Made by a program: the position numbers and the translations under genes. The notes below the pieces were generated by a model that saw only the letters and a program-made list of their open reading frames with translations, did no database searches and was not told the origin of the DNA. Below, piece by piece: positions 1 to 64,000 of a stretch of 64,000 nucleotides of DNA (position 1 is the first letter of the stretch; each line of letters opens with the position of its first letter). The DNA is taken from contig CM073325.1 in the NCBI GenBank assembly GCA_037043015.1, positions 1,552,501 to 1,616,500 on the forward strand, given 5' to 3'. This stretch comes from Bryum argenteum. Taxonomy: Eukaryota; Streptophyta; Bryopsida; Bryales; Bryaceae.

Positions 1-2690
1 TCTCAGTGTATGTTGCCGTGATTAGCTACCACAAGTGCAATTTCAAAGTGACGTTTCTCATCTCTTTGAAAGCGCAGTTACGCCGCAAAAGTTTTGTTAT
101 GTTATTTTATTTTCAAACAAGTCCTAACCCGTGTCTTCCGGTCACGCACACCAAAAAATGACAAATCTAAATTCATAAAACATGTAAAAATCCGGACCTA
201 GGTATAATAAAAAATTACAAAGTTGGAGGATTTTGGTAATGTTGAAATTATGGGATATACAATCAATATGCAAGTTCCCTGCTTCTAAGTTGTCTATTCT
301 ATTTAAGATTTATAGCATGTCCTCCGTTCCCGTCTTTTCGGTTTTTGGTGCTTTTTAAGATTTGTAGCATGTTCTCCGTTCCCTCCTTCGATTGCTCCCG
401 GTCTCTTGTCTTCTATTATGGTTCCTCATTCTCCATTTTTTTCTTTCTAGTTCCTACCTCTAAACTCCCGTTCATTGTTCCTATCTTTTGTTCTCAGGTC
501 CCCGTCCCCCAACTTCCATCATTTCTTCTCGATTTCCGTCATTCATTCCTAGTTCCCATCATTCATTTCTAGTTTCATCATTTGTTCCTAATTCTTGTTA
601 TTTGTTACTGATTTCCATCCTCCATTCCTAGTTTCTATCCTTTGTTCCGGTTCCTAATTCCTCTTCGATGTTCTCTTAATCTCTGTTTCATTGTCTCCTT
701 CTTTGCTACATTTTCATTTTCCTCATTCCTTGTCTCTTCGACTCCTTGTTATATTATAAGGATCTAAAACTTTCTTAATAACAATCAAATACGGAAATCT
801 TTCAAAATCTTTAAAACTCTTCAAACTATGAATACATGACAAAATAATGATGACCATGCATGTATAGTGAATTACTAAGGACAGAGAGACAAATCGCAAA
901 TCGTGTTCTTTTATATATAGAGACAAGCCCTTACCCGTGTTCTCCGGACATCAAAATGGTCAGATTGAAATTTATAAAATGTACAAAAAATCCAGACCTA
1001 GGTATAAAAAAAAACAATGAAGTTGGAGGTTTTTGGTGATGTTGAAATTATGGGATACGGGATCAATATGCAAGTTCCCTGCACTTGGTTCTCCATATTG
1101 TTTAAGATTTATAGTATGTCCACCGTTCCCGTCTTTTTGGTTTGCCGTGTTTTTTAAGATTTGTAGCATGTTCTCTATTCCCTCGTTCTATTGTTCTCAT
1201 CCTCTATTGTAGTTCCCCATTCTCCATTTTTTTCTTATTGGTTCCCTACCTCGAACCTCTCGTTCACGGTTCCCATCTTTTGTTCTCACTTCTCCATCCC
1301 CTGACTTCCCTCATTGGTTTCCATAATTCGTTTCTGGTTCCCATCAATAATTCCTAGTTTCTATCAGTCATTCCTGGTTCTCATTATTTGTTTCTGGTTC
1401 CAGTTCACAGTTCCCCGTTTCCATCATCCCCCTTCACTACTTCTTTGCTTCCATTTTCATGTTTCATATTCCTTGTTCCTTTCCCATCTTGTTATATTCT
1501 TAAGATCTAATAAACTCTTAATAACAATCAAATATCACTTATGCAATCTCTTTAAAAATCCTCAAAACTCTTTATACCATGTATACATGACCAATTGATG
1601 ATGACCATGACCATGCATCGCCAAAGACGGACAAACAGACAAATCCCAAATCGTGTTCTTTTATATGTAGAGATAATCAAATACCACTTACGGAAATTAT
1701 TCAAATATCTTCGTACCATATAATTTACATGACTTAATGATAATGGCCATGATCATGACCATGCACGTACATACATGCACCAAAGACGGACAGACAAATC
1801 CAAAATCGGATTATTTTATATATAGTACAAGTCTTTACGCGCGTCCCCAGGACACGGACATCGGAAAGATCATATAAGAGTTTATAAAATGTGTAAAAAA
1901 TCCAAACCTAGGTATAAAAAAACTTACAAAGTTTGATGTTTTTAGTGATGTTGAAATTATGAGATATGCAAGTTCTCTGCTCTAGTTCTCTATGTTGTTT
2001 AAGAATTATAGAATGCTCACCATTCCCGTCTTTTTGATTCCTCGTGTTTTTTAAGGTTTGTAGGATGTCCTCCGTTCCCTCGTTCCATTGTTCCCAGTTC
2101 CCCGTCCTCTATTATGGTTCCTCATTCTCCATTTTTTCCCATTTTTCATTCTCCATTTTTTCCCACTTCCATTCTCCATCCTCCAAACTCCTGTTCATGG
2201 TTCTTATTTTTTGTTCTTGCTTCCCCATCCTCCAAACTCCCGTTCATGGTTCTTATCTTTTGTTCTTGGTTCCCCATCCTCCAACTTCCCTTATTGGTTT
2301 CCATCATTTGTTCCTAGTTTTCATCAATCATTCCTAGTTTCCATCATTCATTCCTGGTTTTCATTATTTCTTTCTGGTTCCTATCCTCCGTTCTTAGTTC
2401 TTAATTCCTCTTCGATATTTCCTTGATCTCCGGTTCATTGTCTCCTTCTTTGCTCTCATTTTCGATTTCTACAATCCTTGTCCCTTCGACTCCTCGTTAC
2501 ATTATAGGAATCTAAAACACTCTTGGTAACAATCAAATACCACTTATGGAAACTCTTCAAAATCTTTAAAACTCTTCATACTATGTAAACATGACCAAAT
2601 GATGATGACCATGACCATGCATCGCTAAGGACATGACCATGCAAATCATGTTCCTTCATATAGAGGGATCAAAGATTGCAATCAATGATC
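1..2690. repeat. Three tandem degenerate copies of a ~0.8-0.9 kb T/C-rich unit
   Basis: A conserved anchor (CCTAGGTATA followed by an A-run and GTTGGAGG-like sequence) occurs at about 197, 997 and 1907, giving spacings of about 800 and 910 bp. After each anchor comes a pyrimidine-rich block of short degenerate repeats built on TTCCTAGTTTCCATCATT-like words. Each unit then ends in an AT-rich block containing the words AATCAAATACCACTTA and GACCATGCAT. The open frames here are Ser/Phe/Pro-rich translations of the low-complexity tract and are not genes. The third unit ends near 2690. No transposase, LTR or polyA signature is visible. Confidence 0.75.
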
Positions 2691-5276
2691 ATCAACAAAA
2701 AATATGCTTGACTTTTGTTGTTATTTGGTACTTGTTTTATTACTCACATTGAGTAAATGAGCCAACCTTTAAACTGAAATTTCATACTATAAGATCATGC
2801 TTATTGTTATGTGTTTTATTTTGAGTTGAGGTGTTTTTTTCAATTTTTCTTATTTTCGCTTCAAACATATGGTTTTATTCTTCTAATGTGTTTTCGGCCG
2901 CTGTAATAATAATGAAAATTGTTATGATATAGAAAGAGTACAAAAGATTTCTAACATATTCTTCAGTTTTATAGATGGGTAGGTGGTTAACAAAATTGTT
3001 TGTAAAAATAAGCGTGGTTTAATTGGTCTTGATGTTGGAGTATTATATTCTTTATAATCGAATAACTTTGTGCATAAAAACTTACTTCAAGCTTTTTTTG
3101 TGAATCAACCCTATTAACCCCTAACTTTCCTTGAAGCCCGAAATGGGTTTTTACAATTCCGGGCAACCTAGATGAAGGGGTTAGAAGTAATATTTTTGCC
3201 TAAGATTTTTATTGGGTTCTTCTTATACTGCAAAGTGTATGTGGTAAAATTTGCAAAGTCATATTCCAATTTTTGAGCCTTCTAGGATGATCCATGGGTT
3301 GCGAGCCGAGATGGGGCAGCTTCATAAAGTAACTTTTAATTTATTTATTTTTTGAAACATGTTCATTACTAAAACACTACTCTATTTCAAAGTGCCTCAA
3401 GTCAAAAAGTTTACCAATTTTACAAGGGTAGCCTCCAAAAAATTTTAAAACCAATCTTTGCAATGTCCAAAAACTTGGGAGACAAACTTTGGATGTTATG
3501 ATCTCTCAAATGGTAAACATCCAATGGTCAATTTTTTGAATAATAATCAAGCATATTCTTAGGTACAAGATCTTAATTTTTTGAATGAGAATCAAACATA
3601 AGTTTTAAAAAAGGAAAAGAAATTGGTTCACACCCCCACGAGTGCTTAGAGGTAGAGAATCGCAGTTTTGAGGTTTCAAGCTCCCAAAACACACCAAGGA
3701 GATTCAGGGGTTAAAATGAATGGTAGTGATAGAGACATGGTCAAACAATCACATAATGATTATTCTACTCATTGTAGTAACTTTCTCATTGTGATTCATA
3801 TCTTTATGATAGGCAAGGGTACTCTGTATATAAACCTTATCAATTATAGCATAATGAGATCAAAATAGCCCCCATGTACCACAAATCTTTTTAAACTCTG
3901 ATTTATATTCCAAACTAATTGTTAACTTTCTTATATATATCCAATTAATTCTTCTCTTTTATATTGTATGCATAAGGCTTGATTGCCAATTCACATCCTT
4001 CACAAACTATAGATAATATTGAAGGTATTAAACAAGAAATAATGCGTAATTGTTCATACAAGTAAGCTTTAGTGACAAATCCGCTTCGACACATTTGATT
4101 TTGAAGTGATAAATTAATACTTTACGTATCAAAATTGAAAGAGCATGTGTATATAAGACCACTGCTTGTAAATTTCAATACATTAATAAATGCAAACAAA
4201 AATGTTTTGCCAACACAAGTTTGATTCTTGTAAGTATGTATTTCATGTACTAGTAGATGCAAGTAAATTTGGTATTGTACACAAAAGTAATACTTGTGTA
4301 TATTTCTATTCAATACAAATAGGAGTAATCATGTGAATGAAGCTTAATAGGTTAATTATTTATTAAGAAATTTTTTTGGAACCTTTTTGCGTAAATATGC
4401 TTGCATTTTCTAATTGGAAGAATTCCAATCTATATAGTTTGGTTCTAGAGATTCAAAAACTGAAAATATTTAACAAAAAATATTGAAATTGTAAAAGAAA
4501 AAACAACAATATTCTAACACTTTGTCTTGTACGACGTACTTGTGTCATCACATAGTTATAAAGAAATACCAAATATGAGATTTAAACGATACATAAGTAT
4601 ATTTTTAATCTAAGAAAAACATTCCACTAGTAATTTAAACATTATTTAAAGGCTTGATACATAAAATCAGATTCCAAGAATAAGTTCTCCGTAAACAGAG
4701 TAAATAAATTGATAGTAAACAACACAATGCCTGGTACAAAAGGGTGAAATCAATAACCCTACACACCAGAACTAGTTGCTCTGAAGATAATCGTCAAGTC
4801 ATTGCTTTGTGTTGTCACGTTGTCAAAATGAATGGAACTGTTTGTTCAGTATCAAAAAATCAATTACCTATGACTCCATTCAGACACAAAATTGCCCTCC
4901 ATTGATAATTTAAAGCTGATAATTACACAAAAAGAAAAACAATTACCATGGAAAACTCGCTGTATCATTGCACGTTTCAACAACAGCATCATGAAGGATA
5001 GTAACAAAAAGGAGATGCTTGTCTCAAATGCAAGACATAAGAATCAAATTTTGATTCCTAAAAGCTTCCACAGGAACGCAGTTCATAATCACAAATATCT
5101 TTGGCAGGATATCTAACAACCTGATTCAATATGAACAATGCAAAAAGAGTTGGGAGATGGTAATCTACAATGAAGTTACAGAAGCTGGACTTCGCCAGCA
5201 ATACACTCCCCTTTTCTACTAATCACATGTAATACCTTCTGATACAGCCCTCCCTGCTTTTTATATTGTAAATTGA
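2691..5276. other. AT-rich intergenic region
   Basis: About 2.6 kb between the tandem repeats and the HMA1 stop codon. Frames are short and composition-driven. I see no RNA gene, no terminal inverted repeat and no convincing exon. The last 100-200 bases probably hold the HMA1 3' untranslated region. Confidence 0.6.
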
Positions 5277-8200
5277 TCAGGAAGGAACGGGTGCAGTTGA
5301 AGGTGGAGTACCTTGCTTTCCTTTTGAACCATTTGTCAACGAGGACAGCACTCCTCCCAACGGTTTCCAGCGATTGAACGAAAATGAAGGATCCTTGAAT
5401 GCTCTCACGGAGTTCGCACATACAAGTAATGTGCCGCCTTCATGCATAAGTACCTGCATCCATTCAAGAATGTACAAGATTTTAGGACAATCTTCTTCAA
5501 GCTTAATGAAGATGAATAATGACGAACATTCTCTAGATGATCGTAATTCACCAGTGATACAAGATTGTGCAAACGGGGAAGTCATACCGTGAGCCAAAGT
5601 GGAAGAACTCCTAATACTGAGGGCAACCCAGCGAGGCATATCGAGAAAAGTGCCAGTCCAACGCTTTGTTTTACCTGCGACACAAATAGCCGATGTTAGT
5701 TTTAAGAGGAAAAGAAGAGGCGAGGATGTTCGCCTGACAGCGGAAAATGATGGTCACACCGTACAAGTATACATAGCACCGACAAGGAATGAAATTTTGT
5801 GTAATAGGTTCGTTACCAAAGAGGTTGTTTGATGGGCTTTGGCGATAACAAAGGGTACACCATCGATCTCATTTTGTAATAAAAGTACATCGGCCACTTG
5901 AACAGCGGTTGCACTCGCGTTTTTGGCAAGCACGATGCCTACTGTTGCAGCTGCTAATGCAGGGCCATCGTTGATACCGTCTCCAACCATCACAAGTCCT
6001 CCGCAGCCTGCTCACATCAAAGTAAGAATCACATCAATCGAATATTCCATCTCACCATCTCTCTAGAACTGACAGCGCATGAAATGTAGCAGGTTCTCCT
6101 CGTTGTGCACATCACCTTTCTCTTGTGTCAATTCCTTCACTCGAGAAAGCTTATCCTCTGGCTTCAGTCCTGCGTGGAATTCATCAATATCCACCAATTT
6201 TGCCACTCTTCCTGCCGTCGATGCGTTATCCCCGGTCAGCATCAATACTCGTAAGCCACAAAGCGCCTTCAGAGTGTTCACTACAGCAGCTGCATTCTTC
6301 CTCAATTCATCCTCAAAATGAAAGAGAGTAATCTGCACGGTGTTCACAGTCGTGTAAAGAAGCAGTTCATTCACTAAATACGAAACTAGGTTAAATACAA
6401 CAGAGACCTACGAAAACCCCATATCAATGTTGCTAAAATTCAACTGCTAGAGGCACTAGATGATGGAACTTCTAGTAACCTACGAAGACGAAATGATGGT
6501 CCACTGAAGCTACAATGTACCTTCTTATCGATAGAAAGTGCAGCCTGAACCAGCTCTTTACTGTACACAGATTTACCAGCAGCTTCCCGTATCTTTGCAG
6601 CCTCTGAAGAGCTTGGTTCTGAAGAAGCCACAAACTCCAGAGAGCCCAAATGCGCCTTCTGACTTATCTTTTCTCCAATCTAATCACAAACAGCGGCAAT
6701 GAGAAACTAAGAAAAGAAGTACTGCCACAACAAAGTTGGGCACGAAGAGAGAAGTTCAATGGGGCACTGTGTGAAATGGTACCTCCACATTAACAACAGC
6801 TGCAAGACCTTGTCCAGGAATAGATTCAAAATCGTCAATCTCGACCCCAGGAAGGTCCTTTCCATGTGAATGGTCCACAACAGCCCTGCATAAAATACGA
6901 AAAACATATTGAGAATATGGAACTTTCACAAGGAACTGGTCACAGATAGTATTGATATAATATTCACCGTGCGATGGGATGAGTAGCCCCTCGCTCCATA
7001 GCGGCTGCAACGGCAAGTGCCTCTCCCTCACAGCTGGGAGAACAACACGAATCTGAAGTCAAGTGACCACGAAGTGGCTCAATCGCCTTACACCGAAGCT
7101 CACCAGTTGTCAGGGTTCCAGTCTTGTCAAATGCTACTGTATCGCAAGTAGCCAAGGCATCTAACACCTCTCCTCCTTTCAGAAGAATACCCTATGTCAC
7201 AAAAATCACGAATCAGGCCAAGTAGCATGATCTCTTAACCAATCTCATATGCGGAATCGGATAAGTCAAACTAATTGAACATATTGAATTACGGTATGCT
7301 AATTGCTACAACTGAGACGAACAAGTACTTTTAAAGGGATTGACGAGTTAACCAGCAAAGTCATCTTCCGAAGCCCAAACAGGTTCACATACTTACCTTT
7401 CTAGCACAAGAGCTGATAGCAGTAGCATATGAAAGAGGTGCAACTGCCAAAGCACATGGTGAAGCAGCTACCATCAGGCCCAATGCCCGATAAAGGGAGC
7501 CTCGCACGCCTGATAGCACAAGCCAAAACAGGAATTCGATACTGAATACGAGATATATCTTCTGTTTCTGGAACCTGAAATCTAGTAATCTGTGCACTTC
7601 AACTAAAATGAGCTTTGCCGACTGCTTCACACGGTACCTTGGGTGCCGAAAAATGGCCACTTGAATACAACAGGTCCAAGCAAAGCAACAGCAACTGACA
7701 TGGCCAGCACCAATTGACTGTAACGTTCAGTAAAGTCATCCAGCCACCGCTCCAGTTTCGGCCTGGTAGATTGTGCCTCTTCTGTCAACTTCATGATACG
7801 AGCCACTGTAGAATCCGACCAGATCTTCGTTGCCTGTGGTGATCACGGAGATTAAGTCCCAAATACAGTCCAAGAAAGCCTTCTCTTCTGTATAATATGG
7901 TCACTTGTCCATACGTTGAAGTACTGGTACTGGTAGCATAAATTCGACCTTGCCTTGGAAAACATTGACACGCATGAAAAGAAAAGAAAACATCAAATAC
8001 CTTCACCACCATGATTCCATCCAAGTTCCGAGCTCCACCAGGAATAGCATCTCCTGCTTGCTTCTCAACAGGAGTTGCCTCCCCTGTCAGATGCTCTACT
8101 GTCACAGTTGCCTTCCCCTCGGACACATCTCCATCCACTGGAACTACCTGCACAACACCAGCTAAGATGTAAGCCAAATTCGACGATTCCAACAAAACCA

Positions 8201-10498
8201 CGCACTATCATCAATGCAACAAGCAGAGAAAGTTCAAGAGAGAGCAAGAGGATTTTGATGGACGTACCTCACCCGCTTTCACCAGCACATACGAACCTAC
8301 AGCAACATCTTTCACGGGCATCTTTTTGTAAGGGACTGTTGTCAAGGGTGGAGATTTTTTCTGGTCAAAATCATCTAATACTAGCGCGAACTCAGGATTT
8401 CTGTCTTTCAGCGCCTTCACATCACCCATTGCCTTTGCTGTAAAATAGTCCTCCGCTGTGAACGTAGAAACTCAATGTCAGAGAAGGTACGAAGCAAACA
8501 AATCGTTTAAGCGCAAAAACCGAATCCCTAAAACAGAGTGCAGAACACAATGTCTGCCAACTTATTTCAAGAACTCCGCAATAGGAACCGTACCGAGGTG
8601 AGACAAGCTGAACATCGCAAGAAGAAGGCCGCCTTCCAAAGCGCTTCCCATGAACACTGATGCCAAGGCTGCAAATGCCATGAGAACATGAATGTTGACA
8701 TTCCCTCCTGCAATGTCTATGGTCGCGTCTAACAATGCTGGCACCTGCAAGTGAAAAAACGCGATCATACAAAATATCAGCACGAGGTAGAAGAGATGCT
8801 CCTGAAGTACAACTGTGAGAGGTAGTCGGAGTTTATTCACATCATAAACCGACACTGCATCAATTTGGAATTACGTTATCGTGGCTGGTTGTTGCTACTG
8901 CGGCGAGAGTATACGCAAGTTTGATCTATGTAAGGTTTACTAGAAGATAAGAAACCTCTAGAAATAATTTAATTGCCCTAGTATGGAGGAATGTAAAACA
9001 ACCAGGGACCTATTATAGCTCCTGTACTAACCTCCCTTACCATACAGCAACTCCTCTATCCCCTCGGACCTATAACCTTGGACAAATTAGCAAGTCGACA
9101 AGATCCTCGAGAAAAAGAATGATGAACTTTCAGTACCCTAAGACTTCCCACATTGATTCGCCTCAGAAACTCATTCACTACAATCTGAGCTGTTTTTGCT
9201 CTTGAACCGAAAGAAAGCTCTAAAGATCTCTCAAACTTGACAATCAATATAATATCCTTTGAATTATTACTCAACAACGATAATGCAGCATGCATTGCTT
9301 ACAGCATTGAAAGCATCAGAAACAAACCAACCCAACAGAAGCTCATGATGCATACCCCTGTAAGTGGAAGCGCAGGGATCACGAGGTAATTCTGATAAGC
9401 AGCAGCCGTGGGGACGACAAACGGCAAAACGGCTCCCAACAACAGAAGAACAGTTGAAACACATACAACAGTAACATTCTCTCTCCATGCTTCTGCGATT
9501 GCTGCGATTCCAAGGACCTTCGATGCCTTCTGTATTAACTTCTGTACACCATTCAAATTGGCCGAGTGACTGTGACCATGACAACCGTGTTTATGTGAAT
9601 GACCCCCATGTGATTCATGCGAGTGCTCATGATCGCAAGATCCGTGCTCATGATCGTGCTTTTCTTCCTCCTGCCACAAAATAAAAAAGAAACTAAATGC
9701 GCGTCTACACACCAACCAAGCTTGTGCGACTGGATAACATACAGTTTGTCAAGAAAGAAACAAGCTGTAGTGACGACAACACTAAAAAAAATCTAAAAAA
9801 TTAGGCCATTACATGATGGTGCTCATGACCAGAGTGGCTATTTGTCGACGAATGCGAATGCTGCGAACTAAACGCAACCACTACTCGCGCAGCTACTGAC
9901 GCACCGAGCAAAACCTTATACACCCGCGTATCAGGAACTTTGTTTGCACTCAGACGGGAATCACTAATCCTGAGTGCGCAAATTGGTTTCAGCCAACCTG
10001 CAAGAAAACGATACAACCAAGGAAAATTGAGAAAGCACAACAATGACCGAGTTATGATTTCACTCCAATGCAGACTGTCAATTCTTCCGAATACGTTGAT
10101 CGAAACTCTGTTTTTTGCTGTAACTACACTTAGAGTCGAAAATCGTTGAGAATCTATTCCGTTTCTTGCTAAACTTGAAAAACGCTACACTACACGTCGC
10201 AAAGCCCTAGCTCACTAATTCTACAAATTAAATTCTCGGCAAAATTCACCTGCATTGGCAAAACGAAAATTGGCAACGAAGTTCATGATAATCAAACCTC
10301 ACGAATCAAAATAACATTACCTGCAGAAGCGGGAATCTCACAGCGTTGAGATAGAGACTCCTCTCGCAATCGCTTGCTACGAAACCCTAAAGCTACGCCC
10401 CGACATGTCTTGGATCCCGGAAAAATTCCTCGCGAGTGCGAGTCAATCGCCAAGGAGCTTCGAGAAGCCCCTTGAGAACAAATCAACATGGCGGACAT
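5277..10498 (-). CDS. HMA1: HMA1-type plastid P1B heavy-metal ATPase, 15 exons
   Basis: P-type ATPase of the plant HMA1 group, which moves Cu/Zn-type cations across the chloroplast envelope (family knowledge). Exons read on the minus strand: 10498-10321, 9997-9813, 9670-9356, 8744-8594, 8455-8268, 8147-8001, 7833-7638, 7509-7397, 7191-6968, 6885-6783, 6679-6521, 6332-6116, 6007-5817, 5674-5588, 5453-5277. They sum to 876 codons plus stop, with all junctions GT-AG and phases matching. Residues 1-60 are Ser/Arg-rich, like a transit peptide. A His-rich segment spans about 106-160 (runs of HDHEH and HSH). TGE lies at 360-362, SPC at 470-472, DKTGT at 513-517, HP near 562 and GDGIND at 734-739. 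The last motif is followed by GPAL where APAL is usual. The start was chosen because exon 1 supplies the transit peptide and is conserved in the duplicated copy. The family is usually about 820 residues. Confidence 0.93.
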
Positions 10499-11857
10499 CG
10501 CTAAATTGCCGACTACAGGGGAACGGTCTTCGCCATAGACACAAACATTACAAAGACCGTCGCAGTGCACTCAAGGAGCGTTCCGGAAGAGAAGTGACCG
10601 CTAGACGGAAGGATCGGCCAGCGGTCGCAGCTGGACCGCTGGAGTGCTGCCACGAGGATTTGCTTTTGCTTTTAGGAGTGTGCTCAGAATGTCCTCATTC
10701 GTGGAACAAATGGAGTCATTTGGGGCCTCCACGATTGCAGCACCGCCACCAGTTTCGAACCCATTCCCGAATCATGATTCCACGGTACACATTTTATGCT
10801 CTCATGCGCTCGGAGTCTGAGCACTATATAAGCACATGAAATCTGAGTATCTTTCATTCCAGCAATGTTGACTACAATCCGATCATGTTTAGAAAGGGCT
10901 GTGCCGAGACTAGAGCGGCCCTGTGTCGTCATTGTCCTGCATTGGTCCTGTCCAGTCTCTCCACGGCCCTCTCTGGGTATGATTGAGCCTCCTCTGATTG
11001 CATTGTCTCCCTGCCTAGTACTTGTAGCGATCACAGTAGGATTCAGTGTAGGATGCTGTTCGAGGTTGTGCTCGTGACTCGAGGCGCCCTGGGTGTGTTT
11101 TCACCAAGGAGAGAGCTAGCCATTGCTTGAGTGCAGCTCCATGGTGGAATCGCATCCAGGATGCTTGTGCTACGAAATTAAGGGGCAACATTCGAACGGT
11201 GATCGAGACATCAGGAGGCGATTGGAGGCTTTCAACTTCCTGCGTGCAAATCCTGAATTCTAGATGGATTTTTGCGCGTGAATTTGAAGGCTCCCAGCCG
11301 TCTTCCTGCGTGACAATATGCAGCTCATCTCAAGGATTTATCGACATTATCTTTACTTGAAGGATGGACTCCGATAACAATGCAGCATTTTCTATTTCAC
11401 GAGAAGATTGAGTACATGCGTGGTCATTTTTTCTGCCTGCAACATCCGTGTCGCGGAGTAGGGTAGACATGTGCTAATGACCCAGATTCTCGCACTGAAT
11501 TCTAGTGAATGGCCATCCGAATCATATTACTACGTTGTCCGCAATACCGACAGTCTGCTTAGAGTAAGCTCCTCCGAAGAACGCGAACTGGCATCTGCAT
11601 GAATCGCAACAAACTGCAAGTCAGTCGATAATATTTATCTCATTCACTACTAATCATCCACGTAAGTAACGCAGATGCGTGATTCAGCCAAAAAATTTAA
11701 GAGCACCTAACAGATTCGCAATATACGGTCATGTACCACCCGATAGCGAATCTTCTCTGCGAGAAAGTGTTATTTGATGAATCCGATTGCAAAATAGCGC
11801 TATGAAAATTATTCACATTCAGCCAATTGAATCCAAGGAATTTCATGGAATCTAATT
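9830..11857. repeat. Segmental duplication, copy A (HMA1 exons 1-2 plus upstream region)
   Basis: This segment is repeated in the same orientation at 13696-16115. It covers most of HMA1 exon 2, intron 1, exon 1 and about 1.36 kb upstream of the start codon. The non-coding part (about 10610-11750) is nearly identical between the copies, so duplication or gene conversion was recent. Copy A keeps about 26 bp near 11760-11785 that copy B lacks. Copy B carries an extra block of about 370 bp in the intron. The left breakpoint falls inside HMA1 exon 2, just after its NSHS coding stretch. Confidence 0.92.
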
Positions 11858-12014
11858 CAGGGGAATCTAAAGGAATCTAATGGAATCTAATTCAGAGGAA
11901 TCTTGTGCACGAAAAGAGTGTGTAAGCAGAAAACCTTATTGGTAATAAGGGTCGCTGTTGGGTTAAATCTGTACAGTCCTGGGCACGCAGATGAAGCATT
12001 CAGCAGAGAATCTA
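10499..12014. other. HMA1 upstream region and intergenic spacer
   Basis: Holds the HMA1 5' flank, a TATA-like site on the plus strand at 10824, and short frames that are identical in copy B. None of those frames looks conserved as protein. At about 11855-11905 there is a small run of GGAATCTAAT-like words, just past the duplication end. The last part is the PPR gene 3' flank. Confidence 0.55.
10824..10832 (+). promoter_or_regulatory. TATA-box-like CTATATAAG, present in both duplicate copies
   Basis: CTATATAAG lies in GC-balanced DNA 33 bp before an ATG at 10865, reading away from HMA1. The same motif is at 15106-15114 in copy B. It may drive an outward transcript, making the duplicated block a bidirectional promoter. 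No convincing coding frame follows, so a noncoding transcript or a chance match is possible. Confidence 0.3.
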
Positions 12015-13602
12015 TTAAGGTGGATAAACCCGTCGTTGCCGAGTTTGCTTTGGTTTGCCAAGCGACTGTAGAAAATATCCAACTAGCTGAGAATACGTCT
12101 GATGACCCATATCTTGTCCTTCCATGTTCCTAGCCAGAGTCTCGCAAGCAATAACGAATTCACCTCGTCCGAAAATCTCAAACACCAACGGATCAGTCTC
12201 GATCTCTGCAACAACATCCAGGTTCCTTAACTCCACCAACTCTTCCAAGAGCTTCGGCCGCAGGTCTTCTTGGATGAAAACATCAATCACGGCTCCATAA
12301 GTAACCAAATCTGGAGCAATGCCATTATTCTGCATGGTGATGATCAAATCATGCAGCTCCCAGAACATCTTCATACGGCTGTAAGCTAACGCCATAATAT
12401 TACACGTCGCCACATCAGGGAAAAACCCAGCGTACTTCATGTTTTCAAATTCCATCTTCAAATCCTCCATTGCGAAGTTAGCCGCACGAGATAGGAGAAA
12501 AGCGTTCCAGAGGTAATTCCCAACTGTCCGCCTTCTCAGACCCACTCGCTTTACGAATACACTCAGCTGATAGAACAAACTATTCTTAACGTATGCCCAC
12601 ACCATCGCTTTGATTGTGAGATGACCGGGTATGAACGAGTATTTCGTCAAAATCTCGAAGTGCTTCTCCATCTCCTTGATCAACCCAGCTTCTGCGTACG
12701 CCTGGACTACTGCATTCAACGTAGGTGAGTCTGCGAACATGTCATTGCGACTCATCTCTTTTGCCGTAAGTTGCAGTTTTTCAAAAAGTCCTCCCTCAGC
12801 GTAAGCTTTTATCATTGTCCTATAAGTAAAATCATCTGCAGGGACACCATGGGTCTTCATTCTGTTGAACGTTCGCCACATGTTATCATACATCCCATGT
12901 TTGCCGTATGCATGTATCAGGCCTGTGCATCACATTCAAGATTTAGAGAACATAAATACCCCTAAGATAATCAGCAGGGTACCGCACTAAGCACAATCGA
13001 TAGAAAGGTACCTGTATAAGTTACAGTATTAGGCATGGCATCGCCAGACAAAACCATGTCTGTAAGGATCAACTCAGCCTCCTCAAATTGACCACGCTCT
13101 GCGTAACTCTGAAGTAGGCATGTGTAGGTAACCACGCTCGGGCGAAGACCTGATTCACACATCTCAATAAATAGAGCTCGAGCTTCAGTTGGCATCTGCG
13201 CTTGACCAAGCATGCGAATGAATTTGGTGTAGTGGGCTTCACTTCGTCGATATCCATCTTGCTGTTTCCACCATTTGAACACCTGAATTACGAAATCAAC
13301 AAGTACACTAATTCAGCAAACCAAAAAGAAAATTGCATTTGCGTAATTCTCGAAACCACACGCAAAAAGTGTTAGGAATTACCTCCAACACATCGTGCAT
13401 CCGGTGATGTGCACGTAAGTATTCCACCACAGCCCAGAGAACCGCTGGATTCCATTCAGTCATGCCGTTCAAGATATCCAATGGGCTGCGCCCTGATCGA
13501 AGCTCCTCCACCACCTCGGCCCTCTTCTGTTTTTTAGATTCCTTCCGAGGTTTATCGATGGGCAAGGGATTATCATTCTCTTCCAAATGTGGAACTGTGG
13601 CT
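12015..13602 (-). CDS. P-class pentatricopeptide repeat protein (5' end uncertain)
   Basis: PPR proteins bind organellar RNA and act in its processing, stability or translation (family knowledge). Exons on the minus strand: from about 13602 to 13383, 13282-13012, and 12922-12015, with matching phases. About ten helical repeats follow one another, for example VTYTCLLQSYAERGQFEEAE, FTYRTMIKAYAEGGLFEK and VTYGAVIDVFIQEDL. They are about 35 residues each with no E or DYW domain, so this is P class. The first exon begins with an acidic/basic region (KESKKQKRAEVVEELRSG) and has no in-frame ATG; an in-frame TGA lies just upstream near 13625. An acceptor at about 13602 (GTGCAG) has the same phase as the donor of the duplicated HMA1 exon 1 at 14555. 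The start may therefore be the HMA1-derived exon at 14732. The original first exon could instead have been lost. Confidence 0.8.
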
Positions 13603-13689
13603 GCACCATACTCCACGGCGTATCAAAATGAGTGAGCCACATACTGAACTAAGAGAATGCTGATGTAAATGAGTCAAGACGTCGCAGAA

Positions 13690-14732
13690 AACGGTCAGAG
13701 TGGCTATTTGTCGACGAATGCGAATGCTGCGAACTAAACGCAACAACTACGCGCGCAGCTACTGACGCACCGAGCAAAACCTTGTACACCCGCGTACCAG
13801 GAACTTTGTTTGCACTCAGACGGGAATCACTAATCCTGAGTGCGCTCAGCCGATTTCCTGCATACGAAAACGATACAACCAAGGAAAATTGAGAAAGCAC
13901 AGCAATGACAGAGTTATGAATTCACTCCACTGCAGACTGTCAATTCTTCCGAATACGTTAATCGAAACTCCGTTTATTGCTGTAACTACACTTAGAATCG
14001 AAAATCGTTGAAAATCTCAGGATTTGTCCACGCCGCTGTCTCGGTAGCAGGTACCACGAACGAAAGTGTCTTTCCAGATATCTCGTGCAATTCCATAAAT
14101 CTGCAAAAGAGCGTAAAAGCTCGTGAGAATGACTTACACCGAAAAACAAAACCTGCGGAATAGACCTGGCTTGAATCTGCAGCAAGCATCAATTCATTAA
14201 AAACTCAGCATATGGCCAACCTTAACCCTAACGTCCTTGAACCCTAAACCATGAATCTGCATACATACCTCAGTCATGTGAGTAAAACAGGTGTCTTTCG
14301 AATCATTCCTCTTCGATCTTATGCTCAAAAGTGACTATCAGATTCCCCCGCCACCGTCTTCTCGAAGAACTCAAACGACGAGCCGTACTATCCATTTCTT
14401 GCTAGTTCTCAAAAAACGGTACACTACACGTCGCAAAGCTCTAGCTCACTAATTCAACAAATTAAATTCTCGGCAAAATTCACCTGCATTGGCAAAACGA
14501 AAATTGGCAGCGAAGTTCATGATAATCAAACCTCACGAATCAAAATAACATTACCTGCAGAAGCGGGAGTCTCACAGCGTTGAGATAGAGACTCCTCTCG
14601 CAATCGCTTGCTACGAAACCCTAAAGCTACGCCCCGACATGTCTTGAATCCCGGAAAAATTCCTAGCGAGTGCGAGTCCACCGCTAAGAAGCTTCGAGGA
14701 GCGCCTTCAGAAGAAATCAACATGGCGGACAT
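13690..14732 (-). CDS. Duplicated HMA1 transit-peptide exons, candidate 5' end of the PPR gene
   Basis: Exon 1 copy is 14732-14555 (178 nt, the same length and donor as HMA1 exon 1), encoding MSAMLISSEGAPRSF onward. Exon 2 copy starts at 13857 after a CAG acceptor and keeps the HMA1 frame through SSTNSHS. It then diverges at 13695 and reaches a TAG at about 13649. It cannot continue into HMA1, whose exon 3 lies downstream of the other copy. The PPR frame begins within 100 bp and the exon 1 phase matches the PPR acceptor, so a chimeric transcript is plausible. Alternatively this is a dead 5' fragment. Transcript evidence is needed to decide. Confidence 0.55.
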
Positions 14733-16115
14733 CGCTAAATTACCGACTACAGGGGAACGGTCGCTAAATTGCCGACTATGCAGGGGAACGGTCTTCGCTA
14801 TACACACAAACGATCGCTGTGGACGACAAAGACGACGCAGTGGCTCATTTGCTGAGCGATCGGGTGGTCGGGGCAGCAACCGCTAGACGGAGGGATCGGC
14901 CAGCGGTCGCAGCTGGATCGCTGGAGTGCTGCCATGAGGATTTGCTTTTGTTTTCAGGAGTGTGCTCAGAATGTCCTCGTTCGTGGAACAAATGGAGTCA
15001 TTTGGGGCCTCCACGATTGCAGCACCGCCACCAGTTTCGAACCCATTCCCGAATCATGATTCCACGGTACACATTTTATGCTCTCATGCGCTCGGAGTCT
15101 GAGCACTATATAAGCACGTGAAATCTGGGTATCTTTCATTCCAGCAATGTTGACTACAATCCGATCATGTTTAGAAAGGGCTGTGCCGAGACTAGAGCGG
15201 CCCTGTGTCGTCATTGTCCTGCATTGGTCCTGTCCAGTCTCTCCACGGCCCTCTCTGGGTATGATTGAGCCTCCTCTGATTGCATTGTCTCCCTGTCTAG
15301 TACTTGTAGCGATCACAGTAGGATTCAGTGTAGGATGCTGTTCGAGGTTGTGCTCGTGACTCGAGGCGCCCTGGGTGTGTTTTCACCAAGGAGAGAGCTA
15401 GCCATTGCTTGAGTGCAGCTCCATGGTGGAATCGCATCCAGGATGCTTGTGCTACGAAATTAAGGGGCAACATTCGAACGGTGATCGAGACATCAGGAGG
15501 CGATTGGAGGCTTTCAACTTCCTGCGTGCAAATCCTGAATTCTAGATGGATTTTTGCGCGTGAATTTGAAGGCTCCCAGCCGTCTTCCTGCGTGACAATA
15601 TGCAGCTCATCTCAAGGATTTATCGACATTATCTTTACTTGAAGGATGGACTCCGATAACAATGCAGCATTTTCTATTTCACGAGAAGATTGAGTACATG
15701 CGTGGTCATTTTTTCTGCCTGCAACATCCGTGTCGCGGAGTAGGGTAGACATGTGCTAATGACCCAGATTCTCGCACTGAATTCTAGTGAATGGCCATCC
15801 GAATCATATTACTACGTTGTCCGCAATACCGACAGTCTGCTTAGAGTAAGCTCCTCCGAAGAACGCGAACTGGCATCTGCATGAATCGCAACAAACTGCA
15901 AGTCAGTCGATAATATTTATCTCATTCACTACTAATCATCCACGTAAGTAACGCAGATGCGTGATTCAGCCAAAAAATTTAAGAGCACCTAACAGATTCG
16001 CAATATACGGTCATGGACCACCCGATAGCGAATCTTCTCTGCGATTGCAAAATAGCGCTATGAAAATTATTCACATTCAGCTGAATGAATCCAAGGAATT
16101 TCATGGAATCTAATT
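13696..16115. repeat. Segmental duplication, copy B
   Basis: Direct repeat of 9830-11857, placed beyond the PPR gene. It is longer than copy A mainly because of an extra block at about 14018-14385 in the intron. Coding positions differ more than the upstream non-coding half, which is almost identical. That pattern suggests patchy gene conversion or selection on the promoter half. Confidence 0.92.
14018..14385 (-). other. ~370-bp block unique to copy B, with a coding-like frame
   Basis: Absent from the same place in copy A (about 10166). On the minus strand an acceptor-like TTTTGCAG is followed by a frame reading MELHEISGKTLSFVVPATET and ending within the block. It also contains a short telomere-like stretch (CTTAACCCTAACG, GAACCCTAAACC) near 14220-14250. 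I do not recognise the peptide. It could be an exon of another gene, a remnant of the original PPR 5' end, or chance. Confidence 0.35.
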
Positions 16116-17728
16116 GAGAGACTGATTGTGTCATACCAACACCAATGAATCTACAGTCTGTCCTCTATAAATGTTTGCCCCTCTAGAGTAAGCTCTTATT
16201 AACATTCAAGAGTGGTTAACAATTAATGATAAAAAGTGTTTTAGAGCAAGTTTTAACATTAAAAAGTTCGTATAATTTCAAAATGTAACACGTATAAACA
16301 ATTCAAGCTCATAGAGTGAAATTTTAAAAATCATAGAGTGTATTTTTGATATTGTATAATTATTAACTTTCTATTTCATTCATATTGTGGATGCATAGTG
16401 ATCTATATCATCCGTTAACATTTATAAAGTCAACATGACAAAGAGGGAAGTATCATTTTGTTAAAAGTTAACACGTTTTATCATTCGTAGTATGCAATAT
16501 AAGTAGAAGAAAGTTAACCTCTAGGATACAACAATTGTACCAACATTGGAAAAACAATTGGAGGTCTTTTGAACCTTAAGAACGGATTTTAGCTTAGGGT
16601 GGGAGCGCACAGGCGTGGGGGTGCAAGAGACTCGGAAATGGCTGCCGTAGCAGTGGTCGAGCGATGTCGGAGATTGGAGAGGTCGCAACGAAGTGGAGTT
16701 AAGGAAGGGGGGCAAGCGACGTAGATCAAGCAAATCAACTGCATGAATCGCAACGGGAGTTAGAGGTCGAAATCAGAGGCTGAGAGCCCCAACCATGACA
16801 AGCCCTATATGGTTGGGGGTTAACTCTCTCGAAGGCAATGGGCAAGCACCCTTGCCCGTACTTTTGAGGTAATTATGCACTGGGTCTGCTACTATAGGAA
16901 GTGTTGGTTTGACAATTAGCTTACTTGTAGGAGGAAGCTTAGTAAAAACAAAAACTGAAAAAAAAGAAGAAACTCCCTTGCCAAGTAGCTATACTACTTT
17001 TTTTCATGATAGTATCACTCAATTGATTAATATATTAACTGGTAAAAAAAATTTAAAATTTAAAAATAAAACAATAATAATAAACTCAAATCCACAGGGC
17101 TCTTTGAGAAGGGGTGTTCCACGGTGATTCCAAAAAGAACACCCAGGCATATGAATTTGTCTTTTCCAGAAACATTGGATCCTTCTGAAACATAGCCTGC
17201 ATCATGTGAAAGGATCCCAATCTCGATTAGAAGCTGATATTATCTACTAATAAAAACAAGGTCATCCCTAGTCTGACAATCTGACCTCCTCAATTTTGTA
17301 CCGGTACCCTCTAAACCCGCGCAGTAAGATTGCCTGGCAAGCCATGTACATCATGTTAAATGATTCCCTACAGAGCTGCAGCTCTCGCCAAGTCTCGTCT
17401 GACAACTGACTTGCAGCCGCCTCAAGCCTCAGCCATCGTCCCTTTTTATACTTGGAATTTCCTCCACCAGATAAAATAATAGAATTTCAGGGTGTTGTTA
17501 TTTCGAGCAAGACATTCATGCATGATAACAAAATTGTATGATTTCCCATGTTATTTTTACCGATTGCAAAGACGTTTAGAAACGAACACGATATTCATTC
17601 TTTATGAGAATGCTTGCCATGCCAATGGCTTCAAGATAGAACTATTATTTGAGGAAGTTGTTATCGGAATGGAATCATGCCGATGGCATCAAAGTCATAT
17701 CTATGATCTGGTGCTAGTAATGTAATTA
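16116..17728. other. AT-rich intergenic region
   Basis: No gene recognised. A 72-codon frame at 16909-17127 (SLLVGGSLVKTKTEKKEE) sits in very AT-rich DNA bounded by GC-rich flanks. Its Lys/Asn/Ile-rich composition recalls organellar DNA, but I cannot name a source. The rest is low-complexity AT-rich sequence. Confidence 0.4.
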
Positions 17729-18017
17729 GGGCCACTTTACACACAGGCTGGGGCCGGCCGGAGAGCGGGCTAAATTCAACTGCTAGAGCTCCGGCCCAAG
17801 TTGGGAAGTTCGGGTCAGGGTAAACCTTGTCCCAATCGCATCGCTTGGGCCCGAACATTTTGGCGCCAAAACCGTGCCACATAGTATAAATTGAAGTTCC
17901 GGTCGGGCCCTAGTGTGAAACCCTTGGGCCTGATTTGAAAGAATTGAGCCCTCTGATTGATCGAAATTTGAAGAATTTGGGCCGGCCCTCAATCCGGCCC
18001 CAAGTATAAAGTGGCCC
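17729..18017. mobile_element. 289-bp MITE with GGGCCACTTTA termini flanked by TA
   Basis: Begins GGGCCACTTTA and ends TAAAGTGGCCC, with further inverted similarity (GGGGCCGGCC against GGCCGG..CCCC) inward. TA dinucleotides flank both ends (17727-17728 and 18018-18019), as expected for a Tc1/mariner-type (Stowaway-like) insertion. It has no coding capacity and is GC-rich compared with its surroundings. Confidence 0.7.
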
Positions 18018-18250
18018 TAAGTAGTACATTGAGACGGTTTCGTGTAGGTGATGAAACAAAACTTGTTAAATTTTAACAGAGAGGTTTTAATTGGTGGGAT
18101 GGCTTGGGGCATACATCCAAGGATAGGTCAAACAAACACTCTATTCATACTAGCCTTCAATAGGTTTGAAGTTGTTCCTCTATATTTCTTAGGTACGCTT
18201 TACATGTGGAGTCAAGGCGAGCATGGGGCTGAAGGAGGGCAAAAATTCTG

Positions 18251-18619
18251 TTAATCCTTAAACGTCCAAGGTGACCCGAGGGGTCTTTTTCCAATAGAAT
18301 CTTCTCTGTAGCTCTCAATGTACTCAACTTTTCACTTATATTTTGATGTCAAACTGGTCACCTTCTTCTGATGCATTCAAAAAGTGAAATTTTAGAATTC
18401 AAATCACAATTTGTAGGAGTGATTTTGTGCTTTGAAAGGATTGTGGTAGGTAGGTTGGGGTCGTACAATACTTGTAGGAGGTTGCAAGCTCATCATTGAT
18501 TGGATCATTCATGATGCCCAAGTTCAAAAAGTGCACTATTCATGATGCCCGAGTTCAAAAGATGCTGTGATCCAATACTGGGCTGCCCAAATCCGTATAG
18601 CCTGACGTTTAAGGGTTAA
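18251..18619 (+). mobile_element. TTAA-bounded MITE, copy 1
   Basis: Starts TTAATCCTTAAACG and ends CGTTTAAGGGTTAA, giving terminal inverted repeats of about 14 bp bounded by TTAA. The interior matches 28431-28785 and, inverted, 27896-28264. Shared landmarks are CCCGAGGGG near the left end, CACTTATATTTTGATGTC in the middle, and ATCATGATGCCCRAGTTCAAA-type words near the right. No coding capacity. Confidence 0.8.
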
Positions 18620-19343
18620 TGTGATTGGTCCATTACTTGTAGTTCAGAAAATGAACCAATCACATTGAGAGAATTTCTGCTCTCCATTGGACGTGGGTTA
18701 GAACCAATTATGATGATTACAAATAAAGTCCGGTTTCACTCCAGAAGTATGCTCCTTGGAGGTTGAAATCCGTACACTAAAAAGAAGTAGCAGCCTTTAC
18801 CCCCTCTAGAGAAAAGCCCATATGGGCGTAGATTTTGAGAATTTGCATGCCACTGCAAATTTCCTAGTCAATGCCCCATATCACCCACGTGGCATTCGGA
18901 TAGATAATCAGCCCCGTCAACACCAGTCACATGTAGCCAGCCGGCAGCATCGGGGGTTAGTCAGCCCGATGGAAACACCCGCTACCCGACACCCAGCCCG
19001 TGGCCGTCTTCCTCTACCACCACCACCAGGCCAAGTCCCTCTGCGTCCTCCTCACGTAATTCAATCCGTCGGCCACCTTTTTCGTCGCAGATTTCGTAGG
19101 CTTCATTGCTAATTGCCGTTGCAGCTACCCTCCGTTGATTCGCCCTTGTCTCTGTGAGCAAAACGACCCCTAAATTTCCCGTTTCCGCCTCGTGTCGGGC
19201 CAACACCGGGGTAGATTTTACTGAGAAGTGAGCTGAAGCGTTCGGGAAGGATGAGAATGCTGCCTTAAAGTGGCGGTACAGCTACAGAGCATTGGAGCGA
19301 AAGGAGCCTTTAGTGGCAGCCATTGAGGATCTCTGTATTGTAG
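18620..19343. other. Intergenic spacer and probable 5' flank of the membrane-protein gene
   Basis: GC content rises toward the downstream gene. The 96-codon frame at 18822-19112 is Pro/Arg/His-rich and unsupported. I see no clear element. Confidence 0.45.
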
Positions 19344-20159
19344 TTGGAGCGTTGTGGACGATCTAGCAGGTCGGGAGGGGCGATGTTTAGAGGGCCGCCG
19401 CCGGGGTACGGACCACCCCCGGTGTATGGAGGACCACCCCCGGGATATGGAGGACCACCGCCGGTATATGGAGGACCACCGAGGGGATACGATCCGCGGG
19501 GAGTGTACGCACAGGGGGGGCGAGGAGATCCGCGACTCGAGCAAGAGCTTCGTCGACACCGCGGGCCATCGCCGTGGATTCCCGCGACGATTCTTGGAGT
19601 GGTCTTGCTAATCACAGGGATGCCATACACAAGATCGGTCACAGCGCCCGATCCATTGTTAGCGTATCAGGCCGCGGCAGCAGCGGCGGCCGCAGCGGCG
19701 CGACCTGGTTACAGCTTCCCGCTGCCGCTCCTGTGGATCCCCGTGCTAGGGTTGATCGCGTTCCAATTCTTTGGCCACGGCGGCCATTGGTACGGTCCTG
19801 ATGGTTACGGCCAGCGCGGTGCTGAATACTTCGGCAGGCGTGGCGCGTATCCGGCCATGGCTCCCGGCGCGCACAGGCAGCGAGGTCCGGAGGTGGTGAA
19901 CCGCGGCTGGGGAAGCTGGTGGCCCTGGAACACTCCTTCCTGGGACGCCAATAGTCGGTACGTGAATCCTAACCACCAGCGAGGGTTGCTGTCCATGTTC
20001 ATGGACTACGGTGGTCACTGGGTGCTCATCTTGCTCGGAATCACGCTCTTCTCGCTTGCTAGCGCCAGCTCCTCCGTCATCCCGAACCCTCCGGCTGTCC
20101 TCCCCGTCCCTCCTCTTGCTCCTCAAACACTGGGATTCCCCTGGTCACTGTTCTTCTAA
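19344..20159 (+). CDS. Intronless Gly/Pro/Tyr-rich N-terminus membrane protein
   Basis: A 271-codon frame with clear coding character, sitting in GC-rich DNA. Residues 15-50 are repeats of GPPPGYGGPPPVYG type. A predicted membrane segment at about 77-95 (WIPATILGVVLLITG) is followed by an Ala run (about 110-118). A second hydrophobic segment lies at about 125-142 (LPLLWIPVLGLIAFQFF) and a third near 226-244 (WVLILLGITLFSLAS). The C-terminus is Pro-rich. Two starts are possible: MERC at 19344 and MFRG at 19383. The second leaves the GYP-rich region at the very N-terminus. I do not recognise a functional family. A GYP-rich tail on a multi-pass protein suggests an endomembrane or plasma-membrane protein, but that is inference. 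Confidence 0.75.
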   Translation: MERCGRSSRSGGAMFRGPPPGYGPPPVYGGPPPGYGGPPPVYGGPPRGYDPRGVYAQGGRGDPRLEQELRRHRGPSPWIPATILGVVLLITGMPYTRSVTAPDPLLAYQAAAAAAAAAARPGYSFPLPLLWIPVLGLIAFQFFGHGGHWYGPDGYGQRGAEYFGRRGAYPAMAPGAHRQRGPEVVNRGWGSWWPWNTPSWDANSRYVNPNHQRGLLSMFMDYGGHWVLILLGITLFSLASASSSVIPNPPAVLPVPPLAPQTLGFPWSLFF

Positions 20160-22982
20160 GCAGAGACAGGATCACTTGAACCAGCAATCGGCAGGAGCTT
20201 CAACTCCGCACTGGAGGTTCATTGTTCAATGTACAAATGCCGTTCGAGTGGGAAGCCGATTGTGGTCTGCAACGGTATCATGTATCGTGGAGGTTGGTAT
20301 GCAGGTACAAACTTTTTGTAGAGGTTTTAGTAGATAAATTTAAATTGATGACATGAGCATGAGTATTCTCATGAGCATCAGTTCGGGTGTAATTGTATAT
20401 TATCAAGCGGATTCCTCCAGCTTGCCATTCTTCTCAGTTCCCTGGTGTCGTGGTGAATTGTCGAAATTCGTTACAGTAGTCTTTGATGGAGTTTCTGGTT
20501 TTAGTGTGAAGGTTACGATTCAGGTTCTTACAGTTTGAACATGCTGCATTCGGTCACAACATTCAACCTTGAGGTGGGCATAGTGTTACTCGGTAACTAA
20601 GTGTAGATGGCATGATCAGGTTCAGGTGGAGTACAATCATATTCAAATACAATCGAATTAAATGGCCAGTTTAACAGTTTGAGTGATGCCTTATCAAAGC
20701 TTTCCATCTTGAACAATTCGTTGACAAATTTGCATAGTTTCAAGTATTTTCCACCTGATATTGTAATATACAAAGTTGATTCCGAGGTTCTATGTCTTTG
20801 AACTTGAATACCTTTGGACCTTATCATGAAGACAAATTCGAAATGATTAAGCTCATGAACTCATGAACAAGGTCGAGAGCCTTGAAATCAATCAGAATGA
20901 GAGACATGCCATTGGAATTCAAATGCTTGAGGTAAAACCTGTCTTTGTTTTGTGTAGAGCTCTTAGAAGTTGATTTTCAAAATACTCACTATGAAAGTTC
21001 AAATGTGCCCGAAGGCATCCTGGCTAGCTCGCTGCTTTGGTTCATGATTGTATTTCTCCGAATTGATAATACATTGATTGTTTCAAAATAGAAAAGAAAA
21101 AGAAAAGTTCAAATGTCTCGCTATTGAAACACTTACAGAAAAACTTACAACATTTTCTAGAAGAGTCCAAAATTGATGTTTATAGTATGAACAATCCTTC
21201 AAGGTATGAGCACCTGAAGGCAGGAACCCCCCACCATAAGCATGAAGGCAGGAACCCCCCACCATAAGCATGAATGCCAGAATCTCGCATTTTGAGGACT
21301 TGATCACCCTACAATTACTCTTACTACACCCCATGTATATATACATTAGGGTGTCCACTTTTAGGTGACCTATATTGGTCACTTTTAAAATTTGTAGTTA
21401 TTATTGTGAGTGCTTTTAAATATGGTAAAAGCAGGAATATTTTGTTTCTTACTTATTTGCTTTTTACTGAAGAATAGTAAGCCACTCATCCACCACTCCA
21501 AGTATAGTGAATTCCTCAAATGCAAAAAAGTAGATGTTATTATTTTCTAATGCACACATGGGCATGGAGTCCATAGTAGGACATGCTAAAAGACAACAAT
21601 TGAGCGATCCCTTTAGCAACTCTTAGTAAAGAACAAAGCAACTTTTAGTAACGAACAGTGTATCGATACACTATTATGAGCATTGTCAATGTGATTGAAG
21701 ATCTCACTCCACAAGTTTTGACTTACTATGTCATCTTCATGGCAAGTGCTCATCAAGTGGTGCCGTAATGTAGGCATCCCATACAATTCTTTGTGTAATC
21801 TGACAAAAAGTGTGGAGCAAAGACTTATATGCACAAGTACGGGTCAACAACTTGGAGGTAAGAGACCAAAGCTACGAAATTTCGCCTTCAACATTCCAAT
21901 GATCAACAAAATCCACTATTGCAAGCCCCTCGATTCACTTTTAAATTCTTGAAAGCAGGCTCCGAAGTAGCTTTCGAGGAAATCGGTTCACACGCGCGCA
22001 AATCCGTGCACTTCACCTGCTTTTCAGGTCGATATGCCACTTTCCATGCAATTCATTGATACAAGGCATGCAATAGTCACAGCTGACAGCCACTCCATAT
22101 TTCTACTGTGCCTGTGGATCCAGTGCTCAAAATTTAACTCATTCACCATCAGCTTCCATTTCGAGGCAGAGCACAAACAGAGTACAACTCAGAGGCGTTG
22201 TTTTCTGGCATTAATCACGGTTAGAGGAATGTCATGAGAGTGGATTTGAAAGAAGCTCCTTGTGAATGAGAGAGGCTTACCCATCACACTCAAGAATGTA
22301 GTGGAGACTAATTGTTGAGCTTTGACTGCAAGCAGCAGCTAGCTCCTGAGTCATACTTGGTACATGGCAGCAACGGCGAGGCAATGATAGTGATCTCGCA
22401 AATCACTGAAGCCTCCATGCCCGGAAAAATTCACAAAAGCTCTTCCGTGATGATAGATCTGCCTTTGCTTAAAAAGCCTGGTGCTCATTGACCTGCCATT
22501 TAAATATCTGGCGAATCAATCAAAGTTCAGACAGACCACTTTTGTCAAACACAAATCATGTACCTCCATTCCCCATTCCTCACCTCTGAAAATTGCTCAG
22601 ATAAAAGACCCCATATATGAGCTTGAAAACAAGCCCTCGAATACACGCGTAGAACTTGAAGTATTTACAGTAATTCAACAGACACAGTATACCTAAAATG
22701 CCCCTCATCATCTGTTCCGTTATTGGCAATATGTATGCAAACTCAGGTTCAAAAACCTCGCTCAATGAGCCGGAAAAGGGAATTCAAACCTCCTGCGTAA
22801 GGGAGCGATCTCTAAACCACCATGACGATGTCTCACAAATTTCTTATTAGCTCATGGACTAGCCACCTCAATGACAATGACCTTGAGAAAGAATGGAAGT
22901 ATGCTGCTATCGTCTACCAAAAGGATCGATAGAGCTAGCTATGAATGGGGATATATGTTTCCCCTAGCGGTGCAAAATGGGC
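20160..22982. other. Intergenic region
   Basis: The first 300 bases are probably the 3' UTR of the upstream gene. At 21217-21272 a 28-bp unit (core GGCAGGAACCCCCCACCATA) is repeated twice in tandem. Otherwise AT-rich with no supported gene or RNA. Confidence 0.5.
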
Positions 22983-24698
22983 TCAAGAGGCCACTCTTTG
23001 CAGATATGATTTGCTGTACATGGAGGAGAAGGCAACGCAAAGACGGAGGTCACGATGATCAGCCCAGCCACCCCAGCCCCAGAAGCCCAAGTTATACCCT
23101 TTGATAGGAAACTTGTAAAGCTCCCAGTTCGGATCGATGTTGGGCACTTTGTCGCGATCATCGATAATCCCCAGATGCATCGAGGAGTCACGGCACTCGC
23201 TCGATTTCGACTTGCTGTAGCCTTGATGCAAGCCACAGCGACCAAAGTGGACAGCACTCGTGCGCGGGCCACGGAGAGTGTACACCGCGTCGCCGAAGCT
23301 GGGAAACACGGTAGCCCACATGGTGATGTCCCAATTGTAGTCATCGAACTTGCAAAATGGCACAGCGCGGGCATGGATAGCCTCCCACACCGTCCTGTTC
23401 CAAGTGTACCCGACATTCCCCGGCTTCTCCATGATGAGCTTGTCGATTCCCTCCCCGCGGGACTTCACGTCCAGCGGCGCGGCGTTCACGGCGATACAGA
23501 GCGGGCACTTCTCGTTTTTCAGCCGCGCCAGGGTTTGAATGTTGCGGTACGCATTCGGGAGTAGGTAGTGATCCTCCTCGATGAACATGATGTGGCCGTT
23601 GTGAGCTTTGGTTTCTCGTAACCCGTCCCAGACCGTGTTCATCATCCACCACCAGTGATGCTTTAGAGAGACAATTCGCACGCTTCGGTGGTTGCCGTAT
23701 TGGTCTGGGTTCCCTGCGCAGCCTAGCTTCTTCGCTTTCTCCTTGTTCTTGCAATCTCCAGGTGAGACCCCCGGAAACTGATCTGGGTACAAGTGCGGCG
23801 ACCATGGCGCAAAGATCTGCTTCACCTGCGCAATCAAACAAACCCAATCAACCGATCTCTTCCACTACACTCCCCTTCGCCTCAAATCGAAGCGCGACTT
23901 CATCCATGATCGCTGAGGTACAAACGGAGATACAAATTTTGATCTACGGCCTTCACTTCAAATTTTTAGCTACAAACTCCACTGAAAAGAAGGCTCTCAA
24001 GATCATGATCTCTAGCCTTCACTTCAAATTTCGATCTGCAACCTCCGCTCTCTTAAAATTTTGTATCCAACGTAAAACGCTCTATACAGCCATCTCCAAA
24101 TGCGAGCACAGGTCATGTAAGTTCCACTGTCGTGCAATTCTCTCGGTGAAAAACCCTAATGTAAATCCAGCAAGAATTCTTTTACCACGGTTTCTTTTTC
24201 ATAGATGATTTGCGAATTGGATAGCGATCGTTGACAAAGTGAGAGTAAGGAGGAAGGGGCGCGTGCCTGGCAGAAGCGGATGGATTCCACAATGGCGTTC
24301 ATGTCTTCATAGAATCCATCGTGGCTGACAATGAGCAGTGTCTCGTTGATACCAATAACCTGCGAGAGCGACTGAATGACGAGCTGCAAGTATTTCGGTC
24401 GGTAATGGACATACAAGACGATAGGGATGTGATCGTCAGCGAGCGACGGGAAGAGGTCGAGATTCCGGGGCGGCAAGCTATTCCGCACGAGGAGTGGTTC
24501 AGAGATTTCGTTGAGATCGGGGAGGTTGATGCCGCGCAGTCGGAGGGCTTCCACGTCCACGTCGGCCCGGGGTTTTCTGGCGCCGTGGAAGGTTTGCTCC
24601 AGGTAGGGCGCCACGAAGAAGACGAGCACGAGGAGTTGCAGCAGCAGCAGAGGCCAGGGCTGGCGGCAGCCTCGTGACCGGATCCCCATCCCCATCAC
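22983..24698 (-). CDS. GnTII: Alpha-1,6-mannosyl-glycoprotein 2-beta-N-acetylglucosaminyltransferase (GnTII)
   Basis: Golgi enzyme that adds GlcNAc to the alpha-1,6 mannose during complex N-glycan assembly (family knowledge). Exon 1 is 24698-24267 and exon 2 is 23825-22983, giving 424 residues; plant homologues are about 430. Residues 14-33 form a type II signal anchor (WPLLLLQLLVLVFFVAPYL). Catalytic-domain landmarks are LYVHYRPKYLQLVIQSLS, LLIVSHDGFYEDMN, NPDQYGNHR, KHHWWWMMNTVWDGL, the metal-binding-type FIEEDHYLLPNAYRN, DDYNWDITMWATVFPSFG and GPRTSAVHFGRCGLHQG. The junction CAG|GCACGC..GCGCAG|GTG is required by homology (FCQ|VKQIF), so the intron uses a GC donor. The start is the first of two nearby Met codons. 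Confidence 0.94.
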
Positions 24699-27579
24699 GA
24701 GCTTCTGCCATCGCCAGTCCCCATTTGAGCAATATTGTCAGATCATTTGGGCACGAAGGCCAAAACGCGCAGGGGGGTCAGATGGGTCAGCGAAATGGGG
24801 CTCTCTCTCGATTTGCAGGTCAAGCGCGCAAGTCTCATGCAGATGTGCGATGTGGCACGGTCCCAAAACCCATGGGCTCCATTGTTGTACAATTCCAGAA
24901 CTCCCCAGAAAAGGGCTTCCACAGGCACGTTCCTGCCTTCCTGGAATCAATCACTCAAGGAATTTAACCCTGGAACGTCGGAGCGGCCATTTTATGTCCG
25001 ATGAACAGAACATTTTCACTGTAACCTATTATTGCGGGATGAATTTCATTCATGATTTTTGTAATTGGATTTATGAATGATAATAGCATACCATGGAATT
25101 CATTTGAGGTCATTTAAGGTATTTCCTAAGATCACATGTGGTATGAAAGTTGAAAGAATGGTTAAAAACAAGTCACCACACAGTGCATTTCTGCAACTTT
25201 TTCCTACTTTTATTAAGTCTCAAATTTAGGCAACTAAATGATCTCTTTTGAGTTCAAGCTCAATTCATAAAATGAATCTTACCAAGTCTTGTTTCTACTC
25301 CAAGTTAGAATTTCAAGAAATTCCTAATATCTAGTGATTTACTGACACCTTAAGTTTACATGCCTATAGGGTCTCTTTCTCAATTTTCAAATGTAGCATG
25401 ACACGAAACCATGGATTACACCATGCTATTCTTCACTACAATGTCCCCTTATTCCAAAAATTTCAGATTTTTTGAAAGTGATTTGTATTTGATATGAATT
25501 ATTTTTGGTTTTTCTTTGAAAATTCACTTGAATTTCAAATCTTCCCAAAAAAATCTGAAATTTTTACAGCATATGAAAAGCATGTGATCACATCTACGAA
25601 AAATAAAATAAAATATTTTACTTTCAGGTAAAGTGGCGAAATGGAGGATTCAGAGTAAGACATATCAAAGTTCAGGCCACGGTTATGGGCTCCGACGTTC
25701 TAGGGTTAATATCGTTATTATAGTTGATGAAAATGGCATTTTGGAGCAGGCCCCGCGGCGGATACCACGAGGATGGAAGCCCCTCTCCCGCAATTGCATG
25801 ACCGGCAGGCTTTTGTCTTTTGTAAGAACTCGAACTTTGATTAAATATAACTCAAAATCAACACAGTCTAATTTGATAGAATTTGGCAGGTTAGACTAAT
25901 TGGACAGTTATATACAAGATCCTACCATTGAATTTTTCTAAATGAGATCTTTGAAAGTCTGGTTTACTATTTTTGGAAAAGGGTTGTTTGGAAGTCGTTG
26001 TTCTTGAGGGGTTAAATGAGAAAAAGAGTATGAACCAGACTTTCCTTGTTGGCAAGTAACACCTAAGGGAGAGTGTTCAAAACTGGGGTGGTACCAATAA
26101 TGGAGCAATAGGCTTCCTCACCCAGAGGTACATAATAGCTCCTTTACTCAACAGTAGCATGTAGTCTTGACAGACATTATAAGGTGCAATTTTAGGACAC
26201 CATTGTAGAAACACCTATGAGATCGCCTTCAAACATTTATAGCAAAATTTATGAATCCATTTGACTAACCTTCCACTGTCTTACTTTCCCCACGCGTGAA
26301 AATTGCTTTCACTGCTATCTTCATTACAATTTGGAGAATCTGAAATTTTAGCCATTTTTGAGCACTCTCCCTTATGCTAACTGAGAAGTCACGAATACTT
26401 AATATTTACATTTATAAATATGCATATTGAGATTTTTGTATATTAGAAAATTGTGTTACAAATACTGCTCTTTTGCTATATACAGTTAACTCCTCCTTCA
26501 AATCATAATGATTTTAATCTGTCACTGTCACTGGGAATGTTCTATAATAAAGGTGTCTTCATAATTGATAAAAGTGATTTGAACAAAAATGTCAATGGAT
26601 AATGCAGGAGCTAAAGTGTCCAAAATATCAAAAAGAGTGTAAAAGCAACAACCGACTTTGAAATGGAATGGTATGTTGGTGATAATTGTGTGAATTTAAC
26701 CCCCCTAAAGCTCCTTATGGTATTTGAGTCCCAAATTCCAATTTTCAACCACCTTGTGGAATCAAAATGAGGCAGATTTTTGTACTTTTAACTTTAGGAT
26801 CTTGAACTCTACTACTATTACAAAATTCATGTTGAATTTTAACCGTTGGATCTGCACCATTTGCAAGTTTGTAATGTTCAAAATTGGTGCAGAAGTTTTT
26901 TGGTCTTGCTTGAAAGACCTAGTGCTGAGGGGACTTGATGATAGTTTACCCAAAATATTTCTCATAGTTTTTCCATATAGGGTAGTAAGTTGGGCATCTC
27001 AAGGGTTGGGAAACTCTCAAGGGTTTCCGAGTTTTTACCTAAATTGTTTTGATGAAGGTGGTCTAGAAATGTTCTCCATGTGAAAAGTGGGGTGATGATC
27101 ACAATATGCCTTTGCAACTTAGAATTTTACAAAAGTATATGGTGACATTATGCATTTATGGGATTTTAAAATTTAGGTAAAAATTAATCAAAAATAATAA
27201 AATCTCAAAGGTAGGGTAATTTTTGAAAGATAAATGCATGCATGCAATGGAAAAAAAGAAAGGGTGGCACACGAATGTTGGTACCCCTTCCGACTTCCAG
27301 TACTTAGTATACAGATAGATAGATAGATACAAACCCCAATCCTTTTTTCAGGACTGGAGTGATTAGAGTGTCTGTTCGTCAAGCCAACGACCTAAAGCCC
27401 ACCGGACAAAAGGACCTTGGTGCAAGACTACTCACCCCTTTTGAGATTAGACACTATAGTAGCCTTAGTATACACACAAGATTCTAATATTACCAAAACT
27501 AGTTCAACACAAGGCACTCATTCATTGTGCATACTTTCAGGAGTGGTCTATGCACATAAATAGATGTTTAGGCATTCAA

Positions 27580-27582
<3 letters not shown>

Positions 27583-27625
<43 letters not shown>
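27583..27625. repeat. (TA)n microsatellite
   Basis: About 21 uninterrupted TA dinucleotides. Confidence 0.98.
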
Positions 27626-27627
<2 letters not shown>

Positions 27628-27895
27628 TCATAAAAAGAGAAAAAGTATGATTCTCTCTTTTTAACGAATCAATGCATTAATCAATCCGAAAATAAATTTA
27701 CATAGATGACCATAGTAGAGACAAAAAAGTACGATTTCACTTGGGTTCAAATTTTTATTAAAAAAAATATTGGCACCTAAATCTCATGAAGAAAGCGAAA
27801 AGAAAAGAAAAGAAAAGAAAAACAACAAATAAACTCTCTCATTCGCAGGGCAAGGCTCTTGCCTTGGTTCAAGTGTATTGGTTTTAATTGATATT

Positions 27896-28264
27896 TTAAC
27901 ACTTAAAGGTCCTTGGGGTATGAAATGGGCAGCCCAAAATTGGATCACAACATCTTTTGGATTGGGGCATCATGAATAGTTCACTTTTAAAACTTGGGCA
28001 TCATGAATGGACCAATCAATGATGAGCTTGCAATCTTCTACAAGTTTATGTACAACCCAACCTACCTACCGCAGTCCTTTTGCAGCACAAAATCACTCAT
28101 ACAAATTGTGATTTGAATTGTAAAATTTCACTTCTTGAATGAATCAGAAGAAGGTGACCAGTTTGACATCAAAATATAAGTGAAAAGTTGAGTACATTGA
28201 GAGCTACAGAGGAGACTCTGTTGGAAAAGAGCCCCTCGGGCTCACAAGGACCTTTCAGGGTTAC
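27896..28264 (-). mobile_element. TTAA-bounded MITE, copy 2 (inverted, most diverged)
   Basis: Reverse-complement match to the copies at 18251 and 28431. The left end is TTAACACTTAAAGG. The right end is CCTTTCAGGGTTAC, so the terminal TTAA has decayed to TTAC. The interior keeps the GGGCAGCCC, GCATCATGAAT and GAAAAGTTGAGTACATTGA landmarks. Confidence 0.75.
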
Positions 28265-28430
28265 TCAAATTTAAAGTGACGTACAGGAAATGCACTTGGG
28301 AGCATTGATGAAGCTCACGACTTTCAGTCCCTTTATGAGCCGGCTTGAATACAAAATTTTACCGACTACCGTACTCTCTTGCATTCTCCGGCTCTACCTT
28401 CAACCCCCAACTTTGTTTCCGTTTGTGGGC

Positions 28431-28785
28431 TTAACCCTTAAACGCCCAAGCAAGCCCGAGGGGATTTTTTAATGGTCTGTAGCTCTCACTGTACTCAACT
28501 TCTCACTTATATTTTGATGTCAAACTGGTCACCTTCTTCTGATGCATTCAAAAGTGAAATTTTACAATTCAAATCACAATTTGTATGAGTGATTTTGTGC
28601 TTTGAAAGGGTGTGGTAGGTAGGTTGGGGTTGTACATAACCTTGTAGGAGGTTGCAAGCTCATCATGGAATGGTTCATTCATGATGCCTGAGTTCATGAT
28701 ACCCAAGTTCAAAAGATGTTGTGAACTTGTGATCCAATTTTGGGCTGCTTGTTTTCGGACTGTTTCATGTGCGTTTAAGGGTTAA
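28431..28785 (+). mobile_element. TTAA-bounded MITE, copy 3
   Basis: Starts TTAACCCTTAAACG and ends CGTTTAAGGGTTAA; it has the best-preserved ends of the three. It lies 166 bp from copy 2 in opposite orientation. No coding capacity. Confidence 0.8.
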
Positions 28786-30530
28786 TCAGCTTGCAGTCTT
28801 TCGAAAGCTTTTGATCCAAGTTCTGGCCGTTGGGGGAGATTGTATTGAAGAGCCATAACTTCTTCATCCAATGTGTGTTTTGGATGAAATAACTTGGGTT
28901 GGGTCCCAGATCAAGTCCGGTTTTTGTGGTAAAAACAACATACCCATACAATGAAGTTTAAAAGAAAAATGGCATGAATTTTGGTGAAGGCAACTATTGT
29001 TATTGAGACTTCAAATATGGGGCATGTTTTACTATAATTGTGAGGTAATTATGGAAATCTAAAAGATGTTTCCATAGAATTTTATTACATAATCATGATC
29101 ATAAGATGAAGGCTAAAATTTTCTATTTGGAAGATTTTTCATCCAAATACTTCTGGTAATAGGATTTGTAATGATGTTTCTATATTAATAAAAGTGGATA
29201 AAATGAATGACTTTTGAGGAGCTATATCTCTAATCCACCTTTGGATTTCGACGTCATACTTTGGGATAAATTCTAATTAGAGACTAGTTTTAGTCGTAGG
29301 AACCTTAATAAAATTGAATATATATTGAAAACAAGGCATAGATTTTAGTGCAGATGATTGAGTTTTGAACTATTTTTTCTTTGTGATTTTTTTGACATTT
29401 TCAACATTGCAAGGTCATTATTTGTGCAAAGAAATTTTGCTCATGGCTTTATTTAATTTAATGTTGTTCTTAAAATGAAGATTCACATCTATGTAGTTGG
29501 TGATTTTTTCATTGCAATAAGGCTATCGGTAGCATTTTCACTCCAAAGTGAAAATGTTGAGATTTTGTAATATCTTTTGAGTACTAGTATGTTACGATCT
29601 TGCAATCTATATAGCTTCATGAATTAGAATTTGACCGACATGATGTACAACATGTTTACTATAACAGTTTACAATTGAGATATGAATAAGTTATCTTGGT
29701 TTCTAATTATGACACTTTCTTTGAGAATGTGTTTTTTTTTTCTCCAAATGAGTCAAACCAATTATTAAAGGGTTTGGGGTTAAATTCCTTATATCCATAG
29801 CTTACTATACAAATCTTTATAGGCAATTTTCTTAATTAATAGAATAGAATTTTTGTCCAAATTTCATGAGTTTTTCCATGTCCTTTCAAAATTAAATACG
29901 CTATTTGGTCATTTTCATAGACTGCATTTGTATTGGCCTTAGAGTTTTCCTCGTCGTAAGAGTGAAAGAGGGGCGGAGATGCAACGATGAAGCTCCCCGT
30001 GCAAAGTGCCGAGAATCGTCTCCAAGATACCAAAATACAACCAAAATACAAGTTGTTAGGAGTTCTACCTCAAATGGTGCCAACTACATTGTCATAGTTT
30101 GATAGGTCATCTTATATTTCTTCTTAAAGATGAGTCATGTTTTGATGAATAAAACACCAAACCCTTTTGGAGCTGGCGTAAATAAAATGTCCGCTCAACC
30201 TACCCTCGTTGATATGCCCAGGGGACATAGTTATGTTTTGATGCTTCTTATTGCGATCTCTGTCTTCTTCTTTAACCCCTACATGTCCGGCATTTCTTGG
30301 ACCTCCAAAACCAAAAACTGCAATTTTTGACCACCTTGTACAAGTTGAGGTATGAGTCAATTTAAATTTCTTTTTTGGTATCTTTGATCGTAAGATCGTG
30401 AACTTTGCTACCTTCACTAATACCAAGAAAAATATTCAACCATTGGATCTTGACAAATTGTAAGATTGTAATGTTCAAAGTTCACTAAAAAGCGTCTCTG
30501 GGCTTAGCCTGAAAGAGGACGTAGCTACCG

Positions 30531-30570
30531 TGTGAGCGGAGAGCGGTGAGCGGTGAGCGTTGAGCCATCA
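30531..30570. repeat. Left terminal heptamer repeats of element 1
   Basis: TGTGAGCGG followed by three to four degenerate copies of AGCGGTG. It is preceded by GGACGTAGCTACCG, which recurs with one change (GGACGTTGCTACCG) immediately before element 2. Those 14 bases may therefore belong to the element end. Confidence 0.75.
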
Positions 30571-30996
30571 AGTTTCAGAAATTTGAGCGGTGAATTGGTA
30601 TTTTTAGCAAAAAAATTTCTAAAAATAATATTTTACTATTTTTTCTGGAATATTCTCAAGAATATTCGAATATTCTTGACTTATAACCGTGGTTTAGAGT
30701 TCCTAAACCCGTGGAGATAAGGCTAAAATTTCTGAAATTTGGTAGACTTAAACCACGTTTTCAAACGTTAAGAGACATTTACAAATTTTATAGAGTAGGC
30801 TAGTATATTATAACTTTGAAATCGGAAGTCGAAGTTGTATAGCAGTTCATAAATTTTTGTAAATAGGGATACATTTATTGACTTTTGTAAAACGCGGAAA
30901 TCAAAATAAAAAACGTGTGAAACACACGATTACAGGGATAACATGTAGAATGGGTAGATGTGGATGTTGGTTTACGTAATGTGACCTTGAGGTACT

Positions 30997-33900
30997 CTAC
31001 TCTCTAACTTGGTCTAGGATTCCCCTCTCTAGGATCATTTTCACCTCGTTGAAACTGAGGGTGGGCGCGTGGATGAAGAGGTCTCTATCAATATCAAATT
31101 TGCATACCAATACCAACACGAAGTATAGGTGCTTGCAATGTCTATACGGTTCGCCTTTTCGTCCCAACTTCGTTATGGTTTTTTTGAACACCGGGCAAGA
31201 ACACTCAGGGTTCTCACTTAGAGATAGTTTATATATAGACTCTGAATCCGATTCCAAAGCAACGATACATCCAAAACCAGGTTGAGGTATCATGGTCACC
31301 TCGAGTATTTTTGCCTCCATGGCACGAGCTGAGTCAATGTTCTTCATGTGCTTCGAAGTCACAGCCTTGATGCGTCGAAGAACTTTAGACTTGCGTGATT
31401 TGGGGTACAGATCAGCCTTGTCCGGCACAGGAATATGTGACAAGTCTCTCGGTGGCGCAGAAGTATTGAATGTGCGGTTGAGAGGAAGGCGTTCCTTTTG
31501 TGGGAGCCGAAAACCCGCATTCTCCAACGCCTCAATTTCATCCAGTGTGAGATTAGTCTCAATCTTCACGGGCCAAACTGAGGGAATAGGCGGTCGACCT
31601 TGTTTCCGAGAGAACGGCTCAATCCATTTACGACGACTGCCCTTCACACAACGCTCAATGTCGTCTGGACAAAAGAAAAACTGATCAGTTTTTTTTGGAC
31701 CCTCTTGAGGACGCTGCCATACTCCGGTGTAAGTTGGAGCTGCGGTCGCCTTTCCGTTTTGGACAATGCGGGATTCGCATTTCTTCCTGGTCTTAGCCAT
31801 AATACCCCAACAAGCCTTGGATGAGGATTCCTTCAAACGAGCAATGTGCCATAGACGCTCATTCACCCTCGTCTCTTGGATAGTAATGACGCGCTGAATA
31901 CTAGGTCCAGGAGAAGAGGACGGCTCCAGCGGTTGCTCTTGAACTTCATCTTCTTCGTGGATAGGACTGAGCTTCTCGGCAAGAGCCCGTGTGACTCTTC
32001 TCCCTATTCGAGTAGCTCACGGTGTCAGGTTGATGAGTTTCATCTTCAGCACCAATGGGAACATCAGCCTTACGTTTCCTGGAACCAAAGATTTCGGCCC
32101 CCTCCAAGTGGGCGTCACGCGTACAGTAAGCTTCTGCTTCAGGGAAGTCCATAACAGCCTTGTTGAGGCAAGATGGATTGCCGGATCGATTAGCACGACG
32201 TTGAGCGGTATAGAGACGTTGACGAAGTTCTTCTACGGATGGTCCAGAACCACTTGCACTGCCCTTGTTAAACTGATGGTAGCCGACGACTTGGAGGAAG
32301 GCTCGAACGTAATCGTCAACTGTTGCGACGTAGAGATCTCTACCCTTATTGCCAGACGCTTGCAGCCACTTGTTATGAATTGACTCCGCAAGATTACAAG
32401 AAGGCATCTCTGCGAGTTCTTCTGCCGAATATTTTTTTTCCTGGAATGTACAAACGTATTAGGCCTTTATCCATAACTTAAAATTATACTTAATTCATAT
32501 TCACAGTATATAAATCCACATAAAAATTAACTAATACTATATAGAAAAGAACTGCTAATTTCTTTGGTTCTCTCAGAACATTACAAAAGCAACAGTAGAG
32601 CATGAAAACAACAAAACTATGACACAGAAAGTGTACACTTACTAGTTCCATAAATCCACCCCATTGTCTGTATCTGAAGTGCCAGTACGCAAGCCAATGA
32701 CCCAAGTGTTCTAACCCAACTTCGGAGGTGGCCTTCGAAGATGCCCACCACGCTCTAATAGCCCAATATCGGGTCTCAGCTTCTTCCATGGTGTGCGCAT
32801 CCTTGTCGCGCTACGAGAATCCGGTGTTGGCCTTGCAATTCGGGCACAATGTATTGTTTTGTATGTTTCTCAAGAGACTGCGTCAAATGGAAATAACATG
32901 TGCGTTCGCGGCCTTCCATGGGGACAGCAGGGTTTCCAGAGCCGTAGATGATGCGCACTGCGTTCCAGTTGGCTTGAGCACTATCAGCCATAAATCCTTG
33001 GAACTGCGGCATGGGTACTCCGTTCCTGGCCATCACATGATTAAGGTTCTTCCAGAAGACGAGTTGAGCATCTTTGTCCTCCGATCAAAATCACAAAGAT
33101 GCAATGGTTAGAATGCGTTGGTAACGTGAGTCGTACACGTGGCAGGCCATAGTGGTCCAATCTGTAACGCGTTTGACATGGTCAAACATCATCCAGGCGT
33201 GGGCGAGATTTCCTCCAGGCTGCATACGGCGAACCAGATCAACACCGCTACCGGGACCGACCTCCGACATTTTGAATATGAAGACTTTCTCGGATTCGTC
33301 GCCTTGGCCAGGGAACATGTTGCGTTGCACATATGCCCAGTTGCTGAGACCTCTGAGCTTTGTGATCCCATCCAGAATGCCATATCTACGCAAGTACTTG
33401 AAAGTGTAGATACGATTGCGCATGCTGGGAGAGTTTAACTCTTTGCATTGTTCAAAGACTGGTTCTAGCTACTGAAGAGAAAGATTGCCGGTTTCGGGGT
33501 CACCTTCGTCACGGAGAAGTAAGTTACCTAACAGTCTCTTTGCTTTGTTTCCATAACTATTTTGGAAACGGTTGCTTGAGGTTTACGGTCAACATGCTCT
33601 TCTAGTAACTCATCTATTTGTTTTCTTACACATCTATAATCTCCAACTTTGACAGGGTGTTCGTGCGTTCCTATATGGACACAAGCACGCTCTTGACAAT
33701 CTTCTCCAAGTACGTAAAAGATTTTCGCAGAACAAGGCGCAACACAAACAGGAGGTTGTTTGCAAAGCTTACAGACCAACGTCGAGGTGGGCGGGGGCGA
33801 TCCGCCTACTGGGAAGGGGTCTTTGGTAATGCCTTCAAACTCCACATCGTTCACTCCAGCGACTCGGTCAGGTCATTGCAAGAAGTCGCAGTTTGGGTTG

Positions 33901-34766
33901 TGGCACTGTAGATGTCCTACACAGTTCGAGTATCGGAAAGACAAGCCTTGCGTATTGCTGATGTTGGTGGTCATCGTCCTAGTCCACACATGACCGTCAT
34001 ACCGTTTATCCATCCCCTCCATGGACTTCGCGACCTTGTGATTTGCAGACGGAAGAGTGGGCGGAAAGATGAAGAGTACATCGCCATTGAATGACGGAGG
34101 CAAGAAAGATACGTTGACAGTGCGGATGGTTTGGAAATCTATTTTTTTGAGGAGAGTCTTGCTACTTGGCATTCTAGCGAGATTGTAGAGGGACGGAAGA
34201 ATTTTTTTGGGCTTTACAATTTGCGATGAAAGTAAAGAAGTAGGGGTGGCTCTTACGTAGTTATCCCTCACAGGAGGTGGCAATGTAATATCAGACGAGA
34301 GACGACATGGTTGCATTGGAGACTTCTTCTCATCTTCTGATGAATCCGATATGTCTATGGTGACTTCCAGACCCGGTTCGACTTTGACACGAGTAAGAGT
34401 TGGAGCAACCGTGGAGATAGTAGAAGAACTACGTGGGGTGAGGAGAACAGTTGACGCGTTCATGACGGACTCCGTCAAGCCGTAGAGGCGATACTTTCCA
34501 GCTCTAAGCTTCCAGATTGTAGTATTATTCTCTAGAATGATTGGATCTACGACCATGGAGTACTGAACATGATTAGTATCAGGTTCTAGAACTTCTCTCT
34601 CTAACCACAGGGAAGATGCATCGTAGCCGAATCGAATTCCCAGCCACGATGCAGTGATCTCTACGACACCTTCAAGCCCTACGGACATGCAAATGGGAAC
34701 AAGTGCTCCCTGTGACACAATCTCAACGATGTCTGCAGCAGTGGGTTCAGAAGAGGAGGAAGCCAT
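30997..34766 (-). pseudogene. MULE-like transposase remnant of element 1
   Basis: Homologous over its whole length to the element 2 transposase at 43462-47230, but broken. The N-terminal part (34766 to about 33873) is open. The frame then shifts near 33860, near 33430-33530, near 33090 and near 32800, with a further shift near 32010 before the C-terminal 290 codons. Preserved parts include the zinc-finger-like region (VWTRTMTTNI, CVGHLQCHNPNC), ADSAQANW, TCYFHLTQ, NLAESIHNKW, and an intact SWIM motif (CSCPVF..CKHLYF) where element 2 has lost one Cys. It probably cannot make a full-length protein. Confidence 0.85.
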
Positions 34767-35277
34767 GATATGGAAGAGGACCAACGAGCATCGACAATGG
34801 ATGTGAGAGAAGGATACAGACTAGGTGTGATGCCGATTATAAGAGAAAATTGGTAGTAGGAACTCGTACTGATGTAAATAAGGTTAGGAGAGTGAATAAT
34901 TCAGACAATTACCATAATGAAGAGTAAATATGGTGTACCAATAGGAAAATAAAATAAGTGTCCTTAATGTGCAAGTGTTGACAGTCACAAAATTGGAAAA
35001 GTGACAGCGGCCGTCACTGTCAGAGCATTTGAATGCAAATTCAAAAAATAGATTAGCATCTCATGTCAGGGACTGTCACATTTGGCAAACCATGAGCCGT
35101 CATAGTTGTTGCGTTAATTTATGATGATCTGCGAAAATTAGGTTAGGGGGCGGCTTGTAAACTTTGTATAAATAGGAGTAGGACAACGAGATGGTCCTTT
35201 TCGTTGTTCGTTTAGTGGGTGTTCGTAAGTTATTGAGACGGTACGATTTGTGAGCTTCTGTTTAGAGTCTTGACGTC
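34767..35277. promoter_or_regulatory. Divergent promoter region of element 1
   Basis: A spacer of 0.5 kb between head-to-head starts (transposase leftward, accessory 1 rightward). It contains GTGACAGCGGCCGTCACTGT, matched in the element 2 spacer by GTGACGGCGGCAGTCATTGT. On the plus side a TATA-like GTATAAATA at about 35166 lies 110 bp before the accessory 1 ATG. The GTGAC/GTCAC palindrome is a candidate regulator site. Confidence 0.5.
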
Positions 35278-35980
35278 ATGGATGCGTTGAGCTTGGGGTC
35301 TGAGAGATCTAGTGAGAGTGTGCCGAAAAAGAAGAAGAAGAGGGGGGGTACTCGTTTTAGTAATACGAAAGCGCGCAAACGAAGTGCATTGCGAAAGGTG
35401 GGTGCGTCTAGGTCGAGTGGAGATGACGGAGGCCTTGCTGATTATGATCTAGACGATGAGGAAGTGGGGCCTCAGTATAGGCGGAATCTGAAAATGCGGT
35501 CGATCAATCTTGACACGGTGACGGAGATTAACGAGGAAGTCACTGTTGAAGATGGGCTTGAATATAAGAGATTTATAGAAGAGCAGGAGCGCGGTAGAAG
35601 TGGATCGACATCTAGCGAATCTTTGTGTTATTACATAGGAGGTGATGAGGTTGCACAGGATTCTGGGAAGCAGGTACGGTAGAGTTCTTGACTTTTTGCT
35701 ATTAAGTTATTGCAGCTTCAGTTTAATGAGTTGAATGTTTGTCTGCTAGGGTGACGTCGCTGAAGGTCTGAAGGAGGATGAGGTAGATGATACGGAGAAA
35801 GCTTTCAAGGAGAGTACTGAGAACGAGGAGCAGATGGACCAAAAGAAGTTGTTGTTAGATGTTGAAGAAGATGAAGATACAACTGATCATGTTTTAGAGG
35901 AGGAGGTAAATGACATGACGTTTTTCTTAAGTGTCATGAAGGAGTCAGGGCACATTTTAGCATTCAACTTCATAGAATAG
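35278..35980 (+). CDS. Element 1 accessory protein 1 (Lys-rich nuclear-type signal, acidic tail)
   Basis: Two exons: 35278-35673 (132 codons) and 35750-35980, joined by a phase-0 GT-AG intron. PKKKKKRGGTRFSN at about 18-31 resembles a nuclear localisation signal. It is followed by KARKRSALRK, an acidic stretch (ADYDLDDEEVG) and the conserved core RRNLKMRSINLD. Exon 2 is strongly acidic. The paralogue at 47782-48516 shares order, exon structure and core motif, supporting a real gene. Family and function are unknown. A partner of the transposase or a regulator is an inference from the head-to-head layout. Confidence 0.7.
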
Positions 35981-36900
35981 ATATGGGATTATGTTTGCAG
36001 AGTACGCCAATATAGATTTCGATTTAATATCGCTTCAGTAAGAAAAATGTGACGTTATATTGAATATATATTTGATTGGTTTTCATAATTATAAATGATG
36101 TTAGTCTTGAATGCGGTACAAGTGTAAAGTCCCATAAAATAGAAGAGGCTCAATAAGATAATATAAAGTATTGAATGGAGTATCCCCTAGTAGGTACGGG
36201 TATACATGGTCTTATCCTATATGGTGTTGCCATGCCCTGCTTGGACTACGGTGAAGCCCTGCCCGCCCCGCTGGGTGTTGCCATGCCCTGCTTGGACTAC
36301 GGTGAAGCCCTGCCCGCCCCGCTGGGTGTTGCCCTGCCCTGCTCGGGCTGCGGTGATGCCCTGCCCGCCCCGCCGGGTGTTGCCCTCGCTCGCTCGGATC
36401 AAGGTGAAGCCTGCGCCCGTCCCGCCGATGCTCGCCTGCTCGGATCAAGGTGATGCCCTGAACGAGGCTGAACGTTCTTCCTTCCGCCTGTCCGCCTTGC
36501 TCTGCCCCCTCTCTGTACGCGATCCTCTCCGCTCCCTCTCCGTCCTCTTCCTCCCCGTCCACTCACCTCCCCTGCGGCGCGCAGCTGAGAAAAAGCAAGT
36601 TGATCCTGAAAATTTCGTAAGAGGAAGGACCTCATTAGTGCGCCGGCGCAAAACCCTAAAAATTGAGAGAGAAGCCGCCCATGAGGATAGATCCGCCTCA
36701 GATAAGATTGGCAGGGGACAGTTTTGAAAAGCTGTCAGGAGAGATGCCTGACAGAAAGAGTGACAATTTGGATTGTAGCTACCAGAATAGAAAGGATGCA
36801 TTTATTGAAGATGCTTACGATGAACTAATATGGCCTACCTGTTCCTATGATCAACTCCTTTCTTGTCAATGTTCAGTTTGGTTTGAGGGCAGGAGCTACA
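35981..36900. other. Spacer between accessory genes in element 1
   Basis: AT-rich at first, then GC-rich with tandem repeats from 36226, then the 5' flank of accessory 2. The frame at 36206-36727 is a by-product of the tandem repeats. Confidence 0.5.
36226..36400. repeat. 51-bp GC-rich tandem repeat, about 3.4 copies
   Basis: Unit starts GTTGCCATGCCCTGCTTGG and ends GCCCGCCCCGCTGG. The first two units are identical, the third diverged and the fourth partial. The matching place in element 2 (48890-49080) holds a different G-rich simple repeat, so this slot evolves quickly. Confidence 0.9.
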
Positions 36901-37101
36901 ATGGCGAACTTGGGCGTTGAAGAGGAGATCACAATGCGGCAAGAAGGAGAGGACGTGGAGAAGGAGTTGGAGAATGTGAGTTCTCAATCCTCGTCAAGCC
37001 TATTTTCTGAATTTTACAGGGAATATGCTCTTCAATACGCTCCTGGAGCAAAGTTCAAGACCCGTGCAGAGAAGGAGGCGTGGTTCTCTACGCTTTTCAA
37101 G
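36901..37101 (+). CDS. Element 1 accessory protein 2, exon 1 (separated from exon 2 by the nest)
   Basis: 67 codons from MANLGVEEEITMRQ to the GT donor after LFK, in phase 0. The core LENVSSQSSSSLFSEFYRE matches element 2 (LENVSSQSSESSLFSSIYR). Its partner exon is at 59543-59854, now 22.4 kb away across the satellite array and element X. Splicing over that distance is unlikely in a genome with introns this short, so the gene is probably disabled. Function unknown. Confidence 0.65.
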
Positions 37102-37227
37102 GTTAGGATTACCTTCTTCAACATAAACTGAATTCGCAACTTAGCTTTGTAGGTCTTGTCTCTCACGGGGAGTTTCTGGGGTTTCCACAAGTTTTGATCA
37201 ACCGACCTATCTGTGTCCATCGTCACG

Positions 37228-38051
37228 GGCTGTCTGTCGATCTCCTTAGCAGCCGCATCAGAGGGCCCCGAGGTCGGTAATTGTGTTCGTGTTTGATTGT
37301 TCTCATGATGTACCTCGTGCTTGGAGTGAGTGATAGCGGATCCCCTGGGGGTGTGTCGATCTCCTTAGCAACCTGGAGTTAAGGCCCAGATGACGGGGAA
37401 GGCCGTAGGCTGGGATCGAGGAGCATCCTCGTGGACTCGCTCTGCCTTCTGATGGTCATGGTTTTCCATTTTGGCGGAACCCGGCCCTACAGGGGTGGTC
37501 GTGGGTGAGTTGTGTTGGCTGAAATGCTTCGTTACCGGCCAGACATTCGTGGACGAAGGTCTGGCGGGGTGAACGTGGATTCCCCATTTTCGTATCATAA
37601 TTTTCTGTACTCGTGGCTTTTCGTGAATCTTGCCGTCGCTGCTGGGTCGTCCTGATGATGTACCTCGAGCTTTGCTGATGTACCTCGAGCTTGGAGAGGG
37701 GAGGCCGAACCTCTGGTCTGTTCCGATCTCCTTAGCAGCCTCATCAGAGGGCCCCGAGGTCGGTAATTGTGTTCGTGTTTGATTGTTCTCATGATGTACC
37801 TCGTGCTTGGACTCTTGGAGTGAGTGATAGCGGATCCCTGGGGGTGTGTCGAAATCCTTAGCAACCTGGAGTCAAGGCCCAGATGACGGGGAAGGCCGTA
37901 GGCTGGGATCGAGGAGCATCCTCGTGGACTTGCTCTTCCTTCTGATGGTCATGGTTTTTCAATTTGGCGGAACCCGGCCCTACAGGGGTGGTCGTGGGTG
38001 AGTTGTGTTGGCTGAAATGCTTCGTTACCTGCCAGACATTCGTGGACGAAG
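37228..38051. repeat. Satellite-like tandem array, left part
   Basis: Units carry CATCAGAGGGCCCCGAGGTC, TGATGTACCTCG and ATTCGTGGACGAAGGTCTGG. The GACGAAGG anchors lie at 37552, 38045, 58121, 58587 and 59054. Spacing is 466-467 bp in the right part and 493 bp on the left, where a short word is duplicated. The array sits in the intron of accessory 2. It is interrupted by element X exactly at the GGACGAAG word. Confidence 0.9.
38044..38051. repeat. Left target-site duplication of element X (GGACGAAG)
   Basis: GGACGAAG is repeated at 58120-58127. Intact array units read CGTGGACGAAGGTCTGG, so removing element X and one 8-mer restores the unit. Confidence 0.93.
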
Positions 38052-38639
38052 CCCGGGGGGGGCACAGTGCGTCAACTTAGAAAGTACCTGAGTTCAAAGA
38101 TATGGGGGTTTTAATTCTTTCGAGGTAAAATTTATATATTTTTTTATTGTAAGATAACATGAATTAATTGGAATTTTACATCTTAGAAGAAAATAATGGT
38201 AGCGTAAAATACCTCCACTTTGTTTTTTTTTAGAAATAATATATGGCAGGCAAAAAAAATTAAGAAAATGAAAATATTAATGGATCAACGTTGATGATCT
38301 TGAGATCTTGTGATGGATGAAAAGAGTGAAGAATCTGTCCAAAACTCTTGGATGAGATCCAGATGGCGGGGGTATTGATGATTGGGGTTTACTGTTGAGC
38401 TTCTTCATTTTCTCGAATCTTTCCTCTTCTTTCCCGCTGTTTAGATTTTGGAGCTCGGTTAGGGTTTGCTTCAAAGTCTGTAGAGTAATTTTTGGAACTC
38501 TCTGCGTTGCGGGAGTGCTTGTGCGCGTGTTGCCAGGGTGGAGAGACACAGTTGTGGTTGCAATTTAGCGATTCATTGAGTGTGATTGCGAGCTTTGGGT
38601 CGGTTGCGGTGTTGGGTTTCACGATTAAAGAAGACATTG

Positions 38640-38935
38640 TTGGTAAGTTTTTGCGACCAAAGGGTTTCATTGTTGCTGGTGCTTTTAGTTCATTGTTGTG
38701 CGTGTGCGTGGTTTGGCTGCACATGCGTGATTCTCAGTTTTTGCGACCAAAGGGTTTCATTGTTGCTGGTGCTTTTGTTCATTGTTGTGGGTGAGCGTGG
38801 TTTGGCTGTGTGTGATTTTGAGTTTTTGCGACCAAAGGGTTTCATTGTTGCTGGTGCTGTTGTTCATTGTTGTGTGTGTGCGTGGTTTGGCTGTGCATGA
38901 TTCTTAGTTTTTGCGACCAAAGGGTTTCATTGTTG
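38640..38935. repeat. ~86-91-bp tandem repeat inside element X, four copies
   Basis: Each unit begins TTTTTGCGACCAAAGGGTTT, at about 38646, 38737, 38823 and 38908. A partial copy of the unit tail (GTTCATTGTTGTGCGTGTGC) recurs near 39265. It lies in the 5' non-coding part of the element and could be an expanded transposase-binding array, but that is inference. Confidence 0.85.
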
Positions 38936-39419
38936 GGTATAGTCTTTGCTCATTGGATGTATAGGAAGTCATTGATCAATTCTCACAGCACGTTTCCTTT
39001 CGCGAGGTTCCTGCAAAACTAGAGAGGTAATTTTGCTATTTAAATGGAATCCATTTACACAATCAAGCGATCATCGATAGAATACTCTATCTCGTAAGAT
39101 AGTTCACAATCATGCATGTTGAATGAGAGGATATAGCGATTGGACTAATACCTTTACAAACCGATCACTTCCAAGTGTGCATGAACTCTTTTATGCCGCA
39201 CCCCATATTCTCCCGAAAAAGCCTTCCTCGGTCACGGTCCACAAGCAATGCCTACTAGTGCTTTTGTTCATTGTTGTGCGTGTGCGTGGTTTCTCAATGG
39301 TGTTTCTCAATGTTGGGTTCTGAGTTGAATTGAGTTTCGGGTTGAATTGGGTTTCTAAATGTACAAGCTTGTGTTCGTGTGTTAGGGTTGAAGAGTTCCT
39401 CTTTGGTTTATTGTTTCGC

Positions 39420-42400
39420 ATGGCGTTAAGGATCAAGATTTACGCTCTTGACTACGAAGACGCGGAACCAAGGTTTATTGGGCCTGTTCGGGCTGACGAT
39501 GGTGCGTCTTACAGCAGTCTTCGGGAGAGGTTGGAGTCCGTGGGGATTCTGCCGTGGAAGTTCCAATTCTGGGATATTAAAGACAGTTGCCGTATCAACG
39601 TGAAGTTGGAGAGTTTCAACAGTATTGCAGCAGTTGTTCATGTTATCCCAGCTGAAGGTGAAGGCGGTGCAGGTTTCAAGCGCCAACGCATCGACAATGA
39701 CGACATTGAGAGTGTAGGGGGGCTGCCTTCGAACAGTGTGGAGTTGGAGGGGATGACTGAACCAGTCGAGGGATTTGTTGGCGTTATTCCTGCATCGACG
39801 TCTAGGGTTACTGGATCGAGTGCAGTAGAGGCACCGCCCGTTGTGCCGGAGATTTGGTTGCAATCCACCTTAATTTCTGCGGAGATAATGGACAAGTACA
39901 TCTTGGAGGAGGAGAACCTGAGATGGAAGTTGAAGGGAATTTCACTGGAAGACCACGATTGGAAGCTAAAATCTTTTGATCACAATGGCGTGGGGGTCGT
40001 GAAGATCTACTGCCTCGAATGTAACAAGCATCACGGAGGAATTAGTGGGGATCACATAAGTCATGCTATCCAGAATCTCTTCAACAATTTCAAGGGCAGC
40101 CATCTAGGGAGCACGGCACATGATAGGAATTGGTGCAAGAGACACAATGTTCCATTCGAACACCATCCTCGATCAGAAGCGGGTAGACTTGGAAAATGAG
40201 TGATTATGACTCTTGAAGATCATGCGAAGCTCATAGCAGATGGGGTCGAGATAGTGAAGAAAGTGAATGCTTCGGAGGGGATGGATCAGTCCTATTTCGA
40301 AGTGGTGGGGAATCCGTTGGCGACTCAGGTCAGTCAGGTGAAGTGTTTTTGGACGAAGGTGAAGTGCGTAAGCTGCAACCAGTTCTTGCAATTGTGTCCG
40401 CCGAAGAGAAATCTTGAACATACGTTGACTGCCCATGCTGCCGGTTCGAAGCACAAGGAGCTGCTTGAGAAAGCCCAAAGAAAGACACTAGGAGTGCCAC
40501 TGTCCACAGGGAAGCGAGGGAGAACGAGTCGCACTGCTGGATTTTCAGGGAGCCGGAGTCAAACCAGTCTACATTCCTGGTTCCCTCACAGCGGTGAAGG
40601 ATCTCAGGTAGGTGACTTTACTTCATGGGATAGAGGGGCTGGGCTTAGATACATTTGCTGGGGATTTAGAGGTCCATCGTGTTCGTATGGAGGTAAGCCC
40701 TACAATATCCGTGCACTTATCAATGACACTCACCCAGGAAAGAATTGGTTTGCTGAACCTTGTTTGTGTGGCGATGTAATGCTGGAAGGGGGTTTGTTGA
40801 GTATTGAGGGTTCTTTTAGGCATAGAAATTGTTTGCGGATCTCTGCTTCTGATGATGGATTTGAGAATCTAACATGTACGAAGTGCGCGTCTATTCCCTC
40901 AGAGGATGACTTTAGGATGCGGGTACTTCGTGAGGATCGAGCAGTTGAGAAGAGGGGCACGAGATCGACAGGGTCAGGTCGCCGAGTAGGGTACCTTCAC
41001 CTGCTAGAGGTGAATTCGCATAGTCGTCAGCTGTCGAAGAAATTCAGGAGAGAGAGGTCGCATTGGGCAAAGAAAGGCTCGGATAGTGCAGCTTAAAGTA
41101 AAGAGGCCGACGTTGAAAGAGTCGGCAAAATTAGCATCTGATGAATACGATCTAATGAAATTTTGCAGTAACATTCTTGCTGCTCACCGGTCTGGGGTCT
41201 TCGGAGGTAAGCCAGCGTTATGGGACTTCATGAAGGACTCTGCAGCGAATCTTAATCGAAAGAATTCTGCTCACCGATTTAGTGATAACAGTAAGGCTTT
41301 TGCACAGGCCATGAAGATGTACGGAGGGAAACGAATGTGTGACTTATTTGCGCTGAATTATCTTTGGACCGGATACAAAGACAAAACAAAACGAGATTGT
41401 AGAAAAGGGGTTGATTTGTCCCGGTGAGCACTCTCGATTTTTAAGGCCGTTGCTCGATTTATGCGGATGCGAAGAGAGTCCACGGGATTACAGGCCGATC
41501 CTGTGATTCTAGCGGAAGATGAAACAAAAGTGAAATCCAGTCGCGTATGAGCGTAAGTGGGACTCTCCGGCCGGATTCTCATGGGCCCAATGAGAATCAT
41601 GTGTGTGTTTCTGACTATAAGCTACTTGTCGGATCTGGAGACGAAGGCTATAGCCGAGTAGTCGAAGGGTTCCGTTCTAACAAAGTTGGCGGTTTTGCCA
41701 GGGTGGTAGTGGTTAATCCTCTACACAACAAATTGCCCCGTCTAGTCCTCGTCGTTTCGTGTACGTGCAATTGTTTCAATGCAGCGTGGGTGCGGGCCCA
41801 GTGGTCTACAATTGAGCGGCTATGGGAGAAAGATTGCAAAGGGGAAGTTGGCCCCATCGTTGGACATGCAAGCGACGGAGACAATCGATCGCAGCGGCGA
41901 TTGATGTTGGCGGTTACAAGGAGACCGGGAGCGAGACCAAACCGGATCGGGGAGGGATGGCTATTCTCTGCTGGCGTCGACAATAATGGAGATGCATTTG
42001 GTCTGCATGACCAGGATTACATCCACAACGGCAAAAAACTCATAAACCCGATTGATCAAGGAGGGCGAACACTGATGCTTGGTGGTGATGTTTGTATGCT
42101 GGAGCATGTCGGAGCGATTTACAATAAGTTTACTCAAGATGAGCATGGGTCACGCGACAAGGTGACATTGACCGCACCGATCGCGTAATCAAGCGTCTGC
42201 TCAAAGACTTTGCCAGAAAAAAGTGACGGACTGTTTGGCGAAGGTGCGGCTGGCACGTGATGTGCAACGAGAGCGGACTATTGGTACATAGTACTACCTC
42301 TCTGTTGTGGGAGATTACATAGATATTTTTGCATCCCCGTCATTGGATCTTCGTTCTAGATTAGTATTAGCATCGAAAGTCTCTTTCTTCTTTAGATTAT

Positions 42401-42993
42401 GGAAGTTGTGGTTTAAATACGGAGATCATTCAGTACTTGGCAATACAACTTCTTTCTCTTTGAAGGAGAACTTCATTAGTCAGCAGTCATTTATTGATGT
42501 GCAATTGTCCTGTAATTTTGTAGTGTTACTAATCTGTCATTTTCGTGATAAATACTCTCACCTCCTCAGGCTGCTGCATCTTACAGGCAGCGATTCATGC
42601 GAGATCTTTTTCAGTAAGATAGGGGGAATGATTGGCTTAGAACGTGCGTATGATTTTCACGAGCTTGTAAATACAGCTAATACAGTAAACAGATTAGCAG
42701 CGGTTGAGTATGGGGCTAATGGTCTGAAATTTAATAGGGTCCATAACAAAATGACGAACGTCTGGGCTGATTTGCATCCGTTGGCACCAGAGGAGTCTCC
42801 ATGCGACTTGGGGAACTATTCCCTCATTTCTACTAATGATGATGTCATTGCAGCACTGAAAGAAGGGTTGAAAGAGGCTCAACGTCTTCTCAGGGCTCTC
42901 AATATGGGTCCTCGTCCTGGTGCAAATGCTCAAAGTTCAAGGTGGTTCAGCAGTCCTTGGACCTGTGAGTTGGCAGACCGGACGTTGCTACCG
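39420..42993 (+). pseudogene. Element X transposase, 5' part (DDE-type, decayed, split by element 2)
   Basis: Starts at ATG 39420 (MALRIKIYALDYEDAEPRF). Two zinc-finger-like segments follow: CLECNKHHGG..H (about 200-220) and CVSCNQFLQLCPPKRN with downstream H residues. The catalytic-type core has LAEDETKV, GHASDGDNRSQRRLML, HDQDYIHNGKKLINPID and TGSDSCEIFFSKIGG, a D-D-E-like series. Lesions are an in-frame TGA at 40197, frameshifts near 41080, 41425 and 41500-41550, and a shift near 42190. The frame runs into the element 2 insertion. It resembles transposases I have seen in scattered eukaryotes, but I cannot name the superfamily safely. Confidence 0.75.
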
Positions 42994-43002
42994 TGTGAGC
43001 GT

Positions 43003-43037
43003 TGAGCGGTGAGCGGTGAGCGGTGAGCGGTGAGCGG
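43003..43037. repeat. Left terminal heptamer array of element 2
   Basis: Five perfect tandem copies of TGAGCGG, inverted relative to the array at 56644-56699. Confidence 0.95.
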
Positions 43038-43461
43038 TAAGATTTAGAATTTTTAGGGCTGAGTTTGTATTTTTAGTACAAACATTTCTAAAAATAGTTT
43101 TTTTAAAAAAATTTGAGAATAATTTTCGAATATTCTCAAGAATATTCGAATATTCTAGACTTATAACCGTGGATTTAGTGACCCAAACCCGTGGAAATAA
43201 GGCTTTAATTCCCTGAATTTTGTGAGACTTGAGCTACAAAACTCGACAGTAGATCACAAATTTTCAAATGTCCAGAGGTTTCTAAGGTAATATTTCTAAG
43301 TGTTTAGTACTCCAAGTAAGACAAATTGGCAAGGTCTGTTGTACATGTAGGTATTGGTATAATAATTTTTAATAAGTTGTGAAAAAATATCACATACAGT
43401 GTGGAGCACCCAATCATAAGACTAACATATAGCGTACGTAGATGAGGAGATATACGACATT
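43038..43461. other. Subterminal region of element 2, with palindromic GAATATTC words
   Basis: AT-rich, homologous to 30571-30996 in element 1. CGAATATTCTCAAGAATATTCG at 43127 onward is conserved at 30648 onward. It consists of alternating GAA and TTC units, like a transposase-binding or heat-shock-type element. Confidence 0.55.
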
Positions 43462-46400
43462 CTAATCTGTAGCATGGTCTAGGATTCCTCCCTCCAGAAT
43501 CTTCTTCACCTCGTTGAAACTAAGAGTGGCCGCGTGGATGAAGAGGTCAGCATCCGGATCAAATTTGCAAACCAATACCGTGATGAAGTATAGGTGCTTG
43601 TACGGTCGATATGGATCTCTCCTTCCTAACAAAGTAATTGTTTTCTTGAACACTGGGCATGAGCAATCCGGGAATTTACTAATTGAAAGTCTATAAACTG
43701 CATCCGCATCCGACTCCAAGTCTACGATACATCCAAATCCGGGCTGCGGGATCATGGTCACCCTCAGAATTTTGGCCTGCATTGACGTGGCAGACTCAAT
43801 ATTCTTCATGTGCTTTGAAGTCATAGCTGGAATGCGTTTCATGTTCTTCGATCTTCTTGACCTAGGGAACACGTCCGGCTTCTCCGGGACTGGAATATGG
43901 GACAAGTCTCTTGGTGGGGCAGCATTATTGAAAGTGCGGTTTGTAGGAAGCTGTACTTTTTGTGGTAGTCGAAAGCCCGCATTCTCTAACGCCTCCATTT
44001 CATCACGTGTAAGGTTAGTCCCTATCTTAACATGCCATATAGAAGGAATAGGAGGTCTTTCTTGGCTTGGAGAGAATGGCTCAATCCACTTGCGACGATG
44101 ACCCTTCACACACCTGTCAATATCATCCGCACAAAAAAAGAACTGATCAATTTTTCTTGGCCCCTCTTGAGGGCGTTGCCATACTCCGGTGTAAGTTGGA
44201 GCTGCGGTCGCCTTCCCCTTCTGAATAATTCGTGAGTCACATCTTTTTTTACTCTTTCGCATGATACCCCAACAAGCCTTGGCAGAATTCTCCCTCAAAC
44301 GGGCAATGTGCCACAGCCTCTCGTCTACTCTAGTCTCCTGAACAGCAGTCACACGTTCAATACTAGGTCCAGGAAAAGTGGATGGTATTGTCGGTGGCTC
44401 CTCAACTTCATTCTCTTCATGGATAGTACTCAGATTTTCAGCACATGCTCGGGTAACCTTTTTCCCGATTCGTGGACGTTAGTAGCTCACGGTGTCAGGT
44501 CTGTGCGTTTCATCATCAGCTCCAATCGGAACATCAGCCTTACGTTTCTTGGAACCAAACACCTCCGCACCCTCAAGGTGGGCGTCTCGGGTACAAATCT
44601 TTTCAGCTCCTGGATAGTCAGACACTGCCTTTGTGAGGCCTGATGGATCGCCGGTTCGTTGAGCTTTATGGGCAAGACGAAGTAAGAGTTCTTCGGATGT
44701 TGGTCCACTACCACCCTTGCCACCTCCGTTGAAGTCGTGGTAACCCACAACTTGGAGGAAAGCACGAACATAATCATCAACAGCTGCAACGTACAAGTCC
44801 CCACCCTTGTTGCCGGACGCTTGCAACCATTTGTTATGGATAGATTCCGCAAGGTTACATGAAGGCATCTCCGCCAGCTCCTCCGCAGAATATTTACTTT
44901 CCTGCAAGGTGCAAAGACTTTTGACTTAGTAACAAATAAAGTTGGAGACGATATCCAGAGCCGGTTAGACTTTCGTCACAGCAAGTCTGATCTAAAAATA
45001 GAATATTTTTAATTTTTATTTAAAAATAATTGTTACTGAAAAAGATAAAAAATGCATGATATTTTATACTAAAAAGGTAAATATATTTAATAGATTTACT
45101 AGACATCAGTTCATGTGTACATAATTGCTACAGTGACTATGGACTCACCAATTCCATGAAGCCACCCCACTGCCTATACCGGAAATGCCAGAATGCAAGC
45201 CAGTGTTCGAGGTGACCTAATCCTACTTCGGAGGTGGCCTCTGCCTCAGCCATGGTGCGTGCATCTTTGTATTGCTTACAAAGATGTCGATGTTGATCCT
45301 GTAGTTCGTGCACGATGTATTGTTTGGTGTGTTTCTCTAGGGATTGCGTCCAATGGAAGTAGCAAGTCCGCTCGCGGCCTTCCATGGGCACTTTAGGGTC
45401 TCCGGAGCCATAAATTATCCGCAGAGCGTTCCAGTTGGCTTGCGCACTGTCGGCCATGAAACCTTGAAACTGCGGCGCTTCCACTCCGTTCCTGCCCATG
45501 ACGTGGTTTAGGTTCTTCCAGAAGACGATTTGAGCATCTCCGTCTTCAGACTGGAAATCACAGCATGCAATAGTTAAAATGCGGCAGATTTTCGAGTCAT
45601 AAACGTGGCACGCCATGGTCGTCCAGTTCTTGACACGCTTGACATGGTCGAACATCAGCCACGCATGTGACAAGTCGCCTCCGAGCTGCATACGACGAAC
45701 AAGGTCAACACCGCTTCCGGGGCCGACCTCGGACATCTTGAAAATGAAAACTTTGTCACTTTCATCTCCTTGCCCGGGGAACTGGTTACGTTGGATGTAA
45801 GCCCAGTTGCTGAGGCCTCGAAGCTTGGTGATCCCATCAAGAACACCGTATCTGCGCAAGTGCTTAAAAGTGGTAATACGATTCCTGACGCTCGGAGAGG
45901 TCAGCTCCTTACACTGATCGAAGATAGGTTCTAGCTCCTGCAGGGTGAGCTTAGAGGTTACAGGGTCACCTTCTTCACACAGAAGTAAGTTTCCGAGTAA
46001 GTCCTTGCTAGCCTCCATGACTATTTTGGACGTGGTAGCTTGTGGGTTACGTTCTACGTGCTCCTCTATTAACTCATCTATTATTTTACGTGCACATCTG
46101 TAGTCTCCGATCTTGACAGGATGTTCGTGCGTACCGATATGCACACACGCCCGCTCTTGACTCTCCTCTCCAAATACGTAGAAAATTTTAGCAGGGCATA
46201 AAGCAACACAAACGGGTGGTTCTTTGCAGATCTTACAGACGAGTGTAGGAGAAGGAGGAGGTGTGAGGCCGACCGAGAAGGGGTCCTTGGTAAAACCCTC
46301 GAACTCCACTTCATTCACTTGTGCTCTACGGTCAGGTCGTTGCAAGAATCCGCAGTTCCCATTGTGGCATTGAAGATGACCTACACAGTTAGAGTAGCGG

Positions 46401-47230
46401 AAAGACAAACCGAGGTTGTTACTGATGTTAGTAGTCATTGTCCTGGTCCACACATGACCGTCGTATCTTTTGTCCATCCCTTCCATGGATTTGGCTACTT
46501 TGACAGCAGTAGTTGGTAGAACAGGAGGGAGAATGTACAGGACATCACCATTGAAAGTGGGGGGCAGGAAAGAGACGCTGAGAGTACGAATGGAATGGAA
46601 ATCTATTTTTTTGAGTATAGTTTTGTTGCGAGACATGCTACCTAGTCTACGGAGCAAGGAAAGAATGTTTTTGGGTTTTTCGACTTTGGAAGCGGGAAGA
46701 GAAACGGAGGTGGTTCTGAGAGTGTGTTGGGAACCAGACGAGGGCGGAGGCAGAATCGATGATATTCGACGGGACTGGAAGGACGCTTTTCTTTCATCGT
46801 CGGATGAATCAGAAATATCGATTCGGACTTCCAGTCCGGGTTCGACCTTGACACGAGGAAGAATTGGAACAACTGTGGAGATGGTAGAAGAACTACGAGG
46901 AGTAAGGAGGACGGTAGAGGCGTTCATGACGGACTCTGTCAAGCCATACAGTCGATACTGTCCGGGTAGTAGCTTATACATTTTACAATTACTCTCTAGG
47001 TCGACTGGATCGACAAGGACGGAGTAGTGGACAAGATTAGAGTTTGGATCCAAGACATGTTTCTCTAACCACAGAGAGGACTCATCAAACCCAAAACGAA
47101 TTGCTAGCCAAGACGGAGTGACTTCTGCCACTCCATCCACCCCCGCAGGAATGCAGATGGGAGGACTCAAATCCTCAGACCTAATGGCAATGACGTCTGC
47201 AGCGGGAGGTAAAGGAGTGGGGAATGCCAT
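43462..47230 (-). pseudogene. MULE-like transposase with N-terminal zinc-finger-like and C-terminal SWIM regions (one in-frame stop)
   Basis: Exon 1 is 47230-45149 (694 codons) and exon 2 is 44901-43462, joined by a phase-0 intron. The frame of about 1170 codons is open except for TAA at 44479-44481. There is a Ser/acidic region at about 140-190. Zinc-finger-like Cys/His motifs occur at about 250-300 (YSNCVGHLQCHNGNC) and 330-385 (CKICKEPPVC, CVHIGTHEHP). The MULE-type core has MFDHVKR (about 527), MADSAQANW (about 590), CYFHW as the CxxH motif (about 623) and NLAESIHNKW (about 710), supplying D, D, C/H and E. The SWIM-like CSCPVFKK..YRPYKHLYF (about 1105) has Tyr where element 1 has the metal-binding Cys. 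The MAFPTP start aligns with the element 1 start. Upstream in-frame Met codons reach 47299. Confidence 0.85.
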
Positions 47231-47781
47231 GATAGACGTAGGCGAAGAAGACAACATCAACAATTGCGTGGAGAAAGAGAGTCTCAGGTGCGTTTCCATT
47301 GTTCAAATACGAAACATTGGTGTACGGAGTTTGCATACGTATTGAATACAATTTAGACGTAATTTCTTAAAATAACACGTACATATTCCCAATACTATTA
47401 ATTGTAATGATGATGATTTATAAACACACTACCTATAATACTTAAATTATCTGAACTGACAATATTGTATTAAGTACTGACGATTAAAAATATTAGATTC
47501 GTCGATAAAATAAGTAGGTGTAGAAGGTAAAGTGACGGCGGCAGTCATTGTCAGAGATTTAGTTGGGTAATAGATGCGTTCAAAAGTTAGCTTATTTTGG
47601 ATTGTCAGAAACGGTGATAGCGGGATGGTAGGAAATACGCGTTGGCTGATTAGGGTTTCTTAGCCGCCTGCCGGAACTTATATAATGCAGTTCAAATTCA
47701 TAGTTCGTCCTCTTCATTTGCAGCGAGAAGGCTTGGACTCGTTAAGTGGAACGTGACAGAAGTTATCTCATTGGAAGCAGC
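47231..47781. promoter_or_regulatory. Divergent promoter region of element 2
   Basis: Separates the leftward transposase from the rightward accessory 1. It contains GTGACGGCGGCAGTCATTGT, matching the element 1 spacer, and CTTATATAATGC at about 47676 as a TATA-like site for the rightward gene. The rest has diverged. Confidence 0.5.
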
Positions 47782-48516
47782 ATGGAGGAAACCGCTAGCG
47801 GTAGTGAGAGAGGCAAGGAATTAGGTCAGAGGAAGAAGAAGCGGAGGGGTGGCACGAAGTTCACTAATTCAAAAGCACAGAGACGTAGTGCTTTGCGGAA
47901 GCGCGATGGGATAAGCTCTAGCGGCGAAGATCGAGAGCTAGACGAGTACGATATCTTGATCGACGACGATGTCTTACCGCCATTTAGGCGGACTATTAAG
48001 ATGCGATCGCTCAATCTCGACAGTGTTCCGGAGAGTGTTCCGATGGACGAAGCTGAAGATAAGGAGGAGGAAGGGCGTACTAGGCAGAATAGGACGTCCG
48101 ACGAGGTTGTTTACGGGGATGGCGTTGACGATGGAAGTGTATACTCTACATACGAGGTAATAAAGTTCAGTAGGTTATAAACATTTGGATATTCATGATG
48201 GGTATTCTATTCGGAAATATGTATATGGATTAATATGAACATGTGATGTCTTCAGGGCCGTGGGGGATGGGAAGAGGATGACAATCCATCAGGAGATCAA
48301 ACGATAATGTTCGAGGAGAAAAGAGTCAATGATTCATGCGAGAGTGCAGCAACCACTTTTAATCAGAAAACACTTGATGATACAACGGATGGATTTGAGA
48401 CAAGTGGTGAAGAATTAGAGGAGGTACATGAGAAACCCTACTTATTGGTTTACTGGGAGGACGTAGGGTTAGTTAAGTATACAATCAACGAGAAATCATT
48501 CTTTAATATAATGTAG
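47782..48516 (+). CDS. Element 2 accessory protein 1
   Basis: Exons 47782-48156 (125 codons) and 48256-48516 (87 codons with stop), phase-0 GT-AG intron, no lesion seen. RKKKRRGGTKFTNSKAQRR is a strong nuclear-import-like signal. The core RRTIKMRSLNLD is shared with element 1. Both exons are otherwise acidic and Ser/Thr-rich. An in-frame GTG at 47746 precedes the chosen ATG. No known domain is recognised. It is one of the few intact frames in the nest. Confidence 0.72.
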
Positions 48517-49505
48517 CCCAAGAGTTTTGACATGATATAATTTCATGATATGTATGGACCCAAGACTGAATAAGTGATTTTATATTTACTTCATGGTGCA
48601 AATATTGTTTTGATAGTTTTCTAAATGATATTAAAATGGATTGCACGGATTAAGTGGGGTGTTCTAAAATACAGAACATAGTATTGGTAAAATTATCGCG
48701 GAGAAAAAGAACAAAGTAGTCAATGACAAGGAATGTTTAGTGAAGAAGCTTGTCAATTCGCAATGGCCATGCCGGTACTCAATGGCAGCGCAAGGTAGCG
48801 CAATGCCAGCCCAATATTATTAAAGTATACCTTGAAATTGACAAAGGTCGAGGTATGTACCTTTGAGGGAATTATACACTGGGAAGAGACACGCCAGGGT
48901 AGGGACGGACGGCTAGGTCCGGGCAGGTAAGGCACCGACGGGTATGGGCGGTAAGGGAGGGTTCGACGGGAACCGGTCAGGGTAGGTGGGTTGACGGGAA
49001 CCGGCCCGGGTTGGGACGACCCGGGTATAGGCAGGTCAATGCCATGCTAGGGCCGGGTATGGGCGGGCTGGGAGTCGCCGCGCCGATGGCAGCATCCCCT
49101 CGGTCGAACGTCATCTGCGGTGCTTTTCCGCTGTTGCATCGCATGCATCACCGCTCCCTTCGGGGTTTTCCCTGCTTGCCCTCTCGAAGCCTCTGGAGGC
49201 GTTCCCTTCGGGGACGTCGTTTGCATTTCCCGCAAATGTGATTGGCGATTGTGCCAATGGCGGATAGTAAGACAATCTGTATTAATTGAACCCTATTTGG
49301 GGATTCGAGTAAGCCGCAATAGTGATGAGTGCCATGTTGACAGTGCAGTATTTTTAGAAAAGTTGAGGAATCAGCGCTGACTAAAGCAGATTCGACCTGC
49401 CTGACAGTGTTGAATATGGAATTCGGACCTCCTTTGAGAAGTTGATGAAATCTATCACACAACTGTGATTAGCACCGTAATGGGATTGCTTGTGAATTGT
49501 TCAAA
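48517..49505. other. Spacer in element 2 with G-rich simple repeat
   Basis: AT-rich to 48880, then G-rich words (GGGTATGGGCGG, GACGGGAACCGG) to about 49080, with repeated GGG runs that could form quadruplex structures. The accessory 2 5' flank follows. No supported gene. Confidence 0.5.
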
Positions 49506-51234
49506 ATGAAGGAAGGAGGTGCTCAGAACGAAGTTGAAGGACGAATCGCACTCGAGGTCCACGACCAGATGACAATGCTGCAAGGAGAGGATGAGGGCGT
49601 GCTGCGAGGAGAGGAGAAGATCAACATGAGAGGAGAGCAACTAGTCGTCAAGGATTTGGAGAATGTGAGTTCACAATCTTCGGAGTCGAGTCTCTTCTCT
49701 TCCATTTACAGGACTGATCCACATTGGGGCCGATCGTTCAACACTCGAGCCGAGTTGGAGAACTTCCACTCCAGGAACTTGAAGGTAAGAATTGTGCTCA
49801 ACCCTAGATATACTTCATCGAATTGTTTGTCCCCAACAATTTTTAGGTGATTGGGATGCTGGCCCTCTCCAACCCCAGAATTCTAAGTTCCGGCCTTTTA
49901 CATATCCACCTGCATCGATATTCACTAGAGCAGATGCCATCTCGTGGGGCCTCTGGAGATTGCGGACTTGTTGCAAGCAGATGCTGAGCATGCTCGTTGC
50001 CGGAGGGTCTGCCAACGCAGCCCGAGGCTAAGCCCTGCCTTCGACGGCCATTTCGAGTTCCTCGTGGTGATCTGCTGTGTGGGGTGTGTGCATTATTTGA
50101 GCCTGTTGTTTGAGCCTGGTTTGCAAGTTTGAAATTTTTTTTCTGCATCCAACTCCCATCTTTTTCATGCTCTCAGGTTCTGATGCCGCCACCACGAGAC
50201 TGAGCCAAGGCCCCAAGAGGCCGGCCCATATGCAATGAACCGGGGAGCTCAGCTTGATTGGCGCTGCCATAGAGGTCGGCCCATGTGCTATGAACCAGGG
50301 AGCTCAGCTTGATTGGCGCTGCCATAGAGGTCGGCCCATGTACTATGAACCGGGGAGCTTAGCTTGATTGGCGCTGGAGGGTCTGGCAAGCAGCCCGAGG
50401 CTAAGCCCCTGCCTTCAATGGCATTTCGAGGTCCTCGTGGTGATCTGCTGTGTGGTGGGGTGTGTGCATTGTTTGAGCCTGTTGTATGGGTTTGGTTTGA
50501 CAAAATTGTGAGCATGAGGTGTTCCTAAATTCGGAATCGATCAGACAAGCCTGAGACTTTCGTCGACGAAAGTCTGGATCGAATCCGGCACCGCAAGTTT
50601 GAAATTTTTTTTCTGCATCCAGCTTCCTTCTTTTTCATGCTCTCAGGTTCTGATGCCGCCACCACGAGACTGAGCCAAGGCCCCAAGAGGTCGGCCCATA
50701 TGCTAGAAACAGGGGTGCTCAGCTTGATTGGCGCTGGAGGGTCTGCGAACGCAGCCCGAGGCTAAGCCCTACCTTCGACGCCCATTTCGGGGTCCTCTTG
50801 GTGATCTGCCCTGTGGGGTGTTTGACTTGTTTGAGCTTGGTTTGAAAAATTTAGAGGAAGAGGATTCCGATTTTATTGTTTGGTATTTGATTATTGAGTT
50901 GGTGCTTTTTTTGCAGGGTCCTTTAATGTTACATGGAGTGCATACAGAAGAAGATTCCGATGCAGACAGCGACCTCTCGAATTTGAGAGACCATGTGTTG
51001 GCTATAGTGGGGTCCCGTGGTTTAGTTATAGCATTGTCTTCGGTTCCCGAAACTCCACCTCCTGCCTCTTCTGTCCGTCACACTCCATGTGCTGACGTTG
51101 ATCGAGTTGCACGAGTGGTTAACATGCGAATAAAAAAGAATGAGGCAAAAATTGTACGAAATCATGCACTAGCATTAGCTAGACTTGCTCCCAAACGTTC
51201 TCCGCGACTTGCCACAAAGTTGCAGTCTCCTTAA
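49506..51234 (+). CDS. Element 2 accessory protein 2 (two exons)
   Basis: Exon 1 is 49506-49784 (93 codons) and exon 2 is 50917-51234 (106 codons with stop), joined in phase 0. Exon 1 is charged with the core KDLENVSSQSSESSLFSS. Exon 2 has EEDSDADSDLSNLRDHVLA, a Pro/Ser linker (SSVPETPPPASSVRHTP) and a basic C-terminus ending in LARLAPKRSPRLATKLQS, which could bind nucleic acid. Both exons have paralogues in element 1. No domain recognised. The 1.1-kb intron is filled with tandem repeats. Confidence 0.68.
49860..50780. repeat. Nested tandem repeats in the accessory 2 intron of element 2
   Basis: A unit of about 63 bp (core GAGCTCAGCTTGATTGGCGC and GTCGGCCCATGTG) is tandemly repeated three times at about 50210-50380. 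A larger unit containing GTTCTGATGCCGCCACCACG and CTCGTGGTGATCTGCTGTG recurs at about 50040-50260 and 50400-50770. The matching intron of element 1 has a different, unrelated 467-bp array. Confidence 0.8.
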
Positions 51235-51374
51235 TTGCATCTTTACATTATATGATGTGTTTATGATCTACTTATTTACTAAAAGATCATGTGATTCTTT
51301 TTATATATTATTTTTCACTTGACCCTATCTCATTACCTTCGTGGTGTCTTGTATTTGGTTTTCTGGACTGCCAG

Positions 51375-54300
51375 ATGAATATAGCTCAAGATCATCTTAT
51401 TCAAGATGATAAAGCCAACCCGCCTCTTCTTAATCCTCTACAAACTGTATCTTCCGACGGGGATGAAGTCATACTTGATAGTGTGAGAAATGTTGAAGAC
51501 TTGGAAACTGGATTTCCTGAAATTAGTCCTTCGACAAATGGTCGCCAACTTTTGGAGGGCGAATGCAATGCGGTGTCAAGTGACAATCTTCTCGTAGCTG
51601 CAGATATTGATCTACCAACAGAGGACCATGATGGACACCAATCCCTCTCGAATGATGAAGAATCTACATTGCCTGAAGGTGTCAATGTTGGCATTATTCA
51701 CATGCCTGCACATCTTGAAAACAAGGACCCCGACTGGAGTGCGAACGAGATGCGAATGCTCCACAAGAGTGATTCCATTGCAATCATCAACAGGTTACGC
51801 TTCAAACCTGTTAAAAAATCTCGCATGCTTATTCCGCTTTGTCGCCTCGTTTGTTTTCGAAGGTCCGACCGATCTCTGAACAAGATGTCCGAAAACTGGA
51901 GAATGAGTTCAACAAGGGATACCGCGAAGGTGATCGGGTAATGTACGTGTCTCCCTTTGATAGAAAAGGCCGAGAAAAACACGTTGACCCTCAAGAGGTA
52001 CTTTGGACGAACCCGCTTTGGAAAGCCGCGAATGAAGAGTTCGAGAGTACGCTGCGAGCCGATCCAGATCTTCATAACCTTTGTGGCAAATATTTCTATG
52101 TCTACGAAGGTAACCACCGTGTTACAGCGTGGATGCGCCATATTGAGAGATACCACAAGAATGATCCCTCGTGGTACATTTCGGTTGATTGCATCGTTCT
52201 CGATGCCCGTGGAGAGAGCAATCTCCTCCTCGATGCTATGAACGACATTAACTGGTAAGTGAATGTCGAATTTTGTAAAATTTGTTTCCTTTATGATTTT
52301 TTCATACACAATTTTTATCATCTTTCATTCTATGTTGTAGGTCCACTGAACATGATCACGTCAAGGACAGTTTGTGTGCGAAACTGCAACGCATGAGGAA
52401 GTTTGGTAAATTGAAACTCGAAGATTTCAAGGACCTCATTTCTCCCGAAGATTACAGGATCTGTAAAAATGCCAAAGCAAAAAAGGAGACTTGGTATCCT
52501 ATCACTATAGACGTTTTTGTAAAATTCCTATATGCGGTATGTTCCCTATATATGTGCTCGACTCCTTTTCTTCAAATTCATCTAAAAGAACTTCTCATTT
52601 GTGTTCTTGTTGTTATATAGAGGAGGTTAGCGAAGAAATCCGACGATGCTGAAGCTACGTACTACGCCACAGTTCCAAAGGATAAGCAAACTGGACCGGG
52701 AGTATGGAGTGCCATGGACAACGCAATCAAGGCTGAAATCAAATTAATACGTGGCAAGAATTTTGACAAAATGGTCGCTGTGGCCAATATCAAACTCGGG
52801 AAAGTCTTTGCGAGAGAGGTATTGCTTGTTGAGTTCTTTGATTTCTCACACTTTAACTGTCTCTACGTATTACTGCTCTAATCAAAACTGTGATTGTGAT
52901 GTGCAGATTAATTCTCATTACAGCGAGAACCTGAAACCCGATATGACAATCGATCGCTTACAAATGGTGGCCACTACCAATGTTCACTCCGATTTCAAGG
53001 GAAAGTGGCTGCAATGGTGGAACTCATCAGACGAAGTTCGACGATCGTTTCGCTTTCCAGAAGAACGCCCTATGAAAGATAAAGCGTTGGTTTCTTTTTT
53101 ACATCGTGCTTCTCTTTGGGCACAGGTAACTCGCATTTTCGTTTTCTGATAACAAATTTTGAGTTTATATGTTACCTTAATTACTAACATGTTTCTTGTA
53201 TTCTCAGCTTGAGCAATCACTTGAAAGTGAATTGCAGAATCTAATAGACAACGAGAACCTCAACATTGAGTGGTCTAGTGTTGTCCTAAAGCCATCCGCG
53301 TACATTGAGAAGTGGAGGTTGCTCTTATGGGACAAGGCATTCGGCAACTATCTTTCTCCAACTGCAAGTCCGAAGTTCATTAAAGGCTCGGATCTTCGTA
53401 AGATTACTGGAGGCAAAGCCACAATTAAACGACTTGTTTTTCGGTAAGTATTCACTTTCCTATAATATATTATTTAAAGTGGTTCAACGTATTCAATTTT
53501 CTCTCTCTAATTGGTTTATCTTCTTGTAGGTACTTAAAACAAGAGCTTGTTGCAAAGGGAGCATTACCTTCATTCTCAATTCCAATGGAGTTCGAAGACG
53601 TTGCAGTGACGAATGATCCCCGCAGTTTTTTCTCCTCAACCCAACAAGAGCGGTTTACAAACTCCCAATTGTCGACCGGTGGATGGTTCCTAGAGTGCGA
53701 CGACAACTACGTGCACAAAGAGGAGAAGCATCTTCTTCGAAACCTGGCTTCAAACCTTACTGACTCCGCACCGATGGAGATTGACGACGATGACGATGAC
53801 GACCTATCCATCATACCAGTCGCATCCGATCCAATCTCTTCTCCTTCTTCACCAGTTGCAGGGCCCAAGTCTCGCGCAAACCGGAAGCGTCGCAACGTTG
53901 TTGCAGAGCCTGTTGTTGAAGTGGACGAAGATTTGGAAGATATTGCTCCTCCCCCAGAGGACATTGTAGGGCCAGAAGATGCTGATTTGACTCAGGCTTC
54001 AGAGGGAGCGACAAACAATGCAAATCGACGCAGTGGAAGACTGACTCAACTTTCTACTGGTGGACTAACGAATGTTGGGTCCCCTCCTCAATCATTCACC
54101 GTTGACCTCAACTCTCAGCAGTCCCCGCGTCGCCTCAGCGAGCCAGTATTTGCCAAACGCCCTCTTCCGAAACCCAATCACATTGGTAGCAGCTCGTCGT
54201 CAAAAATTTCTGTCACTCTGCCAATGTATCTCGAGAAGGGCAACATTGGAGATTTGGTTCACCAGTTGTCGAAGACTGCAAAATGGGATTCGCAAATCCT

Positions 54301-55720
54301 CGATATCGTCGAGCACATCAAAAAGGTATTATTTCTTACATTTGTCATTTATAATCTTCTACTTATAAATCTTACTTGTAAATCTATTTGCCACTTTCTA
54401 ATATTTGATTTGTATCTCAGATTGGCAAAGACCGTAAGTACCCGTGTTCGGCGATGGAGTATGAACCCAAGCATCCAGGAATTGATCTCATTTTTGCGGA
54501 TGCTCCCGAAAACTTGCCTGTTCGGTGTGTCTCCAACGAAATTCCATCCTGGAATCGGCGTGACAAAACCTACTTTGAGAGCCTCTTCGTGTTTGCCGCT
54601 TATCATTTGACGGACGTTGGAGCCATACTTCTCATGCATCCAAAATGTCGTAGAATCGAGCGTACTCTCGATTCTCGAGTCCGCAACATATAGTTTTCGT
54701 CCTGTTCAAGACCGGTGGGGATATAATCCCTTCCTATGGCCTCTACCGTACCCAAACCGAAAGAGGTGACGTAATGATTCCAATTTTAAATTTCACGATT
54801 CATGATTATTTCCGACTATGCTTCTATGTTAACGTATTTTTACTTGTATTTTGCGACTCACCGCTTCCACATCAAAGTCTATGTTCGTAAAGAGTATGTT
54901 TCAAGTTCCGGACTCGGCAAGTGGCACACGATACGGGGTGTGTGGCAATCGTGCACGATGAGGAGAGACCACCTGAATCTTTGCGAGAAAAGAAACATTA
55001 CGTTATCGTCCGGACGGTGACGCCGTGGCGCGGCTCATGAGAGAAGGACCTCTCCTTCATTCAATGTTTAAATCGATTGTCTCACGGACGACGGAGGTAT
55101 AGTCTTCGATTGGAGCGCTAGTACGGGTAATGTTTCCGTAAACACTACATTCGAGTTCGTTTATACACACTTCGCTTTTCTAACGTGGGCTTCTGTATTT
55201 GTAGGTGCATCTGTCATTGCTTGCGCGCGCTCCAACCGACACCTCATCGCCATGGAACCTAACGAAGAAATCTTTGATGGTGTGCTAGTCGATTACAAGA
55301 ATGGTCGTCCCGGTGATGAAGAAAGTGGAGAATCTGCCCCTCCCGCGGATTATGACTCTGACGAACCGGTCGTGAAGAAGCCACGAAAGTTCATTGGTGC
55401 GTAATTCCATCTTGTATTCTTTTTCTCGATTTTGTATTTAGCACTTACGAATCTGTTGGACTGACTTTCTTTGCAATTTTAGAATCGCAGGTCTGAAGGA
55501 GCGATTGACTCGCAACGCTCATCTCTACAAGAGCCCTCCATCAAAATTCACCCTACCATCGTACGCTGAGCGACTTGCTCAAGAGTTTGTTCAAGCTCCA
55601 TCTCCCATTCTCTCTGACACTCCACGTCGACGTTATAGCAATAGTGTGCTTAAGTTTATAGACTTTGAGGCGATCGGTGTGATCGACTTTAACGGTTCAA
55701 CACCTTCGCCTAGAGTGTGA
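51375..55720 (+). pseudogene. ParB-like/DNA methyltransferase-like protein of element 2 (decayed)
   Basis: Exons: 51375-52254, 52341-52536, 52621-52818, 52907-53125, 53208-53443, 53530-54325, 54421 to about 54770, about 54856-55126, 55205-55396, 55491-55720. The ParB-like motif VYEGNHRVTAW lies in the first exon. A central helical region follows, then an acidic DDDDDD linker. The C-terminal region has LIFADAPENLP, then FDWSAST/GASVIACARSNR, the IV-then-I order of class-beta methyltransferases. Lesions against element 1 are a 1-bp loss near 51860, a frameshift with premature TAG near 54690, a lost acceptor at 54855 (GCAG to GCG), and several indels in the next exon. The C-terminal exon (LKERLTRNAHLYKS to SPRV) is intact and shows the ending missing from element 1. 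Confidence 0.82.
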
Positions 55721-56643
55721 TTTGTTTTCCGATAGGTACTTGGACATGGTACTAGAGTATTCGTTTACCTCGATCTATTACTGCTATAGCATGTATTTGT
55801 GTTTTTCAATATATATGGTTTTATATATTTATTTATTGTGATTATCGTTTATAGCTTAAGCTATACTAAGTGTTTCAAGTATTACTTTAAGTATCTCACT
55901 ACAATGTAATCTAAAGCCATGCTTGACTGTAATGAAGACGTCAGCCCTAATTTTGATGTAACTTCTAAAACTTCAATTTCGATGCACCGGTGTATGTAAA
56001 TGCTTAAGTTCTAAACTAAATGCAGACTAAAAGTTTGAGAAGGTCTTTTTTTATTTCCATTGGAGTGATTGAATTTTGCCAATGTTGGTAGGGGCTATAG
56101 TGCAGTATTTGTATAGCTCAGGATAGCTGATTTAAGACGCAGCGCAACGCTCAAACGAGGCCGACGAGAATCGAACTCGGACCACTGCAATGGCACGTGA
56201 ATGTCTTTTCGTACACCTTACAAGGATACACGGAAAGACGACGTGTAGTGATAATTTTCAGATAATATATGCCGAAACATTTACATATAATTCTAACAAG
56301 TGCAATACGCTATTGATGACGTCAGCCCTAATTAGTCTCTAAAGCTTACTGTCGATAAATTATACTTATTGATTACCTAAATGGATCATCCCAAATTTCG
56401 GTTTATATTTTGGATATGATTTGAATTGTGTTGGTTACACATGATGATGCTAGTCCATAATTTAATTAACTTTTATTTAAACTTACAAGTGTGGATAATT
56501 TTTGAAATATTGTATGACCTATGTCCACGGTTTTGGGTACTTTTATGCCTAAAAATGACCATTTCAAAAATTCTAAACCACCCATTCCATGGTAATAGGG
56601 CCACTAACTTAAATTATTTTTTTTCATTACCGCTCAAACTTTA
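55721..56643. other. Right subterminal region of element 2
   Basis: AT-rich. On the minus strand near 56155-56195, GGTCCGAGTTCGATTCTCG resembles a tRNA B-box, but no acceptor stem or A-box can be paired with it. The last 200 bases are diverged inverted similarity to the left end. Confidence 0.5.
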
Positions 56644-56708
56644 CCGCTCACCGCTCACCGCTCACCGCTCACCGCTCACCGCTCACCGCTCACCGCTCAA
56701 CGCTCACA
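56644..56708. repeat. Right terminal heptamer array of element 2
   Basis: Eight perfect CCGCTCA copies followed by ACGCTCACA, inverted relative to 42994-43037. Confidence 0.95.
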
Positions 56709-56711
56709 CCG

Positions 56712-57538
56712 GTGGTTTCCCCGAATCTGACGAGGAAGGCGATAAGGAAATAGCGCCGGAGAATGATCAAGACGATGAGCAAGACGGATTGCCCTGTACT
56801 GTTGAGCAGGAGACCCGAGATGTGATCACTGAGCTCCTAAACGAGTCTGAGGAGCAGATCAGAACACCTGCAGTGAGTGTGAAGATACTGCCCTATGTCA
56901 TGTACGCTGGCAAAACCATCTACAAATCCACTTTAGTGTCTCAGTTGAATGCGAACCTATTCCTTTCGAAGGACCGATTGACACGAGTGAAGAATTCAAT
57001 ATTTTTCAACAACGCTGACGACTACCTAAGTGCCGCCTCATCGAATTCGAAGATGCTGATAGGGTGTGGTAGCGACTGTGGCATCTACTTCTTAGGTGCA
57101 GGATTACCACAACGTTCCTCCACTGTGACCACTGCTCAGAAACGAACCAGGGGAAAACAGTCGCGAGGTGTTGCAGCAGTCAGAGTATCCCAAGCGGTGG
57201 AGGAGGGATCCTGGTGGATAGGCCGGGTGCAAAGGATCAGAAGACGCAAAGGACGAGGTTATGGTATTCTCAAAGATCCAATTGACTTGATGAATCTGCT
57301 ATCGTCAACCGGGAAGAAAGGAGCTTCGGAGTCTGGCATCCAGATTTACTTGAACTATTATTCGAGGGGCCCAGGTCGGCTCAAATTCAGGTATGATGTC
57401 AGTGACTCTAATTGGGTGGACGTTGAGTCCATTATATCAAGTGTAGCGTTGACGTATAATTCTGCTACGAAAATGTACAGCCTGGATTCTGAAGATGCAA
57501 GTTCTTTGATACCTTCGTTTCCAACAAAAACTGATTGA
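56712..57538 (+). pseudogene. Element X transposase, 3' part, beyond element 2
   Basis: About 275 open codons ending at TGA. It begins with an acidic stretch (PESDEEGDKEIAPENDQDDE), then YVMYAGKTIYKSTLVSQLN, LSKDRLTRVKNSIFF and a basic patch (RIRRRKGRGYG). I read it as the C-terminal continuation of the frame broken at 42993. It lies immediately outside element 2, on the same strand, with no start of its own. Confidence 0.7.
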
Positions 57539-58119
57539 CTCTTCAGGATTAGAGCTCCGGGGATAGTTCTAACTTGTCCTTTTGGAGGACAAGTTTTGCG
57601 TAGGAGTTGTTAGGAGAAGCTGATTTACTGTAGCAGATTCATGAGGAACAATTTCTCTTGGTGTGACCTTTCAGAACATTGCATTTGTAAATGCCACTAT
57701 AAACCTTTAACGTGCAATGCATTTTGAATTTCAGAGGTTCCAAGAGAACCCTTATTTGGGAAGTAATTAAGGCCAATTAAAGGTCTTTACTTCCAATTTG
57801 CCTTTGCTGCCATTGTGTATGTTTTTTGTGAATGATTTCTCGTCCATACGAATGAATGATAAATTTACGTGTGTTAACGATGATCTTTATCTTCTCTTTG
57901 TATGGTTGTTTTTCTAAGATTCATATAAGTAATATATGGTGCAAAAATAAGTCGACCTCGATTTTACAAGTAAGATAAGGTCCAAATATGCTCTTCAAAC
58001 CGTTTTTTTTCTAAGTTAATGGTCTGATAAATTCAAAATTAGGTGCTAAGTAACTCCCCATAAAATACCCTCTGAACGCAGGTGGTACCTAACTTATACA
58101 TGTAGTGCCCCCCCCCGAG
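57539..58119. other. 3' non-coding end of element X
   Basis: AT-rich with a short self-complementary segment near 57575 (TTGTCCTTTTGGAGGACAAG, a stem with a TTTT loop). It ends in the C-run terminus. No gene. Confidence 0.6.
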
Positions 58120-59258
58120 GGACGAAGGTCTGGCGGGGTGAACCTGGATTCGTCATTTTTGCATCCCAATTGTCTGAGCTCGTGGCTTTTCGTGAGTCTT
58201 GCCGTCGCTGCTGGGTCTTCCTGATGATGTACCTCGAGCTTTGGAGAGGGGAGGCCGAACCTCTGGTCTGTTCCGATCTCCTTAGCAGCCTCATCAGAGG
58301 GCCCCGAGGTCGGTAATTGTGTTCGTGTTTGATTGTTCTCATGATGTACCTCGTGCTTGGAGTGAGTGATAGCGGATCCCTGGGGGTGTGTCGATCTCCT
58401 TAGCAACCTGGAGTCAAGGCCCAGATGAAGGGGAAGGCCGTAGGCTGGGATCGAGGAGCATCCTCGTGGACTCGCTCTTCCTTCTGATGGTCATGGTTTT
58501 TCAATTTGGCGGAACCCGGCCCTACATGGGTGGTCGTGGGTGAGTTGTGTTGGCTGAAATGCTTCGTTACCTGCCAGACATTCGTGGACGAAGGTCTGGC
58601 GGGGTGAACCTGGATTCGTCATTTTTGCATCCCAATTGTCTGAGCTCGTGGCTTTTCGTGAGTCTTGCCGTCGCTGCTGGGTCTTCCTGATGATGTTCCT
58701 CGAGCTTTGGAGAGGGGAGGCCGAACCTCTGGTCTCTGCCGATCTCCTTAGCAGCCTCATCAGAGGGCCCCGAGGTCGGTAATTGTGTTCGTGTTTGATT
58801 GTTCTCATGATGTACCTCGTGCTTGGAGTGAGTGATAGCGGATCCCCTGGGGGTGTGTCGATCTCCTTAGCAACCTGGAGTTAAGGCCCAGATGACGCGG
58901 AAGGCCGTAGGCTGGGATCGAGGAGCATCCTCGTGGACTCGCTCTGCCTTCTGATGGTCATGGTTTTTCAATTTGGCGGAACCCGGCCCTACATGGGTGG
59001 TCGTGGGTGAGTTGTATTGGCTGAAATGCTTCGTTACTGGCCAGACATTCGTGGACGAAGGTCTGGCGGGGTGAACGTGGATTCCCCATTTTCATATCAT
59101 AATTTTCTGTACTCGTGGCTTTTCGTGAATCTTGCCGTCGCTGCTGGGTCGTCCTGATGATGTACCTCGAGCTTTGCTGATGTACCTCGAGCTTGGAGAG
59201 GGGAGGCCGAACCTCTGGTCTGTTCCGATCTCTTAGCAGCCTCTTCAGAGGGCCCGGA
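58120..59258. repeat. Satellite-like tandem array, right part
   Basis: Two full 466-467 bp units and a partial one, starting with the second copy of the GGACGAAG target duplication. Unit-to-unit identity is high, about 95 percent or more by eye. The last unit shares the duplicated word TGATGTACCTCGAGCTTTGC with the left part. Confidence 0.9.
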
Positions 59259-59542
59259 TGTTTATCATGCGCGAAGCTGGGATCGTTAGCCCTCTGTGAT
59301 GGACGGTTCGGTTGTCCTGCACGAGTTCTTTTTTTTAGAGGACTAATTAATCTGATCTTACATAGGATATGCGTTGGCGGGCTAATGCTGAATTATTCTT
59401 TTTTAAATTATGATATGCTTAGGTTGTGTCTTGATTAGCAAATGCAAGAGATTTGATTTAATAATTATTATGTTTTTTTAGTTATTTGGCTTTGTATAGT
59501 ATCTGATATTTCGCATGGTGGTGGTTTTGACTTGTATTGCAG

Positions 59543-59854
59543 AAACCGTTAAAGCCACTAGCAGGTCATCCAGAAGAGGATTCCGATGCAGATAGCGACC
59601 TCTCCACTTTGAGAGACTCTGTGTTAGCTTACGTTGAGTCCCGTCGATTAGTAATACCATTGTCGTCGGTTCCTAAAACTCCGCCTTCACTCACCCCTGT
59701 CCGTCAAACTTCACGCGTTGATGTTGATCGGGTTGCGATTACGAGGCGTATTAAGATGAATGAGGACAAAGCTCATCGTATACAAGAGAAAGAATTAGCT
59801 AGACTTGCACCCAGACGTTCTCCGCGACTTGCCGCAAAGTTGCTATCTTCTTAA
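59543..59854 (+). CDS. Element 1 accessory protein 2, exon 2
   Basis: 104 codons with stop after a TTGCAG acceptor in phase 0. It reads KPLKPLAGHPEEDSDADSD, a Pro/Ser linker and the basic C-terminus LARLAPRRSPRLAAKLLSS, closely matching element 2. The exon is intact, but its exon 1 is at 36901-37101. Confidence 0.65.
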   Translation, partial: KPLKPLAGHPEEDSDADSDLSTLRDSVLAYVESRRLVIPLSSVPKTPPSLTPVRQTSRVDVDRVAITRRIKMNEDKAHRIQEKELARLAPRRSPRLAAKLLSS

Positions 59855-59997
59855 TTGTATCCATTACTTATATGATATGATTATCATATAATTCTAATTA
59901 TAAAAAAGGTTTTAAATTAATTTATGTATCTCTTTGTTAGTTTGATATCTTCTTATTCATTTTGTGCTATGTTGTATTTTGGTTTTTCTATTGTCAG

Positions 59998-62900
59998 ATG
60001 AACATAGCTCAAGTCCAATCTGTCCCAGACGAAGAAGCCACGCCAACTCCGCTTCATTCTCCACCAACTCGATCCCTTGATGAGACTGAACTCTTACATG
60101 ACAGTGGCAGAAGTGCTCAAGACATGGGCAACGGAGTTCAAGAGGAAAGTCCAGTGGAAACTGACTTTGAACCTCAACCCATGCACGATCGCGATAAAGA
60201 CGTCTCTCATTCTGAAGATGAAGAACCTCCACTGCCGGGAAGTGTCAACGTCGGGATCGTCCACATGCCCCCTCATCTCCAAAACAAAGATCCCGACTGG
60301 AGTGCGAATGAAATGCGAATGATTCACAAGAGTGATTCAATCGCCATAATCAACAGGTTGCGATACAAGCCTGCAAAAAAGTCACGCATGCTAATTCCAT
60401 TGTGTCGTCTTGTTTGTTACCCTAAAATTCGACCTATCTCCGAACAAGACGTCAGAAAGTTGGAGAATGAGTTCAACAAAGGCTACCGCGAAGGCGACCG
60501 GGTCATATACGTTTCTCCCTTCGACAGAAAAGGGAGAGAGAAGATGATTGACGACGGAGATGCAGTGTGGTCAGATCCACTTTGGAAATCTGCAAATGAA
60601 GAGTTCGAGAAGGTGTTGCTGTCCGATCCGGATCTTCAAGACCTAAGTGGTAAGTACTTTTACGTGTACGAAGGTAACCACTGTGTTACGGCGTGGATGC
60701 GTCACATCCAAAGGTACCATAAGATGGATCCTTCGTGGCACATCTCCGTGGATTGTATCGTACTTGATGCACGAGGAGAGAGCAACCTCTTGCTTGACGC
60801 TATGAACGACATAAATTGGTGAGTCACTCTCATATGTTTCAAATACAATTGAATTGTATTCTACATATCTTCAATATCTCTCATGTTTCATCCGACTGTG
60901 CAGGTCTACTGAACATGACCATGTCGAAGACGGTTTGTGTGCGAAATTGCAGCGCATGAGGAAGTTTGGAAAATTGAAACTCGAGGATTTCAAGGATCTG
61001 ATATCTCCTGAGGATTACAGAATTTGCAAGAACGCTAACGCAAAAAAAGATACTTGGTATCCTGTAACTGTTGACGTTTTTGTAAAGTTCTTATACGCGG
61101 TAAGTTGGGATCAAAGTGTCTCACTTTTGATTATTTCTGTTTGGTTCTACACAACATATTAATCAGCTTATATGTTATACAGAGGAGATTAGCAAAAGCA
61201 TCAGATGACGCTGAAACAAATTACTACGCCACCGTCCCAAAGGAGAAACAAACGGGACCCGGAGTATGGAGTGCCATGGATAATGCAATCAAGGCTGAAA
61301 TCAAGTCCATTTGAGGCAAAAACTTCGACAAGATGGTCGCTGTGGCAAACCATAAACTTGGGAAAGTATTTGCGAAGGAGGTAAAAAATTTATCCCTTTC
61401 AAGTATATATGACTATATTTGTATTCATGATTCATAACTCGACTCTTACTTATGAATTTCATGTGCAGATTTATTCCCATTACAGCAAGAATCTGAAACC
61501 CGATATGACAATCGATCGCTTACAAATGGTTGCTACTACAAATGTTCATTGCGATTTCAAGGGAAAGTGGCTCCAATGGTGGAACTCATCAGACGAAGTT
61601 CGACGATCTTTTCGCTTCCCGAAGGAACGTCCAATGAAAGATAAAGCTCTGGTGGCATTTCTGCATCGCGCATCTCTTTGGGCACAGGTATCTTTACTTA
61701 ACTCCACGTGTTGTTTAAGTTAGAATCCTTATGGTATTTTCATCATTAACTTGTTTTTCTTTCACAGCTCGAGCACTCACTACAGAGTGAATTGCAAAAC
61801 CTGATTGACAACGAGAACCTCAACATTGAGTGGTCTAGTGTTGTCCTAAAGCCATCTGAGTATGTGGAGAAGTGGAGGTTGCTCTTATGGGACAAGGCAT
61901 TCAACAACTATCTTGGTCCTAATGCAAGCCCAAAGTTCATCAAAGGCTCAGATCTTCAGAAGATTACGGGGGGCAAAGTAACAATTAAGCGGCTTCTGTT
62001 CCGGTAAGTTTCTAATGTACTCTTCACTATTAATAAAAATGGAACAACTTTTTCTATCTTCACTAACTGTGTTGTTCACATTTTTATAGGTACCTAAAAC
62101 AAGAGCTCGTTGCGAAAGGAGCATTAGCTTCGTTCTCCATTCCAATGGAGTTCGAGGACATTTCCGTCACGAATGATCCCCGCAGCTTTTTTTCCACAGC
62201 CCAGCAAGAACGGTTTACCAACTCCCAATTGACGACCGGTGGATGGTTCCTGGAGTGCGACGACAACTACGTGCACAAGGAGGAGAAGCATCTTCTTCGG
62301 AACCTTGCTTCTAACCCAGCTGACTCTGCACCGATGGACATTGACGACGATGACGATGACGACCTCTCCATTTTACCAGACGCACCTGATCCAATCTCTT
62401 CTCCTTCTTCACCAGTTGCAGTGCCCAAGTCCCGTGCAAACATGAAGCGACGCAACGCTGTTGCAGAGCCTGTTGTAGATCTTGAGCAAGAATCCGAAGA
62501 AAATGCTCCCCCCGGAGAGGACATTGCAGGGCCTGAAGATGCTGATCTGACTCAGGCTTCAGCGGGAGCGGCAATCAATACAATTCGACGCGGTGGAAGA
62601 TTGACTCAACTTTCTACAGGTGCACTTACGAATGCTGGGTCCCCACCTCAATCATTCACCGTTGACCACAACTCGCAGCAGTCCCCACGTCGTCTCAACC
62701 AGGGAATTTTCGCCAAACGCCCACTTCCGAAACCCAATCACATTGGTAGCAGCTTGTCGTCGAAAATATCTGTCACACTGCCAATGTATCTGGAGAAGGG
62801 GAACATTGGAGACTTGGTTCACCAGTCATCGAAGACTGCAAAATGGGATTCGCAAATCCTAGATATCGTCGAGCACATCAAGAAGGTATTATTTCGTATA

Positions 62901-63960
62901 CTTGTCATTCAAATTCACCTTATTACGTTTTGATGCTTGTAACTATATTAGCCACTACCTAATTGTTGACTTGTTTCTCAGATTGGAAAAGACCGTAAGT
63001 ACCCGTGTTCGGCAATGGAGTATGAACCAAAGCATCCAGGCATTGATCTCATTTTTGCAGATGCTCCCGAGAACCTGCCCGTACCGGGTGTGTCGCCAAC
63101 AGAAATTCCATCCTGAAACCGGCGTGACAAAACCTACTTTGAGAGCCTCTTCGTATTTGCCGCGTATCATTTGACAGACGTTGGAGCCATTCTTCTGATG
63201 CATCCAAAATGTCGGAGAATCGAGCGCACTCTCGATGCCGAGTCCCATACATATAGTTTTCGTCTTGTTCGAGACTGGTGGGGATATAATCCCCTTCCTA
63301 TGGCATCTACCGTACCAAAACCGAAAGAGGTACGTATCATAATCTAATTTTCAATTTCGCAATTCATGGTAATTGCCTTCTTTGCATCTATATTAATGTA
63401 TCTATACTTGTGTTTTGCAGACTCACTGCTTCCATATCAAAGTGTATGTTCGCAAAGAGTTTGTTTCGAAGTTCCAAACTCGGCAAGTCGCACACGCATA
63501 CGCGGGTGTGGCAATCGTACCTGATGAGGAAGACCACCTCTGTAACTTTGCAGAGAAAGAAACCTTGCGTTATCGTCCGGACGGTACGCCCTGGCGAGGC
63601 TCACGAGAGAAGGACCCCTCCTTCATTCAGTGTTTTATCGATTGTCTCACGGACGAGGGGGGTATAGTGTTCGACTGGAGCGCAAGTACAGGTACTGTTT
63701 CCGTACACTCTACATTAGAATTTGTTTTCACATTTCGCATTTTTAACGTGGGCTTCCGATTTTGTAGGTGCATCTGTGATTGCTTGCGCGCGCTCCAACC
63801 GATACCTCATCGCTATGGAACCTGACGAAGAGATCTTTGATGGTGTACTCGCGGATTACAAGAACGGACCTTCCGGTGATGAGGAAAGTGGAGAATCAGC
63901 CCCCCCCCCCTGACTATGACTCTGACGAACCGGTCGTGAAGAAACCACGAAAGTTCATTG
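59998..63960 (+). pseudogene. ParB-like/DNA methyltransferase-like protein of element 1 (runs to window end)
   Basis: Exons: 59998-60818, 60904-61099, 61183-61380, 61469-61687, 61768-62003, 62090-62885, 62982-63329, 63421-63691, 63768-63960. All junctions are GT-AG with phases matching element 2. N-terminal 80 residues are acidic and Ser-rich. A conserved block begins VNVGIVHMPPHLQNKDPDWS, then VYEGNHCVTAW (about 224; Arg of the ParB-type GNHR replaced by Cys). The acidic DDDDDDD linker lies in exon 6. LIFADAPENLP is at about 850 and FDWSAST/GASVIACARSNR at about 1020-1040, an N4/N6 class-beta order with motif IV reading DAPE instead of [DNS]PP[YFW]. Lesions are TGA at about 61312 (Arg in element 2), TGA at about 63117 (Trp in element 2), and one extra C in a run at 63900-63910. 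Full length would be about 1170 residues. Confidence 0.82.
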
Positions 63961-64000
63961 GTGGGTATTACCATCTTGTATTCTCTTTTTCAATTTTAAA

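Follow-up and report, generated by a model that had tools for sequence, protein, structure and literature searches.

The N4CMT enzyme of bdelloid rotifers is a bacterial-type amino-methyltransferase gained by a eukaryote. In these animals 4mC has been reported to be a working epigenetic mark (PMC8885841). Among transposons, those found described with DNA-methyltransferase genes are retrotransposons of dinoflagellates and charophytes carrying C5-methyltransferases, and these C5-cytosine enzymes have been tested in yeast (PMC5890265). Fusions of a ParB fold with an N6_N4 methyltransferase (PF02195 together with PF01555) from phages and bacteria are covered by a survey that names sulfiredoxin as the commonest eukaryotic representative, and its main text contains no occurrence of the words transposon, plant or moss (PMC12704722). 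The VANDAL MULEs of Arabidopsis encode VANC anti-silencing proteins (PMC10398659, PMC5735166).

The stretch analysed here (the window, 64,000 nucleotides of the moss Bryum argenteum) contains members of what appears to be a family of TIR transposons of MULE type, roughly 13-15 kb long, with a transposase-like gene and, as second gene, one of 10 exons whose product is about 1170 residues long. This second protein would trace back to a ParB-like/N6-N4 methyltransferase of bacterial or phage type, its methyltransferase half keeping the motif layout of the family and having lost catalytic residues, and we consider it about evenly poised that it is a DNA-binding accessory acting in anti-silencing or in a transposition complex. 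As in the surveyed fusions (PMC12704722), a ParB-like part would be followed by a class-beta methyltransferase in one protein associated with a mobile element; unlike them, the moss gene lies in a eukaryotic DNA transposon, has 10 exons and a long middle and linker, its catalytic motifs are altered and its ParB part is unconfirmed. It resembles the retrotransposons of PMC5890265 in being a DNA methyltransferase gene acquired by a eukaryotic transposable element, but is of class-beta N6/N4 type with altered motifs and sits in a DNA transposon. With N4CMT it shares the bacterial-type amino-methyltransferase in a eukaryote, and it differs from that enzyme with its working 4mC (PMC8885841) in being element-borne and probably non-catalytic. 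A limited literature search gave no description of such a transposon-borne gene.

Element A, a complete TIR DNA transposon, was placed at 42980–56722 (13,743 bp) because the homology of its relatives breaks off at these positions. It starts with GGACGTTGCTACCGTGTGAGCG and finishes with CGCTCACACCGGTGGTTTCCCC, and its inverted ends are short and imperfect with 7-bp arrays, 6.3 copies of the unit GTGAGCG on the left (42995–43038, forward strand) and 9.3 copies of its reverse complement, ACCGCTC, on the right (56643–56707, forward strand). The left ends of five complete relatives hold 2-4 exact GAGCGGT units. All five are flanked by target duplications (10 bp in four cases, 9-10 bp in one) and contain both genes, while no target duplication was found in the flanks of the window copy. 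The transposase-like gene lies on the opposite strand from the methyltransferase-derived gene, and the non-coding stretch between them includes 55-bp tandem repeats (50216–50376). The ends, the target duplications and the linked transposase-like gene bear out the proposal of the first-pass annotation that a plant DNA transposon carries the gene.

The transposase-like gene of element A (43465–47302, reverse strand; ORFs 45140–47302, 44482–44925 and 43465–44478) has a short deletion compared with other copies. When several copies were inspected by eye the motif order D, D, CxxH, AES and a C-terminal, SWIM-like CxCP...KH was seen, and the duplications of all five complete copies, 9-10 or 10 bp, fall within the 8-11 bp given for MULEs (PMC6446971). 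A Pfam search assigned the protein to no family and, with E thresholds of 1 and of 10, found no MULE domain in it; the genome's 52 matches to PF10551 did not include it either, and in hhalign comparisons with two PF10551 proteins from the same genome the reversed control scored higher. The earlier description of the element as MULE-like fits by its terminal inverted repeats, by duplication length and, as read by eye, by motif order, and was not supported by PF10551 in Pfam or hhalign; duplication length and motif order tentatively suggest that element A is of MULE type.

Gene A (forward strand) starts with an exon encoding the N-terminal ParB-like region (51375–52255; GNHRVTAW near 52110–52135), followed by a helical middle in exons 2-5 (about 52342–52536, 52621–52818, 52907–53125 and 53208–53444), by exon 6 with the end of the helical part and an acidic and basic linker (53531–54325), by the class-beta methyltransferase-derived domain in exons 7-9 (54422–55398) and by exon 10 (55490–55720). 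Exons 7-9 show DAPE at motif IV and FDWSAST/GAS at motif I, and this copy is frame-broken in exons 1 (near 51860), 7 and 8. The genes at 51375 and 59998 are 81% identical in nucleotides over 3.8 kb and have a common exon pattern with short introns, in agreement with the ten-exon architecture of ~1170 residues previously assigned to both (nine exons being read in gene B), and the motifs named at that time, GNHRVTAW, the acidic linker, LIFADAPEN and FDWSAST/GASVIACARSNR, are all present.

The two genes do not belong to one element. Gene B lies in a different, older element, which is split by nested insertions including element A. Its left part, with its own end (30516–36100), shares 89.9% identity with the corresponding part of the complete element c7_79 and contains a transposase-like gene (30996–34784, reverse strand); its right part (59573–64000 and past the window end, forward strand) is 82.9% identical to c7_79 and carries gene B, with exon 1 from 59998 and exons 2-9 at about 60905–63965 (forward strand). 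The right end of this element was not found in the 6 kb searched from 63501 onward. In gene B, exons 3 and 7 contain in-frame stops, exon 9 is broken, and GNHC stands where others have GNHR. Its exons 1-9 joined give 1094 residues, or about 1170 with exon 10, located beyond the window end, as read in gene A.

Searching the 259 Mb of the genome, at least 144 copies scored with exon 6. Of the 111 transposase matches listed, 28 had the gene within 40 kb where it was expected and in the opposite orientation, and 5 had it on the wrong side; a recount with the exon-7 list gave 26 such arrangements, compared with 2 wrong-sided and 6 same-strand cases. For 83 of the 111 no scored gene copy lay nearby among the matches listed, a count blurred by nested insertions; in one case, a 10-kb stretch beside a C10 transposase copy, other insertions have broken up the sequence and the partner gene was not reached. 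The gene may therefore not be needed by every element. This bears on the possibility that the protein is a transposition cofactor only, holding the ends together via the 7-bp arrays or selecting the site of insertion and playing no part in silencing. Two-gene MULEs are known and provide a precedent, and exact array units occur almost wholly at both ends of the five complete copies; against it, many transposase copies that are 95-98% identical have no scored gene nearby among the matches listed, so that mobility may not depend on the gene. We regard a pure cofactor as possible but rather unlikely, and the broader reading, an accessory acting either against silencing or in the transposition complex, as the preferred one.

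For the N-terminal part the arginine of GxxR (Box II) is nearly invariant across 18 rows, and GNHR is found in 11 of 12 exon-1 rows, the exception being the GNHC of gene B. Eight of ten members gave a weak match to phrog_1033 (ParB-like), with E 0.0018 at best, as did 7 of 18 (best E 0.0021), compared with a best E of 0.068, to other families, for ten shuffled or reversed controls. The protein gave no Pfam match to PF02195, and the single match of a whole-genome PF02195 search was below the cut-off and without similarity to the gene. The NCBIfam search did not confirm the ParB part, a ParB profile built from nine members, YbdM and eight from phages, gave no match by hhalign or a local HMM, and the AlphaFold2 model of exon 1 (mean pLDDT 41, low confidence) gave no support for ParB; with YbdM as ParB query, close relatives were among the best 120 of 8000. 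The ParB assignment made earlier is thus weak: the GNHR motif and the phrog_1033 match speak for it, and Pfam, NCBIfam, hhalign, the local HMM and AlphaFold2 gave it no support; the region may tentatively be called ParB-like. A self-recognition system made from a captured phage-type ParB/methyltransferase, in which a ParB-like clamp switched by nucleotide would load at the 7-bp arrays and the dead methyltransferase would read the element, blocking silencing or pairing the ends, is unlikely.

Profile matches and motif order show the C-terminal part to be a homologue of the class-beta N6/N4 DNA methyltransferases. It matched a PHROG methyltransferase with E 2.5e-5, and its profile aligned by hhalign with five phage enzymes, drawn from matches of the same query, at Prob 92.6 and E 4.5e-7 with colinear motifs (reversed control: Prob 0.3, E 0.22). 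All named matches among those listed were methylases (11/11 in phages, 14/14 in plasmids), and the PF01555 curated cut-off was not reached (best 18.3 bits against 26.7). The five phage methylase matches examined for a ParB fusion were all short stand-alone genes. Motif IV precedes motif I, so the class-beta order recognised in the first-pass annotation holds. A PDB sequence search with the protein gave no relevant match, and the AlphaFold2 model of P0001 is of low confidence with respect to a Rossmann fold (mean pLDDT 33). The alignment for the second model had 30 rows.

In the nine rows aligned with the five phage enzymes, motif IV reads DAPE in seven and DVPE or HAPE in the others, so that E replaces the aromatic residue of D-x-P-Y in every row. 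The glycine-rich motif I is SASTGAS-like in all nine, with S for its first glycine, and HPTQKP is replaced by GSREKD in most. An active enzyme, methylating N6-adenine or N4-cytosine in element DNA from an unorthodox site and thereby evading silencing or directing the transposase, is doubtful in view of these changes, even with the homology to phage class-beta enzymes, the acidic residue kept after motif I (LIALE, LIAME) and the strong conservation. The suggestion that the protein marks element DNA by methylation is unlikely, since the D-x-P-Y aromatic is missing and the glycine-rich SAM motif altered; the protein is probably selected but non-catalytic.

The gene is under purifying selection, dN/dS being 0.063-0.239 in the 87 diverged pairs for which a value was obtained (74 of them at or below 0.13, 81 at or below 0.15) and 0.058-0.241 in 59 pairs for the methyltransferase exons alone. 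Relatives were found as three proteins in Ceratodon (50-53% identity) and as 12 metagenome sequences. The exon-6 copies, the Ceratodon proteins and these ratios show that the gene is no chance reading. MULEs tend to take up pieces of host genes (PMC6446971), but that the gene is a captured passenger without a role in the element is highly improbable given the full-length gene in diverged families, the low dN/dS, the constant exon layout and these relatives. IMG/VR was scanned with both the exon-1 and the Ceratodon alignments and GTDB genomes with the former, and none of these scans gave a relative; each used two short peptide patterns (from the middle region in the Ceratodon scan), so that only close relatives were detectable. 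Phages do carry ParB-like and methyltransferase genes, yet with transposon ends, target duplications, ten exons and no close relative in the two IMG/VR scans, remnants of an integrated large DNA virus are hardly credible.

As its active-site motifs are altered and the gene is nevertheless kept by selection, the product is probably a DNA-binding protein and not an enzyme. We infer that this pseudo-methyltransferase could serve as an accessory that binds DNA sequence-specifically and perhaps includes a ParB-like clamp dependent on nucleotide, the putative targets being the element's own repeats, either the 7-bp terminal arrays or those in the intergenic stretch; binding would counteract silencing by the host, in the manner of VANC in VANDAL elements, or assemble a transposition complex. 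Our best guess is an element-specific accessory comparable to VANC. Both systems pair the transposase with an accessory protein, contain tandem repeats in their non-coding DNA and comprise diversified families; the available sections of PMC10398659 do not describe VANC as derived from a methyltransferase. If a DNA transposon maintains a probably non-catalytic class-beta methyltransferase by purifying selection in well over 100 copies, this would represent a new means by which elements read or shield their DNA, and one open to study in laboratory mosses. It would also bring the ParB/methyltransferase architecture of phages into a mobile element of eukaryotes.

The two ten-exon genes proposed in the first-pass annotation, gene A (51375–55720) and gene B (from 59998), were recovered with a common exon pattern, short introns and 81% nucleotide identity over 3.8 kb. 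Translation of the joined exons 1–9 of gene B gave 1094 residues, exon 10 lying beyond the end of the window. Both window copies are non-intact: exons 1, 7 and 8 of gene A are frame-broken, and in gene B stops interrupt exons 3 and 7 and exon 9 is broken. Preservation is better among the gene rows compared, where 7 of 13 have stop-free aligned exons (exons 7 and 8 of gene A dropped out of this comparison), and two copies of greater divergence, L045 and L046, are without stops across the exons aligned. A protein search with the whole gene revealed three relatives, hypothetical proteins of Ceratodon purpureus (50–53% identity, 71% cover), which points to a moss as the host. A search with exon 1 revealed 12 metagenome relatives (43–66% identity); ten stop at the splice point of exon 1 or no more than two residues from it, as expected for exons of a eukaryotic gene, and two continue beyond it. 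The gene also has another family, deeply diverged at 53–69% protein identity per exon, which is found at L017:5784–9700 (contig C2), upstream of a main-family copy.

The C-terminal region was said to follow the motif order of class-beta N4/N6 methyltransferases, and this was borne out. Among PHROG families the top matches are to DNA methyltransferases (phrog_3008, E 2.5e-5 with P0001, a protein query from the family, and 1.3e-4 with gene B), and PF01555 matched under its cut-off (best 18.3 versus 26.7 bits, E 0.0024; gene B, E 0.036). Searches with tblastn gave matches in 290 of 50,697 phage records at E 10 (best E 3e-3) and in 30 of 72,556 plasmid records at E 1; among the matches listed, 11 of 12 from phages are named, each as a methylase, and 14 of 15 from plasmids are site-specific DNA methyltransferases, one being without a name. 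Alignment by hhalign to five phage enzymes covered 54 columns around motif I at Prob 92.6 and E 4.5e-7, against Prob 0.3 and E 0.22 with the phage sequences reversed; as the enzymes were chosen among matches of the same query this counts as support, short of an independent test. The PHROG match does not depend on that choice. A MAFFT alignment with the phage enzymes was colinear, D-x-P-Y corresponding to DAPE, HPTQKP to GSREKD and LDxxMGSGTTGVAC to FDWSASTGASVIAC. DAPE is present in seven of nine aligned moss copies (DVPE in c2_div, HAPE in c1_364) and the motif I sequence is SASTGAS or SANTGAS in all nine; single decaying copies show other variants. The aromatic residue of D-x-P-Y and the glycines of motif I are required for methyltransferase catalysis.

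Nei-Gojobori dN/dS was calculated for 15 rows (105 pairs, 14 of them saturated and giving no value) and ranged from 0.063 to 0.239 in the 87 pairs with dS ≥0.1, being ≤0.13 in 74 and ≤0.15 in 81. The methyltransferase exons alone gave 0.058–0.241 in 59 such pairs (≤0.13 in 34), with 0.10–2.74 in 7 close pairs and no computed value for 39, and exons 1–2 gave 0.023–0.382 in 64 pairs (≤0.13 in 58). Genes A and B as a pair had 0.066 over 576 codons, and L045 with c5_216 0.091 over 862 codons. Four pairs with dS <0.1 gave 1.56, 1.56, 2.30 and 0.45; values above 1 are confined to three copies on contig C1 among themselves, of the four C1 copies compared, a pattern as for decaying copies. The altered motifs and the constraint together are better explained by a putative DNA-binding pseudo-methyltransferase than by a catalytically active protein. 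Between families, many pairs have a synonymous divergence of ~0.25–0.5 in exons 7–10 and often >1 in exon 1 or exons 1–2, the lower 3' values suggesting that this part may have been exchanged between families by recombination or gene conversion.

The ParB motif claimed for the N-terminal region was upheld in part. GNHR is found in 11 of 12 exon-1 rows, and phrog_1033, a ParB-like partition protein, was matched by 8 of 10 exon-1 sequences that are close relatives of one another (best E 0.0018); a wider set of 18 gave 7 matches (best E 0.0021), whereas the best control among nine shuffles and one reversal reached E 0.068, to families other than phrog_1033. On the other side, neither Pfam nor NCBIfam gave a ParB match to the gene, hhalign to nine ParB-like proteins was without significant match (GNHR aligning to their GFHR), and a local HMM of these proteins scored the moss exons below the best shuffles. 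PF02195 run over the whole genome recovered no copy of the gene, and the AlphaFold2 model of exon 1 had a mean pLDDT of 41. On balance we lean towards a ParB ancestry.

From the genome (258.8 Mb, 25 contigs) ten gene copies out of at least 144 scored matches were fetched, each in a stretch of ~17.5 kb. Homology with the relatives starts at 42980 and stops at 56722, giving element A, which bears gene A, a length of 13,743 bp. Both ends and the transposase-like gene are present in five of the ten (c5_216, c1_314, c1_50, c7_79 and c7_149), and no transposase was found within the fetched stretches of the other five. Perfect direct repeats flank all five complete copies, of 10 bp in four (GGTCGATCAC, CCAACACCGT, CATTGCCGCA and GTGGTGAAGT) and of 9 or 10 bp in c7_79 (ACTATTTTA or CACTATTTTA, set by where a C run ends); none was found around element A. 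Arrays of a 7-bp unit lie in opposite orientation at both ends of element A, 6.3 copies at 42995–43038 and 9.3 at 56643–56707, and the complete relatives have 2–4 exact units left, 3–5 right and one or two elsewhere.

Copy c7_79 matches two separate parts of the window, 30516–36100 (89.9%) and 59573–63999 (82.9%), and gene B's element, with its own transposase-like gene at 30996–34784, thus starts at 30516 and was split by later insertions including element A. Carriage by a transposon, as first annotated, is supported by ends, repeats and transposase-like gene, with A and B in different, nested elements. Other inserted DNA lies between the halves of gene B's element (38062–42979 and 56723–58120), with ORFs at 39324–43002 (zinc-finger-like cysteines by eye) and 56420–57535 and 85-bp tandem repeats at 38646–38935; the ORFs scanned there had no Pfam match. 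Tandem repeats of 467 bp (2.3 copies) precede gene B at 58120–59176, with related copies across element A at 37232–38062. Minus-strand ORFs at 12018–12929 and 22986–24737 are, by eye, presumably pentatricopeptide-repeat protein-like and Golgi GlcNAc-transferase II-like.

The assignment to MULEs held only partly. The minus-strand transposase-like gene has the motif order D, D, CxxH, AES and SWIM-like, as judged by eye, but no Pfam MULE match, and hhalign to two PF10551 proteins of the same genome (a usable reading frame came from two of six fetched loci) gave no match, the reversed control scoring higher. Target duplications of MULEs are 8–11 bp (PMC6446971, in part), and because of duplication length MULE is the best candidate superfamily.

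Among 111 transposase matches (112 rows less one, a short piece belonging to the copy before it), 28 have a gene match on the opposite strand, on the expected side and within 40 kb, and 5 on the wrong side. A repeat with 150 exon-7 matches to a Ceratodon query gave 26 on the expected side, 2 on the wrong side and 6 on the same strand. The remaining 83 of 111 are without a linked gene among scored candidates (144 of 1077 for the gene, 111 of 1414 for the transposase, 150 of 952 for exon 7), which, as these are samples of the candidates and nested insertions occur, is not proof of its absence there; elements without the gene may exist. Contig C1 holds 91 of 144 scored exon-6 copies, ~24.5 being expected from 17% of the genome. 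Taken with the dN/dS values above 1 among three of its copies, this excess suggests that C1 may be a chromosome of low recombination, perhaps a sex chromosome, gathering dead copies.

Fusions of ParB and N6N4-methyltransferase are already known in phages (PMC12704722, in part), as are DNMTs in retrotransposons (sections of PMC5890265). No account of this transposon gene was found in titles and abstract openings of the papers listed by searches of the PMC full-text literature, most subscription journals and bioRxiv being outside its scope. VANC proteins of Arabidopsis bind non-coding tandem repeats of their own VANDAL elements and cause silent marks to be lost (PMC10398659, portions). Like VANDAL with VANC, the moss element has an accessory protein, here one descended from a DNA enzyme, and non-coding repeat arrays, and a pseudo-methyltransferase binding DNA may protect the element or aid its transposition.
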